Part shown: positions 1 to 64,000 of the stretch, one piece after another
Position numbering within the stretch: the stretch's first letter is position 1
Layout of the letters: each line of letters opens with the position of its first letter
NCBI RefSeq assembly: GCF_019139535.1
Contig: NZ_CP077073.1
Span: 4,864,501 to 4,928,500 of the forward strand
DNA from: Pseudomonas muyukensis
GTDB taxonomy: Bacteria; Pseudomonadota; Gammaproteobacteria; Pseudomonadales; Pseudomonadaceae
DNA: 64,000 nt
Direction of reading: 5' to 3'
The notes under the pieces: generated by a model
The model's database searches: none
Told to the model about the DNA's origin: nothing
Seen by the model: only the letters and a program-made list of their open reading frames with translations
Made by a program: the position numbers and the translations under genes

Positions 1-1711
1 CAACAAGGGCCGCGACGTCGATCTGGCCCTGATTTACCGGCGCGCTCCAGGCCTTGATGCACCACATTACGGCAATGCTTCGGGGCCTCGTCTCCACACC
101 ACCAGTAGAGCCAGATACCAAGCCACCAATTGCGCCAGACATAGAGCCTGGCGAAGTTTCAATGTAGCCCTTGGCCGTCGAGGAAGAGCTGCCGTAAGCC
201 TTGCCAAACACGGTGGAAGGGGTAGCCGCCGCGCCGGTAACTCCGCTCGCACCTTGCCCACCGCCGACGTTGTCCACGAAGCTCACATCCTTGTGGTAGT
301 GAGACTTCAGGGATTCGTCTATCCATGTTCCCACTCCTCGCCCTGGATCTACACCGCGTCCATGATCCCAACCTCGCAAAAACTCACCGCGGGTATCCGG
401 CAGGCGGAAGAATCCTGCAGCCTCATTGCCCGTGTTGAACGCCCCACCCAGGTAAGCAGCCAGGTCCGGATACACCGCCGCACTCTGGGTACTGCCGTCG
501 ACCTCAAGGAAGCCCGCCGGCACCGTCCCCCTCGGGAACGGCAGCATGGTTCCCACCGGCAACGCCGATGCAGTATTCAGCAGCGCCTGGGTCTCGGCCT
601 TGGTGTAGCTGTTCGCAGCCTGGAACGAACTGAATGCCAGGATCTCCACAGCTTCGCCAAGGCTGCACGGAGCCTTGAAGGTGATTTTCAGGCCATCGGA
701 CAGGTAGTCGGTGATCTCGCGGCCATTGCGCAGCACGATGGTGCTGCCGACGGTATGCGCCAGGTTGAAGACGGTCTGGCCGACCGACGCCTCGAATGAA
801 AAGCGCTCGAACGCCCTGCTTGCGCCGACACCACCGCCTAGTTGGAAACTGGTTCCGTCGTAATTCAGGTCGTACAGGACACCGCTACGGATGTCACCGC
901 CTACCAAGTCGACCAGGCCGGCATTGCCGGACTTCTTCACTGCCACGGCGGCCAAGCCATTGATACGCACCGTCACGGCACCGGTATTGGTGGCGCTGGC
1001 TTGGAACTGGAAGCGCTGGCCAGGGGCATAGGCTGCCAGGGCCGATTCGCCGCTCTTGAGTTTCAGTGTCAAGGCATTGGCGGTGCCGGTGGCAATACCA
1101 AGCCAGGCTAGCGGCCCGACGTCTTTGGCCGCGTCGGCACGACGCAGGTACTGCGGGTGGGGGTCGGCTGCCTCCAGATGCGCCTTGAGTTGGTTACGCG
1201 CATACAACTCTGCCGCTTCGCGGGCTTTGTCGACGTAATCGCGAGTGGCCAGGACGATACTCGGGTCGATCTTGAGCGTGACATTGGCGAGGTTGCCGAA
1301 CACCACATGCATGCGGATGGTCTGGGTGCGCCCGGAACCTTGTGCCAGCAGCGGCTTGTAGCTGGGCGCCGGTTTGGCCACGGCAATGAAGTTGCCGTTG
1401 GCATCCTCCAGCGCCAGCTCGCGGATCCACCAGCCACCGGTTTCCGGTGGCAGAACCAGTTCGGCCACCAGCACGCCAGGGTCGGCAGGCGATTGATACA
1501 GGGCATTGAGTTGAGCCCGATAGACCTGGCGCACCAGCGCGGTCTGGGTTGGTTTGGGCGTTGGGTCGGGGGTCTGCGAAGGCTCGCCGCCAGCATCACC
1601 GATCAACATGTGGGTGATGTTCCAGGGCAGCCCCAGCACGGCGGTGTTGGCCTGCTGGGCGATGCCCACGTTGGTCAGGAACCCACCGAATTGGGTCGTT
1701 GAGTTAGCCAT
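1..1711 (-). CDS. Tail fibre, collar type, R-tailocin/P2-like (3' end outside window)
   Basis: The reading frame opens at ATG 1711 and stays open to the window edge, giving at least 570 residues. The start codon overlaps the stop of the upstream gpI gene by 8 nt. The N-terminus (ANSTTQFGGFLTNVG) resembles the baseplate-attachment domain of P2-like fibres (DUF3751 type, recognised by eye). A tail-collar-like stretch follows at about residues 420-480 (GTMLPFPRG, then FFRLPDTRGEFLRGWD), and a related collar end (RPRSIAVMWCIKA) lies near the edge. Its position directly after gpI matches the fibre gene of P2 and of R-pyocins. It probably forms the receptor-binding fibre of a contractile tail. The chaperone gene expected downstream is beyond position 1. 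Confidence 0.88.
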   Translation of the reverse strand, partial: MANSTTQFGGFLTNVGIAQQANTAVLGLPWNITHMLIGDAGGEPSQTPDPTPKPTQTALVRQVYRAQLNALYQSPADPGVLVAELVLPPETGGWWIRELALEDANGNFIAVAKPAPSYKPLLAQGSGRTQTIRMHVVFGNLANVTLKIDPSIVLATRDYVDKAREAAELYARNQLKAHLEAADPHPQYLRRADAAKDVGPLAWLGIATGTANALTLKLKSGESALAAYAPGQRFQFQASATNTGAVTVRINGLAAVAVKKSGNAGLVDLVGGDIRSGVLYDLNYDGTSFQLGGGVGASRAFERFSFEASVGQTVFNLAHTVGSTIVLRNGREITDYLSDGLKITFKAPCSLGEAVEILAFSSFQAANSYTKAETQALLNTASALPVGTMLPFPRGTVPAGFLEVDGSTQSAAVYPDLAAYLGGAFNTGNEAAGFFRLPDTRGEFLRGWDHGRGVDPGRGVGTWIDESLKSHYHKDVSFVDNVGGGQGASGVTGAAATPSTVFGKAYGSSSSTAKGYIETSPGSMSGAIGGLVSGSTGGVETRPRSIAVMWCIKAWSAPVNQGQIDVAALV

Positions 1712-2315
1712 TGAGGTAGATGTCCAGTATGTCCGAGGTGTGGTCGCTCACCAGGTTGTAAGCGCCCAGGTGTACGTCGATGTCCGATGCCTGCCAGGGA
1801 AGTACCTCCAGCAGTTCACCGTCGTAGAGCGCAACGGCCTGATAGGCGGGGATGTGGCTTTCGAGGCTGATGTCGAGCCCGACCAAGTGCCGGCTGACCG
1901 GCTTGGCGTCCTCGATCAGTCGGGTCAGCTCTTGATAGGTCTGTTCATCGATACCGCTGTCCGCCACCCCGACCTTCAGGGCAAAGGTCCCCGGCACGCC
2001 GGCAGGCTGGGCCTGCCACCATTCCTGCACCTCGATCAGGTAGCCGAATGGCTCGACCACCCGGCGCAAGGCACCGAGGGTGCCCTTGTGGGCGTGGACG
2101 AAGAACGCCGAGCGGATCACCGAGCGCTTGATCGCCTCGCTCCAGCTGTCGTCCCAGCGGTCCACCGACCAGGCCCAGGCCAGTTGGTAAAGCAGGTGCG
2201 CCGGGCAGGTGTCGGGGTTGTAGAGGGTGCGCAACGTGACCTTGAGGTCTTCGTCGGCGGCCACCTCGATGGCCCGTTCCAGTGGCGTGCGGTTGAGCGG
2301 CAGAAGACTCTGCAT
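1704..2315 (-). CDS. Baseplate protein I (P2 gpI-like)
   Basis: This 203-residue protein matches the phage tail protein I family by its opening (MQSLLPLN, RTPLERAIE) and the central stretch HLLYQLAWAWSVDRWDDSW. In P2 and R-pyocins gpI is a baseplate wedge component next to gpJ. I chose ATG 2315 because it lies one base after the gpJ stop, giving a tightly coupled gene; the upstream extension reads through gpJ in another frame and is a shadow. The downstream fibre gene overlaps it by 8 nt. The order W-J-I-fibre is the canonical one for a contractile-tail baseplate. Confidence 0.92.
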   Translation of the reverse strand: MQSLLPLNRTPLERAIEVAADEDLKVTLRTLYNPDTCPAHLLYQLAWAWSVDRWDDSWSEAIKRSVIRSAFFVHAHKGTLGALRRVVEPFGYLIEVQEWWQAQPAGVPGTFALKVGVADSGIDEQTYQELTRLIEDAKPVSRHLVGLDISLESHIPAYQAVALYDGELLEVLPWQASDIDVHLGAYNLVSDHTSDILDIYLNG

Positions 2316-2316
2316 G

Positions 2317-3198
2317 TCACTCACCCCGCTGCAGGTCGATGCCGGTGCACCAGGCGGCCTGGGCCTTGCTCGGACGGATGTCGTGCCAGCCGAGCAGTTC
2401 GACCCGGCTGACGCCGTCGATGTGCAATTGCGCGTCGATGCCCGAGCGGGCGACCTCGACGCCAAGGCGTCGACGCGGATTGACCCAAGCCTGGAGACGG
2501 CGCCGGCACTCGCTGAGGATCGCCTCGAACTCCGGACCGTTGTCGGCCATGTGCAGCACCGCCTCGACGCGGTACGGCAACACCTCGGCGCTGCGCACAT
2601 TGACCCGGTCGGCGACCGGGCGGATGTCGTCGTCGTTGAGGTAGGCGCTTACCTGCGCCAGCAGCTCGGGGCTGGCCACGCCGTCGTTGTCCAGGCTCAG
2701 CACAGTGACGTCCACCACCGCCGGCGACGGGCTTTCGGCGGTCGCGTCGGCGACCCGCCCCGAAGCGTTGCGGGCATGGAGGATGTAGCTGTTGCGTGGG
2801 CCGGCGGTGGTCAGGCCTTCATAGACCAGTTGCACGCGCTCGCGCAGGGCGTCGTCGGATTCGAGCACGGCCTCGGTCGCTGGGATCGTACTCGGGTCGG
2901 CGGCCTGGATCACCAGGCGCTGCAGGCTGACGTTGGCCGCGAGTTGGTCGAGGTCGCTGCCTTGGGCGTAGGCCAGCAGCAGCGCCTTGGCCGCGTCGTT
3001 GATGCGCGCCCGGTTGAGCAGCTTGCGGTAGGCGCCGACCTCGAGCAGCTTGGTGACCGGGTCGCTTTCCAGGTTGGCGCTCCAGGCGTCGCCCAGCTGG
3101 GCGCGAAAGCTCGCCAGGTCATCCTGGTACAGCACCTCGAAATCGAGGTCTTCGAGCAGTTGCGGGGCGGGCAGTTTCGACAGGTCGACCTGGCTCAT
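2317..3198 (-). CDS. Baseplate wedge protein J (P2 gpJ-like)
   Basis: This 293-residue protein begins MSQVDLSKLPAP and has the family features LEDLDFEVLYQDDLASF and the DPVTKLLEVGAYRKLLNRAR segment typical of P2 gpJ and the R-pyocin equivalent. It forms the wedge of a contractile-tail baseplate. ATG 3198 overlaps the gpW stop in an ATGA arrangement, so the two are translationally coupled. Nothing appears truncated. It belongs to the R-type half of the locus and has no counterpart in lambda-type tails. Confidence 0.93.
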   Translation of the reverse strand: MSQVDLSKLPAPQLLEDLDFEVLYQDDLASFRAQLGDAWSANLESDPVTKLLEVGAYRKLLNRARINDAAKALLLAYAQGSDLDQLAANVSLQRLVIQAADPSTIPATEAVLESDDALRERVQLVYEGLTTAGPRNSYILHARNASGRVADATAESPSPAVVDVTVLSLDNDGVASPELLAQVSAYLNDDDIRPVADRVNVRSAEVLPYRVEAVLHMADNGPEFEAILSECRRRLQAWVNPRRRLGVEVARSGIDAQLHIDGVSRVELLGWHDIRPSKAQAAWCTGIDLQRGE

Positions 3199-3521
3199 AC
3201 GGTCACCTCCACCAGGGCGTCGTCGCCCAGGTAGCGGCCACTCAGGGCCAGGCTGACCTGGCCGTCGAGCACGGCCAGTACCTTGACCCGCTCCAGTTGC
3301 AGGCGCGGCTCCCAGCGTCCGAGGGCGCGGGCCACTTCGGCCTGCACCGCGCTCTTCCAGCCTTCGTTGACCGGCAGGTCGACGTAGCGACGCAGTTGGC
3401 TGCCGTACTCCGGGCGCATGCGCCGGCTGCCCAGCGGGGTGGTGAGGATGTCTTCGATGGATTGACGCAAGTGGGCGACGCCCGACAAGGACTGACCGGT
3501 GCGGCGGTCCAGGCCGATCAT
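3195..3521 (-). CDS. Baseplate protein W (P2 gpW / T4 gp25-like)
   Basis: This is a 108-residue gp25-family wedge protein with a lysozyme-like fold known from the family. Diagnostic stretches are the N-terminal MIGLDRRTG and SIEDILTTPLGSRRMRPEYGS, the latter being the family signature. An AGAGG ribosome site precedes the ATG. It overlaps gpJ by 4 nt. In P2 and R-pyocins gpW follows gpV directly; here about 2 kb of fibre-cassette DNA separates them (3522-5555), so gpW has lost its usual neighbour and must be transcribed through a terminator-like hairpin at 3583. Confidence 0.93.
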   Translation of the reverse strand: MIGLDRRTGQSLSGVAHLRQSIEDILTTPLGSRRMRPEYGSQLRRYVDLPVNEGWKSAVQAEVARALGRWEPRLQLERVKVLAVLDGQVSLALSGRYLGDDALVEVTV

Positions 3522-3582
3522 TGGGCACCTCTTGTCCCATGCTCATCCAATGTGCGGATATGCATGACGTTCTCCTGATATG

Positions 3583-3605
3583 AAAAAGCCCACGGGCGTG
3601 GGCTT
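3583..3605 (-). terminator. Intrinsic terminator-like hairpin after fibre cassette
   Basis: On the minus strand a 9-bp perfect stem (AAGCCCACG / CGTGGGCTT) with a 2-nt loop is followed by a short T-run. It lies between the tail-fibre chaperone (stop at 3625) and gpW (start at 3521). It may mark the end of an inserted cassette, or reduce expression of the R baseplate genes. Confidence 0.65.
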
Positions 3606-3624
3606 GTGGTTCAACTCGACAGGG

Positions 3625-4005
3625 TCAGGACGGCAGCGCTGGCCAGTCGATCTCGGCGGGGTAGCCTGGCTGCTCGACCACACGGTTCAACGCGATGCGG
3701 TAGCGCTTCCAGGCTTGCAAGCGAGCGGTCTCGACCTCGCTGGCGTCATCCAGCTCGACGGCATCTTGCAGCGGGGCGATGGCGCTGTCGGCAAGGCTGC
3801 GCAGACGCGCGACTTCAGCCTGGGCAGCGCTGCCAGGGTCGGGCGTCAACAGCCTTTGGTAATACGCCCGGACCTCGGCTTCGCTCAGCGCAACCAGGGC
3901 GCTGTCGATATACCCATCCTGCGCGCCATCGGCCTTGAAGGCATGGATCATCGCCAGGCCATCCCATGGCTCGTCACGGTAATACTTCATGTGCGGATCA
4001 AACAT
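3625..4005 (-). CDS. Tail fibre assembly chaperone (Tfa-like)
   Basis: This 126-residue protein has the C-terminal Tfa signature: an alpha-helical stretch IAPLQDAVELDD, then LQAWKRYRIALNRV and a closing PGYPAEIDWP. Tfa proteins help trimerise or mature the fibre encoded just upstream, here the 406-residue fibre 12 nt away. A strong AGGAGG precedes ATG 4005. The same C-terminal domain recurs in the gene at 8484-9026, where it is fused to a different N-terminal domain, so this module has been reshuffled within the locus. Confidence 0.87.
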   Translation of the reverse strand: MFDPHMKYYRDEPWDGLAMIHAFKADGAQDGYIDSALVALSEAEVRAYYQRLLTPDPGSAAQAEVARLRSLADSAIAPLQDAVELDDASEVETARLQAWKRYRIALNRVVEQPGYPAEIDWPALPS

Positions 4006-4017
4006 TTCGACCTCCTG

Positions 4018-5238
4018 TCATCGCATTTCCACCCAGCTGTTGAGCGGCCCCGGGTTGTTGCCGACGAACAAACCATACGCCGCGCCCGCCGGGACAATGA
4101 TCGCGCCGGTGTCGATGTACTGGCCTGCGGCGCCGCTGTAGGACCCAGTGAGGGTGACGCCATTGACGACCCACTGCAGGTATGAGTTGACCTGGGTGGC
4201 AGGACCGACCAGTGCCTTGACCTGGATGGGCCGCCCGCTGTCGTTCACGTACGAGGTATTGAGTGCCCGGGCGGTCGCTTGCCAGCCCTGGCCCACGGTC
4301 CCCATCGGCGTGGTATTGACCCATGCCGTCCAGGCGCCACCCAGTACCCGGCGCATGGCCGTCAGTTCATTGGTGACCGACCAGGCGACCTGCACGCATT
4401 CACTGTTGGCCGCTCGCCACATGGTGCGCACCACGCCATAGGCAATGAACGCGGGTCGGTTGACCGTGGTATCGATAAACTGACAGTCCCGGTTGTATTC
4501 GAAGTTCAGGTTGCTGGAAACACTCAGCCCAGTGGTCGGTGCACACTTCTCATACCACCCCGTCCAGGTGCCATTGATCAGCATTCGCTGGTAGAGGCTG
4601 CTGTCGTTGTAGGCGGTGAACGACTGCATGGCATAACTGCCCGCCACCGAGCACACACGCAGATAACCGTTGGTATTGAACGGCAGCACGCCAAGGCTCT
4701 TGCCCTCGACGTAATAGTCACCGGTGGCGCGCAGCGCGTTGATGTCACCCTCGACCACACCTGGGGCGAAGCCGCCGACGGCGAAGTCCCCGACCTTCAA
4801 TACCCGGCCAGCGGTGGAGTCGCGGGGGGATGTGGTCAGGGCCGCGAAGGCCGCGGTGCCAAGGTCGGATGCCGCCGGGGTCGAGCGCCAAGCGCTCCAG
4901 GCCTGGGTATTGGCATTGAAGCCTCGGCTCGCCGACTTGCCCGTCATCGGATCCAGCGCGATCTGGACAATGAACCCTACGGCTGTCTGTGCGACACACA
5001 CCACTGGGTAGGTTATCCCGGGCGGAAGGTGGGCCGTCGTTCCACTCAAGGCACTGTACCAACCTGGGTTGGTCGCCTGGTTGAGGTCGGAAATATCCCG
5101 GGTAGGCGAAATGGGCGCGGTCAGCCCCATGTCGTCCATCATCTTGAAGTTGTTGTTGATCCGCATGAACGCGGTGCGCAGAACGTCACCGTCCGCGCCG
5201 CTGGGAGGGGTTCCCAGCTTGATCGAATCGAGTGGCAT
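4018..5238 (-). CDS. Tail fibre, F-type/lambdoid (406 aa)
   Basis: The N-terminus (SIKLGTPPSGADGD, then LRTAFMRINNNF) matches a motif shared by three other proteins of this locus (starts at 22499, 9639 and 6316), taken here as the tail-docking segment of flexible-tail fibres. The middle contains repeats typical of fibre shafts (NTQAWSAWRST, GTWTGWYEKC, GAWTAWVN) seen in Pseudomonas phage fibres. The C-terminus (from about residue 330) is a distinct, probably receptor-facing domain. An AGAGG site precedes ATG 5238. It sits between gpV and gpW of the R-type baseplate, an abnormal position suggesting insertion. Its chaperone follows immediately. Confidence 0.85.
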   Translation of the reverse strand: MPLDSIKLGTPPSGADGDVLRTAFMRINNNFKMMDDMGLTAPISPTRDISDLNQATNPGWYSALSGTTAHLPPGITYPVVCVAQTAVGFIVQIALDPMTGKSASRGFNANTQAWSAWRSTPAASDLGTAAFAALTTSPRDSTAGRVLKVGDFAVGGFAPGVVEGDINALRATGDYYVEGKSLGVLPFNTNGYLRVCSVAGSYAMQSFTAYNDSSLYQRMLINGTWTGWYEKCAPTTGLSVSSNLNFEYNRDCQFIDTTVNRPAFIAYGVVRTMWRAANSECVQVAWSVTNELTAMRRVLGGAWTAWVNTTPMGTVGQGWQATARALNTSYVNDSGRPIQVKALVGPATQVNSYLQWVVNGVTLTGSYSGAAGQYIDTGAIIVPAGAAYGLFVGNNPGPLNSWVEMR

Positions 5239-5246
5239 ATGACCTC

Positions 5247-5555
5247 TTAGTATCCTTTTACGTCCAGAACCAATCCCTTGGTGCAGGCCACAACCGAGCC
5301 CTGGTTACAGCCCAATCCTGGCCCTGCGAAGACGATGATGAGTGTGTTGGCACGCCCAGCCCAGGGGGTCGAAGGCGATGATCGGTTGGCGGCCCGGTGC
5401 TACTGCCGAGCGTGCCTTTGGCCACCAGGCACAGATTCTGGCAACTGCCGTCAACCTGGAGCGTGGCCTTGTCGTTCAGGACCTGTAGCCCTGCGGGCAT
5501 CAGTACACGGCATAGAGGATGCCTGGCTGTACCACCCCGCCAGTCTGGCCAGCGG
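5247..5555 (-). pseudogene. Decayed tip-accessory cassette (third copy)
   Basis: This 309-base gap between gpV and the 406-aa fibre is not random. Directly after gpV a frame reads GVVQPGILYAVY then stop, like the end of the 111-aa gene at 10403 (VEIIYGVF). Overlapping that stop, ATG 5500 opens LQVLNDKATLQVDG and LCLVAKGTL, which parallels the start of the 225-aa gene at 10403 (GLEVFAEGNHIQLTG). After frame changes the last readable frame ends LVLDVKGY at 5247, like the 225-aa protein's end (IIASVSGY). So the ends of both genes survive in the original order with the middle lost. It is too broken to encode a product. Confidence 0.6.
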
Positions 5556-6113
5556 TCAATGCTTGTGATTGGCGGTGTTGCCGGCGGTGTCGATGATCCG
5601 CCCGCCGCCATTGATGTCGCCGCTGACCAACAGCGGGCCGTTGACCGTGACCTTGCCGGTCAGGGTGATGGCACTGGCCTCAAGGCTGATCGCATCGTCG
5701 CTGACCAACAGGGTGCTGGCGCCGACCTGGACACGCGCGTTGCCCGTGGGCAGCTGGATGTCATAGCGCCCGGCCTGCCAGTCATAGCTCAGCGAACCGC
5801 CGTCGGCGAAACGCCAGACTTCCACATGATCGCGGTCATCCGGTGCGCTGCCGGCATCGCCATACAGGCCAGGCACGAAAGTACCTTGTGCCGGCTCGCC
5901 GCTGGGGCTGATCAGCACACCCTGCTCGCCCAGGCTCGGTGCCCGCCAGTGGCGGGCCTTGCCGGCGGCCTGGCCATGCCAGCGCACCCAGGCGCTGGTC
6001 CAGTCGCCGTCGCTTACCCGCACCCGTGCCGCGGCCAGGTCCACCGCCACCACCGAGCAGGGAATCACCAGGCACGCCAGCATGCGGTCGTGCATCGCCG
6101 TGGCGTAGCTCAT
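5556..6113 (-). CDS. Baseplate spike protein V (P2 gpV-like)
   Basis: This 185-residue protein has an N-terminal OB-fold-like region ([34 protein letters not shown]) and a C-terminal beta-helix rich in V/T/G that ends NHKH. The HxH at the tip is the iron-binding motif of P2-type membrane-piercing spikes. ATG 6113 is embedded in the stop of the upstream 68-aa chimeric ORF (ATGA). The first 32 codons are duplicated at 7960, where the copy is truncated. This intact copy is therefore the functional gpV, now separated from its usual upstream partner (7957-8454) by about 1.8 kb. Confidence 0.92.
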
Positions 6114-6195
6114 GTCAGGTCCTCCGGCGGCCAATAGGCTCGATGCGTGCCGGGAGCGAGCCCCATCATCAAGCTGCCAGGCGGCTGGTCGGGCG
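6018..6195. repeat. Direct repeat, copy A (gpV start and upstream gene end)
   Basis: Positions 6018-6139 match 7865-7986 at a constant offset of 1847 bp, with about 7 mismatches in 122 bases counted by eye. Similarity continues more weakly, with a small indel, to about 6195. The repeat spans the first 32 codons of gpV and the last codons of the gene before it. Confidence 0.9.
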
Positions 6196-6316
6196 CGGTG
6201 CCGACCCCGACATACAACTTAGTGAAATGCTCGTTTGCCTGGGTGAAGGCAGTGCGAACGTCATCACCATCCGAGCCATCAGCTGTCGTGCGCCTATTTA
6301 TATTTTTACGCGCCAT
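6110..6316 (-). CDS. Chimeric 68-aa ORF: fibre N-terminus joined to tail of the pre-gpV protein
   Basis: The first about 39 residues ([19 protein letters not shown], then [12 protein letters not shown]) match the docking motif of the fibres at 5238, 9639 and 22499. The last about 28 ([11 protein letters not shown] ... [10 protein letters not shown]) match the C-terminus of the 165-aa protein at 7957-8454 ([11 protein letters not shown] ... QAYWAPEDLA). The junction is the edge of the direct repeat. A good AGGAGG lies before ATG 6316 and the stop overlaps the gpV start, so it probably still drives translational coupling into gpV. Whether the peptide itself functions is unknown; it has no receptor-binding domain. 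Confidence 0.7.
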
Positions 6317-6438
6317 GGGGCCTCCTATCCTAGTACCCGGCAACGTCAATAATTCTGATGGACGGGACTGTAAAGCAAAACAGTCAGATGGAGAGATCCC
6401 CCACTGGCCAACAAAACATTGCCGCACTCAAACCTCTA

Positions 6439-6732
6439 TCAGAACGTCATAAATAACAGGGTAATCGCAACAAGATCCTCACCTTGGCTGTACTCAACCA
6501 TTCCAGTCGACCGATTGTAATATGCCCAAGCATTTGAAACTTCCGACTCAACTACAGGTCGATTGGACACAGTCGTGACAAGGCGTCGATCGTTTGCGAT
6601 ATCAGGATAAGGCCAAGCAACCCTGCCAGCCCAACCACTGACGTTCACAGCACCCAGAACACGCGTCAGATTATCCGTCACACTGTTTCGAACAGTACCA
6701 TCAGCATTAAAAACCTCTAACCCAATCATCAT
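6439..6732 (-). CDS. Putative tail-tip accessory protein (97 aa), alternative version
   Basis: The opening (GLEVFNADGTVRN, then LTRVLGAVNVSG) parallels the 111-aa protein encoded right after gpJ at 10738 (GLQTWNEDASPN, LGTLLGSVVTG), so the two are probably distant homologues. The function of this family is unknown to me; its place after the tip protein in flexible-tail loci suggests a tip accessory or adhesin component. The start overlaps the stop of the 231-aa gene upstream. Base composition is clearly poorer in GC than the flanks, which suggests a different donor. Confidence 0.6.
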   Translation of the reverse strand: MMIGLEVFNADGTVRNSVTDNLTRVLGAVNVSGWAGRVAWPYPDIANDRRLVTTVSNRPVVESEVSNAWAYYNRSTGMVEYSQGEDLVAITLLFMTF

Positions 6733-7424
6733 GAACGCTCATAATTCAGGGGAACATTCGACACATCAACCAACAAAAAATTTTGATAAACCGTCCCCCA
6801 GTAACCCGTTGGTTCTGCTCCAGGGGCATCGTTGACATAATTCACTGTGTACCCCTTGAAGTCCAAGCCACTCCAGTAGGTTCGGCCATATGAAAGTTCA
6901 ACATCGACACCGTCCACATCCACCATGTACCCACCAGCAACGCAACAAGCAGCCACATTCAAATGCGGGGCACGGTAGATAACATCGACAATCGATGGTG
7001 GATCACGCGTATCGACGTAGTCGATGACACGCAATGGGATATCATAAGCGCTGTAAACCAGCACAGACTGGCCATTGAACACCTGCATGCCAAATCGATC
7101 AGACAATGACGGGCTTACCAAATCGTAAATATAATACTGAAAGGTAACCGTCTGGTTGGCGGGGTAAAAGAAGTTACATACTTTACGTCCACCTCGGTAT
7201 GAACCAGGGCCAAGGCACACGCCGGGGTAAGGAGCACGTACAGCCATAATTGCATTTGGCGTGGTGCGTGCCCACACACTCTGAAGAGACGACCACCACA
7301 GATCCTGCTGGGTAGTTGATAAATTCGCCGTAAACTGCCCGGACTTTATCAACACCATGTTTCGGTAATTTTCGTCAACCTGAACAACATTTGAATCATT
7401 ATATACAGCGATACCTGCCGTCAC
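6729..7424 (-). CDS. Putative tail-tip accessory protein (231 aa), alternative version
   Basis: The start is taken as GTG 7424, which has GGAGG seven bases upstream; a longer reading to 7457 has no ribosome site. The protein starts VTAGIAVYNDSN and has a middle segment (TVTFQYYIYD ... GMQVFNGQSVLVYSAY, LRVIDYV) that parallels the 225-aa protein at 9726-10403 (VITIYVFAKAP ... GLQSYSASGELLYDSS, LRIAYAG). It therefore looks like a diverged homologue. It overlaps the end of the gpJ remnant upstream. It is AT-richer than its neighbours. Role in the particle is inferred from position only. Confidence 0.6.
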   Translation of the reverse strand: MTAGIAVYNDSNVVQVDENYRNMVLIKSGQFTANLSTTQQDLWWSSLQSVWARTTPNAIMAVRAPYPGVCLGPGSYRGGRKVCNFFYPANQTVTFQYYIYDLVSPSLSDRFGMQVFNGQSVLVYSAYDIPLRVIDYVDTRDPPSIVDVIYRAPHLNVAACCVAGGYMVDVDGVDVELSYGRTYWSGLDFKGYTVNYVNDAPGAEPTGYWGTVYQNFLLVDVSNVPLNYERS

Positions 7425-7835
7425 TACCACCCTCCATTCTAATGCGCAACACGCCATTTACATCATCGCTGTGCATAAGCTGATGGGTGATGCAGGTACG
7501 CCCTTGACCTGGGCGTATGCCATCCACCTCAAACTCACTTGTCATGAGCCTCATGCGAATACCATGCTGCCTCTGGATATAATTTGAATGCTTCCCTTCA
7601 CCGGTGATGATCAATTTGATGATGCCTGCCTGGTTTATGATCACGCGGCTCATGAACACCTGGCCGTTGTTAACGGCGAACACGGACTTCGGCGCCCTAT
7701 CGGGTTGATGCGTGACGGAGAACAGGTTGACCAGGAATACAACCATCCACTGCATACCTTCTGGCGTGTTCTCTACCCCGATCCTATCCCGGCGCGGTAG
7801 TGCACGCCGTTCGCATCTACACCGACTTTAATATT
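7399..7835 (-). pseudogene. C-terminal remnant of a second gpJ (tip) gene, frameshifted
   Basis: From 7835 a frame reads IKVGVDANGVHYRAGIG, like residues 1310-1330 of the intact gpJ (VKMEVTNDGQYVAAGVSLG). One frame change near 7780 leads into VENTPEGMQ, then APKSVFAVNNGQVFM, SEFEVDG, GQGR and VLRIRM, matching gpJ's FSVSNGQVFM, GAFEING, GQGR and TLRVRM. It is thus the last about 140 codons of a lambda-J-type tip protein without its body. The C-terminus of J sets receptor specificity in lambda. No start or ribosome site drives it convincingly, so I call it a remnant or silent donor. Confidence 0.7.
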
Positions 7836-7960
7836 CCTGGTCGCGGACTAGTTGTCCTCAAGGTCCGCACCCGCGCCGCAGCCAGGTCCACCGTCACCAC
7901 CGAGCAGGGAATCACCAGGCACGCCAGCATGCGGTCATGCATCGCCGTGGCGTAGCTCAT
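7817..7960 (-). pseudogene. Truncated gpV copy (47 codons)
   Basis: ATG 7960 overlaps the upstream gene's stop, as expected for the original gpV position. The first 32 residues match intact gpV with one change (VVTVDL for VVAVDL), then the frame runs into unrelated sequence (TLRTTSPRPGILKSV) and stops. This is the original gpV start, cut by the insertion at about 7864. Confidence 0.85.
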
Positions 7961-8053
7961 GCCAGGTCCTCCGGCGCCCAATAGGCCTGCTGCTTGCCCG
8001 GGCCGGTATCTGGATCGAGCCCCAGCATCAGGCTGCCGGGCGGCTGATCGGGC
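7865..8053. repeat. Direct repeat, copy B
   Basis: This is the partner of 6018-6195, in the same orientation and 1847 bp away. It lies at the ancestral junction between the 165-aa gene and gpV. Recombination between the copies would remove the low-GC insert and rebuild an uninterrupted gpV. Confidence 0.9.
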
Positions 8054-8454
8054 CAGTCCCAGCGCGGCTCGCCAAACAGGATTGGCTGTTCCCAGCGCAC
8101 CTTCCAGCCGGGGCCGTCGTACTGCGCCTGGACATTGCGGCAGGCTTCGACGAAATCCAGCCCCCACAGTTGCTGACGCAGCAGGTCCATCAGCTGCGCG
8201 GCCAGCTCGCTGCCCTGCAACCGCGCCTCGGGCTGGGCTGGGTCCGGGGTGATGTCGGCCTCGAAGGTGGCGAGCAGTACCGAACGACCGTCGCGCGGCG
8301 CACCGTCGGCGGTCATGCGCAAGATGCCGTGGCGCAATGCGGGCAGCGCGGGCGAAATGTCGGCGTGGTCCTGACTGTCGACCGAGGCCAGCGCCGGTAT
8401 CGCTTCGCGCACCCTGGCCGTCAGCGTCGCGGTGAGTGTGGAGAGTTCGCTCAT
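7957..8454 (-). CDS. Conserved phage protein upstream of gpV (R-tailocin type, 165 aa)
   Basis: ATG 8454 has a GAGGAAT ribosome site. The protein begins MSELSTLTATLTARVREAIP, contains a beta-rich middle (SVLLATFEADITPDP) and the segment LRQQLWGLDFVEACRN, and ends in a proline/glycine-rich tail ([11 protein letters not shown]). A gene of this kind stands just before gpV in R-pyocin clusters, where it is usually annotated as hypothetical; I do not know its function. Its stop overlaps a gpV start (7960), but that gpV copy is now truncated. Its C-terminal codons are duplicated at 6110. Confidence 0.75.
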   Translation of the reverse strand: MSELSTLTATLTARVREAIPALASVDSQDHADISPALPALRHGILRMTADGAPRDGRSVLLATFEADITPDPAQPEARLQGSELAAQLMDLLRQQLWGLDFVEACRNVQAQYDGPGWKVRWEQPILFGEPRWDWPDQPPGSLMLGLDPDTGPGKQQAYWAPEDLA

Positions 8455-8483
8455 GGGCGATTCCTCATGCAGGCAAGCGGCGA

Positions 8484-9026
8484 TCATTGCGGTGCGGATG
8501 GCCACTCGAGGGTTTCAGGAAAACCGTCCTGGTCGGGCAGGCGGTTGAGCGCCACGCGGTAGCGCTTCCAGGCCCTGAGGTTGTCCAGTTCCTGAGCGCT
8601 GGCCTCCTCCAGGTCAACCGCATCCTGCAGCGGGGCAATGACCTGGTCGGCCTGGGCGCGCCGCCTGGCGATCTCGCCCAGGGCGGCGGCCAGCGGGTCG
8701 GGACGGGGCTCGGGCAGCGGTTCGGGCGGCAGCGGCTCGACGGCCACGTGCAAGGTCAGGCTGTGCTGCAGGTCGACCGCGACACCGTCGCGGCTGATGC
8801 TGATTTCCAGCGTTGGCGCGACATGCCGGATGCGCACCTCGACCCCTGCATCCAGCGGGTTGATGACATACCCCCAGCCTTCCGGTGGCGGCGCCATACC
8901 CAGGGTGCCTTGCACCCGGTACTCACCGATGCCCGCCTTGTGGCTGCTGATCGCGTTGCGCCCCAGCGAGGTCACGTCGATGACTTCGCCGGTCGGCCCA
9001 TTGAGGTTGATTGCGGCTCGGGTCAT
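8484..9026 (-). CDS. Fibre-associated protein fused to Tfa-like chaperone domain (180 aa)
   Basis: Residues 1-95 (LNGPTGEVIDVTS ... EYRVQGTLGMAPPPEGWGY ... LTLHVAV) match the separate 112-aa protein at 21507-21845 (TGSLGLVPFPPTSVGWGY, LMLHVLV). After a proline-rich linker (LPPEPLPEPRPDP), residues 120-180 carry the Tfa signature IAPLQDAVDLEE, LRAWKRYRVALNRL, TLEWP, almost the same as in the Tfa at 3625. It follows the 203-aa fibre by 1 nt and probably serves as its assembly factor. The fusion shows that fibre-cassette domains are exchanged as units here. Confidence 0.8.
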   Translation of the reverse strand: MTRAAINLNGPTGEVIDVTSLGRNAISSHKAGIGEYRVQGTLGMAPPPEGWGYVINPLDAGVEVRIRHVAPTLEISISRDGVAVDLQHSLTLHVAVEPLPPEPLPEPRPDPLAAALGEIARRRAQADQVIAPLQDAVDLEEASAQELDNLRAWKRYRVALNRLPDQDGFPETLEWPSAPQ

Positions 9027-9027
9027 A

Positions 9028-9639
9028 TCAGATCGCCTTGAGGGTGCCGTCGGCGGCACGGGTGGTGTTGCCGGTGTGGTAGATAACGTTGAAGGTGGCC
9101 GTGGCGAAGCTGCCCGAACGCAGCACCAGGCGAGCTTCGGGAGACTGTCCGAAGAACAGCTGCGCGCCGCGGAACTCGGTCTCGCTGTAGGGCACCGTGA
9201 GCACCGAGCCATAGCCGATGCCCGTGGCCCCGACGTACTGGGTGTTCGGCGTGATCAGGGAAAATCCGCCTTCCATGCGGTTGATCGAATCGCTGTAGGG
9301 CGACGACTTGCCGCCGACCCCGAACGCCCCGACCTCCAGCACGTTGCCTGCCGCCAGCCCAACGTTGCGCGTCGCGGCAGTCCCCAGGCCCAATGCTGCG
9401 CGAGCCTCGACGGCGCTCTTGCCGCCAGTGCCGCCCTGGGCGAGGGTCAGGGGTGTGACAAGCCCGGTCAGCGCCTTGATGTCGGCGTTGTTGCCTGCCG
9501 CAGCCTTGCTGGTCTGCAGGTTGGCGTCGGCTTGATAGAGTTCGTCGAAATTGGCGACGGCCTTGACCCAGGCGGAGCGCTGGGTGTCGCCGCCGGCACC
9601 GCCGGGTGCGGTGCCGAGGTTGATGGTCTGTTTGGCCAT
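9028..9639 (-). CDS. Short tail fibre, F-type (203 aa)
   Basis: ATG 9639 has GGAG seven bases upstream. The N-terminus (QTINLGTAPGGAGGD, VKAVANFDELY) is the docking motif shared with the other fibres. A central LTLAQGGTGG plus ALGLGTAAT stretch is typical of phage fibre shafts. The C-terminus (VIYHTGNTTRAADGTLKAI) ends like the 217-aa fibre at 21846 (DGTIKVA). It lies after the tip-accessory genes and before its putative assembly protein, the usual place for side-fibre genes of flexible-tail tailocins. Confidence 0.83.
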   Translation of the reverse strand: MAKQTINLGTAPGGAGGDTQRSAWVKAVANFDELYQADANLQTSKAAAGNNADIKALTGLVTPLTLAQGGTGGKSAVEARAALGLGTAATRNVGLAAGNVLEVGAFGVGGKSSPYSDSINRMEGGFSLITPNTQYVGATGIGYGSVLTVPYSETEFRGAQLFFGQSPEARLVLRSGSFATATFNVIYHTGNTTRAADGTLKAI

Positions 9640-9661
9640 GTGTATCTCCATGCTGGGCCGT

Positions 9662-9682
9662 GCGCCAGCCGCTGGCTGGCGC
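9662..9682. other. Perfect hairpin before the 203-aa fibre
   Basis: GCGCCAGCC and GGCTGGCGC form a 9-bp stem with a 3-nt loop in the 86-base gap between the 225-aa gene and the fibre. No T-run follows on either strand, so termination is doubtful; it may affect mRNA stability. Confidence 0.45.
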
Positions 9683-9725
9683 TACGGGAGGGTGGAAGGT
9701 TGCCGCGCAGGCACGAGCGCCATCG

Positions 9726-10403
9726 TCAGTAACCGGAAACGCTCGCGATGATCAGCGGCGCCACGGGGCCGGGCTCAGGGTCAGGCATGCTGGCATTGGG
9801 CTCGAGGAACATTTCGTCGGACCAGTTCCTGTCCTCGATAACCGCCAGGCGCCGCCCCAGGCTGACCCTGCCGTGGTCGACACGGATCATGTCGCGCTGG
9901 ACAAAGGTCGTGGTGTGAAAGGGGGGCACCAGGTAATAGCGGCGGTAGTAAGCCAGCCCGGCGGCATAGGTGTTGCCAGGTACCACCGGGAAATCCATCC
10001 CGGCCTTGCTCACCGGCCCGGCATAGGCGATGCGCAAGGTCTTGTGGCTGGAGTCATACAGCAGCTCACCACTCGCCGAGTAACTCTGCAGCCCCCACTG
10101 GCTGGGCATGATCGGCGCCTTGGCAAACACGTAGATGGTGATGACCGTGGGGTTGAAGCAGGCGAACCGAACCACATCCTTGTGCCCCAGCCCGTACTCC
10201 ACCGAGATGTACTGGCCCTGGGTATCCCCCAGCAACAGCACGCCGTGGGCGGGCAAGGTCACATCGGCGCCGGCCATCAGCGAGCGGTTGAACGGATCGA
10301 ACCCCTCGACCAGCGCGATGGTGCGCTTGTGTACCAGGCTGAGCACCGGGTTATTGCCCGTCAGTTGAATGTGATTGCCCTCGGCAAAGACTTCCAGGCC
10401 CAT
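9726..10403 (-). CDS. Putative tail-tip accessory protein (225 aa)
   Basis: I do not recognise a named family. The protein is beta-rich (GLEVFAEGNHIQLTG, VITIYVFAKAP, GLQSYSASGELLYDSS) and ends in a proline-rich segment followed by PLIIASVSGY. Its TGATG start overlaps the previous gene's stop by one base, so it is co-translated with the 111-aa gene after gpJ. Diverged or decayed relatives lie at 6729-7424 and 5247-5500. The linkage to gpJ suggests a tip-exposed component, perhaps a receptor-binding adhesin. No signal peptide or membrane segment is visible. Confidence 0.72.
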   Translation of the reverse strand: MGLEVFAEGNHIQLTGNNPVLSLVHKRTIALVEGFDPFNRSLMAGADVTLPAHGVLLLGDTQGQYISVEYGLGHKDVVRFACFNPTVITIYVFAKAPIMPSQWGLQSYSASGELLYDSSHKTLRIAYAGPVSKAGMDFPVVPGNTYAAGLAYYRRYYLVPPFHTTTFVQRDMIRVDHGRVSLGRRLAVIEDRNWSDEMFLEPNASMPDPEPGPVAPLIIASVSGY

Positions 10404-10738
10404 CAGAACACCCCATAGATGATTTCTACCGAGACGCTGTAGCCGTACTGGGCATAGGCGCCGGTGTAGCGAAACGCCGGGAAGCTCCAGCTGAGCGTTT
10501 GCCCTTGCAGCTTGACCACCGGATAGATCAGCTCGTAGGGCAGCTGATAGTTCGGAGGTCGCGACGGCAACGCGTCAGGGTGAAAGAAGTAGAACGGCTC
10601 GCCACGCATCAGCTCAGGCACGATCAGGCTGCCTGCGCGGGTCCCGGTCACCACCGAGCCGAGCAGGGTGCCCAGGCGGTTGCTGGTATCCAGGTTCGGG
10701 CTCGCGTCTTCATTCCAGGTTTGCAAACCGAGCTTCAT
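10403..10738 (-). CDS. Putative tail-tip accessory protein (111 aa)
   Basis: This small protein starts three bases after the gpJ stop and overlaps the 225-aa gene. It opens KLGLQTWNEDASPN, LGTLLGSVVTG and ends YGYSVSVEIIYGVF. The pattern matches the 97-aa protein at 6439 and the ghost at about 5500-5550. Function is unknown; tight coupling to gpJ indicates a role at the tail tip. In the alternative cassette at 6439-7424 the two accessory genes occur in the opposite order. Confidence 0.7.
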   Translation of the reverse strand: MKLGLQTWNEDASPNLDTSNRLGTLLGSVVTGTRAGSLIVPELMRGEPFYFFHPDALPSRPPNYQLPYELIYPVVKLQGQTLSWSFPAFRYTGAYAQYGYSVSVEIIYGVF

Positions 10739-10741
10739 CCA

Positions 10742-13700
10742 TCACCCCCAGATGCCCATGCGCACACGCAAGGTGTTGTTGGCGTCGAAGATCTGGATCA
10801 GTTGGTTGGTGATCACCAGGCGCCCCTGGCCATCCACCGAGCCGTTGATCTCGAACGCGCCGCTCTTGTCCAAACGCCATCCGGTGCGGCCGGGCACATA
10901 GTTGTTCGACTGGATCACATTGCCGATCTTGGCACTGCTGATGGCGCCGTCCTGGATCAACGCGGAGTTCATGAACACCTGGCCGTTGCTCACCGAAAAT
11001 GGCGTGAACAGCTTGCCGCCCGCCTGGGTGCCGACCACCGAGAACCTGTCGGCGCGCACCAGGAACTGGCTCTGCTTGTCCTCGATGCCCAAGGACACCC
11101 CCGCCGCCACGTACTGACCGTCGTTGGTCACCTCCATCTTCACCGACCACATCGTCGACAACTTCTTGTCGAGCCCGGCTTGTACCTGGCTGATCTGCTG
11201 CACCGAGGCGTTGGTCTGGCCTTGCTGCACCTGTACGGTGTCCAGCTTGCGCGCCATGGCCAGGCCATCCTCGATGCGCGCCGACTGCTCGGACCACACG
11301 CCGACGAAGGTCTGGCTGGAACCGGCCAGGTCTGCGTTGCTGCCGGCCAAGCCTGGGTTGACCTGGGCATAGATGCCATCCAGGCGCGTGCCCTGGGCGG
11401 TGACCTTGCCGTCGAGCTGGGTCGCCTGGGTCTGCAGGGTGCTGATGGCCTTGGCCTGGCCGGCCGCCTGGCCCGCCACATCGCCGACGCGGCTGGTGAG
11501 GTCGGTGATCGACGACCCCTGGGCGACCAGCGTTTGCCCCTGTTGGCTGACCGTCGCGCCCAGCTCGCTGATGGCGCTGGCGTTGGCATTGTCGGCCTGG
11601 GTGACCCGCCGGGCGACGATGTTGCACCACAGCGAGCGGCCGCTACCGTTGGCCGGCTCGGTGCGCACGAGGATACGCCCCTTGACCGCGCCAGCCGGAG
11701 CCTTGACCCGCCCGCCAAGCTTGCGAAAACCCTGGGCAGTGGCGGCCGGGAAGCTGAAGGCAGCCAGATAGCCCAGGTTCTTGTTGTCCTTGTCATAGAA
11801 CTGCATCTGCAATTGCGCGGTCTGGCCGCTGGCCATTTCATCGGCACTGACCTCGGCTGCGAGGTCGAACTGCTCGTCCGAGCTGCAGAGGATATTGTTG
11901 CCCGTGCCACAGAAGCTGTTGCCATAGAAGGCGATGGCCTTGCCATAGCGGGTACCGCCCAGGTTCGCCGGCACCACCACCGCAGGCGCCGGATACAGCT
12001 TGGCGTCGAAGGTCCAGGGCTGGCTGTCGCCGTCCTCGAAATCGCCCTTGATCACCAGGTTGTCCGGTTGCTGGCCCAGCGCGGCCTTGAGGCCGGTAAT
12101 CGCCGAAGCCTGGCTGTCGAGCTTGCCCTGGGCCTCGCTGACCTTGTTGCTCAGGCTGGTCACGGCAGCAGCATCGGCCTTGCCCGACAACGCGCTCTGC
12201 AACCCGGTGAGCTGGGTGTTCTGCACCGTGTTGACGCCCTCGGCGGCGGTGATCTGGCTTTCCGCCTTGCTCATCCGTGCCGCCAGGCCGTTGCTGTCCT
12301 TGACCACCTGGCCCACATCCAGCCAGTAACCGGCATTGGGCGGCGGCGTCTTGACCGGCACCGCCTTGAGTGCCTGGTACAGGCCCTGGGCCTGACGTAC
12401 CAGATCGCCGAGGGCATAGGCCTTGGCCGGGTCGTAGCTCAATGCGTTGGCGGCGCGGGCGACATCGTCCAGGCGCGACTGCACATCGCTGTTCAGGCTT
12501 TGCAGGCGCTGGTTCACCGAGCCATTGCCGGCGCCGTCGATCAGCTCGATACGGTCGAACAGGTGCTTGCCCAGGGCCGACTCGCTGATCTTGCCGGAAA
12601 AGTAGCGGTCATAATCGCTCTGTTCGGCACTCGATTGGCCGCGTACGCCGATGCCGTCCGGGTACCATTTGCCGACGTTGCCACTGCGGTCCACCAGGCG
12701 TGCCCAGAAGAACAGTTGCGCACCGGCGGCCAGGCCCTGAAGCTCATGCTCGGCCTGCGGGTAGGCAAAGTCGCCGAGCTTCTTGGCATCGACGCGGTTG
12801 GCGCTGGTGCCATACCAGATTTCCGTGCGCTGGGTATCGCCTGTGCCCTCGGGGAATTGCCAGCTCAGGCCGATGGCGAACACCTTGCTGGAGGCCAGTA
12901 GCTGGGCCACCGCCGCAGGCGTGCCGAGCTTGCCCTTGAGTGGGGTCAGTTCGGACAGTTTCCAGATCGAGGTGATCTCGCCGACGCTGATCGAGCGCAC
13001 CCGTGCCAGGTAGTCGCCGGCATAGATCCCGGTGACGTCGACGCTGGTGGCACCGCTGCGCGGCAGGCTGATCCAGTTGCCATCGTCCTTGCGCCACTCC
13101 ACTTCATAGGCCACCGCGCCCGCCACGGCTGGCCAGGTGATGGTCAAGGTGCTGACCGCCAGGCCTTGGCTGACGGCATGGTTGCTGCTGAGGCTGACAC
13201 TGGCCGGTGGTGGCACCAGGTTGATCGGCGTGACGCTGACAGGCCGTTCTTCCAGGCGGGCACCGCTGTCGATATGGGCGAACTTGCTCGGCTCGTACTG
13301 CACCGCGCTGATCTCGTACACCCCAGGCTCGGGGCGCGACACGCTGGTCACCCGGTACAGCGGCACGCTCAGGTCCGGCGCGTCCAGCGCCCAGACCAGC
13401 TCCGCCTCGGGGGCGACGCTGTAGGCAGTGGTCAGGGTCAGGCGACGGCCCGCGACCGTCTCTACCGTACGCGCCTCGCAGGTGCCGTCGGGCAGGTTGA
13501 GGATCAGCCGATCCCCCACCTTCGCCTGGGTATCGCGGTCGAGGGTGACCTGACGGCCGCTGGCCGCGGCAATCCGACCACCGATGGCACGCCCGGCCAA
13601 CAGCTCGTCGGCCACCGGAATGACGAAGCCGGGCAACGGGATGCGCCCGTCCATGCCAACCCGGAAACTGATGCCCCGGTCACGGGCGTTGGTCGCCAAC

Positions 13701-15079
13701 GCCCACTTGCCACGGCGCTGCGCCTCGGATTCGCGGGTACAGCCGATGGCGCTGATTTCCAGTGGGTTATCGCCATAACGGCGCTGCAACTTCTCGTCGG
13801 TGACCACCGTGACGTCGGTGTCATAGCTGTTCAGCGGGTTGTCGTAGCTGATCAGGGCGCGGCTGTAGCGGCTGCGCTCCGAGCCACTGGAATAGCTGAA
13901 CTTGCCGCCGATGACATTGGCACGGGTATAGGCGAAGTCGAAATCGGTGGCCCGTGGCATGTCCGCCAGGCTGTACAACTGCCCCTGTGCCCAGTAGGTC
14001 ATGCCGCGGTAGATCCCGGCGATGTCGCGCAACAGCGACCAGGCCTCGGCCTTGCTCTGCAGGTTGAGGTTGCAGATGAAACGCGCTTCCTGGCCGCCCT
14101 TGCCGTCGGGGACCAACTGGTCGCAGTACTGGGCGATCCGGTACAGCTCCCACTTGTCGACCATCCATGGCTTGATCCGGCGGCCCAGGCCGAAGCGGTC
14201 GTTGGTGCAGATACCGTAGGTGACCCAGGCCGGGTTGTCGGTCCAGGCTTCCTTGAAGGTACCGTCCCACACGCCGATATAGGCGCGGGTGTCCGGGTCG
14301 TAGTTGCTCGGCACCGGCCACTTGCGGCCTCGGCACTCCACGGTCACGGCAGGAATGTTGCGGAACTGCTCGGCGGAGAACTCGATGTACAGCAACGCGG
14401 TGTTGGGGTAACGCAGCTTGGCGTCGATCACCTCGGTCAGGCCGGCGAGCTGCATGGTGTCGGCGACCTTGTTGTTGTTCTGGTTCGGCGTCAGCCTGCG
14501 CACGCGCAGGGTCCAGCCGCTCGCGGCCTTGGGCAGGTCGATGCGTCGGGTACGCTCGTAGGTGCTGGTGGTCTTGCCGTGTACCGCGTCCTTGAGCACT
14601 TGCTGGTAGGCGCCGCCGTCGGTGGCGACTTCGACGACATACTCGATGCGATGACCGTTGATGTTGCCGGCGCTGTCCATGGCCTGCAGCGCCGGCCAGG
14701 CGAAGCGCAGGCGCACCGCCGACAGGCGGGTGTCACTGATGGCATGCACCCAGGGCTTGTCGCTGCGTAGCTCGATACCCTGGCTGATCTCGTTGTCCAC
14801 CGACGGGATGCCCGGGATATGCGGCTGCTCGACCGAACCGGTGCGCCACTCCCACTTGACGCCTGGGAAGTTGTAGTTGCCCTGGTCGTCCATCAACGGC
14901 GTGCCGTCGAGGTAGATGTCACGGGCGCTCGGCGTGCCGGCGAATTCTCCCTCGCCAATCGCCAGCAGCATCTTGGCTACCGCGATGGAACGCAGGCTGT
15001 CCGGCGCCTCGACCGGCGTCTTGGGCTTCTTCTGACCACCTTTGCGACCGATGATCACAGGTCTGTTGGTTTCGCCCAT
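10742..15079 (-). CDS. Tail tip / host-specificity protein J (lambda gpJ-like)
   Basis: At 1445 residues this is the largest protein of the locus. It has the lambda-J plan: an N-terminal hub region (from MGETNRPVIIGRKGG), a phage-tail-3-like region at about 330-490, a fibronectin-III-like domain at about 620-710 (LTITWPAVAGAVAYEVEWRK), a long helical/coiled stretch at about 860-1020 and 1190-1300, and a DUF1983-like C-terminal region from about 1305 (SVKMEVTNDGQYVAAGVSLG). J forms the central tip of flexible tails and its C-terminus binds the receptor. GGAGG precedes ATG 15079. A terminator-like hairpin lies just upstream. A second, frameshifted J C-terminus occurs at 7399-7835. Confidence 0.95.
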   Translation of the reverse strand: MGETNRPVIIGRKGGQKKPKTPVEAPDSLRSIAVAKMLLAIGEGEFAGTPSARDIYLDGTPLMDDQGNYNFPGVKWEWRTGSVEQPHIPGIPSVDNEISQGIELRSDKPWVHAISDTRLSAVRLRFAWPALQAMDSAGNINGHRIEYVVEVATDGGAYQQVLKDAVHGKTTSTYERTRRIDLPKAASGWTLRVRRLTPNQNNNKVADTMQLAGLTEVIDAKLRYPNTALLYIEFSAEQFRNIPAVTVECRGRKWPVPSNYDPDTRAYIGVWDGTFKEAWTDNPAWVTYGICTNDRFGLGRRIKPWMVDKWELYRIAQYCDQLVPDGKGGQEARFICNLNLQSKAEAWSLLRDIAGIYRGMTYWAQGQLYSLADMPRATDFDFAYTRANVIGGKFSYSSGSERSRYSRALISYDNPLNSYDTDVTVVTDEKLQRRYGDNPLEISAIGCTRESEAQRRGKWALATNARDRGISFRVGMDGRIPLPGFVIPVADELLAGRAIGGRIAAASGRQVTLDRDTQAKVGDRLILNLPDGTCEARTVETVAGRRLTLTTAYSVAPEAELVWALDAPDLSVPLYRVTSVSRPEPGVYEISAVQYEPSKFAHIDSGARLEERPVSVTPINLVPPPASVSLSSNHAVSQGLAVSTLTITWPAVAGAVAYEVEWRKDDGNWISLPRSGATSVDVTGIYAGDYLARVRSISVGEITSIWKLSELTPLKGKLGTPAAVAQLLASSKVFAIGLSWQFPEGTGDTQRTEIWYGTSANRVDAKKLGDFAYPQAEHELQGLAAGAQLFFWARLVDRSGNVGKWYPDGIGVRGQSSAEQSDYDRYFSGKISESALGKHLFDRIELIDGAGNGSVNQRLQSLNSDVQSRLDDVARAANALSYDPAKAYALGDLVRQAQGLYQALKAVPVKTPPPNAGYWLDVGQVVKDSNGLAARMSKAESQITAAEGVNTVQNTQLTGLQSALSGKADAAAVTSLSNKVSEAQGKLDSQASAITGLKAALGQQPDNLVIKGDFEDGDSQPWTFDAKLYPAPAVVVPANLGGTRYGKAIAFYGNSFCGTGNNILCSSDEQFDLAAEVSADEMASGQTAQLQMQFYDKDNKNLGYLAAFSFPAATAQGFRKLGGRVKAPAGAVKGRILVRTEPANGSGRSLWCNIVARRVTQADNANASAISELGATVSQQGQTLVAQGSSITDLTSRVGDVAGQAAGQAKAISTLQTQATQLDGKVTAQGTRLDGIYAQVNPGLAGSNADLAGSSQTFVGVWSEQSARIEDGLAMARKLDTVQVQQGQTNASVQQISQVQAGLDKKLSTMWSVKMEVTNDGQYVAAGVSLGIEDKQSQFLVRADRFSVVGTQAGGKLFTPFSVSNGQVFMNSALIQDGAISSAKIGNVIQSNNYVPGRTGWRLDKSGAFEINGSVDGQGRLVITNQLIQIFDANNTLRVRMGIWG

Positions 15080-15095
15080 GTGTTCCTCCAGGCGT

Positions 15096-15119
15096 AAAAA
15101 AACCGCCTCCGAGGCGGTT
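15096..15119 (-). terminator. Intrinsic terminator between gpI and gpJ
   Basis: The minus strand reads AACCGCCTCGGAGGCGGTT followed by six T residues, a clear rho-independent signal. It sits 17 bases before the gpJ start and after the second gpI gene, inside what should be one morphogenetic operon. gpJ must therefore be expressed by read-through, antitermination or its own promoter. Confidence 0.82.
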
Positions 15120-15183
15120 GGCTGAATGGGGCCGGGGATGCAGGCCGGCTATGGCCCTGTACCTGGCGTTGGGTCCAGGGCGG

Positions 15184-15798
15184 TCAGAGCCGGTCCTCGG
15201 CATAGATGGCGGCGCTGATGATGGCGCCACCCCAGCGCCGCTTGCCCACGCACAAGGGCACCGGGTTGCCGGATGCCGTGGTGTTGCGCGCGGCGCCAAA
15301 GGCATAGCCGGGGGTGTTTTCCGGCGCCTGGCTCATGCTCAATCCCTTGGGCTGCGGGCTGAGCAGCTGCATGACGCCACCCAGGGCCATGGCCGCGCCC
15401 ATGTGGGCGACGAAACCGGCCGTCCCTTCCGAGGCGAAGGCTGCACCGACGCCACCGCTATAGAAGGCGGCAGCAGCGATCATCACGATGCCGACGATGG
15501 TTTGCAGGGTACCGGCGCGCTTGCTGCCGGCGACCACGGGGACGATGCGGATCTCCTCCCGGGCCTGGAAGCCGAGCTCCGCCTCGCCGACATTGCGCCG
15601 GTCGTTGAACACGGCAAACTCCAGGCCGCGTGAGCGGGCATTGGCCAGAAACCGTTCGAAACCAGGCACCAGCACGCACAAGGCCTTGATCGCCTCACGC
15701 GGTGTGTTCACCGCCAGCTCGAAGGTCTTGCCGAACTGGCGTAATTGGCCGCCAAGCCTGACACGGGTCAGCGGCGATTGAAGGGTGGCTGCTGACAT
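15184..15798 (-). CDS. Tail assembly protein I, second copy (lambda gpI-like, 204 aa)
   Basis: ATG 15798 has AAGGAG upstream. The N-terminal about 80 residues (TRVRLGGQLRQFGKTFEL ... LEFAVFNDRRNVG) resemble a beta-grasp domain; then come VVAGSKRAG, a glycine/alanine-rich hydrophobic stretch at about 105-150, and a C-terminal block (LSPQPKGL, NTPGYAFG, GKRRWGGAI, AAIYAEDRL) nearly identical to the upstream gene at 15863. Lambda I is needed for tip assembly and acts with K, L and J. Two complete tandem I genes are not usual. Confidence 0.9.
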   Translation of the reverse strand: MSAATLQSPLTRVRLGGQLRQFGKTFELAVNTPREAIKALCVLVPGFERFLANARSRGLEFAVFNDRRNVGEAELGFQAREEIRIVPVVAGSKRAGTLQTIVGIVMIAAAAFYSGGVGAAFASEGTAGFVAHMGAAMALGGVMQLLSPQPKGLSMSQAPENTPGYAFGAARNTTASGNPVPLCVGKRRWGGAIISAAIYAEDRL

Positions 15799-15862
15799 TG
15801 CAACTCCTTGTGCGTAAGACGGCTGCCCAGGGCAGCCGCATTGACCAGGTGGCACCCCACCC

Positions 15863-16453
15863 TCACAGGCGGTCCTCGGCGTAGATGGCCGCGCTGACGA
15901 TCGCCCCGCCCCAGCGCCGCTTGCCGATGCACAGCGGCACCGGCAGACCGGTGGTGACGGTGTTGCGGGCGCTGCCGAAGGCATAGCCCGGGGTGTTCGA
16001 AGGGCTGGCGCTGAGCTTGAGGCCCTTGGGCTGCGGGCTGAGCATCTGCATCACGCCCCCCGCCATGAGGCCGGCGCCCATCTGCACCGCCCAGGTTTGT
16101 CCGAAGTACAGCCCACCGACGATCATCACCGCGCCGACGATGGTCTGCAGGATGCCGCCACGCTTGCTGCCGGCCAGCACCGGGACGATACGCAGCTCCT
16201 TGGTGCCCCCCAGGGCAAAGGCATCGCTGTCGACGTTGCGACGATTGCGGAAAATCGCGAAGCGCATGCCCAGACGGTCGAGCCGACGGATCTCCTGCTC
16301 GAAACCCTCCAGGGTGTTGCGCAAGGCCCGAAACACTTCCCATGCCTGGCCACTGTCCAGGCGCCGCCGGTGTTCGCGGCCAAACTTGCGCGCCAGCACA
16401 CCGGACAACTTGATGGTGGTCAGGGCCGGCGCATTGATCACGGATACAGCCAT
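15863..16453 (-). CDS. Tail assembly protein I, first copy (lambda gpI-like, 196 aa)
   Basis: ATG 16453 follows GGAGG at a good distance. The protein opens TTIKLSGVLARKFGREHRRR, keeps the VLAGSKRGG motif and the hydrophobic middle (TIVGAVMIVGGLYFG), and ends with the same block as the second copy (SPQPKGLKLSASPSN, TPGYAFGSARN, AAIYAEDRL). It follows gpK by 40 bases, the normal place for I. The two copies are intact but only moderately alike in the N-terminal half, so the duplication is old or came from a different tailocin. Confidence 0.91.
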   Translation of the reverse strand: MAVSVINAPALTTIKLSGVLARKFGREHRRRLDSGQAWEVFRALRNTLEGFEQEIRRLDRLGMRFAIFRNRRNVDSDAFALGGTKELRIVPVLAGSKRGGILQTIVGAVMIVGGLYFGQTWAVQMGAGLMAGGVMQMLSPQPKGLKLSASPSNTPGYAFGSARNTVTTGLPVPLCIGKRRWGGAIVSAAIYAEDRL

Positions 16454-16493
16454 CGAGGGCCTCCTGTGCGAATCTGCATGAAACGAAGGCCGC

Positions 16494-17258
16494 TCATTGG
16501 CGGCCATCGGCATCGCGGTGGCGCAACACCAGCCGCGTACGATCCAGCCACGGCCCACCGAACACGATCACTTCGCTGGGGCGCCCGTACAGATGGTGCA
16601 GCAGGAACGGGCCGGCACCGGTGGGCGTCCATGGCTCACCTGGCAGGCGCGGATCACTGCCCAGAAAAATCCCGGCATGGTTGGGGTGCGCGGTACGCCC
16701 AATGGCCATGACCAGCATGTCGCCACGTTGCGGGCTGTCCACCACGGTAAAACCAGCATCGGCGTAGGCCTGCTCGTACAGACTGGGGCCCTGGGCATCC
16801 TCCCACCAGCCGTCTTCCCGGGCATAGCGCGGGAAGCTCAGCCCCCATTCGCGCAGGTACCAGTCGGCGCACACCTGCCAGCAATCCCACAGGCCATGCA
16901 CGAACGGGCGCCCCAGCAATGGCGTGTGCCCCTGGGGCAGGATCGTGCGCAGGTCACCTTCCGGCCAGGACAGGATATGCCAGGGCAACCCCGTGGCCTC
17001 GCACATGGCCAGGTCTCGGGGGGAAGGCCGGCTGCTGGCGTCCGGGTGCGAGTGCACCACCGCGACAATTTCCCCGAGGTCTTCCGCCGCCGCGTAGTCG
17101 TGCGGATCGATGCGGAACTCTTCGTCGGGTTCACTGGCCGTGTTGCGACAGCGCTGGTAGTCAAGCCGCCCTGCCCGCTCGATGACCAACCCACAGGCCT
17201 CGCGGGGGTAGTCCTGGGCGGCATGGCAACGGATAGCGTCGAGCAGGTCCGGTGCCAT
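16494..17258 (-). CDS. Tail tip protein K (JAMM plus NlpC/P60, lambda gpK-like)
   Basis: At 254 residues this has two enzyme-like domains. Residues 1-110 form a JAB1/MPN (JAMM) domain with the metal motif VVHSHPDASSRPSPRD. Residues 115-245 form an NlpC/P60 peptidase-like domain with DCWQVCADWY (putative Cys nucleophile) and HPNHAGIFLG (His). K is a tip assembly protein thought to act on gpI or cell-wall peptides. It lies 3 bases after gpL and before gpI, as in lambda. Catalytic residues appear intact. Confidence 0.93.
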   Translation of the reverse strand: MAPDLLDAIRCHAAQDYPREACGLVIERAGRLDYQRCRNTASEPDEEFRIDPHDYAAAEDLGEIVAVVHSHPDASSRPSPRDLAMCEATGLPWHILSWPEGDLRTILPQGHTPLLGRPFVHGLWDCWQVCADWYLREWGLSFPRYAREDGWWEDAQGPSLYEQAYADAGFTVVDSPQRGDMLVMAIGRTAHPNHAGIFLGSDPRLPGEPWTPTGAGPFLLHHLYGRPSEVIVFGGPWLDRTRLVLRHRDADGRQ

Positions 17259-17261
17259 GGT

Positions 17262-18008
17262 TCAGTTCCGGGCGATCAGCGAGACGGCGGGGAAACCGCC
17301 ATGCGGCAACTCGGCCGCCTCACCGAAGCGCAGCTTGCACGAGCGCAAGCCCCCCTTGCAGCGATCCTTGGCCGGGTCATCGGTGGGACGATCCTCATCG
17401 TCAAAGCGCAAGTTGCCGGTGTAGCCGCAGTTCGGACCACGGTAGCCATTGGTCATCGCCCAATGGCAATAGGCGGTCATCTGCCGGCCGGGCAAGCCAT
17501 GGCTGTCGATCTCGCCGGGGGACGACAGCTCCCACTGCACGTGCTCGTCGTCCTCCTGGGTCTTCTGGTCGAGGAACCAGATTTCCAGGGCTTCCTGGGT
17601 CGGGTCGGCCTGGTTGTTGCCGGCGGCGAAGTTGCGCGCATCCAGGTACTGGCCCAGGGTCTGGCGCACGGTCAGCTTGAACTTGAGCAGGTCCTCGAAG
17701 GCCAGGCACAAGGCAGTGACCCGGCCATCGACGTTGCCGGCGGTGAACTTCGGCCGGGTGGCCCGGCCGTTGCTGTTGGCACCGATACCATCGACCTGCA
17801 CCGGCCAGGCGGCATACTCGCTGCCCTGCCACCAGATCGAACGGGCCGGCAGTTCGGCCGCGCCAGCCGCGGCGACCGTCTCGGGATCGTGGGCGATGGC
17901 ATGACCATGAAAGCGCAGGGTATCGGCGCCGAACTCGCTGCCGTCGATCTCGAACAGCACGATTTCCGCGCCCGGTTCGAGTTTCTGGATGTCATTGATC
18001 AGCGCCAT
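17262..18008 (-). CDS. Tail tip protein L (iron-sulfur, lambda gpL-like)
   Basis: This 248-residue protein starts MALINDIQKLEPGAEIVLFE. Its C-terminal domain carries four cysteines, Cys181, Cys194, Cys217 and Cys224 (AYCHWAM, GPNCGYTG, DRCKGG, RSCKLRFG), in the spacing of the [4Fe-4S] ligands described for lambda gpL. gpL joins the tail tube and tape measure to the tip complex. Gene order M-L-K is conserved. A further Cys at 101 is not part of the cluster. The start follows CGAGGAGAGC with good spacing. Confidence 0.94.
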   Translation of the reverse strand: MALINDIQKLEPGAEIVLFEIDGSEFGADTLRFHGHAIAHDPETVAAAGAAELPARSIWWQGSEYAAWPVQVDGIGANSNGRATRPKFTAGNVDGRVTALCLAFEDLLKFKLTVRQTLGQYLDARNFAAGNNQADPTQEALEIWFLDQKTQEDDEHVQWELSSPGEIDSHGLPGRQMTAYCHWAMTNGYRGPNCGYTGNLRFDDEDRPTDDPAKDRCKGGLRSCKLRFGEAAELPHGGFPAVSLIARN

Positions 18009-18023
18009 GGCTGCTCTCCTCGG

Positions 18024-18356
18024 TCATGGATGAAAGGCCTGCTCGAACGTCGCGCTGATGCTGTACAGGCCGCCACCCTTGGCGGTGGGCTGATAGCCTT
18101 TGCAGCGATACAGGCCCGGCTTGCCCAGGGGCGCGGTCCAGCGGAAGGCTCGGCTGCCGGCATGGCGGTCGAGAAACTCGGCGATCGCGCGGATCTTGGT
18201 GTCGTCGCCGATGAACACCAACGGCCAGGACTGACTGCGGTTGTTGATGCCATCGGCCACCGCCTGTTGGTAGCCGTCGCCGAACTGCACCGTGCGCACG
18301 CGATATTCCACGGTGCCGGTCGGTTCGGTCTTGGGGCTCCAGGTAAAGGTTTCCAT
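18024..18356 (-). CDS. Tail tip protein M (lambda gpM-like)
   Basis: This 110-residue member of the phage minor tail protein family opens METFTWSPKTEPTGTVEYRV and contains the family hallmark VQFGDGYQQ. It links the tape measure to gpL at the tail tip. ATG 18356 follows AAGGAGAACATC. It stands between tape measure and gpL as in lambda and F-pyocins, with no anomaly. Confidence 0.94.
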   Translation of the reverse strand: METFTWSPKTEPTGTVEYRVRTVQFGDGYQQAVADGINNRSQSWPLVFIGDDTKIRAIAEFLDRHAGSRAFRWTAPLGKPGLYRCKGYQPTAKGGGLYSISATFEQAFHP

Positions 18357-18372
18357 GTGATGTTCTCCTTGG

Positions 18373-19638
18373 TCAGCGACCGTGAATGGCCGACCAGATC
18401 TGCCCGCCGGGCATCAGCTCACGAGAGATCTGTTCGCTGGCGCCCTGGCGGGCGGCACCGGCATAGGCATTGGCCAGGCGCTGGGCATTGCCATCGCCCG
18501 CAGCGGCATTGCCGTCGCCGGCGGCCACGTTGATAGTCTGCTGGATGACCACTTCGCTGCTGTGGCTGGCAGCACCACCGCCACCGAGTGCGCGAACGCC
18601 CAAGGCACCGTCGGCGCCGCGGGTCAGCGGCATGATCGCCTCGGGGCCGGCTTCGCCGAACAGCGCCATCGGCGCCAGGGTCGGCGTGCTCGCGACGCCG
18701 TTGGTGAAGGCGCCCCCCTTGGCGAAGGCGGAGCCGCCATAGGAAATACCCGAAGCGTTGATCTGCGGGGTGAAGGTGGTGGTGCTACCACCCACGGTCA
18801 TGCTGCTGGCAGCTGGCGTGGCCCCCCCGCTGAACCACGAGCCAACCAGGTTCATGCCGAACCCGAGCAAGCTGCTCAGCGCCTTGGAGGCGGCGGTCTT
18901 GGCAGCCAGCGCGGCCATGTCGGCGATCACCGACTTGGCGAAGTCGGAGAACGACAGCTTGCCGGTGGTGGCAAAGGTCTGCACCGCCGTGCCCATGCGC
19001 TCGAAGACACTGGCAAAGACGGCTTGCGACTGCGCCGCGACGTTGCTGGAAGTCTCCAGGTACTCCTCCCAGGCTGCGGACGCGCCGACCATCCAGTCGC
19101 CGCGCGCCTGGCTCATCATGTCGTAGTCGTTGAGCACCTGGTTGGTCATGTCGGCATGCCGGCTGCGCATGTCCTCCAGCTGCTGCTGGTAACTGGCGCC
19201 ATCGGGGCCTGCGGCGCCCAACGGGTTGGCCTGTTCGAACTGGGCCCGTTCGGCGTAGTAGCCTTCGTCCACCTTGAACAGCTGGTCAGCCAGCCCGCCC
19301 TGGCGCTTGCTCATGCTCATCTTCGCCACTTCCAGCTCGGCACTGGCGTGTTGCTTGCGCAACGCCTCGCCATAAGGCCGCTCGGGGGCGTCCTGCACGG
19401 CCTGCTGCCAGCTCGGCGGCGTGTAGGCGGACTGGAAGCGATCCAACGCCTTCCTCGAGATATCCAGGCTCGAGTCGGCGACGGCGCCCACACTCTTGAG
19501 GTACTTCTGGTTGAAAGCCTCGACGTTCTTCTGCATCTCGCGCAGGGTGCGGTCACTGAGGGCCGAAGCCCTGGACAGTGCCCGTTCGAGGCTGGAGAGG
19601 TCGATCGTCGGGCTGAAACTGGCAAGGTTGGTTGCCAT
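18373..19638 (-). CDS. Tape measure protein, short (lambda gpH-like, 421 aa)
   Basis: The N-terminal half is helical (SLERALSRASALSDRTLREM, QQLEDMRSRHADM), followed by a lambda-H-type C-terminal region at about 195-280 (SNVAAQSQAVFASVFERMG, FAKSVIADMAALAAKTA) with a hydrophobic stretch (ALSSLLGFGMNLVGSWF), then a glycine-rich domain and a C-terminal segment. Tape measures set tail length at roughly 1.5 angstrom per residue; 421 residues predict a tail of about 60-65 nm, less than half of lambda. The N-terminus is complete (ATG 19638), and no frameshift or second fragment was seen upstream. Confidence 0.9.
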   Translation of the reverse strand: MATNLASFSPTIDLSSLERALSRASALSDRTLREMQKNVEAFNQKYLKSVGAVADSSLDISRKALDRFQSAYTPPSWQQAVQDAPERPYGEALRKQHASAELEVAKMSMSKRQGGLADQLFKVDEGYYAERAQFEQANPLGAAGPDGASYQQQLEDMRSRHADMTNQVLNDYDMMSQARGDWMVGASAAWEEYLETSSNVAAQSQAVFASVFERMGTAVQTFATTGKLSFSDFAKSVIADMAALAAKTAASKALSSLLGFGMNLVGSWFSGGATPAASSMTVGGSTTTFTPQINASGISYGGSAFAKGGAFTNGVASTPTLAPMALFGEAGPEAIMPLTRGADGALGVRALGGGGAASHSSEVVIQQTINVAAGDGNAAAGDGNAQRLANAYAGAARQGASEQISRELMPGGQIWSAIHGR

Positions 19639-19661
19639 GGGCCTACTCCCTGATCATTGTG

Positions 19662-19682
19662 AAACCCGCCATGGCGGGTTTC
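19662..19682 (-). terminator. Hairpin between G-T and tape measure (weak terminator)
   Basis: GAAACCCGCC ATG GGCGGGTTTC-type palindrome (stem of about 9 bp) in the 66-base gap before the tape measure gene. Only a short T stretch lies in the stem end, so termination would be partial at best. It resembles the other small hairpins placed between cassettes in this locus. Confidence 0.45.
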
Positions 19683-19704
19683 GTGAAGAAGGTGGTGCCG
19701 GTCA

Positions 19705-20339
19705 TCAGCACCACTGCTGCATGGCACTCTCGAGCGACACCCCCTGGCGCCGCTGGTGAGGCATGAAATCGATCAACTCGGCGCTACCGCCGGCCTGATG
19801 GTTGGCCTGCAGCGCCAACATGGCGATGCTGGCCTCCAGCCGACGACCGCCGTGCAATGAGCCATGGCGCTGGATGTATTGCGCCCAGTCCCTGGCCTCT
19901 GCGTAGCTCAGCCGCTCCTTGGCTTCGCTGATCGTGCGGCCGCCGATGCCGTTGAGCACCAGCTCGTGCCAGAACTCATCGGCGGCCGTCAGTTCTTTGC
20001 CGGGGTGTTACCGGTGCCGTTGACTTCGTTGATGGCATTGAGCAGCACGAAGCCCAGCGACGGCTCGAGGTTGAAGGCATCCTCGACGCTCAGCGGCTCC
20101 TCGCCGTCCTCGCCCAGGCTGACCGAGGCGGCCAGGTAATGGGCGTTGCGGCTGTGGGACGCTGCCTGTTCGGCGAACAGGCGCTCGATCACCCCGAACG
20201 AATGGCGGCGCACATGCACCACCAGGGTCTGGGCGAGCATGGCGCCAGTCTGTGGGTCAGGCCGGTTCCAGACGATTTCCTTGCGCACGCGCTGCTCGTC
20301 GACGATGCCACCCAGGGCCTTGAGTTGATTGATGTTCAT
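19705..20339 (-). CDS. Tail assembly chaperone G-T by -1 frameshift (about 211 aa)
   Basis: The downstream ORF reads KELTAADEFWHELVLNGIGG, RTISEAKERLSYAEARDW ... LQANHQ, the type of domain found as gpT in lambdoid tails. It lacks a good own start: the first in-frame candidate is a GTG at 19959 without a ribosome site. Its frame is open upstream only back to a TAA just inside gpG, leaving an 18-base window that contains GGCAAAG (19995-20001). A -1 slip on the AAG codon joins 115 residues of gpG to 96 of T. The G and G-T ratio is needed for tail assembly on the tape measure. Confidence 0.78.
19989..20339 (-). CDS. Tail assembly chaperone G (lambda gpG-like, 116 aa)
   Basis: It lies between tail tube and tape measure, the fixed place of G. 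It begins MNINQLKALGGIVDEQRVRK, is about the length of tail assembly chaperones, and ends NGTGNTPAKN. The helical N-terminal part is followed by an acidic loop (LGEDGEEPLSVEDAF). The stop at 19989 is bypassed by the -1 frameshift described for the G-T product. Sequence similarity to lambda G is not obvious by eye; the assignment rests on size, order and the frameshift. Confidence 0.8.
   Translation of the reverse strand: MNINQLKALGGIVDEQRVRKEIVWNRPDPQTGAMLAQTLVVHVRRHSFGVIERLFAEQAASHSRNAHYLAASVSLGEDGEEPLSVEDAFNLEPSLGFVLLNAINEVNGTGNTPAKN
19995..20001 (-). promoter_or_regulatory. Putative -1 ribosomal frameshift site GGCAAAG
   Basis: Reading G GCA AAG with the A-site tRNA able to re-pair on AAA; lambda uses G GGA AAG. 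The P-site part is not canonical, so efficiency is uncertain. It sits 4 bases before the gpG stop, in the only overlap of the two frames. Confidence 0.6.
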
Positions 20340-20353
20340 TCAGTTCTCCGGGC

Positions 20354-20845
20354 TCAGGCCTTTTTCGCCCAGGTGGAGCCGCCGGTGCGCTGGATGCTCA
20401 CCGACGTGGTAACCACCGCGTTGAGGGCGAAATTGAACGGGAAGTCGGCCACATAACCTTCGAAGGCGAACCAGGTACGGGTGGCCGGCAGCTCGAAACC
20501 ATCGCCCTTGCTGTTGACGGTTGGCGCCACGCCCTTGCCGTCGGACCAGCCCACCACCCACTTGACGGTGGTGTTGCCCTTGGCTTCGGACAGCTGGTGC
20601 AGGCGGATGTGGCTGGCGTTGGTCGGGTCGGCATTGAGGCCGAGGGTAGCGGTGCCAGGGGTGCGCAGGCCTTTCTTATAGGTACGCTCCGCGGCATCGA
20701 GGGTGGTGTCCTCGATCTGCTCGGCGGGGGCGCCGCCTGGTTCGAACGAGGTCACGTGATCGACTTCCAGCACGCTGAGCGGGCCGGTGCCGGAGACCGG
20801 TGGAACCAGTGCATAGATCTGGGTGCCTTGGGTAAGAATCGACAT
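20354..20845 (-). CDS. Major tail tube protein (lambda gpV-like, 163 aa)
   Basis: ATG 20845 has AAGGAG upstream; an earlier ATG at 20866 lacks one. The protein opens [19 protein letters not shown] and contains family features [14 protein letters not shown] and [18 protein letters not shown], then [16 protein letters not shown]. It matches the phage tail tube family of flexible tails. It lacks the Ig-like C-terminal extension of lambda V (246 aa). It is the first structural gene of the flexible-tail module, with G following 14 bases later. Confidence 0.9.
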
Positions 20846-20928
20846 AGGGGTGTTCTCCTTGAACATGATGAAAGCCGCCGCGGGGAATCCCGGACGGACG
20901 GGTGCTGCAGGTTAAGGGTGGGAAAAGC

Positions 20929-21111
20929 TCAGGCTGGCTTGGAGCCGTCGAGGTAGGGCGGGGCATCCGGGTCCGGTTCACGGCTCTTCAGATAAGCCAC
21001 CAGTTGCTCGTTGCTCAGCGCCAGTCGTTCGATCGACTGCCCCAGCGCGGTCTGCACCGAGGCCTGGTTGCGCAGCGCGGCCAGCAGTTCGTCGAGTTGC
21101 GCTTCGTTCAT
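20929..21111 (-). CDS. Small helical protein of unknown function (60 aa)
   Basis: GGAG lies 6 bases before ATG 21111. The sequence (MNEAQLDELLAALRNQASV, QTALGQSIERLALSNEQLV) predicts one amphipathic helix or coiled coil with a proline/aspartate-rich end. It is 13 bases after the holin and before the tail tube. I recognise no family. Its position could fit a lysis accessory or assembly factor. A longer reading of the frame to 21225 lacks a ribosome site. Confidence 0.6.
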   Translation of the reverse strand: MNEAQLDELLAALRNQASVQTALGQSIERLALSNEQLVAYLKSREPDPDAPPYLDGSKPA

Positions 21112-21124
21112 AGGTGCTCCTTGC

Positions 21125-21478
21125 TCAATGCCTGCGGTCTTCGGCGTCCACGCCGGCCGCGGGTTGCTCGATGCCCAGGCGACGAGCCGCCCAGCGTTCA
21201 TAAAGGCCGATGGCAACATCGGCACCGGCCATGGCGGTGAGGCAGCCGAAGGCGCTGGCGCTCCAGATCGTCATGCCGCTGGCGTACAGCAGCATCACCG
21301 TGGATACGCCACAGACCATGCAAGCTCCGGAGCGCAAAGCCAGGCGACGCAGCAGCCCCCAGCCCCGCGCCCCCGCCTTGTCGGCCCGCCACATTTCGCC
21401 AGACAGGCCGCCGAGCAAGGCCAGGACGATCACCAGCCAGAGCGGCATGTCGAGCAGTGCCTGTTGTTCGTTTGTCAA
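21125..21478 (-). CDS. Putative holin (117 aa)
   Basis: I chose TTG 21478, because AAGGAG stands 8 bases upstream and the start gives MTNEQQALLDMPLWLVIVL; the longer frame to 21562 overlaps the previous gene. There are three hydrophobic segments at about residues 11-28 (PLWLVIVLALLGGLSGE), 50-68 and 70-87 (TIWSASAFGCLTAMAGADV), with charged tails, as in class I holins and the Pseudomonas tailocin holin family. It would permeabilise the inner membrane for release of particles. No endolysin or spanin gene is present in the window. Confidence 0.75.
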   Translation of the reverse strand: MTNEQQALLDMPLWLVIVLALLGGLSGEMWRADKAGARGWGLLRRLALRSGACMVCGVSTVMLLYASGMTIWSASAFGCLTAMAGADVAIGLYERWAARRLGIEQPAAGVDAEDRRH

Positions 21479-21506
21479 AGTCCTGTCTCCTTGGAAAATG
21501 GCCACC

Positions 21507-21845
21507 TCATCCCTCCATCGACTGGATGATCGGCACGCCGGGTAACTCATCGACCAGGACATGCAGCATCAGCGTGCTGATCAGCCGGTAAGGCTGACCG
21601 TCGCGGGTGACGGTCACCAGCAGGTCGCCCGAAGCCGCGTCGTGCTCGATGGCGACGTCGGCCTTGTTGTCCATGTGGCTGAGCGAGTAGCCCCAGCCGA
21701 CACTCGTGGGTGGAAACGGCACCAGGCCCAGGCTGCCAGTGACCTTGAAGCGACCCTCGCCGAGTGCCTGCGAGGCCAGTCGCGTCTGCGCCGGGGTGAT
21801 GTCGTAAGTGCTGCCATCGTTGAGCAGCGTGATGATTGCGCGCAT
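21507..21845 (-). CDS. Fibre-associated protein (112 aa), stand-alone version
   Basis: It starts right at the stop of the 217-aa fibre (no gap). The content (TGSLGLVPFPPTSVGWGYSL, VTVTRDGQPYRLISTLMLHV) is homologous to residues 1-95 of the 180-aa fusion protein at 8484, but without the Tfa domain. It is probably a fibre assembly or capping protein for the fibre encoded before it. It is followed by the holin. Confidence 0.72.
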   Translation of the reverse strand: MRAIITLLNDGSTYDITPAQTRLASQALGEGRFKVTGSLGLVPFPPTSVGWGYSLSHMDNKADVAIEHDAASGDLLVTVTRDGQPYRLISTLMLHVLVDELPGVPIIQSMEG

Positions 21846-22499
21846 TCAGGCCACCTTGATCGTGCCGTCGTTGCCGACCTGGCAATTGGCTGTGTTGAGC
21901 GTGGTAACGATGGTGAACGGCACCTGCTGCAAACTGGCTGCCGGTGGCGGACCGTCGACCACGATGCCCCAATTGGCCTCCTGCCCCCCCGGCATCGCCA
22001 GCGCACCGGTGTTAAGGCAACTGACCGCAAAGCGCGGGTAATAGGCCCTGGACGGGAACTTCAGGTACAGGTTGGCCAGGCCGTTTTCCTCATAGAGGAT
22101 GATCTGCAGGGCGTTACTGGCCGCCAGGGTGCCCATCTCCCGCGAAGACGTGTTGACCAGCGCGGTCGCCGCGACGATCTTGCCGTCGTAGAAATACCAG
22201 CTCAGGTCGATGGTGACCGGCGAGGTGTAGGTCGCCAGGCAGCCGTGCAGGCGCACTATTGGGGCGATGCCTCCGGCGCTGGGCACCTTGGTCTTGAGCG
22301 TGAAGGCGTTCACGTAGTTGGACACCGCCAGCACCCCGACCTCGCGGTACAACTGGCCGGACAGTGTCGAGTAGTCTGGCTGGAGGGCGCGATCCTTGAG
22401 CAGCGCCAGGTTGCGATTGACCTTGTCGAAACCGGTGCGCACCGTGTCGCCGCCGACGCCTGTGGGCGCCGTGCCCATATTGATGATTTCGAAACCCAT
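21846..22499 (-). CDS. Short tail fibre, F-type (217 aa), promoter-proximal
   Basis: ATG 22499 has a near-perfect GGAGGTGAA ribosome site. The N-terminus (EIINMGTAPTGVGGDTVRT, FDKVNRNLALL) is the docking motif of the other fibres. The middle is beta-rich (TSPVTIDLSWYFYDGKIVAA) and the C-terminus ends VGNDGTIKVA, similar to the 203-aa fibre. This is the first gene after the putative tailocin promoter, ahead of holin and structural genes, an unexpected place for a fibre. It likely is an inserted extra receptor-binding cassette. Confidence 0.8.
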   Translation of the reverse strand: MGFEIINMGTAPTGVGGDTVRTGFDKVNRNLALLKDRALQPDYSTLSGQLYREVGVLAVSNYVNAFTLKTKVPSAGGIAPIVRLHGCLATYTSPVTIDLSWYFYDGKIVAATALVNTSSREMGTLAASNALQIILYEENGLANLYLKFPSRAYYPRFAVSCLNTGALAMPGGQEANWGIVVDGPPPAASLQQVPFTIVTTLNTANCQVGNDGTIKVA

Positions 22500-22572
22500 T
22501 TCACCTCCGTTGCGATGAATTTCGTGGATATGAAGCTGCGATGGTCGAACCTATCGCGCTGCCTCGGCATTC

Positions 22573-22596
22573 CAAAAAGCCCGCCATGCAGGCTTT
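22573..22596 (-). terminator. Leader hairpin with T-run (attenuator candidate)
   Basis: AAGCCTGC and GCGGGCTT pair (8 bp, one G-T) around an ATG loop, followed by TTT on the minus strand. It lies between the promoter at 22808 and the first gene, so it could attenuate the whole operon, or be the end of an older insertion. Confidence 0.6.
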
Positions 22597-22743
22597 TCAG
22601 TAATGCGTTGATCAACCGCCGGCCACGACTGGTGACGCCGTGCAGTTGCGCTTCAAATTGGTGACTCCGACCGCGGCCGCCTGCCCGCCGGATAACTGAT
22701 CGTGGTGCTTTACGCTGCACACCCGGGCCAGTTGCCAACCCTC

Positions 22744-22764
22744 TGAACAGTCGAGGCCTGTTCA
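22744..22764. promoter_or_regulatory. Palindrome TGAACAG-N7-CTGTTCA
   Basis: Perfect 7-bp arms with a 7-base spacer, about 40 bases downstream of the predicted start of the operon transcript. It is a good candidate operator for the adjacent repressor or for an activator of PrtN type, or it may form an RNA stem. The half site differs from the TGCAT repeats at the two promoters. Confidence 0.5.
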
Positions 22765-22807
22765 TCGCTGCCTGTGTAACAACCGGTTGCTGACCGGCTT
22801 GAGATAC

Positions 22808-22836
22808 AGAATATGCATGCACGCATATGCAGTCAA
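22808..22836 (-). promoter_or_regulatory. Sigma-70-like promoter of the tail operon with overlapping inverted repeat
   Basis: TTGACT (22831-22836) and TATTCT (22808-22813) are separated by exactly 17 bases. The spacer contains TGCAT-N8-ATGCA (22814-22831), a plausible repressor operator that would block RNA polymerase. The repressor's own promoter region has a similar TTGCAT-N10-ATGCAA repeat, supporting autoregulation and common control. Confidence 0.65.
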
Positions 22837-22923
22837 TGCGTTTATGGAAAAATTTATGCACATGTTTTTGCCGAAATGCATGAAGGCCTTTTCGGATGCG
22901 GGTTGTAGGGCTTTTCCGAGGGC

Positions 22924-22948
22924 GAAAAAAAACCCGCCTGGGCGGGTT
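22924..22948 (-). terminator. Terminator of the repressor gene
   Basis: Minus strand AACCCGCCCAGGCGGGTT (8-bp stem) followed by six further T residues, 20 bases after the repressor stop. Strong rho-independent signal separating repressor and tail operon transcription. Confidence 0.88.
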
Positions 22949-22968
22949 CTTGTTCTCAACAGGGAGTA

Positions 22969-23706
22969 TCAGCGGGCGTACATGCCCCACCAGAAGACGT
23001 GGCCCAACAGGCTGATCTGCTCATCCTGCATCTGCTGGAAGCTGTAGTCCTCGTCGGGGTGCTCGTCGCGATTGAAGCTGCGCAGGCGAATACCGGTGGG
23101 CAGGCGATACACCTGCTTTACCCGCAACTGGCCATTGTGATTGATGGCATAGAGGTCGCCATCGATGATGTCGCCGATCGTGCATTTGCCGGTGTTGACG
23201 CCAACCGTGGCGCCATCGCGCAATACCGGCAGCATGCTGTTGCCACGCACCGTCACGCACTTGGCATGGTCGAACTGCACGCCATTGTGGCGCAGGCTGC
23301 GCTTGCCGAAACGCAAGCGCGCGTTTTCGCTTTCTTCGATGACGAATCTTCCTGATCCTGCTGCCAATTCGACCTCACGGAGAAAAGGAACGGACACCTC
23401 GTCGTCCTCGACGGGTGTTTCATCGTCCCACAGACTGATATCGCTCAGCGCGGCGTGGCCCTGGCCCGCAGCAGCCGCTTCACGCGACTCGCCCAGCTCG
23501 GCACGCCCGCGCAGCTGGTCGGTGCTGACGCCGAAGTACTCGGCGATCTTCGACACATGCTTGTCGGACGGGTCGACGATCTTCTCGCTGAGGATACGCG
23601 ACAGGGTGGATTGGGGAACGCCCGTGCGCCGGTGCAGCTCTGTCGGGGACAGGCCGTGGCGGTCGAGCAGTGCTCTGAGTACGGAGGCTACGTTGCGTTT
23701 TTGCAT
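22969..23706 (-). CDS. Self-cleaving phage-type repressor (HTH plus S24 peptidase; PrtR/CI-like)
   Basis: Counting from ATG 23706 (245 aa; ATG 23715 is possible and no start has a clear ribosome site), residues 5-60 form a Cro/CI helix-turn-helix (LSPTELHRRTGVPQSTLSRI). The C-terminal half is a LexA/CI-type S24 domain with cleavage site Ala116-Gly117 (ELAAGSG), nucleophile Ser157 (RGNSMLP) and Lys197 (LRVKQVY). RecA-stimulated self-cleavage would induce the tail operon after DNA damage. It is cotranscribed with nothing and faces away from mutS. PrtR-type repressors control pyocins in P. aeruginosa; no PrtN-type activator is seen in this window. Confidence 0.92.
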   Translation of the reverse strand: MQKRNVASVLRALLDRHGLSPTELHRRTGVPQSTLSRILSEKIVDPSDKHVSKIAEYFGVSTDQLRGRAELGESREAAAAGQGHAALSDISLWDDETPVEDDEVSVPFLREVELAAGSGRFVIEESENARLRFGKRSLRHNGVQFDHAKCVTVRGNSMLPVLRDGATVGVNTGKCTIGDIIDGDLYAINHNGQLRVKQVYRLPTGIRLRSFNRDEHPDEDYSFQQMQDEQISLLGHVFWWGMYAR

Positions 23707-23742
23707 AGCGTGCATAATGCAACCCCGACGGACTAAATGCAA
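23701..23742 (-). promoter_or_regulatory. Repressor promoter with TTGCAT-N10-ATGCAA operator
   Basis: TTGCAT (23737-23742) and CATTAT (23714-23719) are 17 bases apart. The inverted repeat TTGCAT-N10-ATGCAA at 23701-23722 covers the -10 box and the start codon, as expected for autorepression. If this promoter is used, the transcript begins at or near the start codon (leaderless or nearly so), which fits the absence of a ribosome site. Confidence 0.5.
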
Positions 23743-23918
23743 TGCCCTGCAGCGCTGGCGAACAAACGACCTGGCGGGTTACAGGCCTGCACGCCGCCGC
23801 TCTGCTGCAATTACCTGCGTGGATTTGCCCTGCCCATTCGACCTGCGTCGGGGGGAAAAAGCCTGTACCATGAGCGGTTTCGAAATTCGCCACCAGATCA
23901 ACCGCTGTAAGGCCCTGA

Positions 23919-26504
23919 ATGTCTGATCTCTCCGCACACACCCCGATGATGCAGCAGTACTGGAAGCTGAAGAACCAGCACCCGGACCAGCTGATGTTCT
24001 ACCGCATGGGCGACTTCTACGAGATCTTCTACGAAGATGCGAAGAAGGCCGCGAAACTGCTGGATATCACCCTGACCGCCCGTGGGCAGTCGGCGGGCCA
24101 GTCGATCCCCATGTGCGGGATTCCATTCCATTCGCTGGAGGGCTACCTGGCCAAGCTGGTCAAGCTCGGCGAATCGGTGGTGATCTGCGAACAGATCGGC
24201 GACCCAGCCACCAGCAAGGGCCCGGTGGAGCGCCAGGTGGTGCGTATCATCACCCCGGGCACGGTCAGCGACGAGGCGTTGCTTGATGAGCGCCGCGACA
24301 ACCTGATCGCCGCCCTGCTCGGTGACGAGCGCCTGTTCGGCCTGGCCGTGCTGGACATCACCAGCGGCAACTTCACCGTGCAGGAGATCAAGGGCTGGGA
24401 GAACCTGCTGGCCGAGCTCGAGCGCATCAACCCGGTGGAGCTGCTGATCCCCGACGACTGGCCGCAGGGGCTGCCTGCGGAGAAGCGCCCCGGCGCCCGT
24501 CGCCGCGCGCCCTGGGACTTCGACCGCGACTCGGCGCGCAAGAGCCTCTGCCAGCAGTTCGCCACCCAGGACCTCAAGGGCTTCGGTTGCGACAAGCTGA
24601 CCCTGGCCATCGGCGCAGCCGGCTGCCTGCTGACCTACGCCAAGGAAACCCAGCGTACCGCCCTGCCCCACCTGCGCAGCCTGCGCCACGAGCGCATGGA
24701 CGACACGGTCATCCTCGATGCCGCCAGCCGCCGCAACCTGGAACTGGACATCAACCTGGCCGGTGGCCGCGACAACACCCTGCAATCGGTGATCGACCGC
24801 TGCCAGACCGCCATGGCCAGCCGCCTGTTGACCCGCTGGTTGAACCGCCCGCTGCGCGACCTGAAGGTGCTCAAGGCACGCCAGGACTCGATCCGCTGCC
24901 TGCTGGACGGCTACCGCTTCGAAAAGCTGCAGCCGCAGCTCAAGGAAATCGGCGATATCGAGCGGATCCTGGCGCGCATCGGCCTGCGCAACGCTCGCCC
25001 ACGTGACCTGGCACGCCTGCGCGACGCCCTGGGCGCGCTGCCCGAGCTGCAGAACGCCATGGCCGAGCTGGAAGCGCCGCACCTGGCACGCCTGGCCGCC
25101 ATCACCGGCACCTACCCGGAGCTGGCCGGCCTGCTGGAGCGGGCGATCATCGACACCCCGCCAGCGGTGATCCGCGACGGCGGCGTGCTCAAGACCGGCT
25201 ACGACAGCGAGCTGGACGAGCTGCTGGCCATGAGCGAAAACGCCGGCCAGTTCCTGATTGACCTGGAAGCCCGCGAAAAAGCCCGCACCGGCCTGGCCAA
25301 CCTCAAGGTCGGCTACAACCGCGTGCACGGCTACTTCATCGAGCTGCCCACCAAGCAAGCCGAGCAGGCGCCGGGCGACTACATCCGCCGGCAGACGCTC
25401 AAGGGCGCCGAGCGCTTCATCACCCCCGAGCTCAAGGCCTTCGAGGACAAAGCGCTGTCGGCCAAGAGCCGCGCGCTGAGCCGCGAGAAGATGCTCTACG
25501 ACGCGCTGCTCGAGACCCTCATCGGCCACTTGGCGCCGCTGCAGGACAGCGCCGCCGCCCTGGCCGAGCTGGACGTGCTGAGCAACCTGGCCGAACGCGC
25601 GCTGAACCTGGACCTGAACTGCCCAAGCTTCGTCGACGAACCCTGCATGCGCATCGAGCAGGGCCGCCACCCGGTGGTCGAGCAGGTACTGACCACGCCG
25701 TTCGTGGCCAACGACCTGGGCCTGGACGACAGCACCCGGATGCTGATCATCACCGGCCCGAACATGGGCGGTAAATCCACCTACATGCGCCAGACCGCCC
25801 TGATCGTGCTGATGGCGCATATCGGCAGCTACGTGCCGGCCGCGCGCTGCGAGCTGTCGCCGGTCGACCGCATTTTCACCCGCATCGGTTCCAGCGACGA
25901 CCTGGCCGGCGGGCGCTCGACCTTCATGGTCGAGATGAGCGAGACCGCCAATATCCTGCACAACGCCACCGACCGCAGCCTGGTGCTGATGGACGAAGTG
26001 GGCCGCGGCACCAGCACCTTCGACGGCCTGTCGCTGGCCTGGGCCGCCGCCGAGCGCCTGGCCCAGCTGCGCGCCTACACGCTGTTCGCCACCCACTACT
26101 TCGAGCTGACCGTGCTGCCCGACAGCGAGCCGCTGGTGGCCAACGTGCACCTGAACGCCACCGAGCACAACGAACGCATCGTGTTCCTCCACCATGTGCT
26201 GCCTGGGCCTGCCAGCCAGAGCTACGGCCTGGCGGTGGCGCAACTGGCAGGCGTGCCCGCGGTGGTGATCCAACGTGCCCGCGAACACCTGGGCCGGCTG
26301 GAAACCGCCAGCCTGCCCCACGAGGCGCCGGTCGTACGCAACGACACCAGCGCCCGCAGCAACACGCCTCACGTGCCGCACCAAAGCGACCTGTTCGCCA
26401 GCCTGCCACACCCGGCCATCGAGAAGCTGGGCAAGCTGGACCTGGACGACATGACGCCGCGCCAAGCTATCGAAACGCTATATCAACTGAAAAACCTGTT
26501 ATAA
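23919..26504 (+). CDS. mutS: DNA mismatch repair ATPase MutS
   Basis: The 861-residue MutS recognises mismatches and recruits MutL. The mismatch-binding Phe33-X-Glu35 is present (MGDFYEIF), followed by the connector and lever domains; the ATPase holds Walker [10 protein letters not shown] at about 613-620, the [16 protein letters not shown] segment, the [12 protein letters not shown]alker B and HYFELT. A TAAGG ribosome site precedes the ATG. It diverges from the tailocin repressor, 212 bases away. The mutS flank is a known insertion hot spot for tailocin clusters in Pseudomonas. No damage to the gene by the neighbouring locus is seen. Confidence 0.98.
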
Positions 26505-26549
26505 CGGCCCACCGCGCAAGCTGGTAGAATCCGGCGCGGTTTGCGAGTG

Positions 26550-26575
26550 CTGCAGGCTATTAGCCTGGCCTGCAG
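26550..26575. other. Palindrome in the mutS-fdxA gap
   Basis: CTGCAGGC-N10-GCCTGCAG, perfect arms, located between a TAGAAT -10-like box (26525-26530) and the fdxA ribosome site. It could be a 5' leader hairpin of fdxA or an operator. No T-run follows, so it is not an intrinsic terminator for mutS. Confidence 0.45.
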
Positions 26576-26643
26576 CCACCACCGTGAACCGCGCTGCCCT
26601 GGAAGGAAGGGCAAGCTGCCGTCGCCTGAGGAGAGAATTAGAA

Positions 26644-26967
26644 ATGACCTTCGTCGTCACCGACAACTGCATCAAATGCAAGTACACCGACTGCGTGGAA
26701 GTCTGTCCGGTGGACTGCTTCTACGAAGGCCCGAACTTCCTGGTGATCCACCCGGACGAGTGCATCGACTGTGCGCTGTGCGAGCCGGAATGCCCGGCCC
26801 AGGCCATTTTCTCGGAAGACGAAGTGCCAGCGGGCATGGAGAACTTCATCGAGCTCAACGCAGAGCTCGCGGAAATCTGGCCGAACATCACCGAGAAGAA
26901 GGATGCACTGCCGGACGCCGAAGAGTGGGATGGCAAAACTGGCAAGATCGCCGATCTGCAGCGCTGA
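26644..26967 (+). CDS. fdxA: 7Fe ferredoxin FdxA
   Basis: This 107-residue ferredoxin carries two clusters. Cys9, Cys17 and Cys50 fit the [3Fe-4S] ligands and Cys21, Cys40, Cys43 and Cys46 the [4Fe-4S] ligands of Azotobacter FdI-type proteins; Cys12 and Cys25 are extra. It is a cytosolic electron carrier. GAGGAG lies upstream of ATG 26644. A promoter-like TAGAAT lies 115 bases upstream. It ends at a strong terminator and converges with rsmZ. Position between mutS and rsmZ/rpoS is typical for Pseudomonas. Confidence 0.96.
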
Positions 26968-26981
26968 TCGCGCCCGGACGC

Positions 26982-27007
26982 AAAAAAAGGCCCGCAAGGG
27001 CCTTTTT
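26982..27007 (+). terminator. fdxA terminator
   Basis: AAAAAAGGCCCGCAAGGGCCTTTTT: 7-8-bp stem with A-run and T-run, so it can act in both directions, ending fdxA and backing up the rsmZ terminator. Confidence 0.9.
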
Positions 27008-27021
27008 CATTTTCTGCGGAC

Positions 27022-27153
27022 AAAAAAAAGGGGCGGTTTGACCCGCCCACATTTTTTCCGTAGTCCCTGTTTGTCCCAAACATCGTCCTGATGAATCGCG
27101 TCCCGCGATGTCCTTGGCCGTCATCCTTGAAAGCCTGTGTCAGTCCGTAGACA
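27022..27153 (-). ncRNA. rsmZ: RsmZ regulatory small RNA
   Basis: Starting TGTCTACGGACTGACACAGG, this 132-base segment contains eight GGA motifs (ACGGA, AAGGA twice, CGGGA, CAGGA, TGGGA, CAGGGA, ACGGA), several in hairpin loops, and ends with a GGGCGG/CCGCCC stem and eight T residues. RsmZ titrates RsmA/CsrA proteins and so relieves translational repression. It lies between fdxA and rpoS as in other Pseudomonas. A TAGTAT -10 box (27162-27167) fits a start at about 27153. The 5' end is estimated within a few bases. Confidence 0.92.
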
Positions 27154-27327
27154 CAGTTCAGATACTAGCGATTCCTCGGCAGGGAACAAGCGTCGAATTT
27201 GTCAGGATGATTCCGGTGATACATTTTTCAATATCAATAAAACTGTTAATTTTCAATTAGTTATGAAAATAACACCATTGAAAACGACATTGATTTACTG
27301 AACCCTACAGCAATGGCTTACGCAGCT

Positions 27328-27345
27328 GGTAAGCAAATGCTTACA
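27328..27345 (-). promoter_or_regulatory. GacA upstream activating sequence for rsmZ
   Basis: The minus strand reads TGTAAGCATTTGCTTACC, one base off the palindromic GacA box TGTAAG-N6-CTTACA. It is about 180 bases upstream of the rsmZ start, the distance known for rsmZ of fluorescent pseudomonads. The DNA between (27185-27300) is AT-rich, and I saw no gene there. Confidence 0.88.
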
Positions 27346-27487
27346 CGCGTTGTTGCGAGGGTGGCTAAAGGAATATTGAGTCGGGTTGGTCGTAACGGAT
27401 GGGCTACCGGCTGCACCGGTGTTCGCCAGCAAGGCTGGCGCCTGCAACACCATCGGCGATCCACGCAACGTGCTGCTGGCAGAACGC

Positions 27488-27514
27488 AAACGCCCCGAAC
27501 AAGTCGGGGCGTTT
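27488..27514 (-). terminator. rpoS terminator
   Basis: AAACGCCCCGA / TCGGGGCGTTT, an 11-bp stem starting 20 bases after the rpoS stop; T residues close the stem on the minus strand. Confidence 0.88.
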
Positions 27515-27533
27515 GCCATACCTGGCTCGGCGA

Positions 27534-28541
27534 CTACTGAAACAACGACTCGCTGGACAGGCCATTCTTCTCGAGGATCTCGCGCAAGCGCTTGAGGCCT
27601 TCGACCTGGATCTGCCGTACCCGCTCACGGGTCAGGCCGATCTCCAGCCCTACATCCTCCAGGGTGCTGCTCTCATGCCCACGCAGGCCAAAGCGGCGCA
27701 CCACCACCTCGCGCTGCTTGTCGGTCAGTTCGCCCAGCCACTGATCGATGCTCTGCGACAGGTCGTCGTCCTGCAGCAGTTCGCACGGGTCGGTGGGGCG
27801 GTCATCGGTCAGGGTGTCGAGCAGGGTCTTGTCCGAGTCCGGGCCGAGCGAGACATCCACCGACGACACCCGCTCGTTGAGGCCGAGCATGCGCTTGACC
27901 TCGGCCACCGGTTTTTCCAGCAGGCTGGCGATTTCTTCCGGCGACGGCTCGTGGTCGAGCTTTTGCGTCAGCTCCCGCGCGGCACGCAGGTAGACGTTGA
28001 GCTCCTTGACCACGTGAATGGGCAGGCGGATGGTGCGCGTCTGGTTCATGATCGCCCGCTCGATGGTCTGGCGGATCCACCAGGTCGCATAGGTCGAGAA
28101 GCGGAAGCCACGCTCAGGGTCGAACTTCTCCACCGCGCGAATCAGGCCCAGGTTGCCTTCCTCGATCAGGTCGAGCAACGACAGGCCACGATTGACGTAG
28201 CGGCGGGCGATCTTGACCACCAGGCGCAGGTTGCTTTCGATCATGCGCTTGCGACCGGCAGGGTCGCCTTTTTGCGAGAGGCGCGCGAAATGCACTTCTT
28301 CCTCTGGCGAGAGCAGAGGCGAAAAGCCGATTTCGTTGAGATACAGCTGCGTGGCATCGAGCGCCCGGCTGTAATCGATGTACTTGTGCTGCTTGAGCGA
28401 TGCGCCCTGTTTCGACTTGGTCCGAACCGAAGGTACAGCAGGTTCGTCTGACACCACATCCGTTTCCAAAACGATGCCCGTCTCCATCAGTAGGAGGTCA
28501 TCGTCGATGTCAAACTCCGGCACTTCTTTACTGAGAGCCAT
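27534..28541 (-). CDS. rpoS: Stationary-phase sigma factor RpoS
   Basis: The 335-residue sigma-38 has all regions: 1.2 ([20 protein letters not shown]), 2.1-2.4 ([53 protein letters not shown]), 3 and 4.2 ([20 protein letters not shown]). It directs general stress and stationary-phase transcription. It lies 105 bases after nlpD, whose coding region usually holds the main rpoS promoter. RsmZ is encoded just downstream in the same orientation. The gene is full-length without visible mutations. Confidence 0.98.
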
Positions 28542-28646
28542 TGTTATAGTCCTTTGCTGAGTTCGAACTCAGACTCGAGCGTCACCCTTCCATGGCAGCG
28601 CTGGAGCCTGTCCCCTCTACATCCAAGGAACAGGCCGGGACATTGA

Positions 28647-29501
28647 TCAACGGCGTGGCAGGAACTGGAGTGGGTCGACGGGTTTGCCCTGGCGGCGAAT
28701 CTCGAAATGCAGCTTCACCCGATCAGTGCCCGTGGACCCCATTTCTGCGATCGTCTGCCCTGCCTTGACCTGCTGCCCCTCCCGAACCAAAAGCCTGCGG
28801 TTGTGGCCGTAGGCACTGACGTAGGTATCGCTGTGTTTGATGATGATGAGCTCGCCATAGCCCCTCAAGCCACTGCCGGCGTAGACCACCGCTCCATCAG
28901 ACGCAGCAAAAACAGGCTGTCCCAAATCACCGGCGATATCAATGCCTTTATTCAAACTACCGTTTGAAGCGAATTTTCCAATCAGCACGCCGTTCGCCGG
29001 CCACGTCCAACCGCCGACGGCACGCTCTGCGGCGGGCACCTGGGCAACCGTTTGCGAGGCGCCGGAAGAGGCAGGCGTGGCACTTTTGCCATTGCCTGCG
29101 GGCGGCGGTGGGGTACCGACCGGGCGGCGGATGACCGTGGTCTTGCTCGACGACGAAGGGCTGCTGACGACCGTGGTGCTGCCCCCTGCGCCGCTGCTGA
29201 AACGAATCGGCTGGCCGGGGCGGATGGTGTAGGGCGCGGCGATGTTGTTGCGCGCCGCCAGCTCCTTGTAGTCCCAGCCATAGCGGAAGGCGATGGAGAA
29301 CAAGGTGTCGCCCGGCTTGACGATGTACTGCCCCGAGGTGACGGTCGGGCGCTTGGGCGCCGCGTTGTTGCGGTCGACCACGCGCGCGCCGTTCGAGCTG
29401 GTGCTGGAACAGCCGGCCAGCAAGGTCCCCATGGCCAGCGCCAGCACCAGAAGCTTCAACCCCGACCGATCCTTGCGCTGCCGCATGACTGTGTGACCCA
29501 C
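28647..29501 (-). CDS. nlpD: Lipoprotein NlpD (LysM, degenerate M23 peptidase)
   Basis: I chose GTG 29501, which has GGGGAG five bases upstream; ATG 29486 and 29516 are in frame but less well supported. A lipoprotein signal ends in LLAGC. A LysM domain follows (YIVKPGDTLFSIAFRYGW ... RPGQPI), then a low-complexity Ser/Thr/Pro linker, then a LytM/M23 domain at about 185-280. The usual first zinc His is replaced (NKGIDIAG instead of HxGxD), so it should be an amidase activator and not a hydrolase, as known for NlpD. It controls cell separation at the septum. Confidence 0.93.
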   Translation of the reverse strand: MGHTVMRQRKDRSGLKLLVLALAMGTLLAGCSSTSSNGARVVDRNNAAPKRPTVTSGQYIVKPGDTLFSIAFRYGWDYKELAARNNIAAPYTIRPGQPIRFSSGAGGSTTVVSSPSSSSKTTVIRRPVGTPPPPAGNGKSATPASSGASQTVAQVPAAERAVGGWTWPANGVLIGKFASNGSLNKGIDIAGDLGQPVFAASDGAVVYAGSGLRGYGELIIIKHSDTYVSAYGHNRRLLVREGQQVKAGQTIAEMGSTGTDRVKLHFEIRRQGKPVDPLQFLPRR

Positions 29502-29682
29502 CCGCGCTCCCCTCATGGTGCCTGAATACGACGATACGAAATGCAATATTGTTTCAATTATAACCGAGCCTGCACCCCAGGGGGTGGCTCGCAGTTGGCC
29601 CCGACGCTCAGCAGTGGCCACGCCAGATAGACAGGGCCGGCGCGCAGTAATTCGTCGTGCGCGCAAATATTCCGGGTGTCGC

Positions 29683-31096
<1,414 letters not shown>

Positions 31097-31109
<13 letters not shown>

Positions 31110-32155
31110 GGGCTGTCCGTCTGCCCTGCCGGCACCAGATCGACGAGTTCGCGCACCACCACGGTGGCGAAGCATCCGGCCGGAAGGACGAATTCCAGTT
31201 GCAGGATATCAGGCTCGGGATAATGCCACGTCAGCCGCCCAATAGGGAGCCGCAGGATACGCCGTTCGTGATCCATGCCCGCTCGCGCCAGCCAATCGCA
31301 CAGCGCTGGGTGGCGCGCGGCGACCGCGGACTCCAGCGCCAGGGCCGCGCCCTGGCTTGGTGGCGCGCCCGCGCCCCACAGCGCCCCGGTCGGGTGCAGG
31401 TCGAGAATGGCCAGGCGCGGATCGCTGCATGCGGCCTCGTCGGCCATGAAGAAGCTGCGCTTGTCGGTGAAGGCCAGCAAGTCGCCAACCTGGGCGCGCT
31501 GCCAACTGCCGTCGGCGACGCGCGCGGCCAGCACCTGGTTGAACAGGTAGCTGCGCCCGGCGGACAGCAGCCGCGAACGCAGGTTGCGCTGCTCGGGCAA
31601 TGCCTGGCGCGCGGCCCAGTCCTGGGCATCGTGCACGTTGCCGCCGGCATGGCCGAAGCGCTGGGCGCCGAAGTAGTTCGGCACGCCGTGCTGCTTGAGC
31701 TGCTCGAGACGGGCGTCGATGGCCGCGTGCTCGGCGTGCAGCGCGGTCAGGCGCAGGGTGAAGCCGTTGGCAGAATGGGCGCCGCGTTGCAGCTTGCGCT
31801 GGTGGCGCACCTGCTTGAGCACGCGCAGGGAATCGTCCTCGGCCCGGGACAGATCCGGGTCGGCCTTGCCCGGCAGGTGCAGGCTGAACCACTGGCGGGT
31901 CAGGGCCTGGCGGTCCTTGAGCCCGGCATAGCTGATGGCGCGCACCGGCACGCCGGCGGCGCGGGCCAGGCGACGGGCCGCTTCCTCGGTGTTGAGGTCG
32001 CGCTTCTCGACCCACAGCCACAGGTGCTCGCCCTGGCCGGACAGCGGGATGTCGAGCACTTCGTCGACCTGGAAGTCATCGGCCACGGCCTTGAGTACCG
32101 CTGTGCCCAGCGCTTCGCCCGAGGCCCGTGGCCCCAGCAGTTGCAGGTCGTTCAT
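31097..32155 (-). CDS. truD: tRNA pseudouridine(13) synthase TruD
   Basis: This 352-residue enzyme makes pseudouridine-13 in tRNA-Glu. The catalytic Asp is in [13 protein letters not shown]; other TruD marks are [29 protein letters not shown] and the TRUD domain near [20 protein letters not shown] 32155 overlaps ispF by 4 nt, and the 3' end overlaps surE by 13 nt, so ispF-truD-surE-pcm form one translationally coupled unit. Confidence 0.97.
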
Positions 32156-32625
32156 GCGGGCAGCAGCAGGGCGACCGCGTGCACGGCGATGCCCTCCTCA
32201 CGGCCGGTGAAGCCCAGCTTTTCCTCAGTGGTGGCCTTGACGTTGACCTGGTCGAGTTCGACCTGCAGGTCGGCGGCGAGGTACTGGCGCATGGTCTCGA
32301 TATGCGGCGCCATGCGTGGGGCCTGGGCGATGATGGTGGCGTCGATGTTGCCGACCTTCCAGCCTTTTTCGCCGACGATGCGCACCACATGGCGCAGCAG
32401 CTCGCGGCTGTCGATGCCCTTGAAGCGCGCGTCGGTGTCGGGGAAGTGCTTGCCGATATCGCCCAGCGCCGCGGCGCCCAGCAGGGCATCGCTCACCGCA
32501 TGCAGCAGCACGTCGCCGTCGGAATGGGCCAGCAGGCCGTATTTATGGGGGATACGCACCCCGCCCAGGGTAATGAAATCACCGTCGCAAAAACGGTGGA
32601 CATCGTAGCCATGGCCAATACGCAT
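32152..32625 (-). CDS. ispF: 2-C-methyl-D-erythritol 2,4-cyclodiphosphate synthase
   Basis: The 157-residue IspF closes the cyclodiphosphate ring in the MEP isoprenoid pathway. Zinc ligands Asp8, His10 (GYDVHRF) and His42 ([11 protein letters not shown]) are present, as are the HSDGDV and [17 protein letters not shown] motifs. Its ATG lies two bases after the T-run of an intrinsic terminator, and the only candidate ribosome site (AGGG) is in the 3' arm of that hairpin. ispD (36589) is nearby but in another transcription unit; dxr lies at 55903. Confidence 0.97.
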
Positions 32626-32626
32626 A

Positions 32627-32654
32627 GAAAAACGCCCTGATTGAGTCAGGGCGT
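32627..32654 (-). terminator. Terminator after fghA abutting ispF
   Basis: ACGCCCTGA / TCAGGGCGT, a 9-bp stem with a 5-base loop followed by five T residues on the minus strand. It is placed immediately before the ispF start codon. Confidence 0.85.
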
Positions 32655-32709
32655 GATTCTACCTGCTTTGCAGGGGCTTGGGCGGATGTGTTTGGGGCTG
32701 TACGGGCCC

Positions 32710-32767
32710 TGTTCGCCGGCAAGCCGGCTCCTACGGAATCCGGTAGGAGCCGGCTTGCCGGCGAACA
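32710..32767. repeat. REP-like inverted repeat
   Basis: Perfect 25-bp arms (TGTTCGCCGGCAAGCCGGCT... and its complement at 32743-32767) with an 8-base spacer, between ispF and fghA. The core CCGGCAAGCCGGCTCCTAC is of the type abundant in P. putida genomes as REP elements. Confidence 0.88.
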
Positions 32768-32779
32768 AGGCCTGCTGGG

Positions 32780-33634
32780 CTACACCCTGCCCAACGCCAC
32801 CGCGTGATGGCGCAGGTGTTCATCGATGAAGCTGGCGATGAAGTAGTAGCTGTGGTCATACCCCGGCTGCAGGCGCAGGGTCAGCGCATGCCCGCCCTTG
32901 CGTGCCGTCTGCTCCAGCGCTTCGGGCTTGAGCTGCTGCTCGAGGAAGTCGTCACGGTCGCCCTGGTCCACCAGCAACGGCGGACACTCGCCGGACGGGG
33001 TTTCGGCCAACAGCACGCTGGCGTCCCACTCGCGCCAGCGCGCACGGTCGTCACCCAGGTAGCGGCTGAAGGCCTTTTCGCCCCATGGGCAGTCCATCGG
33101 ATTGCTGATCGGCGAGAACGCCGACACCGAACGGTAGCGCCCAGGATTGCGCAAGGCGCACACCAGCGCGCCGTGGCCGCCCATGGAATGGCCGCTGATG
33201 CTGCGCTGCCCGGAGGCCGGGAAGTGCGCCTCGATCAGTGCCGGCAACTCATGCACCACATAGTCGTGCATGCGGTAATGCTGCGCCCAGGGCTGCTGGG
33301 TGGCATTGAGGTAGAACCCGGCGCCGAGGCCGAAGTCGTAGGCACCGTCAGGGTCGCCCGGCACCTGCTCGCCACGCGGGCTGGTGTCCGGGGCGACGAT
33401 GATCAGCCCAAGCTCGGCGGCCAGGCGCTGGGCGCCGGCCTTTTGCATGAAGTTCTCGTCGGTGCAGGTCAGGCCGCTGAGCCAGTACAGCACCGGCAAC
33501 TGCTCGCCCTGCTCGGCCTGGGGCGGCAGGTACACGGCGAACACCATGTCGCAGTCAAGCACCTTGGAGCTGTGCCGGTAGCGCTTGTGCCAGCCGCCGA
33601 AGCTCTTCTGGCAGGAGATGTTTTCCAGCGTCAT
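32780..33634 (-). CDS. fghA: S-formylglutathione hydrolase
   Basis: This 284-residue esterase (alpha/beta hydrolase) splits S-formylglutathione into glutathione and formate, the second step of formaldehyde detoxification. The nucleophile elbow is GHSMGGHG (Ser150); Asp in VDQGDRDDF and His in GYDHSYYF complete the triad. Signature [19 protein letters not shown] is typical. It is 9 bases downstream of adhC, whose product makes its substrate, so the two form an operon ended by a REP and a terminator. Confidence 0.97.
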
Positions 33635-33643
33635 GGCAGGGCC

Positions 33644-34820
<1,177 letters not shown>

Positions 34821-34864
34821 AATCCTGGCAACCACAAAACATTATTGCCATACAGGGACAATCC

Positions 34865-35761
34865 ATGAGCAGCCGCTGGGAAGGCATCGACGAGTTCGTC
34901 GCCGTGGCCGAGTCTGGCCAGTTCACCGCGGCAGCCGAGCGCATGGGCGTGTCGTCATCGCACATCAGCCGGCAGATCGCCCGCCTTGAGGAACGCCTGC
35001 AAACCCGCCTGCTGTACCGCAGTACCCGGCGGGTGACCCTGAGCGAGGCCGGGCAGACCTTCCTGCAACACTGCCAACGCCTGCAGGATGGCCGCGAGGA
35101 GGCCCTGCGGGCCATGGGCGACCTGGCCAGCGAGCCGAAGGGCCTGCTGCGCATGACCTGCGCGGTGGCTTACGGCGAGCGCTTCATCGTGCCGCTGGTA
35201 ACCCGCTTCATGGCGCTGTATCCGCAACTGCGGGTCGAGGTGGAGCTGAGCAATCGCACCCTCGACCTGCTGCACGAAGGCATGGACCTGGCGATCCGCC
35301 TGGGGCGCCTGCAGGACTCCCGGCTGGTGGCCACGCGCCTGGCACCACGGCGCATGTACCTGTGCGCCTCACCGGCGTACCTGGAGCGCTATGGCCGGCC
35401 GCACAGCCTGTCGGAGCTGGCGCGGCACAACTGCCTGGTCGGCAGCTCGGACCTGTGGGCCTTGCAGCAGGATGGCCGCGAGATCAGCCAGCGGGTGCAA
35501 GGCAACTGGCGCTGCAACAGTGGCCAGGCGGTGCTGGATGCGGCGCTGCAGGGCATGGGGCTGTGCCAGTTGCCGGACTACTACGTGCTGGAGCACTTGC
35601 ACAGTGGCGCGCTGGTGTCGCTGCTCGAGGGGCATCAGCCGCCGAATACGGCGGTTTGGGCGCTGTATCCGCAGCAACGGCACCTGTCGCCGAAGGTGCG
35701 GCGGCTGGTGGATTACATGAAGGAAGGGTTGGCGCAGTTGCCGGAGTATCGGGGAGCCTGA
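34865..35761 (+). CDS. LysR-family transcription regulator next to formaldehyde genes
   Basis: This 298-residue regulator has an N-terminal helix-turn-helix (FVAVAESGQFTAAAERMGVS, HISRQIARLEERLQTRLLYR) and a substrate-binding-like domain at about 90-295 with periplasmic-binding-protein fold motifs. Divergent arrangement with adhC-fghA suggests that it controls them, but the inducer is unknown; formaldehyde or the glutathione adduct is a guess. ATG 34865 follows a weak purine stretch (CAGGGACAATCC). It ends 24 bases before a REP palindrome. Confidence 0.92.
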   Translation: MSSRWEGIDEFVAVAESGQFTAAAERMGVSSSHISRQIARLEERLQTRLLYRSTRRVTLSEAGQTFLQHCQRLQDGREEALRAMGDLASEPKGLLRMTCAVAYGERFIVPLVTRFMALYPQLRVEVELSNRTLDLLHEGMDLAIRLGRLQDSRLVATRLAPRRMYLCASPAYLERYGRPHSLSELARHNCLVGSSDLWALQQDGREISQRVQGNWRCNSGQAVLDAALQGMGLCQLPDYYVLEHLHSGALVSLLEGHQPPNTAVWALYPQQRHLSPKVRRLVDYMKEGLAQLPEYRGA

Positions 35762-35784
35762 ACCAATGCTGGGGCGGTTGCACA

Positions 35785-35860
35785 GCCCTTTCGCGACACA
35801 AGGCCGCTCCTACAAGGGGACGCTATTACCTGTAGGAGCGGCCTTGTGTCGCGAAAGGGC
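35785..35860. repeat. REP-like inverted repeat (30-bp arms)
   Basis: GCCCTTTCGCGACACAAGGC... at 35785-35814 and its perfect complement at 35831-35860, 16-base spacer, between the convergent LysR gene and ispD. The same core occurs at 42543-42632. Confidence 0.92.
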
Positions 35861-35881
35861 CGCACAGCGGCCCCAGCGATT

Positions 35882-36589
35882 TCAGCGGCGCCCAGCCCAG
35901 CGCTGACGCAACCACTCCAAGTCCTCTGGCCGGGTCACCTTGATATTGTCACTGCGCCCTTCGACCAGGCGCGGCGCGTACCCGGCCCACTCGATGGCCG
36001 ACGACTCGTCAGTGACCGCCACATCCGCCACCAGGCACTCGGCCAGCGCCCGGTGCAACATGCCGAGGCGGAACATCTGCGGGGTGTAGGCTTGCCAGAC
36101 GGTGCTGCGGTCGACCGTCGCCGCCACCCTGCCCTCGCCGTCGGCACGCTTGAGCGTGTCCCGAGCAGGTACGGCGAGCAATCCACCGACGGGATCTTCA
36201 GCCAGGGCTGACAGCAACTTGTCCAGATCGCCACGCGCCAGATTCGGCCGCGCGGCGTCGTGCACCAGCACCCAATCGTCATCCGACGCGCCCTGGGCGT
36301 GCAGCAGCAATAGCGCATTGAGCACCGAGTCAGCGCGCTCGTCACCGCCCGAGGCACGCTGGATACGCGGATCGCTGGCACAGCGCAGGCCGGGCCAGTA
36401 AGGGTCGTCTTCGGCAATGCTGACCACCACGCCCTTGAGCGCGGGATGGCCAAGAAAACAGTCGAGGCTATGCTCGAGAATGCTCTGCCCGCCCAATTGC
36501 AGGTACTGCTTGGGGCGGTCGGCAGCCATGCGGGCACCTACGCCCGCGGCGGGAATCACGGCCCAGAAGGCCGGCAGTACAGGGGTCAT
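35882..36589 (-). CDS. ispD: 2-C-methyl-D-erythritol 4-phosphate cytidylyltransferase
   Basis: The 235-residue IspD transfers CMP to MEP in isoprenoid synthesis. The nucleotide-binding signature is VIPAAGVGARMAADRPKQYL; VLVHDAARPN and the C-terminal VTRPEDLEWL are also family marks. ATG 36589 overlaps the ftsB stop (ATGA). In P. putida, as here, it is separated from ispF by the formaldehyde genes. Confidence 0.97.
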   Translation of the reverse strand: MTPVLPAFWAVIPAAGVGARMAADRPKQYLQLGGQSILEHSLDCFLGHPALKGVVVSIAEDDPYWPGLRCASDPRIQRASGGDERADSVLNALLLLHAQGASDDDWVLVHDAARPNLARGDLDKLLSALAEDPVGGLLAVPARDTLKRADGEGRVAATVDRSTVWQAYTPQMFRLGMLHRALAECLVADVAVTDESSAIEWAGYAPRLVEGRSDNIKVTRPEDLEWLRQRWAGRR

Positions 36590-36867
36590 TTCTGCGGCAA
36601 CTGGTAGAGGGTTTCGCCCTCCTTGACCATCCCCAGTTCATGGCGAGCCCGTTCTTCCACGGTCTCCATACCTTTCTTCAACTCCAGGACCTCGGCATCG
36701 AGCACGCGATTGCGCTCCAGCAAACGTTCGTTTTCCGCATGCTGGTCGGCAATCTGCTGCTTGAGCTCGGTCACTTGCGCCAGGCTGCCGTTACCGACCC
36801 AGAGGCGATATTGCAGGCCTCCAAGCAAGAGGAGCAGGACGAGGAACAACCAATAGGGACTGCGCAT
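36586..36867 (-). CDS. ftsB: Cell division protein FtsB
   Basis: This 93-residue inner-membrane protein has a short cytoplasmic start (MRSPY), one membrane helix (WLFLVLLLLLGGLQYRLW) and a periplasmic coiled coil (QVTELKQQIADQHAENERL, NRVLDAEVLELKKGMETVEE). It forms a complex with FtsL and FtsQ in the divisome. Length and plan agree with E. coli FtsB (103). It follows eno by 158 bases and overlaps ispD. Confidence 0.94.
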   Translation of the reverse strand: MRSPYWLFLVLLLLLGGLQYRLWVGNGSLAQVTELKQQIADQHAENERLLERNRVLDAEVLELKKGMETVEERARHELGMVKEGETLYQLPQK

Positions 36868-36915
36868 GAAGATATCCAGGGTAAAAAAGGCCGCTGCAGC
36901 GAGCTTCCGATAGCA

Positions 36916-36941
36916 CGAAGCCTGGCCGAGGCCAGGCTTCG
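36916..36941. other. Strong hairpin between eno and ftsB
   Basis: CGAAGCCTGGCC and GGCCAGGCTTCG, a 12-bp perfect stem with a 2-base loop. No T-run follows on the minus strand; it may protect the eno mRNA end or partly terminate. Confidence 0.6.
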
Positions 36942-37025
36942 TCGACAGAAACCCGTGGGAAACGCCTGAAAATTCAGTATGAACTTTCAGGCTGCCCCGG
37001 CTGCTGCCTTTTTACCATCTCTTGC

Positions 37026-38372
<1,347 letters not shown>

Positions 38373-38412
38373 TCACCAGGCGACATGGCACGGGCAGGCC
38401 TGGGGAAGGGAG

Positions 38413-38434
38413 CCCCTGACCGAAAGGTCAGGGG
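38413..38434. other. Hairpin between kdsA and eno
   Basis: CCCCTGACC and GGTCAGGGG form a 9-bp stem with a 4-base GAAA-type loop on the plus strand. No T-run; possible mRNA stabiliser or partial terminator ahead of eno. Confidence 0.5.
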
Positions 38435-38468
38435 TGGAACGGGCGGTACTTTACCCGAGAAATGAGCT

Positions 38469-40967
<2,499 letters not shown>

Positions 40968-41216
40968 TTAAGGCGGTCAGCGCCGCCGGAGAAAGCGAAG
41001 GAAGGCCGAAGCCCCCGATCACCTGCGTCAATCACAGTGCATCTCGAAAAACTGCCGCGTCTGTACAGACCAGGGGTATCCCCGGCATGGAGCTCGCTCG
41101 TCATTTTAAGAAATCAGCCCAGCAAAAAACTGCTTGGTAATCGGCAACCTCTGTGTTTTCGCGGAACCCACAGAAGCTGTATCAAGAAGGGAGGGTAGTC
41201 TACCCGAATGTACCCT

Positions 41217-42500
41217 TCAGCTCAAACCTTGCACGTTCGTCGGTGGCTGCCAGTGCAACTGGCGATCTGCCGCTGAGCACGCGGGCAGGTTGGCCACCGC
41301 CAGCAATTGCCCGTCGCGATACAGCAATGGCAGGCGCTGGCGCACGAAGTGCGGGATCTGCGCCTCGTTGAGCAGGCGCTTGAGATCGCGCCGGCCACGC
41401 CCCGGCACATCCAGCACTTCGCCCCCTTGGCGATAGGCGATGTGCAGGCTGCCGCCAACAGCGCAGCCAGCCAGCCAGACCTGGCCGTTGCCCGGCAGCG
41501 CCAGGGGCAGCGCGGGGTTCGACCAGGCCAGCTGGCCAGTCGGGGCCTCGAGCCATTGGCCGTCCAGCCACCAGATGCGCCCATGGCCACGCTGCACTTG
41601 ACCGTCGGTCAGGCGCCACAGCGGGCAGGCATCGCCGGCGGCGTCACGCAGGTCGTCCCAGCCCGCCCAGTGGCGACTGTCCGGCAGCCGGGTACGGCGG
41701 CTGAGCCAGGCTTGCAGGGCATTGCGCTGGCGTGCCGGCGACAGGGCCTTGAGCACGGCCAGGTCGAGGGAGGCCAGGCCGAGCCAGGGCAGCGGCGCAT
41801 TGTCGCAGGCCGGGGCCAGGTCGCTGGCGGCCAGTTCCTCGAGCAAGCCCAGCGCCTCGCCCAGGTGCTCGGCACTGCGCGCCAGCTTGGCGTCCACCTG
41901 CGGCCAGCGACCGCGCAACAGCGGCAGGACCTCGCCACGGAGAAAGTTGCGGGCAAAGGCCGTGTCGTCATTGGAAGGGTCATCGACCCATACCAGCCCG
42001 TGAGCGTCGGCGTAGGCCTGCAACTGCTGGCGCGACAGCCCCAGCATCGGCCGCACCAGGCTACCCTGGCCCAGCACCCGATGTTCCGGCATGGCGGACA
42101 ATCCACGCAGGCCGGCACCGCGCAGCAGGCGAAAAAGCAGGGTCTCGGCCTGGTCGTCACGGTGCTGGCCGGTGAACAACACCGCGCCTGCGCCCAGGCG
42201 CTTTGCAAAGGCGTCATAGCGGGCATTGCGGGCCGCCTGTTCGAGGCTGGCGCCGGGGGCGACCTGGACAGGGATTACCTCGAGCTCGACACCCAGGGCG
42301 GCACACACCGCTCGGCAGTGATCGGGCCAGGCGTCGGCGGCGGCTTGCAGGCCGTGATGGACGTGGATGGCGCGCAGGGGGGGCGTTGAATGGTTGCGGG
42401 AGTAATTGGCAAGCTGGTGCAGGAGGACGGTGGAGTCCAGGCCGCCAGAGAAGGCGACGTACCAGGCGGGGGCGTTGAGCCAAGGGGTGAGGTTGAGCAT
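41217..42500 (-). CDS. tilS: tRNA(Ile)-lysidine synthase
   Basis: The 427-residue TilS modifies C34 of the AUA-reading tRNA-Ile with lysine. The PP-loop is FSGGLDSTVLLH at about 18-29; the typical C-terminal TilS domains follow (ARQRNALQAWLSRR, and RDLKRLLNEAQIPHFVRQR). It follows accA, with a REP palindrome between. ATG 42500 is the only reasonable start. Confidence 0.96.
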   Translation of the reverse strand: MLNLTPWLNAPAWYVAFSGGLDSTVLLHQLANYSRNHSTPPLRAIHVHHGLQAAADAWPDHCRAVCAALGVELEVIPVQVAPGASLEQAARNARYDAFAKRLGAGAVLFTGQHRDDQAETLLFRLLRGAGLRGLSAMPEHRVLGQGSLVRPMLGLSRQQLQAYADAHGLVWVDDPSNDDTAFARNFLRGEVLPLLRGRWPQVDAKLARSAEHLGEALGLLEELAASDLAPACDNAPLPWLGLASLDLAVLKALSPARQRNALQAWLSRRTRLPDSRHWAGWDDLRDAAGDACPLWRLTDGQVQRGHGRIWWLDGQWLEAPTGQLAWSNPALPLALPGNGQVWLAGCAVGGSLHIAYRQGGEVLDVPGRGRRDLKRLLNEAQIPHFVRQRLPLLYRDGQLLAVANLPACSAADRQLHWQPPTNVQGLS

Positions 42501-42542
42501 CAGGGCCTCACAGGGCTTGAGATCGCCGGGGGCGCTTGGCGC

Positions 42543-42632
42543 CCCTTTCGCGACACAAGGCCGCTCCTACAGGAGGGCGCCAGTTTCGAATACTGCGCCA
42601 TCCTGTAGGAGCGGCCTTGTGTCGCGAAAGGG
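42543..42632. repeat. REP-like inverted repeat (32-bp arms)
   Basis: Arms CCCTTTCGCGACACAAGGCC... at 42543-42574 and the perfect complement at 42601-42632, 26-base spacer. The core is shared with the repeat at 35785-35860. Confidence 0.92.
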
Positions 42633-42656
42633 CCGCGAAGCGGCCCCCGGAATCCA

Positions 42657-43604
42657 TCAGAGGCCGTAGCTCATCAGGCGATCGTAACGGCGCTTGAGCA
42701 GCGCGTCGTTGTCGAGCTTGCCGAGCATGTCCAGCTGTTCGACCAGGTCGCCACGGATGCTCGCGGCCATCGCGGCCGGGTCGCGGTGGGCGCCGCCCAG
42801 GGGCTCGCCAATGACCTTGTCGACGATGTTCAGGCTCTTCAGGCGCTCGGCGGTGATGCCCATGGCCTCGGCGGCGTCGGCAGCCTTGTCGGCGGTCTTC
42901 CACAGGATCGAGGCGCAGCCTTCCGGCGAGATCACCGAGTAGGTGGAGTACTGCAGCATGTTCAGCTGGTCGCACACGCCGATGGCCAGCGCGCCGCCGG
43001 AACCACCCTCACCGATCACGGTGGCGATGATCGGGGTCTTCAGGCGCGCCATCACGCGCAGGTTCCAGGCGATGGCTTCGCTCTGGTTGCGCTCTTCGGC
43101 GTCGATGCCCGGGTAGGCGCCCGGGGTGTCGATGAAGGTCAGGATCGGCATCTTGAAGCGCTCGGCCATTTCCATCAGGCGGCAGGCCTTGCGGTAGCCT
43201 TCCGGGCGCGGCATGCCGAAGTTGCGGCGTACCTTCTCGCGCACTTCGCGGCCCTTCTGGTGGCCGATGACCATGACAGGCTTGTCGTTCAGGCGCGCGG
43301 TACCGCCGACGATCGCGGCGTCGTCGGAGAAATGACGGTCGCCGTGCAGCTCTTCGAACTCGGTGAAGATGTGGTCAATGTAGTCGAGCGTGTACGGACG
43401 GCGCGGGTGACGGGCCAGGCGGGCGATCTGCCAGCTGGTCAGGTTGCCGAAGATGCTCTCGGTCAGGGTGCTGCTCTTGTCTTGCAGACGGGCAATTTCA
43501 TCGCTGATGTTCAGCGAGTTGTCGTTGCCCACCAGGCGCAGCTCTTCGATCTTGGCTTGCAGGTCGGCAATCGGCTGTTCGAAATCGAGGAAATTCGGGT
43601 TCAT
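42657..43604 (-). CDS. accA: Acetyl-CoA carboxylase carboxyltransferase subunit alpha
   Basis: The 315-residue AccA pairs with AccD (not in the window) to carboxylate acetyl-CoA to malonyl-CoA. Marks: [45 protein letters not shown] segment and [30 protein letters not shown]. It lies 105 bases after dnaE. The dnaE-accA neighbourhood is conserved in gammaproteobacteria. Confidence 0.98.
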
Positions 43605-43709
43605 AGGCTTCCGTCTTGGGTCTACGGCCAGGCGGCCGGCCGGTGGATCCGTTTGGCGCCCTACCTTAAGGGATCAGGCGCATAAAGGTCGAGATTAAAA
43701 TTCGTCGTT

Positions 43710-47234
<3,525 letters not shown>

Positions 47235-47304
47235 GGAGGATCCTGTAGCAGAGCTGAACGACAAGGGCGCGATTGTAGCGTAAATGGCGCAGGGTGATCG
47301 AAAG

Positions 47305-47369
47305 CATCGCGGGGCAAGCCCGCTCCCACGCCGGATGATCAAGCATGGGAGCGGGCTTGCCCCGCGATG
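47305..47369. repeat. REP-like inverted repeat (24-bp arms)
   Basis: CATCGCGGGGCAAGCCCGCT... at 47305-47328 and its perfect complement at 47346-47369, 17-base spacer, between rnhB and dnaE. Core GGGGCAAGCCCGCTCCCA differs from the other three. Confidence 0.9.
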
Positions 47370-47382
47370 GGCCTCAAACCAA

Positions 47383-48006
47383 TCAGATCAACGCGTTGCA
47401 GACGCCGTCACGGGCCTCCCACGCCGCCCGCACCGGCGCGAACGAACGCCGATGAATCGGCGTCGGCCCGAGCCGGGCCAGGGCTTCCAGGTGCACCGGC
47501 GTCGGGTAGCCCTTGTGCCCGCCGATCCCGTATCCCGGGTAGATCAGCTCGAAGGCGCTCATTTCCCGGTCACGGGTGACCTTGGCCAGGATCGAGGCCG
47601 CGGCGATGGCCGGTACCTGGGAGTCGCCCTTGACCACCGGTGCCGCCGGCACCGCCAGCTTCGGGCAGCGGTTGCCGTCGATCAACGCCAGCTTGGGGGT
47701 GACATGCAAGCCTTCCACCGCGCGCTGCATGGCCAGCATGGTGGCCTGGAGGATATTCAGCTGGTCGATCTCCTCGACCTCGGCGCGGGCAATGCAGAAG
47801 CTCAAGGCCTTTTCGCGGATCTCGTCGAACAGCGCCTCGCGCCTGGCCTCGGTGAGTTTCTTCGAGTCGTTCAGGCCAAGGATCGGCCGGTTCGGGTCGA
47901 GGATCACCGCGGCGGTGACCACCGCGCCGCACAACGGGCCACGGCCGACCTCGTCGACACCGGCGACCAGGTCCTCGACCAGGTTGAAATCCAGTCCCAT
48001 CTGCAT
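47383..48006 (-). CDS. rnhB: Ribonuclease HII
   Basis: The 207-residue RNase HII removes ribonucleotides and RNA primers from DNA hybrids. The catalytic motif [17 protein letters not shown] and the Asp in IDGNRCPKL are present, and [19 protein letters not shown] closes the protein. It starts one base after the lpxB stop, in the lpxA-lpxB-rnhB-dnaE order common in Pseudomonas. Confidence 0.97.
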
Positions 48007-48007
48007 G

Positions 48008-49135
48008 TCAGTGGTCCTTCAGCAGGGCGAGCACCGCGTCAGCCGCCTGGTTGGAGGCATCGCGGCGCAGGGTGCGGTGAATCTGGTCGAAGCTGTCGGT
48101 CTGCTGCGAGCCGTCCTCGAGCAAGGGTGCCAAGGTCTGCGCCAGGGCTTCGCTGGTGGCGGCGTCCTGCAGCAGCTCCGGCACCAACAGGCGCTGGGCC
48201 AGCAGGTTGGGCAACGACACGTAGGGGCTCTTGACCATGCGTTTGAGGATCCAGTACGTCAGCGGTGCCAGGCGGTAGGCCACCACCATCGGCCGCTTGT
48301 ACAGCATCGCTTCCAAGGTAGCGGTACCCGAGGCGATCAATACCGCATCGCAAGCCGCCAGGGCCTGGTGCGACTGGCCGTCGAGCAAGGTCAGCGGCAA
48401 GTCGCGCCCTTCGAGCATCTGCTCGAGCTGGGCGCGCCGCGCGGCGTTGGCGCACGGCAGCACGAAGCGCACGCCGGGCACGCGCTCACGCAGGTGCTGG
48501 GCGGCATCCAGGAACAGCGCGCCCAGGCGCCCCACTTCGCCGCCCCGGCTACCCGGCATCAGCGCGATGACCGGGCCATCGCCCAGGCCCAACTCGGCAC
48601 GCGCCGCGCCTCGGTCAGCCTCGAGGGGAATGGTGTCGGCCAGCGGATGGCCGACGAAGCGCACCGGCACGCCCTGCTCTTCATAGAAGCGTGCCTCGAA
48701 CGGCAGCAGGGTCAGCATCAGGTCGCAACCCTCGCGAATCTTCAGCACGCGCTTCTGCCGCCAGGCCCAGACCGAAGGGCTGACGTAGTGCACGGTCTTG
48801 ATCCCGGCCTGGCGCAGCTTGAGTTCGATATTGAGGGTGAAATCGGGGGCGTCGATGCCGATGAACACATCGGGCCGTTCGTCGATCAGCGTCTGGATCA
48901 GCAACTTGCGGCGCTTGAGCAGCTCGCGCAGACGCCCGAGCACTTCCACCAGGCCCATGACCGCCAGGCGCTCCATGGGGAAGTAGGAGCTCATGCCCTC
49001 GGCTTCCATCAGCGGGCCACCCACACCGATGAAGCGCACATCGGGGTGACGGGCCTTGATGGCGCGCATCAGGCCGGAGCCGAGAATGTCGCCGCTGGCC
49101 TCGCCCGCGACCAGCGCAACACAGAGCTGGGCCAT
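48008..49135 (-). CDS. lpxB: Lipid-A-disaccharide synthase
   Basis: The 375-residue GT-B glycosyltransferase joins UDP-diacylglucosamine and lipid X to the lipid A disaccharide. Marks: [43 protein letters not shown] and [23 protein letters not shown]. It follows lpxA by one base, so lpxD-fabZ-lpxA-lpxB are tightly coupled. Confidence 0.98.
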
Positions 49136-49136
49136 G

Positions 49137-49913
49137 TCAGCGGGTGATGCCGCGGGCGGAGTTGGCGATCGACTGGCGGAACACGTCGACTTGCGGGAAC
49201 TGCTTGACCAGCTCGTCCAGCTCCTTCAATGCCTCTTCGACGGTCAAGCCCTGACGGTAGACGATCTTGTAGGCGCGGCGCAGCGCATGCAGCACCTCGT
49301 CGCTGAAACCACGGCGGCGCAGGCCTTCGAAGTTCATGCTGCGGGCTTCGGCAGGGCTGCCGAACACGGTGACGTAGGCCGGTACGTCCTTGCCGATCGC
49401 GGTGCCCATGCCGGAGAAGGCGTGGGCGCCGATGTGGCAATACTGGTGCACCAGGGTGTAGCCGGACAGGATCGCCCAATCGCCGACATGCACATGGCCC
49501 GCCAGCGCGGTGTTGTTGACCAGGATGCAATGGTTGCCGATCACGCTGTCGTGGCCGATGTGGGCATAGGCCATGATCAGGTTGTGATCGCCCAGGGTGG
49601 TCTCCGCGCGGTCCTGGATGGTGCCGCGGTGGATGGTGACGCCCTCGCGGATCACGTTGTGGTCACCGATCACCAGGCGCGTCGGCTCGCCCTTGTACTT
49701 CAGGTCAGGGGTGTCTTCGCCGATCGACGAGAACTGGTAGATGCGGTTGTGCTTGCCGATGCGGGTCGGCCCCTTGAGCACCACGTGCGGCCCGATGACG
49801 GTGCCCTCCCCGATTTCCACATCGGGGCCTACGATCGACCAGGGGCCGACCTCGACGCCGTCGGCCAGCTTGGCCGAGGGATCGATGATCGCCCTAGGGT
49901 CAATCGAACTCAT
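49137..49913 (-). CDS. lpxA: UDP-N-acetylglucosamine O-acyltransferase
   Basis: The 258-residue trimeric left-handed beta-helix enzyme adds 3-hydroxyacyl from ACP to UDP-GlcNAc, the first step of lipid A synthesis. Hexapeptide repeats run from [15 protein letters not shown]; the catalytic His lies in [18 protein letters not shown] 49913 overlaps the fabZ stop (4 nt); the longer frame to 49979 lies inside fabZ. Confidence 0.98.
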
Positions 49914-50350
49914 AGGGAACGTTCCGCGCAGGTGATCTCTGCCGAGCATACCGGCTTGCCGTCGACCAGGGCGCGGCACTCGAACTTCCAGATCATGCTC
50001 TTGCGGCTGAGGAATTTGGCTTCCAGCACCAGCTGGTCGCCCGGCAGCACCGGCTGGCGGAAGCGCAGCTTGTCGGAGCCGACGAAGTAGTAGAGGGTGC
50101 CGTCGGCAGGTTTCGCGTCGAGCATCTTGAATCCGAGAATCCCGGCCGCCTGGGCCATCGCCTCGATGATCAGCACGCCCGGCATGATCGGATGCGCCGG
50201 GAAGTGGCCATTGAAGAACGGCTCGTTGATGCTGACATTCTTGTAGGCACGAATGCTTTGGGCCTCGAAGTCCAGATCCGTGACCCGATCCACCAGCAGG
50301 AACGGGTAACGGTGAGGCAGGTATTCGCGAATCTCGTTGATGTCCATCAT
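49910..50350 (-). CDS. fabZ: 3-hydroxyacyl-ACP dehydratase FabZ
   Basis: The 146-residue hot-dog fold dehydratase of fatty acid synthesis competes with LpxA/LpxD for 3-hydroxyacyl-ACP. The active-site helix region reads [20 protein letters not shown] with catalytic His and Glu. ATG 50350 (or 50347) gives [19 protein letters not shown]; the ribosome site is weak. Position between lpxD and lpxA is conserved. Confidence 0.98.
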
Positions 50351-50464
50351 TTCGGGGGGAAGCCTGTAATAAGAATAGGGAGCGCAGGTGCTGGCAACTG
50401 GCGCCTCGTGCACAGGCACAGAGACGCCGGCCAGCGACTGCTCACGCTCGCTCGGAAAAAGGTA

Positions 50465-51520
50465 TCAGCCTTCTGATGTCGGCTGGCCATCCGAGGTCAC
50501 GGTGTCGACACGTTTTTCCAGCTGCCCGAGACGCTTGGCCATCTCGTCCAACTGGCGGATACGCGCGGCGCTCTTGCGCCATTCGGCCAGCGGTTGCATG
50601 GCCGTGCCGGACGAGTAGCCACCCGGCTCGGTAATCGAGCGGGTCACCATGGTCATTCCGGAGACGAATACGTTATCGCACACGTCGATGTGGCCGACCA
50701 TCCCGACGCCACCGGCGATCATGCAGTGCTTGCCGATCTTGGTGCTGCCGGAAATACCGACACAGGCAGCCATCGCCGTGTGGTCGCCGACCTGGACGTT
50801 GTGGGCGATCTGGATCTGGTTGTCGAGCTTGACCCCGTCACCGATACGCGTATCCGACAGCGCACCGCGGTCTACCGCAGTGTTCACGCCGATTTCGACA
50901 TCGTCACCCAAGGTGACGCCGCCGATCTGGGCGATCTTGCGCCAGATGCCTTTCTCGTTGGCGAAGCCGAAGCCCTCGCCGCCGATCACCGCGCCCGACT
51001 GGATCACCACGCGCTTGCCGATGGTCACGTCGTGGTACAGCGTCACCCGCGGGGCGAGCCAGCCGCCCTCGCCGATCACGCAACGCGCACCGATGAAGCA
51101 GTGGGCACCGACGGTCACGTTGGCGCCGATACGCGCGCCGCTCTCGACCACCGCGAACGGGCCAATGCTGGCGCTGGCGTCGACCTGTGCGTCATCCGCC
51201 ACCACGGCGCTGGGATGAATTCCCGCCACAGCCTTGGGCTTTGGATCGAACAGGTGCGAAAGGCGCGCGTAGGCCAGGTACGGATCGGGCACGATCAGGG
51301 CGCTGCCGGCAAAACCTTCGGCGTCCTCGGCCTTGAGCAACACCGCGCTGGCCTGGCTCTCGTCCAGGAACTTGCGGTACTGCTTGTTGGCCAGGAAGCT
51401 CAACTGACCCTGGCCGGCCTCCTGCAAGGTGGCCAGCCCGGTGATTTCCAGCGCCTCGGGGCCCTTGAGGCTGGCCCCGAGGGCCTCGGCCAATTGGCCG
51501 AGCGTCATCGTCACGGTCAT
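50465..51520 (-). CDS. lpxD: UDP-3-O-acylglucosamine N-acyltransferase
   Basis: The 351-residue left-handed beta-helix enzyme adds the N-linked 3-hydroxyacyl chain in lipid A synthesis. The N-terminal uridine-binding domain ([15 protein letters not shown]) is followed by hexapeptide repeats, with the catalytic His in [16 protein letters not shown], and a C-terminal helix. It begins one base after the skp stop. Confidence 0.98.
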
Positions 51521-51521
51521 A

Positions 51522-52025
51522 TCAACGCGCTTGGTTCATGCGCTCGATCACCTGGCGGGTGATGTCGTACTGCGGTTTGACGTCGATGACCGCGCCACGC
51601 TCGAGCACCAGGTCAAAACCACCTTTCTTGATGACTTCTTCCACGGCGCCATCGAGCTTGGGCTTGAGCTGCTTGAGCATGTCACGGTCGGCCACGGCCT
51701 TGGCTTCGTTGAGTTCCTTGGACTGGAACTGGAAGTCACGGGCCTTTTGCTTGAATTCGAGCTCAAGACGCTCGCGCTCTGGCTGAGGCATCTTGTCGCC
51801 GCCCTTGATCAGGCGATCCTGGATGCCCTTGGCGCTGCTTTCCAGGCCCTTGAGCTTGGTCAGTTGCGGGCCGAACTTCTTCTCGGCATCCACGGCGTAC
51901 TTCTTGGCCGCGTCGGATTCCAGCAGCGCCATCTGATAGTTCAGCACGGCCACTTTCATTTCGGCGAAAGCCGGGGTGGCGACCAGCGCCGCGGCCACGA
52001 GGGCCAGTTGGGTCAACTTACGCAC
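51522..52025 (-). CDS. skp: Periplasmic chaperone Skp/OmpH
   Basis: This 167-residue chaperone holds unfolded outer-membrane proteins. A Sec signal peptide ([19 protein letters not shown], cut before EMKV) is followed by the mature Skp fold with long helices ([20 protein letters not shown]). It lies between bamA and lpxD, the conserved envelope-biogenesis order. Confidence 0.96.
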
Positions 52026-52069
52026 GATGCACTCCTGGATAATCCGTTGTCGTTATGCAAGGGCCGACC

Positions 52070-54430
52070 TTAGAAGGTCTGGCCCAGAGAGAATTGGAAC
52101 ACTTGCGTGTCGGCGTCGTCCGGCTTCTTGATCGGCATCGCCAGGCTGAAGCTCAGCGGGCCCAGCGCGGTGATCCAGGTCACGCCCAGACCGACGGAGC
52201 TGGCCATGTCCGAGAAACCGACCTTGGTGCAATCGGGCTTGGAGCCGCAGTTGGTGTCGAACACGTTACCCACATCCCAGAACACGGAGGTGCGCAGCGA
52301 ACGTTGGTCCTTGACGAACGGCAGCGGGAACAGCAGCTCGACACCACCCTGGACGAGGACGTTACCACCGAACGGCAGCGGATCCTGGTCCGGGTCGGCG
52401 ATGGTGCCCTGGTTGCCGGTAACGGCGGCGCCGCGGCTCGGCGTACTGCGTGGGCCCAGGGTGCTGTCCTTGAAGCCGCGCACGGAGTTGAAACCACCGG
52501 CGTAGTAGTTCTCGTAGAACGGCAGGCCCGAAGTCGAACCGAAACCATCACCATAGCCCAGCTCGGTGTGCAGGCGCAGGGTGTAGTCGTTGTTGATTGG
52601 CTTGAACAGCTGGCCGCGGTAGTCGAGCTTGTAGAACGACAGGTCGCTGCCCGGCACGGTGGTTTCCAGGGTCAGGCTCTGCGAGTGACCGCGGGTGGCC
52701 AGCACACCCTTGTTCAGGGTGGACTCGGACCAGCCGATCGACGCCTTGAAGTTGAGGAAGCTGTCGCCTTCGTCCTGGATGAACTTGAAGATCTCGTCCA
52801 CGGTGTAGCGACCGGTCTTCAGCTTGTCCTGCTGCACGGTCAGGCCGTAGGTCAGGCGCGAGGTTTCGCTGATCGGGTAGCCAAGGCTGACACCGGCACC
52901 GAGGCTGTCCACCGCGTAGCTGGCCACGTCGACATCGAGGTCGTCGTAGTCGGTGCTGCGGTAGAAGGCGTTGTAGCCCAGGCTCACACCGTCGGCGGTG
53001 AAGTAGGGATCGACGAAGCCGAAGTTGTAGCGGGTCTGGTATTCGGAACGGGTCAGGCCGATGGAGACCTTGTTACCGGAACCCAGGAAGTTGCTCTGGC
53101 TGATCGAGCCGCCGAGGATCAAGCCGGCGCTCTGGGCGAAACCGACGCTGGCGGTGATCGACCCGGAGGCCTGTTCCTCGACGCTGTAGTTGACGTCGAC
53201 CTGGTCGTCGGTACCCGGCACCGGCGGGGTCTCGACGTTGACTTCCTTGAAGAAGCCCAGACGCTCGAGACGGGTCTTGGACTGGTCGATCAGGTAGGTC
53301 GAGGCCCAGCCGCCTTCCATCTGGCGCATCTCGCGACGCAGCACCTGGTCTTCGGTCTTGGTGTTGCCGCGGTAGTTGATGCGATTGACGTAGGCACGCT
53401 TGCCCGGATCGACGACGAACATGATGTCGACGGTGTGGTCTTCGTCGTTCGGCTGTGGCACGCCATTGACGTTGGCGAAGGTGTAGCCTTCGTTACCCAG
53501 GCGACGGGTGATCAGGTCGGACGTGGTGGTCATCACCTTGCGCGAGAACACCTGGCCCGGCTGCACCAGCAGCAACGATTTGACCTGGTCTTCCGGTACC
53601 TTGAGGTCACCGGAGAGCTTCACGTCGCGGACGGTGTACTTCTCGCCTTCGTTGATGTTGACGGTGATGTAGACGTGCTTCTTGTCCGGGGTGATCGACA
53701 CCTGGGTGGAGGCGATGTCCATGTTGATGTAGCCGCGGTCCAGGTAGTAGGAACGCAGACGTTCCAGGTCACCGGAGAGTTTTTCGCGGGCGTACTTGTC
53801 GTCGTTCTTGAAGAACGACAGCCAGTTGGTGGTCTTGAGTTCGAACAGCTGGCCAAGGGTCTCGTCGTCGAAGACCGTGTTGCCCACCACGTTGATGTGC
53901 TGGATCGCGGCCACGGTGCCTTCGTTGATCTTGATCTTCAGGCCGACACGGTTGCGCGGCTGCGGCACCACCTCGGCGTCGACCTCGGCCGAGTAGCGGC
54001 CCTGGGCCACGTACTGGCGCTGCAGTTCGTTACGCACGCCTTCGAGGGTCGCGCGCTGGAAGATTTCGCCTTCGGCCAGGCCCGACTGCTTCAGGCCCTT
54101 CATCAGGTCTTCGGTGCTGATCGCCTTGTTGCCTTCGATCTCGATGCTCGACACCGATGGGCGCTCGACCACGTTGATGATCAGGACATTGCCGTCGCGG
54201 TTCAGCTGAATGTCCTGGAAGAAACCGGTCTTGAACAGCGAGCGGGTCGAATCGACCAGGCGGCGGTCGTCGACCTGGTCACCGACGTTCAGTGGCAAGG
54301 CGCCGAACACGCTGCCGGCGGAGACCCGCTGCAAGCCGTTGACACGGATATCGGAGATGGTGAAGGACTCGGCGTGAACTTCAGCGATCATCAGTGCGGA
54401 GAGCACCGCAGTTAGCAGCAGACGTTTCAT
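52070..54430 (-). CDS. bamA: Outer membrane protein assembly factor BamA
   Basis: The 786-residue BamA inserts beta-barrels into the outer membrane. Signal peptide MKRLLLTAVLSALMIAEVHA; five POTRA domains at about 22-420 (starting FTISDIRVNGLQRVSAGSVF); then a 16-strand Omp85 barrel ending in FQFSLGQTF with the terminal Phe. The VRGF motif of the L6 loop is present (NSVRGFKDSTLG). It is 77 bases after rseP and 44 before skp. Confidence 0.98.
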   Translation of the reverse strand: MKRLLLTAVLSALMIAEVHAESFTISDIRVNGLQRVSAGSVFGALPLNVGDQVDDRRLVDSTRSLFKTGFFQDIQLNRDGNVLIINVVERPSVSSIEIEGNKAISTEDLMKGLKQSGLAEGEIFQRATLEGVRNELQRQYVAQGRYSAEVDAEVVPQPRNRVGLKIKINEGTVAAIQHINVVGNTVFDDETLGQLFELKTTNWLSFFKNDDKYAREKLSGDLERLRSYYLDRGYINMDIASTQVSITPDKKHVYITVNINEGEKYTVRDVKLSGDLKVPEDQVKSLLLVQPGQVFSRKVMTTTSDLITRRLGNEGYTFANVNGVPQPNDEDHTVDIMFVVDPGKRAYVNRINYRGNTKTEDQVLRREMRQMEGGWASTYLIDQSKTRLERLGFFKEVNVETPPVPGTDDQVDVNYSVEEQASGSITASVGFAQSAGLILGGSISQSNFLGSGNKVSIGLTRSEYQTRYNFGFVDPYFTADGVSLGYNAFYRSTDYDDLDVDVASYAVDSLGAGVSLGYPISETSRLTYGLTVQQDKLKTGRYTVDEIFKFIQDEGDSFLNFKASIGWSESTLNKGVLATRGHSQSLTLETTVPGSDLSFYKLDYRGQLFKPINNDYTLRLHTELGYGDGFGSTSGLPFYENYYAGGFNSVRGFKDSTLGPRSTPSRGAAVTGNQGTIADPDQDPLPFGGNVLVQGGVELLFPLPFVKDQRSLRTSVFWDVGNVFDTNCGSKPDCTKVGFSDMASSVGLGVTWITALGPLSFSLAMPIKKPDDADTQVFQFSLGQTF

Positions 54431-54507
54431 GAAGTCCTTTTATTCCAACTGGCAATAAACAACCCGCCGCGACAGGGCGGCAGGTTTTCGCGATTGAGCG
54501 AAGCTTT

Positions 54508-55860
54508 TTATAGTCGACCCAGATCATTGATCAGGGCGAGCAACATCACCCCGACGACCAAACTGATACCGATCTGGACCCCCCAACCTTGCACCCGATC
54601 CGAGAGCGGACGACCGCGCGCCCACTCGATCAGGTAGAACAGCAAATGCCCCCCATCCAGTACCGGGATGGGCAGCAGGTTCAGAACCCCCAGGCTTATG
54701 CTCAGATAGGCCAGGAAATTCAGGAAATCCCCGACGCCCGACTGGGCTGAAGCGCCCGCCACTTTAGCAATGGTTATCGGTCCGCTCAAGTTTTTTACCG
54801 AGAGCTCCCCGAACAGCATTTTCTTCAGCGATTCGAGGGTCAGAACACTCATGTTCCAGGTGCGCGAAAGGCCCTCGCCCACCGCTTCCAGCGGGCCATA
54901 GCTGACCTCGCGGAGCATCTGCGCCGGCCATTGCGTGGCCTTGACGCCCGCCCCCAGGTAGCCGCCGACGGCCTTGCCCTCGCCCTTGCGGGCCAGGGTC
55001 ACCGGCACGTCGAGCGAAGCGCCGTCACGCTCGATCCGCAGGCTCACCTGCTGCTGCGGGCGGGCGCGCACGGCGTCGACCACTTGCTGCCAGTCGGCGA
55101 GGGCCACGCCGTCCAGGGCCAGCAGCTTGTCGCCGGTCTTGAGCCCGGCGGCGGCCGCCGGCCCCTTGGGGTCGATCTCGGCCAGCACCGGCGTTACCGC
55201 CGGGCGCCACGGACGCAGGCCGAGGGACTGGATCGGGTCCGGCTCATCGACGCCCTTGAGCCAGTGGCTCAAGGTGATGTCGTGCTGACGCTCGGCAGTC
55301 GCGCCTGCGTCGACCACGCCCACCCGCAGGGTGCCGCTCTCGCCAAGGCGCCGCACCAGCTGCAGGTTGACTGCCGACCAGCCGGTGGTCGGCTCGCCAT
55401 CAATGGAAACAATTTCCTGACCGACATTCAGACCGGCGGTTGCCGCCAGGCTGCCCGCCTCCACCGCGCCAATGACCGGCCGCACCTGCTGCGAGCCGAG
55501 CATGGCAACCACCCAAAAGAACAGGATGGCGAGCAGGAAATTGGCGATCGGACCGGCGGCGACGATGGCGATGCGCTGGCGCACCGACTTGCGATTGAAC
55601 GACTGCTCGACCAGCGCTGGCGGCACTTCGCCCTCGCGCTCATCGAGCATCTTGACATAGCCCCCCAACGGAATCGCCGCGACCACGAATTCAGTGCCCT
55701 GGCGGTCATGCCAGCGCAGCAGCGGCGTGCCGAAGCCCACCGAGAAGCGCAGCACCTTGACCCCACAGCGGCGCGCCACCCAGAAGTGGCCGAACTCGTG
55801 GAAGGTGACCAGCACACCCAGCGCAATCAGGGTACCGATGATCATGTAGAGCGCAGTCAT
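54508..55860 (-). CDS. rseP: Site-2 intramembrane protease RseP
   Basis: The 450-residue RseP (MucP type) releases the sigma-E/AlgU response by cleaving the anti-sigma factor in the membrane. The zinc site HEFGH is at about 22-26 in the first membrane helix, and the LDG motif in LPIPVLDGGHLLFYL completes it. Two PDZ domains lie between. ATG 55860 has GGAG eight bases upstream; the TTG at 55866 is less likely. It is placed between dxr and bamA. Confidence 0.97.
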   Translation of the reverse strand: MTALYMIIGTLIALGVLVTFHEFGHFWVARRCGVKVLRFSVGFGTPLLRWHDRQGTEFVVAAIPLGGYVKMLDEREGEVPPALVEQSFNRKSVRQRIAIVAAGPIANFLLAILFFWVVAMLGSQQVRPVIGAVEAGSLAATAGLNVGQEIVSIDGEPTTGWSAVNLQLVRRLGESGTLRVGVVDAGATAERQHDITLSHWLKGVDEPDPIQSLGLRPWRPAVTPVLAEIDPKGPAAAAGLKTGDKLLALDGVALADWQQVVDAVRARPQQQVSLRIERDGASLDVPVTLARKGEGKAVGGYLGAGVKATQWPAQMLREVSYGPLEAVGEGLSRTWNMSVLTLESLKKMLFGELSVKNLSGPITIAKVAGASAQSGVGDFLNFLAYLSISLGVLNLLPIPVLDGGHLLFYLIEWARGRPLSDRVQGWGVQIGISLVVGVMLLALINDLGRL

Positions 55861-55902
55861 GTCCAATCTCCGGGTGACAGTCGGCGGGGCGTGCCGCTGG
55901 CG

Positions 55903-57093
55903 TCAGCGGCCGTGGCGCCGCAACCACTCCCGGGACAGTTCCCGGGCACGTTGATCGGCGGCGAACACCGCCTCGAGCGTAGGCAGCGAGACCACCGGCT
56001 CCTGGTCGAGTACCTGCTCGATCATACTCGCGATCTCCGGGAAGCGAATACGCCCCTGCAGGAACGCATCCACCGCCACCTCGTTGGCGGCGTTGAGCAC
56101 CGCCGGCGCACTGTTGCCGGCCTCGGCAGCCTGACGCGCCAGGCGCAGGCAAGGGAAGCGCTGTTCGTCGGGGGCCTGGAAATCCAGACGGGCGATGGCA
56201 AACAGGTCCAGCGGCGCGACACCCGAGTCGATACGCTCCGGCCAGGCCAGGGCGTTGGAGATCGGCGTGCGCATGTCCGGGTTGCCCAGCTGGGCCAGCA
56301 CGGAGCCGTCGATGTAGTCGACCAGCGAGTGGATGACACTTTGCGGGTGCACCACCACTTCCACCTGGGACGGCTTGGCATCGAACAGCCAGCAGGCCTC
56401 GATCAGCTCCAGGCCCTTGTTGAGCATGCTCGCCGAGTCGACCGAGATCTTCCGGCCCATGGACCAGTTGGGATGGGCGCAGGCCTGCTCGGGCGTGACG
56501 TTGAGCAGCGCTTCGGCCGGGGTATCGCGGAACGGGCCACCAGAGGCGGTCAGCAGGATCCGCCGCACCCCCACGTTGCCCAGGCCACGGGCGAAGTCGC
56601 CGGGCATGCACTGGAAGATCGCGTTGTGCTCGCTGTCGATCGGCAGCAGCACCGAACCGCTGCGACGCACCGCGTCCATGAACAAGGCGCCGGACATCAC
56701 CAGGGCCTCTTTGTTGGCCAGCAGCACCTTCTTGCCCGCCTCGACCGCCGCCAGGGTCGAACGCAGGCCCGCGGCGCCGACGATGGCCGCCATCACCGCG
56801 TCCACTTCCGACGCCGACGCCACCTGACAGAGCCCGGCCTCGCCTTCCAGCACCTCGGTGGCGCAACCCGCCGTGGCCAGCCCGTCACGCAAGCGCGCGG
56901 CGGCCTCGGCGCTCGGCACCACGGCAAATACCGGACGGTGACGCACGCACAGGGCCAGCAACTCGTCGATGCGCGAATAGCCGCTCAGGGCGAACACCTG
57001 GTAACGCTCAGGGTGGCGCGCGATGACATCCAGGGTGCTCAGGCCGATCGAGCCGGTGGCCCCGAGCACGGTAATACGTTGCGCACGATTCAC
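55903..57093 (-). CDS. dxr: 1-deoxy-D-xylulose 5-phosphate reductoisomerase
   Basis: The 396-residue Dxr makes MEP from DXP in isoprenoid synthesis. NADPH-binding [14 protein letters not shown] is near the N-terminus; [12 protein letters not shown] and the catalytic loop [16 protein letters not shown] are present. I chose GTG 57093 because it overlaps the cdsA stop (GTGA) and gives the standard [14 protein letters not shown] start; upstream ATGs lie inside cdsA. Confidence 0.97.
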
Positions 57094-57905
57094 ATCACAC
57101 CCCATTCGGCAGCCCACAGAAGTACGGCAAACATCGGAATCGCCGCGGTCAGGCTGTCGATGCGATCGAGCACGCCGCCGTGCCCCGGCAGCAGGTTGCT
57201 GCTGTCCTTGATGCCTTCGCGGCGCTTGAACATGCTCTCGGTCAGGTCACCGACCACCGAGGACATGACCACCACCACCGCGCCCAGCAGGCCCAGCAGG
57301 ATCTGGCCAAAGCCCCAGTCGCGGGCCAGGCCCACGCCCAGGGTGATCAGCAGGCTGACCACCAGGCCGCCATAGACGCCTTCCCAGCTCTTGCCCGGGC
57401 TGACCTGCGGCGCCAGCTTGCGCTTGCCGAAGGCACGCCCGGAGAAATAGGCACCGATATCGGCGGCCCAGACCAGCACCATGACCGCCAGGATCAGCCA
57501 GTTGCCCAGCGGCCAGTGCTTGAGCAGCACCAGGCCCTGCCAGGCCGGCAGCAGCACCAACAAGCCGATCAGCAGGCGGCAGGCGGCGCTGCTCCACAGC
57601 TCGTTGCTGCGCGGATAGGTCAGCACCAACCAGGTGGCCAGCGCCCACCAGATCACCGAGGCGCCCAGCACCCAGGGGGCGAGGTCCGGCATCAGGTAGA
57701 GCAGCATCAACCCACCGGCCACCACGGCGGCGTAGGCGATGCGCAGCGGCTGCGCCACCAGGCCGGCCAGGCGCGCCCACTCCCAAGCGCCGAGCGTGAC
57801 CACGAAGCCGATGAACAGGGCGAAATCCCCGCCATTGAGCAGGAAGAAACCGCCCAGCGCGACCGGCAACAGGATCAGCGCGGTAATGATGCGTTGTTTA
57901 AGCAT
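57090..57905 (-). CDS. cdsA: Phosphatidate cytidylyltransferase
   Basis: This 271-residue integral membrane enzyme makes CDP-diacylglycerol, the precursor of all phospholipids. About eight hydrophobic segments are visible. The signature is [19 protein letters not shown], with [21 protein letters not shown] 57905 overlaps the uppS stop by one base and dxr by 4 nt. Confidence 0.97.
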
Positions 57906-58660
57906 TAAGCACGGGCTCCAGCCTCGACCTGCTCGCTGGTCTTACCGAAGCGGCGCTGGCGCGAAGCGAAATCGGCCAGCGCGTTGCGCATGGCCTCGTG
58001 TTTGAAGTCCGGCCAGTACAGGTCGGAGAAGTACAGCTCGGCGTAGGCCAGCTGCCACAGCAGGAAGTTGCTGATGCGATGTTCGCCACCGGTACGGATG
58101 CACAGGTCGGGCAGCGGCAGGTCGCCGGTGGCCAGGCACGTCTGCAACAGCTCGGGGGTGATGTCCTCCGGGCGCAGGTGCCCGGCCTGGACTTCCCGCG
58201 CCAGGCGCTGCGCGGCCTGGGCGATATCCCACTGGCCACCATAGTTGGCAGCGATCTGCAGGATGAAGCGGTTGCTGCCGGCGGTCGCCGCTTCGGCCTC
58301 CCGCATGGCCGCTTGCAGCTCCGGATGGAACCGTGAACGGTCGCCAATGATGCGCAGGCTGATGTTGTTGTCGTTCAGGCGCTTGGCCTCGCGACGCAGC
58401 GCCGAGAAGAACAGCTCCATCAGTGCACCGACCTCTTCGGCCGGGCGCTGCCAATTCTCGCTGGAGAAGGCGAAGAGCGTGAGCACCTCGACCTTCGCCT
58501 CGGCGCACACTTCGATCACCGCGCGAACGGCATCGACACCCGCCTTGTGCCCGGCGACGCCGGGCAGCAGGCGCTTCTTCGCCCAGCGGTTGTTGCCATC
58601 CATGATGATCGCGACATGACGCGGCACCGAGGACGGCGCCGCTGGCTTGGTCTTTTCCAT
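57905..58660 (-). CDS. uppS: Undecaprenyl diphosphate synthase
   Basis: The 251-residue cis-prenyltransferase makes the C55 lipid carrier for peptidoglycan and O-antigen. Signature HVAIIMDGNNRWAKKRLLPG with the catalytic Asp; FAFSSENWQRP and TGGEHRISNFLLWQLAYAEL also match. It uses isoprenoid units from the dxr/ispD/ispF pathway encoded in this window. It follows frr by 18 bases. Confidence 0.98.
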   Translation of the reverse strand: MEKTKPAAPSSVPRHVAIIMDGNNRWAKKRLLPGVAGHKAGVDAVRAVIEVCAEAKVEVLTLFAFSSENWQRPAEEVGALMELFFSALRREAKRLNDNNISLRIIGDRSRFHPELQAAMREAEAATAGSNRFILQIAANYGGQWDIAQAAQRLAREVQAGHLRPEDITPELLQTCLATGDLPLPDLCIRTGGEHRISNFLLWQLAYAELYFSDLYWPDFKHEAMRNALADFASRQRRFGKTSEQVEAGARA

Positions 58661-58678
58661 TAAAGAGCAACCCTGGCC

Positions 58679-59236
58679 TCAAACGGCCATCAGGTCCTTT
58701 TCCTTGGCCTTGAACGCGGCGTCGACTTCAGCGACGTACTTGTCGGTCAGCTTCTGGATCTCGTCGGCGGCGCGACGCTCTTCGTCTTCGCTGATTTCCT
58801 TGTCCTTGGTCAGCTTCTTGAGGTCGGCCAGGGCATCGCGGCGCACGTTGCGCACGGCAACCTTGGCGTCTTCGCACACAGCGCTGGCCTGCTTGGTGTA
58901 ACCCTTGCGGGTTTCCTCGGTCAGGGCCGGCATCGGCACGCGAATGGTGGTGCCGGCGCTGGACGGGTTCAGGCCCAGGTCGGAGGTCAGGATGGCCTTT
59001 TCGATGGCCGCGCTGAGGTTCTTGTCGTGAGCGACGATCTTCAGGGTACGGGCGTCCTCGACGGTGATCGCGGCCACCTGGTTCAGCGGCATGTCGCTAC
59101 CCCAGGCAGGGACCTTGACGCTGTCCAGGATGCTCGGGTGGGCGCGACCGGTACGGATCGCCGCCAGGTTGCGGGCCAGCGCCTCGATGGACTTGCCCAT
59201 GCGCTCCTGGGCGTCTTTCTTGATTTCGTTGATCAT
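58679..59236 (-). CDS. frr: Ribosome recycling factor
   Basis: The 185-residue RRF splits post-termination ribosomes with EF-G. It starts [20 protein letters not shown] and contains [19 protein letters not shown] and [22 protein letters not shown] 59236 overlaps the pyrH stop (ATGA). Length is exactly that of E. coli RRF. Confidence 0.98.
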
Positions 59237-59976
59237 TTTTGAACTTCCTCGATCAGAGTTCCTTCCGCGCCGCCATGCACGATGTTCAGCAGGGCGCCGG
59301 GCTTGTTCATATTGAAGACGCGCAGCGGCATCTGGTGGTCGCGGCACAGGCAGATTGCCGTCAGGTCCATCACGCCCAGCTTGCGATCCAGCACTTCATC
59401 GTAGGTCAGATGATCGAACTTCTCGGCATGCGGGTCCTTGAATGGATCTGCAGTGTATACACCATCGACCTTGGTTGCCTTCAAAACCACGTCGGCATCG
59501 ATCTCGATGGCGCGCAGGCAAGCGGCGGAGTCGGTGGTGAAGAACGGGTTGCCGGTACCGGCGGCGAAGATCACGACTTCCTTGGCGTTCAGGTGGCGCA
59601 TGGCCTTGCGACGATCGTAGTGATCGGTCACGCCAACCATGGAGATGGCCGACATGACGATGGCGGTGATGTTCGCCCGCTCCAGCGCGTCGCGCATGGC
59701 CAGGGCATTCATCACGGTCGCCAGCATGCCCATGTGGTCACCGGTGACGCGATCCATGCCGGCTGCACTGAGCGCCGCGCCACGGAACAGGTTGCCACCA
59801 CCAATCACCAGGCCGACCTGAACGCCAATACCGACCAGCTGGCCGACTTCCAGCGCCATGCGATCCAGGACCTTGGGGTCGATCCCGAACTCTTCCGAGC
59901 CCATCAGGGCCTCGCCGCTAAGTTTGAGTAGAATGCGTTTATAGCGAGCCTGATAACCACTGCCCTGCTGAGCCAT
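59233..59976 (-). CDS. pyrH: Uridylate kinase
   Basis: The 247-residue hexameric UMP kinase makes UDP for CTP and cell-wall precursor synthesis. Marks: [30 protein letters not shown] and [22 protein letters not shown] 59976 follows AGGAGA; the longer frame to 60081 is non-conserved. It lies after tsf with a hairpin between, and overlaps frr. Confidence 0.98.
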
Positions 59977-60097
59977 TGCGAATCTCTCCTGCGGCGTTTG
60001 TAAAATTCTGGCGGGCTGCTTGAGCCTGCATGTAACACTGACATGACGCAGCGACTGCGTCAGCGAGCAACGGCCTGACAAACCGCTCCCGCTTTGA

Positions 60098-60133
60098 CAA
60101 AGAGGCTGCGCGCGTGAGCGGGCAGCCTCTTTG
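60098..60133 (-). terminator. Hairpin between tsf and pyrH (weak terminator)
   Basis: CAAAGAGGCTGC and GCAGCCTCTTTG form a 12-bp stem with a GC-rich loop. The T residues lie inside the stem, and no longer T-run follows, so read-through into pyrH is likely. Confidence 0.6.
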
Positions 60134-60153
60134 GGGCGACAGACGAGTCCGTC

Positions 60154-61017
60154 TTACTGCTTGGCGGCAGCGACCTGGGCGGCAACTTCGGCAGCGAAGT
60201 CGTCAACCGGCTTCTCGATGCCTTCGCCAACCTTGAAGTAGGTGAAGGAAACGATTTCAGCACCGGCTTTCTTGGCCAGGGCGCCGACCTTGACTTCCGG
60301 GTCCATCACGAAGGCTTGCTCTTTCAGCGAGGCTTCGGCTTTGAACTTGGCGATACGACCGTTGATCATGTTCTCAACGATGTTTTCCGGCTTGCCGGCG
60401 ATCTTGTCGGCGTTCAGCTGCAGGAAGACGTTCTTCTCGCGCTCGATGGCCTCGGCGGAGATTTCCGACGCATCCAGGAACTCTGGGTTCGAAGCTGCAA
60501 CGTGCATGGCGATGTTCTTGGCCAGTTCGACGTCGCCGCCTTTCAGGACAACAACGGCACCGATCTTGTTGCCGTGCAGGTAGGCACCGACAACGTCACC
60601 CTCAACGCGCACCAGGCGACGAATGTTGACGTTCTCGCCACACTTGGCAACCAGGGCTTCACGAGCGGCTTCGCGCGAGGCGATCAGCGGCGCGGCGTCG
60701 GTCAGCTTCTGGGCAAAGGCTTCTTCGAGGCTTTCGGCAACGAAGTTCTTGAAGTCGTCTTGCAGGGCCAGGAAGTCGGTCTGCGAGTTCACTTCCAGCA
60801 GGACGGCGGATTTACCGTCGGTCTTGACGGCGATAGCGCCTTCAGCAGCGACGTTGCCAGCCTTTTTAGCGGCCTTGATGGCGCCCGAGGCACGCATGTC
60901 GTCAATGGCTTTCTCGATGTCGCCGCCGGCCTTTTCCAGGGCCTTCTTGCAATCCATCATGCCTTCGCCGGTACGCTCGCGCAGTTCTTTGACCAGCGCC
61001 GCAGTAATTGCTGCCAT
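60154..61017 (-). CDS. tsf: Elongation factor Ts
   Basis: The 287-residue EF-Ts exchanges GDP on EF-Tu. The N-terminal UBA-like domain (LVKELRERTGEGMMDCKKAL) and the conserved VNSQTDFLALQDDFKNF are present. It follows rpsB across a strong bidirectional terminator and uses an AAGAGGA ribosome site before ATG 61017. Confidence 0.98.
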   Translation of the reverse strand: MAAITAALVKELRERTGEGMMDCKKALEKAGGDIEKAIDDMRASGAIKAAKKAGNVAAEGAIAVKTDGKSAVLLEVNSQTDFLALQDDFKNFVAESLEEAFAQKLTDAAPLIASREAAREALVAKCGENVNIRRLVRVEGDVVGAYLHGNKIGAVVVLKGGDVELAKNIAMHVAASNPEFLDASEISAEAIEREKNVFLQLNADKIAGKPENIVENMINGRIAKFKAEASLKEQAFVMDPEVKVGALAKKAGAEIVSFTYFKVGEGIEKPVDDFAAEVAAQVAAAKQ

Positions 61018-61150
61018 TTCAAAATCCTCTTGGAAAGTTTTTCAACCATTCCACCCGCTCGTCACGGGCGTTAAATTCTGCAAATCGCTGCCTTTATATC
61101 AGCTCGCCCATGATGCGGGGCCGTTGCTGACAGCAGGATTTCAAGGTGGC

Positions 61151-61175
61151 AAAAAGGGGGCCAAGCCCCCTTTTT
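61151..61175. terminator. Bidirectional terminator between rpsB and tsf
   Basis: AAAAAGGGGG-CCAAG-CCCCCTTTTT, a 10-bp stem ideal for intrinsic termination in both directions. On the minus strand it follows the rpsB stop by 28 bases and precedes tsf by 134. Confidence 0.88.
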
Positions 61176-61202
61176 GCGTGCCAAGTAGACGCCAGGCGTC
61201 AA

Positions 61203-61940
61203 TTACTCAGCAGCAGGTGCAGCCGCTTCTTCAGCGTAGACTTCAGTGCCGCCGGCAACGTTGTTGCGGCCGCGGATGACGGCGTCAGCCATCGAAGTCA
61301 TGTACAGCTCGATAGCGCGGATGGCGTCATCGTTACCTGGGATGATGTAGTCAACACCTTCTGGGCTGCTGTTGGTATCGACAACGCCGATAACCGGGAT
61401 GCCCAGCTTGTTGGCTTCGGTGATGGCAATGCGCTCGTGGTCGACGTCGATCACGAACAGGGCATCAGGCAGGCCGCCCATGTCCTTGATACCACCCAGG
61501 CTGCGGTCCAGCTTTTCCAGATCGCGCGAACGCATCAGGGCTTCTTTCTTGGTCAGCTTGGCAAAGGTGCCGTCTTCGGCCTGGGTTTCCAGGTCGCGCA
61601 GACGCTTGATCGAGGCGCGGATGGTCTTGTAGTTGGTCAGCATGCCGCCCAACCAACGGTGATCAACGTATGGCGAACCGCAACGAGCAGCTTGCTCGGC
61701 GACGATCTTGCCGGCGGAACGCTTGGTGCCGACGAACATGATCTTGTTCTTGCCCTGGGCCAGGCGCTCGACGAAGGACAGAGCCTCGTTGAACATCGGC
61801 AGGGTTTTTTCCAGGTTGATGATGTGGATCTTGTTACGCGCGCCGAAAATGTACTTGCCCATTTTCGGGTTCCAGTAACGGGTCTGGTGGCCGAAGTGCA
61901 CACCGGCCTTCAGCATATCGCGCATGTTGACTTGGGACAT
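61203..61940 (-). CDS. rpsB: 30S ribosomal protein S2
   Basis: The 245-residue S2 opens [20 protein letters not shown] and contains [20 protein letters not shown] and [16 protein letters not shown]. It is the first gene of the rpsB-tsf-pyrH-frr group. AAGGAAC precedes ATG 61940. Its expression is expected to be autoregulated through its 5' leader, as known in other bacteria. Confidence 0.98.
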
Positions 61941-62296
61941 GATAGTTCCTTGATAAGTCGGGTTGGGCCTCCACGTATCCCAATGACCAACCCGCGCTTG
62001 CGAACAAGCGGGGCACCCAGGCCATCGTGTCGACACGTGTGTGGGTTTGAGCTAACGGAGGTCTCCCCCGAAAGCGGCGCATTTTATATCACAGACTGCG
62101 CGCGAACGGAACCCGGATGATGCAGCGTCCGTCAGCGACTTTTGCAGCGACCCGGCTTTGGGGCCAGAATGCCTTCAATAGACCACCGGATCGCCGGGTT
62201 TCTCCCGCCAGAGCCCGCCAGATCGCCGCCGCGCTCTGGTAGAATCCGGTCTTTCCCGTTTGTTCGCGCCGCCCGTGGCGCCGTAGAGAGCCTGTA
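61941..62296. promoter_or_regulatory. Divergent rpsB/map intergenic region (356 bp)
   Basis: No gene was found. On the minus strand an AT-rich TATAAA box (62083-62088) gives a rpsB leader of about 135-140 nt, which includes a GTGTCGACAC palindrome near 62028 and a CGCTTGCGAAC..GTTCGCAAGCG-like stem near 61995, possible S2 operator elements. On the plus strand a TAGAAT box near 62241 fits a map promoter. Confidence 0.6.
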
Positions 62297-63079
62297 ATGA
62301 CCGTCACCATCAAGACCGCAGAAGACATCGAAAAGATGCGCATCGCCGGCCGCCTGGCCGCCGAAGTGCTGGAAATGATCGAGCAGCACGTCAAGCCCGG
62401 TGTCACCACCGAAGAGCTCGACCGCCTGTGCCACGACTACATCGTCAACGTCCAGCAGGCGATCCCGGCACCGCTCAACTACAAGGGCTTCCCCAAGTCT
62501 ATCTGCACCTCGATCAACCACGTGGTCTGCCATGGCATCCCCAATGACAAGCCCCTGAAGGACGGCGACACCATCAACATCGACGTCACCGTGATCAAGG
62601 ACGGCTACCACGGCGACACCAGCCGCATGTACCACGTCGGCACCGTCGCCCCGTGGGCCGAGCGCCTGTCCAAAGTCACCCAGGAATGCCTGTACAAGGC
62701 CATCGAGCTGGTCAAGCCGGGCTGCCGCCTGGGCGACATCGGCGAAGTGATCCAGAAGCACGCCGAGAAGAACGGTTTCTCGGTGGTCCGCGAGTTCTGC
62801 GGCCACGGCATCGGCAAGGTGTTCCACGAAGAGCCGCAGATTCTCCACTACGGCCGCGCCGGCACCGGCATGGAGCTCAAGGAAGGCATGACCTTCACCA
62901 TCGAGCCGATGATCAACCAGGGCAAGGCCGACACCAAGGTGCTGGGCGATGGCTGGACCGCCATCACCAAGGACCGCAAGCTCTCGGCCCAGTGGGAACA
63001 CACCCTGGTGGTGACCGCCGACGGCTACGAGATCTTCACCCTGCGCAAGGACGACACCATCCCGCGCACCTCGGCCTGA
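62297..63079 (+). CDS. map: Methionine aminopeptidase, type I
   Basis: The 260-residue metalloprotease removes N-terminal Met. Metal ligands are seen in order: Asp in [18 protein letters not shown] (two), His in [12 protein letters not shown], Glu in MTFTIEPMI and Glu in [10 protein letters not shown]. It diverges from rpsB and is followed by glnD 25 bases later, the conserved map-glnD order. Confidence 0.98.
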
Positions 63080-63104
63080 CTCTTATCCAAAGGAACGCGA
63101 CTCG

Positions 63105-64000
63105 ATGCCCCAGGTGGATCCCGAGCTGTTCGACCGCGGCCAGTTCCAGGCGGAACTGGCCCTCAAGGCTAGCCCCATCGCCGCGTTCAAGAAGGCCATC
63201 CGCATGGCCGGCGAGGTGCTCGACAAGCGTTTTCGCGAGGGCCGGGAGATCCGCCGCCTGATCGAGGATCGCGCCTGGTTCGTCGATAACATCCTGCAAC
63301 AGGCCTGGCGCCAGTTCGACTGGGGCAACCCCGACGGCATCGCCCTGGTCGCCGTCGGCGGCTATGGCCGCGGCGAGTTGCACCCGTACTCCGACATTGA
63401 CCTGCTGATCCTGCTCGAGGCCGCCGAGCATGAGCAGTACCGCGACGCCATCGAACGCTTTCTGACCTTGCTATGGGACATCGGCCTGGAAGTCGGCCAG
63501 AGCGTGCGCACGGTCGACGAATGCGCCGAGCAGGCGCGCGCCGACCTCACGGTCATCACCAACCTGATGGAAAGCCGCACCATCGCCGGCCCCGAGCCTC
63601 TGCGCCAGCGCATGCTCGATGCCACCAGCACGGCACACATGTGGCCGAGCAAGGAGTTCTTCCTGGCCAAGCGCGCCGAACTCAAGGCCCGTCACCACAA
63701 GTACAACGACACCGAGTACAACCTGGAGCCCAACGTCAAGGGCGGCCCCGGCGGCCTGCGCGACATCCAGACCGTATTGTGGGTAGCCCGGCGCCAGTAC
63801 GGCACCCTCAACCTGCACGCCCTGGCCGGCGAGGACTTCCTGCTGGAAAGCGAGAACGAACTGCTGGCCTCGTCCCAGGCCTTCCTGTGGCGCGTGCGCT
63901 ATGCCCTGCACATGCTCGCCGGGCGCGCCGAGGACCGCCTGCTGTTCGACCACCAGCGCAGCATCGCCGCGCTGCTGGGCTACAGCGACGACAACCCCAA
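63105..64000 (+). CDS. glnD: PII uridylyltransferase GlnD (5' part; cut by window edge)
   Basis: The first 298 codons of a protein of about 900 residues are present. The nucleotidyltransferase active site reads [19 protein letters not shown] at about 86-104, followed by [20 protein letters not shown], typical of GlnD. It senses glutamine and modifies PII proteins to set nitrogen metabolism. ATG 63105 follows AAAGGAAC. HD and ACT domains lie beyond the window. Confidence 0.97.

Follow-up and report, generated by a model that had tools for sequence, protein, structure and literature searches.

A tailocin cluster of Pseudomonas muyukensis keeps what are probably the worn remains of an older, putative target-recognition cassette beside the current one

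The tailocin cluster of Pseudomonas muyukensis keeps what are probably the worn remains of an older, putative target-recognition cassette next to the one in current use, and comparable stacks with other cassettes in sister strains suggest a route for exchanging the targeting parts of tailocins. All coordinates refer to the window, the whole stretch of 64,000 nucleotides that was analysed (contig NZ_CP077073.1, positions 4,864,501 to 4,928,500).

The cluster lies between mutS and cinA/recA and is composite, with a lambda-like (F-type) tail module nested in a contractile (R-type) tail cluster. The former comprises non-contractile tail genes (major tail protein, tape measure, minor tail proteins and J) and the latter sheath, tube, GPD, fibre and the V, W, J and I genes. 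The V, W, J and I that flank the cassettes belong to the contractile tail and the tips and J ends to the lambda-like one, a distinction missed in the preliminary description of this DNA. Capsid, packaging and integrase genes were absent from the locus ORFs scanned, a subset of all ORFs. Weak matches to head families occur inside the tail-tip protein J (3e-4) and inside one fibre, R (0.07). The framework of the locus is as follows:

2317..3195, minus strand, baseplate J of the contractile tail (phrog_6, phrog_4226)
3195..3521, minus strand, W, contractile-tail baseplate (phrog_43, 4e-38)
18373..19638, minus strand, lambda-like tape measure protein of the F-type tail, 421 aa (phrog_16384, 4e-152; phrog_24)
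22969..23709, minus strand, CI/PrtR-like repressor (phrog_4, E=2e-48)
23919..26504, plus strand, mutS, right border of the locus (Pfam MutS domains)
outside the window, cinA and recA, left border (CinA and RecA in the own-genome locus L003)

Layer 1 consists of a J end, a tip pair, a fibre and a Tfa chaperone (the in-use cassette Z), followed by g1072 and a stub of 32 V codons:

10742..15079, minus strand, J, central tail-tip protein, intact (phrog_31, central tail fiber J)
10403..10738, minus strand, tip protein A of cassette Z (phrog_2427, 1.5e-20)
9726..10403, minus strand, tip protein B of cassette Z (phrog_4062, 6.5e-9; dN/dS 0.04-0.07 in 10 pairs)
9028..9639, minus strand, fibre F of cassette Z (phrog_1836, 1.8e-19)
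8484..9026, minus strand, Tfa chaperone of cassette Z (PF02413, 2.7e-15)
7957..8457, minus strand, g1072, first gene of the contractile-tail part, complete copy (phrog_1072, 5.5e-37)

Layer 2, cassette X, begins behind the stub with a broken J end, keeps a second tip pair intact together with the N-terminus of a fibre, and is followed by a further V:

7865..7960, minus strand, V stub, the first 32 codons of V fused to the J end (sequence; D1 repeat, 92%; same junction in locus L147)
7399..7864, minus strand, J C-terminal relic with a broken frame (PF09327 and alignment; mosaic breakpoint near 7589)
6729..7424, minus strand, tip protein B of cassette X, intact frame (phrog_4062, 1.2e-21; 93% to L147)
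6439..6732, minus strand, tip protein A of cassette X, intact frame (phrog_2427, 1.3e-6; 89% to L147)
6194..6316, minus strand, fibre N-terminus of cassette X, body lost, reading into the g1072 end (30 of 45 residues as in the intact X fibre of L147)
6110..6193, minus strand, last part of g1072, second copy (D1 repeat)
5556..6113, minus strand, V, baseplate spike protein, intact copy (PF04717, PF21930)

The preliminary description had placed an intact J C-terminus at 10742 and a broken one at 7399, and so we found them: the relic matches the Phage_Tail_Tip family PF09327 (7e-8) and carries a stop and indels when aligned with an intact relative. It is also a mosaic of the J ends associated with cassette X and with another cassette, Y. 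Among 68 informative sites, the left part has 20 Y-like against 8 X-like sites and the right part 3 against 37, and none of 20,000 permutations was as extreme. A 137-nt repeat with 92% identity (D1) links 6018-6154 to 7865-8001. It duplicates the end of g1072 together with the start of V and so brackets the X block, a point that had been overlooked. The likeness of the two layers exceeds chance: in 200 mononucleotide shuffles the longest exact match averaged 12 nt and never passed 16 nt, compared with 42 nt in the real sequence.

Tip protein pairs had been reported as intact at 10738-9726 and as diverged at 7424-6439. The first is indeed intact and matches both tip families, and the second is open in both frames with matches to the same families, so that the label holds for it. 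Block X has a G+C content of 0.50, compared with 0.65 in the Z cassette. For tip protein B of X, matches among 398 genomes of the genus were found in eight including its own, the best outside it at 33%, and searches returned seven proteins in a large protein set and one locus among viral contigs.

In L147/L138, an 18 kb IMG/VR contig, cassette X occupies the in-use position with tip proteins close to those of the window, a fibre of 658 aa and a Tfa. The J frame there runs without interruption from the edge of the contig to a stop of its own, and the in-use status of X is judged by its position behind this J. Downstream of X, a V stub runs into a J end with the same fusion point that the window shows (the junctions align at 89.7% over 321 nt), and cassette Y follows. 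The X and Y layers of this contig share arms on both sides: 797 nt (89.5%) on one side, and stretches of 134 nt (89.6%) and 256 nt (82%) on the opposite side. Locus L227 has Z in front, Y displaced, an intact V and a J scrap, and L228, from the same population as L147 (metagenome 3300027606), has a second J start behind a V stub. Over 927 nt this second start is 93.9% identical to the first J of the locus, so these are two different copies. The slots vary between loci: slot C, the g1072-V interval, is empty in G109, GD03858, GD04091, COR5, G189 and M28. In all eight other loci that cover W and baseplate J, identities are 94-95% for the former and 92-96% for the latter.

The best reading of these data is probably a tandem duplication of the unit running from J through the cassette and g1072 to V, followed by deletion and by recombination between shared arms. 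The F-type tail tip of a composite cluster would have been re-equipped more than once, each event placing a unit of J, tip pair, fibre, Tfa, g1072 and V in tandem ahead of an older one. The front copy would go on supplying J, fibre and g1072 and the rear copy V, and the older J, fibre, Tfa and g1072 would erode to leave a displaced orphan cassette. The duplicated ends (the J C-terminus on one side; the Tfa end, g1072 end and V start on the other) could then serve as arms for homologous recombination, presumably of the RecA type, by which layers are lost or re-filled. In the window Z stands in front and X is displaced, and sister loci have X in use or Y displaced. The layers, their common junction and arms, the mosaic J relic and the variation between slots are direct observations, and the order of events and a source of donor DNA are inferred. 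The preliminary description had proposed that modules were added repeatedly and older ones left behind as silent or scrap copies. That proposal is supported in part. The displaced X and Y tip pairs are open frames with dN/dS of 0.07-0.20 and no excess of replacements in the window copy, and this lack of relaxed selection in the window's displaced pair implies either recent displacement or continued use.

A possible, though less probable, alternative is that the extra tip pairs and fibres are in use, in an F-type tail that would offer several alternative tips and fibres on one docking motif, with only the redundant J end and fibre body lost. Besides the constraint on X and Y, L227 and L077 have tip pairs that stand free of any J end, placed between I and J, and in P. 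entomophila COR5 one such pair, reversed, adjoins mutS. Fibres F, R and 3 are also intact and share an N-terminal pattern. The window contains further tip and fibre genes past the second V, before W (slot D), and ahead of the holin (slot E):

5247..5555, minus strand, third tip pair, eroded, slot D (three blocks at 78-86% to the intact pairs of G109 and G169)
4018..5238, minus strand, fibre R, intact, slot D (phrog_18794, 3.6e-146; dN/dS 0.08-0.18 in 15 pairs)
3625..4005, minus strand, Tfa of slot D (PF02413, 4e-15)
21846..22499, minus strand, fibre 3, shared docking N-terminus, pre-holin slot E (comparison with composite loci)

These genes agree with what had been described, namely fibre starts with docking-like N-termini at 22499, 9639, 6316 and 5238, a decayed tip pair at 5555-5247 and Tfa domains at 3625 and 8484; every listed feature was recovered within a few bases. 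The four N-termini share a pattern, with pairwise identities of 13-17 of 45 residues as raw counts with no shuffled control. Fibre 3 is 93-94% identical in four of the six other composite loci with a full-length match and 66-68% in the remaining two, and fibre R was found, among 194 relatives, in its own genome and G109 only. Against general use, the slot D tip pair is eroded, with differing breakpoints, in four of the six loci with this slot type (intact in two), the X fibre ends after its N-terminus, and the slot D Tfa shows weaker constraint when the window is compared with its two closest counterparts (dN/dS 0.37 and 0.49) than in the remaining 13 pairs (0.13-0.31).

It is improbable that the stack arose from one illegitimate insertion into V of a piece of phage tail (J end, tips and fibre start), with no layering. 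Pseudomonas phage vB_PpS_SYP, the closest relative among phages, does have a homologue of tip B (49%) directly 3' of its large tail protein gene, and X is lower than Z in G+C content; however, X is AT-rich in L147 too (0.467, 1-kb bin at 2000-3000). Such an insertion leaves unexplained why the g1072 end and V start are duplicated, why L147 shares the junction and has X in the in-use position, why L228 has a second J, and why two loci have Y in one and the same slot; we reject it on these grounds. Invertase-driven fibre switching as in carotovoricin, the relic being an inactive partner, is very unlikely: inversion is known from tailocins that carry several fibre modules (PMC13280938 and PMC13195805, as far as the sections consulted go), but the layers here are in direct orientation, and the five inverted pairs of at least 25 nt in positions 1-27000 (75-84% matches) link no two cassettes, so this candidate was also rejected. 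Although 137-nt repeats can mislead assembly, an artefact is hardly credible and was dismissed, as the genome is a single contig and the junction recurs in an independent metagenome contig.

Returning to tandem duplication and recombination, the cassette stack resembles the orphan cassettes of CdiA-CT/Rhs systems more closely than inversion switching. For orphan cdiA-CT/cdiI and rhs-CT modules, rearrangement by recombination after tandem duplication has been proposed (Poole et al., 2011, PMC3150448, in the part consulted). Like those described there, the displaced 3' cassettes lie downstream of the gene in use and keep a piece of the conserved upstream gene (a J end in the window and L147, a J scrap in L227), and a displaced cassette is in use in other strains (X in L147, by position behind an open J frame). 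Unlike them, the module is a tail tip and fibre, its repeats include downstream baseplate genes, and the cassettes comprise tip, fibre and chaperone families only, with no toxin C-terminus and immunity gene. The locus therefore works like such an orphan array but is not a member of that class.

Xenorhabdicin loci carry many extra fibre and Tfa genes, thought exchangeable with the main fibre and tied to the killing profile (PMC13280938). From the portion of that article consulted, these tailocins are R-type, their extra fibres lack a docking N-terminus and exchange is by inversion, whereas here direct-orientation layers in an F-type tip include J ends and tip proteins. In Pectobacterium carotovoricin, fibre cassettes are swapped across species by homologous recombination via conserved flanks (PMC13195805); the passages seen describe replacement without displaced older cassettes, and the word stems silent, duplicat and pseudogen are absent from the main text. 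The mutS-cinA interval, the same site as here, is a recombination hotspot with R- and F-type clusters in Pseudomonas (PMC7815802, PMC2647930), and layered J/tip cassettes or a V duplication are not described in the excerpts consulted. Within one library of open-access papers, we found none on silent fibre cassettes or receptor-binding accessory genes of F-tailocins, and a 2024 review (PMC12090994, seen in part) calls the precise swapping mechanism of tailocin receptor-binding parts unidentified. Since the present loci preserve apparent intermediates (a second J, a V stub, shared arms and a mosaic J end), the exchange route becomes readable and testable. They suggest that the unit exchanged in F-type tailocins is the J end and tip protein pair as well as the fibre; tip pairs and fibres would be the determinants of target range.

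More speculatively, and rather doubtfully, the stack might act as a working archive. Displaced F-tail tip cassettes would be kept in direct tandem between homologous arms, and RecA-driven recombination, likelier under the SOS response that induces tailocins, could re-load the J tip with an older cassette, giving populations with several loaded forms. A third tip-B-like match exists in the same genome, in a stretch without any module-query match at E<=1e-3. The predicted folds of tip proteins A and B (mean pLDDT 72.7 and 72.6) gave best PDB matches of E=0.32 and E=0.12, and a PDB sequence search gave none for tip A and one weak match for tip B (E=0.25). At E<=0.001, the tip B fold retained 22 of 458 matches, all unnamed or mostly uncharacterised phage proteins.

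The layered arrangement of tip cassettes claimed for this tailocin in the preliminary description is real and mechanistically readable. The genome is a single contig of 5.53 Mb. Between mutS and cinA/recA, a repressor and two sets of tail genes are read on the minus strand. The lambda-like set comprises the major tail protein, a chaperone, the tape measure (421 aa), minor tail proteins and J; the contractile set comprises V, W, J and I together with fibre, sheath, tube, tape measure and hub. Gene letters (J, K, L, I, V and others) are those in use for lambda and P2. Among the scanned ORFs of the locus, a subset of all ORFs, no capsid gene was found, apart from weak head-family matches inside J and fibre R. 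The layers were mapped as follows:

23919-26504, mutS, one border of the locus
left of the window, cinA and recA, the other border
10742-15079, minus strand, J of layer 1 (cassette Z, in use), followed by tip A, tip B, fibre F and Tfa
7957-8457, minus strand, complete g1072 (first gene of the contractile-tail part), end of layer 1
7865-7960, minus strand, V stub of 32 codons, end of layer 1
7399-7864, minus strand, J end with broken frame, layer 2 (displaced cassette X), followed by tip B and tip A
5556-6113, minus strand, intact V (baseplate spike), after layer 2
5247-5555, minus strand, eroded tip pair in slot D (the V-W gap), followed by intact fibre R, Tfa and W

The fibre N-terminus of layer 2 continues into the closing segment of another g1072 copy. 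The two copies of the g1072-end/V-start region are 92% identical over 137 nt, and the longest exact match between the layers is 42 nt, whereas 200 mononucleotide shuffles reached at most 16 nt (mean 12).

Sister loci on viral contigs carry comparable layers. In L147 (IMG/VR 3300027606_000033), a J frame open from the contig edge is followed by the two X tips (B at 93%, A at 89%), a fibre of 658 aa, Tfa, a g1072 without its middle and a V stub; then come a J end, a second tip pair (cassette Y), the end of a Tfa gene and another g1072 that lacks the middle, ahead of intact V, fibre R at 90%, Tfa and W. The junction of V stub and J end falls at the same point in L147 and the window (89.7% over 321 nt). 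The displaced J end of L147 also contains an insertion of ~150 nt (6172-6326) with inverted ends (GGCTCTGTACGAAAAG and its complement), which resembles a small non-autonomous element. In L227 (IMG/VR 2791355555), Z stands in front, followed by a complete g1072, a V start of 6 codons, a J scrap, the Y tip pair, a fibre N-terminus reading into a g1072 end, and intact V. L228, from the same metagenome as L147, carries Z, a complete g1072 and a V stub, after which the I-J spacer occurs again ahead of another J start. Over 927 nt this second J, in which the contig ends, is 93.9% identical to the first J of the same locus. Because L147 itself has no complete g1072, an upstream copy, as in L228, would be expected; we infer that the two, here separate contigs, lie next to each other and form three layers (Z, X and Y).

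The layers share arms. In L147, X and Y have 797 nt in common at 89.5% on the Tfa-g1072-V side; on the J side two stretches are shared, of 134 nt (89.6%) and 256 nt (82%), and comparison of the cassette middles gave no match. The window has a right arm of 188 nt (85%) and a left arm of 34 nt (88%), and in L227 the right arm alone was found (133 nt). The J relic of the window is mosaic: of 68 sites distinguishing X from Y, those left of ~7589 are 20 Y-like and 8 X-like, and those to the right 3 and 37, a split equalled in 0 of 20,000 permutations. Divergence between the J ends of X and Y is greater on the right, so the strength of this mosaic rests on the left skew and the shared junction.

It was also predicted that cassettes would vary between constant flanks; slot content differs by locus. 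Slot A (the I-J gap) holds tip pairs in L227 and L077, and fibre-type genes in G189 and M28 (L229). The slot D tip pair is intact in G109 and G169, and eroded with differing breakpoints in the window, L147, L227 and L077; COR5 and M28 have another fibre and Tfa there, and G189 nothing. Across the nine composite loci compared with the window, W (94-95%) and baseplate J (92-96%) are conserved in 8/8 loci covering them, and contractile-tail I ranges from 76 to 97%. The Z tips A and B reach 95-97% in 4/9, 63-77% in 2/9 and have no match in 3/9. P. entomophila COR5 has an intact, free-standing tip pair in reverse orientation, located between a repressor-like gene and mutS (L360 (G126), 137598-138550, contig coordinates).

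V was matched in 171 of 398 sampled genomes of the genus (E<=1e-10). Among the best 40 V loci outside the own genome, the lambda-like module precedes V in four (G109, G169, G189 and G126); in G307 a diverged lambda-like tail is located at a greater distance upstream, ahead of the holin, and no lambda-like tail match was found in the remaining 35 (5 of the 40 are short owing to contig ends). J was matched in 133 of 397 genomes (E<=1e-100); among the matches listed, it is full-length at 90-95% in G109, G169 and G126, and 77% identical in G189 (residues 1-927) and in G185 (1-571, contig end). A J scan of genome contigs found 54 loci, of which three reach 90-95% (GD03858, P. entomophila COR5 and GD04091); G169 and L075 were counted as one strain, GD03858. 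The tip B family occurs in at least 37 of 398 genomes (E<=1e-6; at most seven candidates scored per genome). It is present twice at the tailocin locus in the window genome, G109, G126 and G169 (there across two contigs), and twice on different contigs or far apart in G085, G115 and G263. On viral contigs (80 of 278 V loci and 80 of 403 J loci retained), both parts were found in 5 of 160 loci, from three contigs other than that of L228.

The older modules had been called silent or scrap copies. The layers are present and displaced; the main reason to doubt that they are silent comes from selection. In simple Nei-Gojobori pairs, dN/dS was 0.07 (tip B) and 0.20 (tip A) for displaced X, 0.11 (tip A) and 0.08 (tip B) for Y, 0.04-0.12 for the Z tips in use, 0.12 and 0.20 for slot D tips, 0.11 and 0.10 for slot A tips, 0.08-0.18 for fibre R and 0.13-0.49 for slot D Tfa. 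Replacements in X tip B number 4 on the window branch and 8 on the L147 branch, with 6 unresolved. Judged by these substitutions, the X tips do not look relaxed, owing either to recent displacement or to continued use. Y tip B has 9 replacements in L147 and 11 in L227, with 11 unresolved; measured against P0011, the P. putida relative, the counts are 30 to 21 (L147) and 30 to 20 (L227), and evolution may be somewhat faster in the Y copies than in this relative.

The nearest logic to the displaced cassettes is that of orphan cdiA-CT and rhs modules, including the tandem-duplication model proposed for them (PMC3150448). Xenorhabdicin loci are described with up to 13 fibre and Tfa genes and inversion (PMC13280938), carotovoricin fibres as swapped through homologous recombination (PMC13195805), and R- and F-type tailocins were already known at the mutS-cinA site (PMC7815802, PMC2647930). 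A review calls the mechanism of precise exchange unidentified (PMC12090994). In the parts of the open literature searched, no tailocin was found to be described with displaced J/tip layers.

The tip protein families have no assigned function, although Z tip B also matches a 'membrane associated protein' family more weakly. In the nearest phage relative found, the tip gene lies directly behind a large tail protein gene, and gene order suggests that the tip proteins act at the tail tip. Structure prediction gives both proteins a fold rich in beta structure, at intermediate confidence; the phage proteins that the tip B fold matches are unnamed or mostly uncharacterised, and a PDB search gave no convincing match for either.

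The F-type tape measure (18373-19638) is covered end to end in 8/8 other composite loci including it, and its 421 aa would predict a short tail. Tail assembly gene I (15184-16343) is present as two tandem copies with ~50% protein identity, a pair also found in G109, GD03858, COR5, GD04091, L227 and L228; G189 and M28 have a single match. The I-J spacer (15085-15125), the same as that ahead of the second J in L228, carries a terminator-like hairpin, with a run of T after it, directly ahead of J, and this hairpin could tune J expression.
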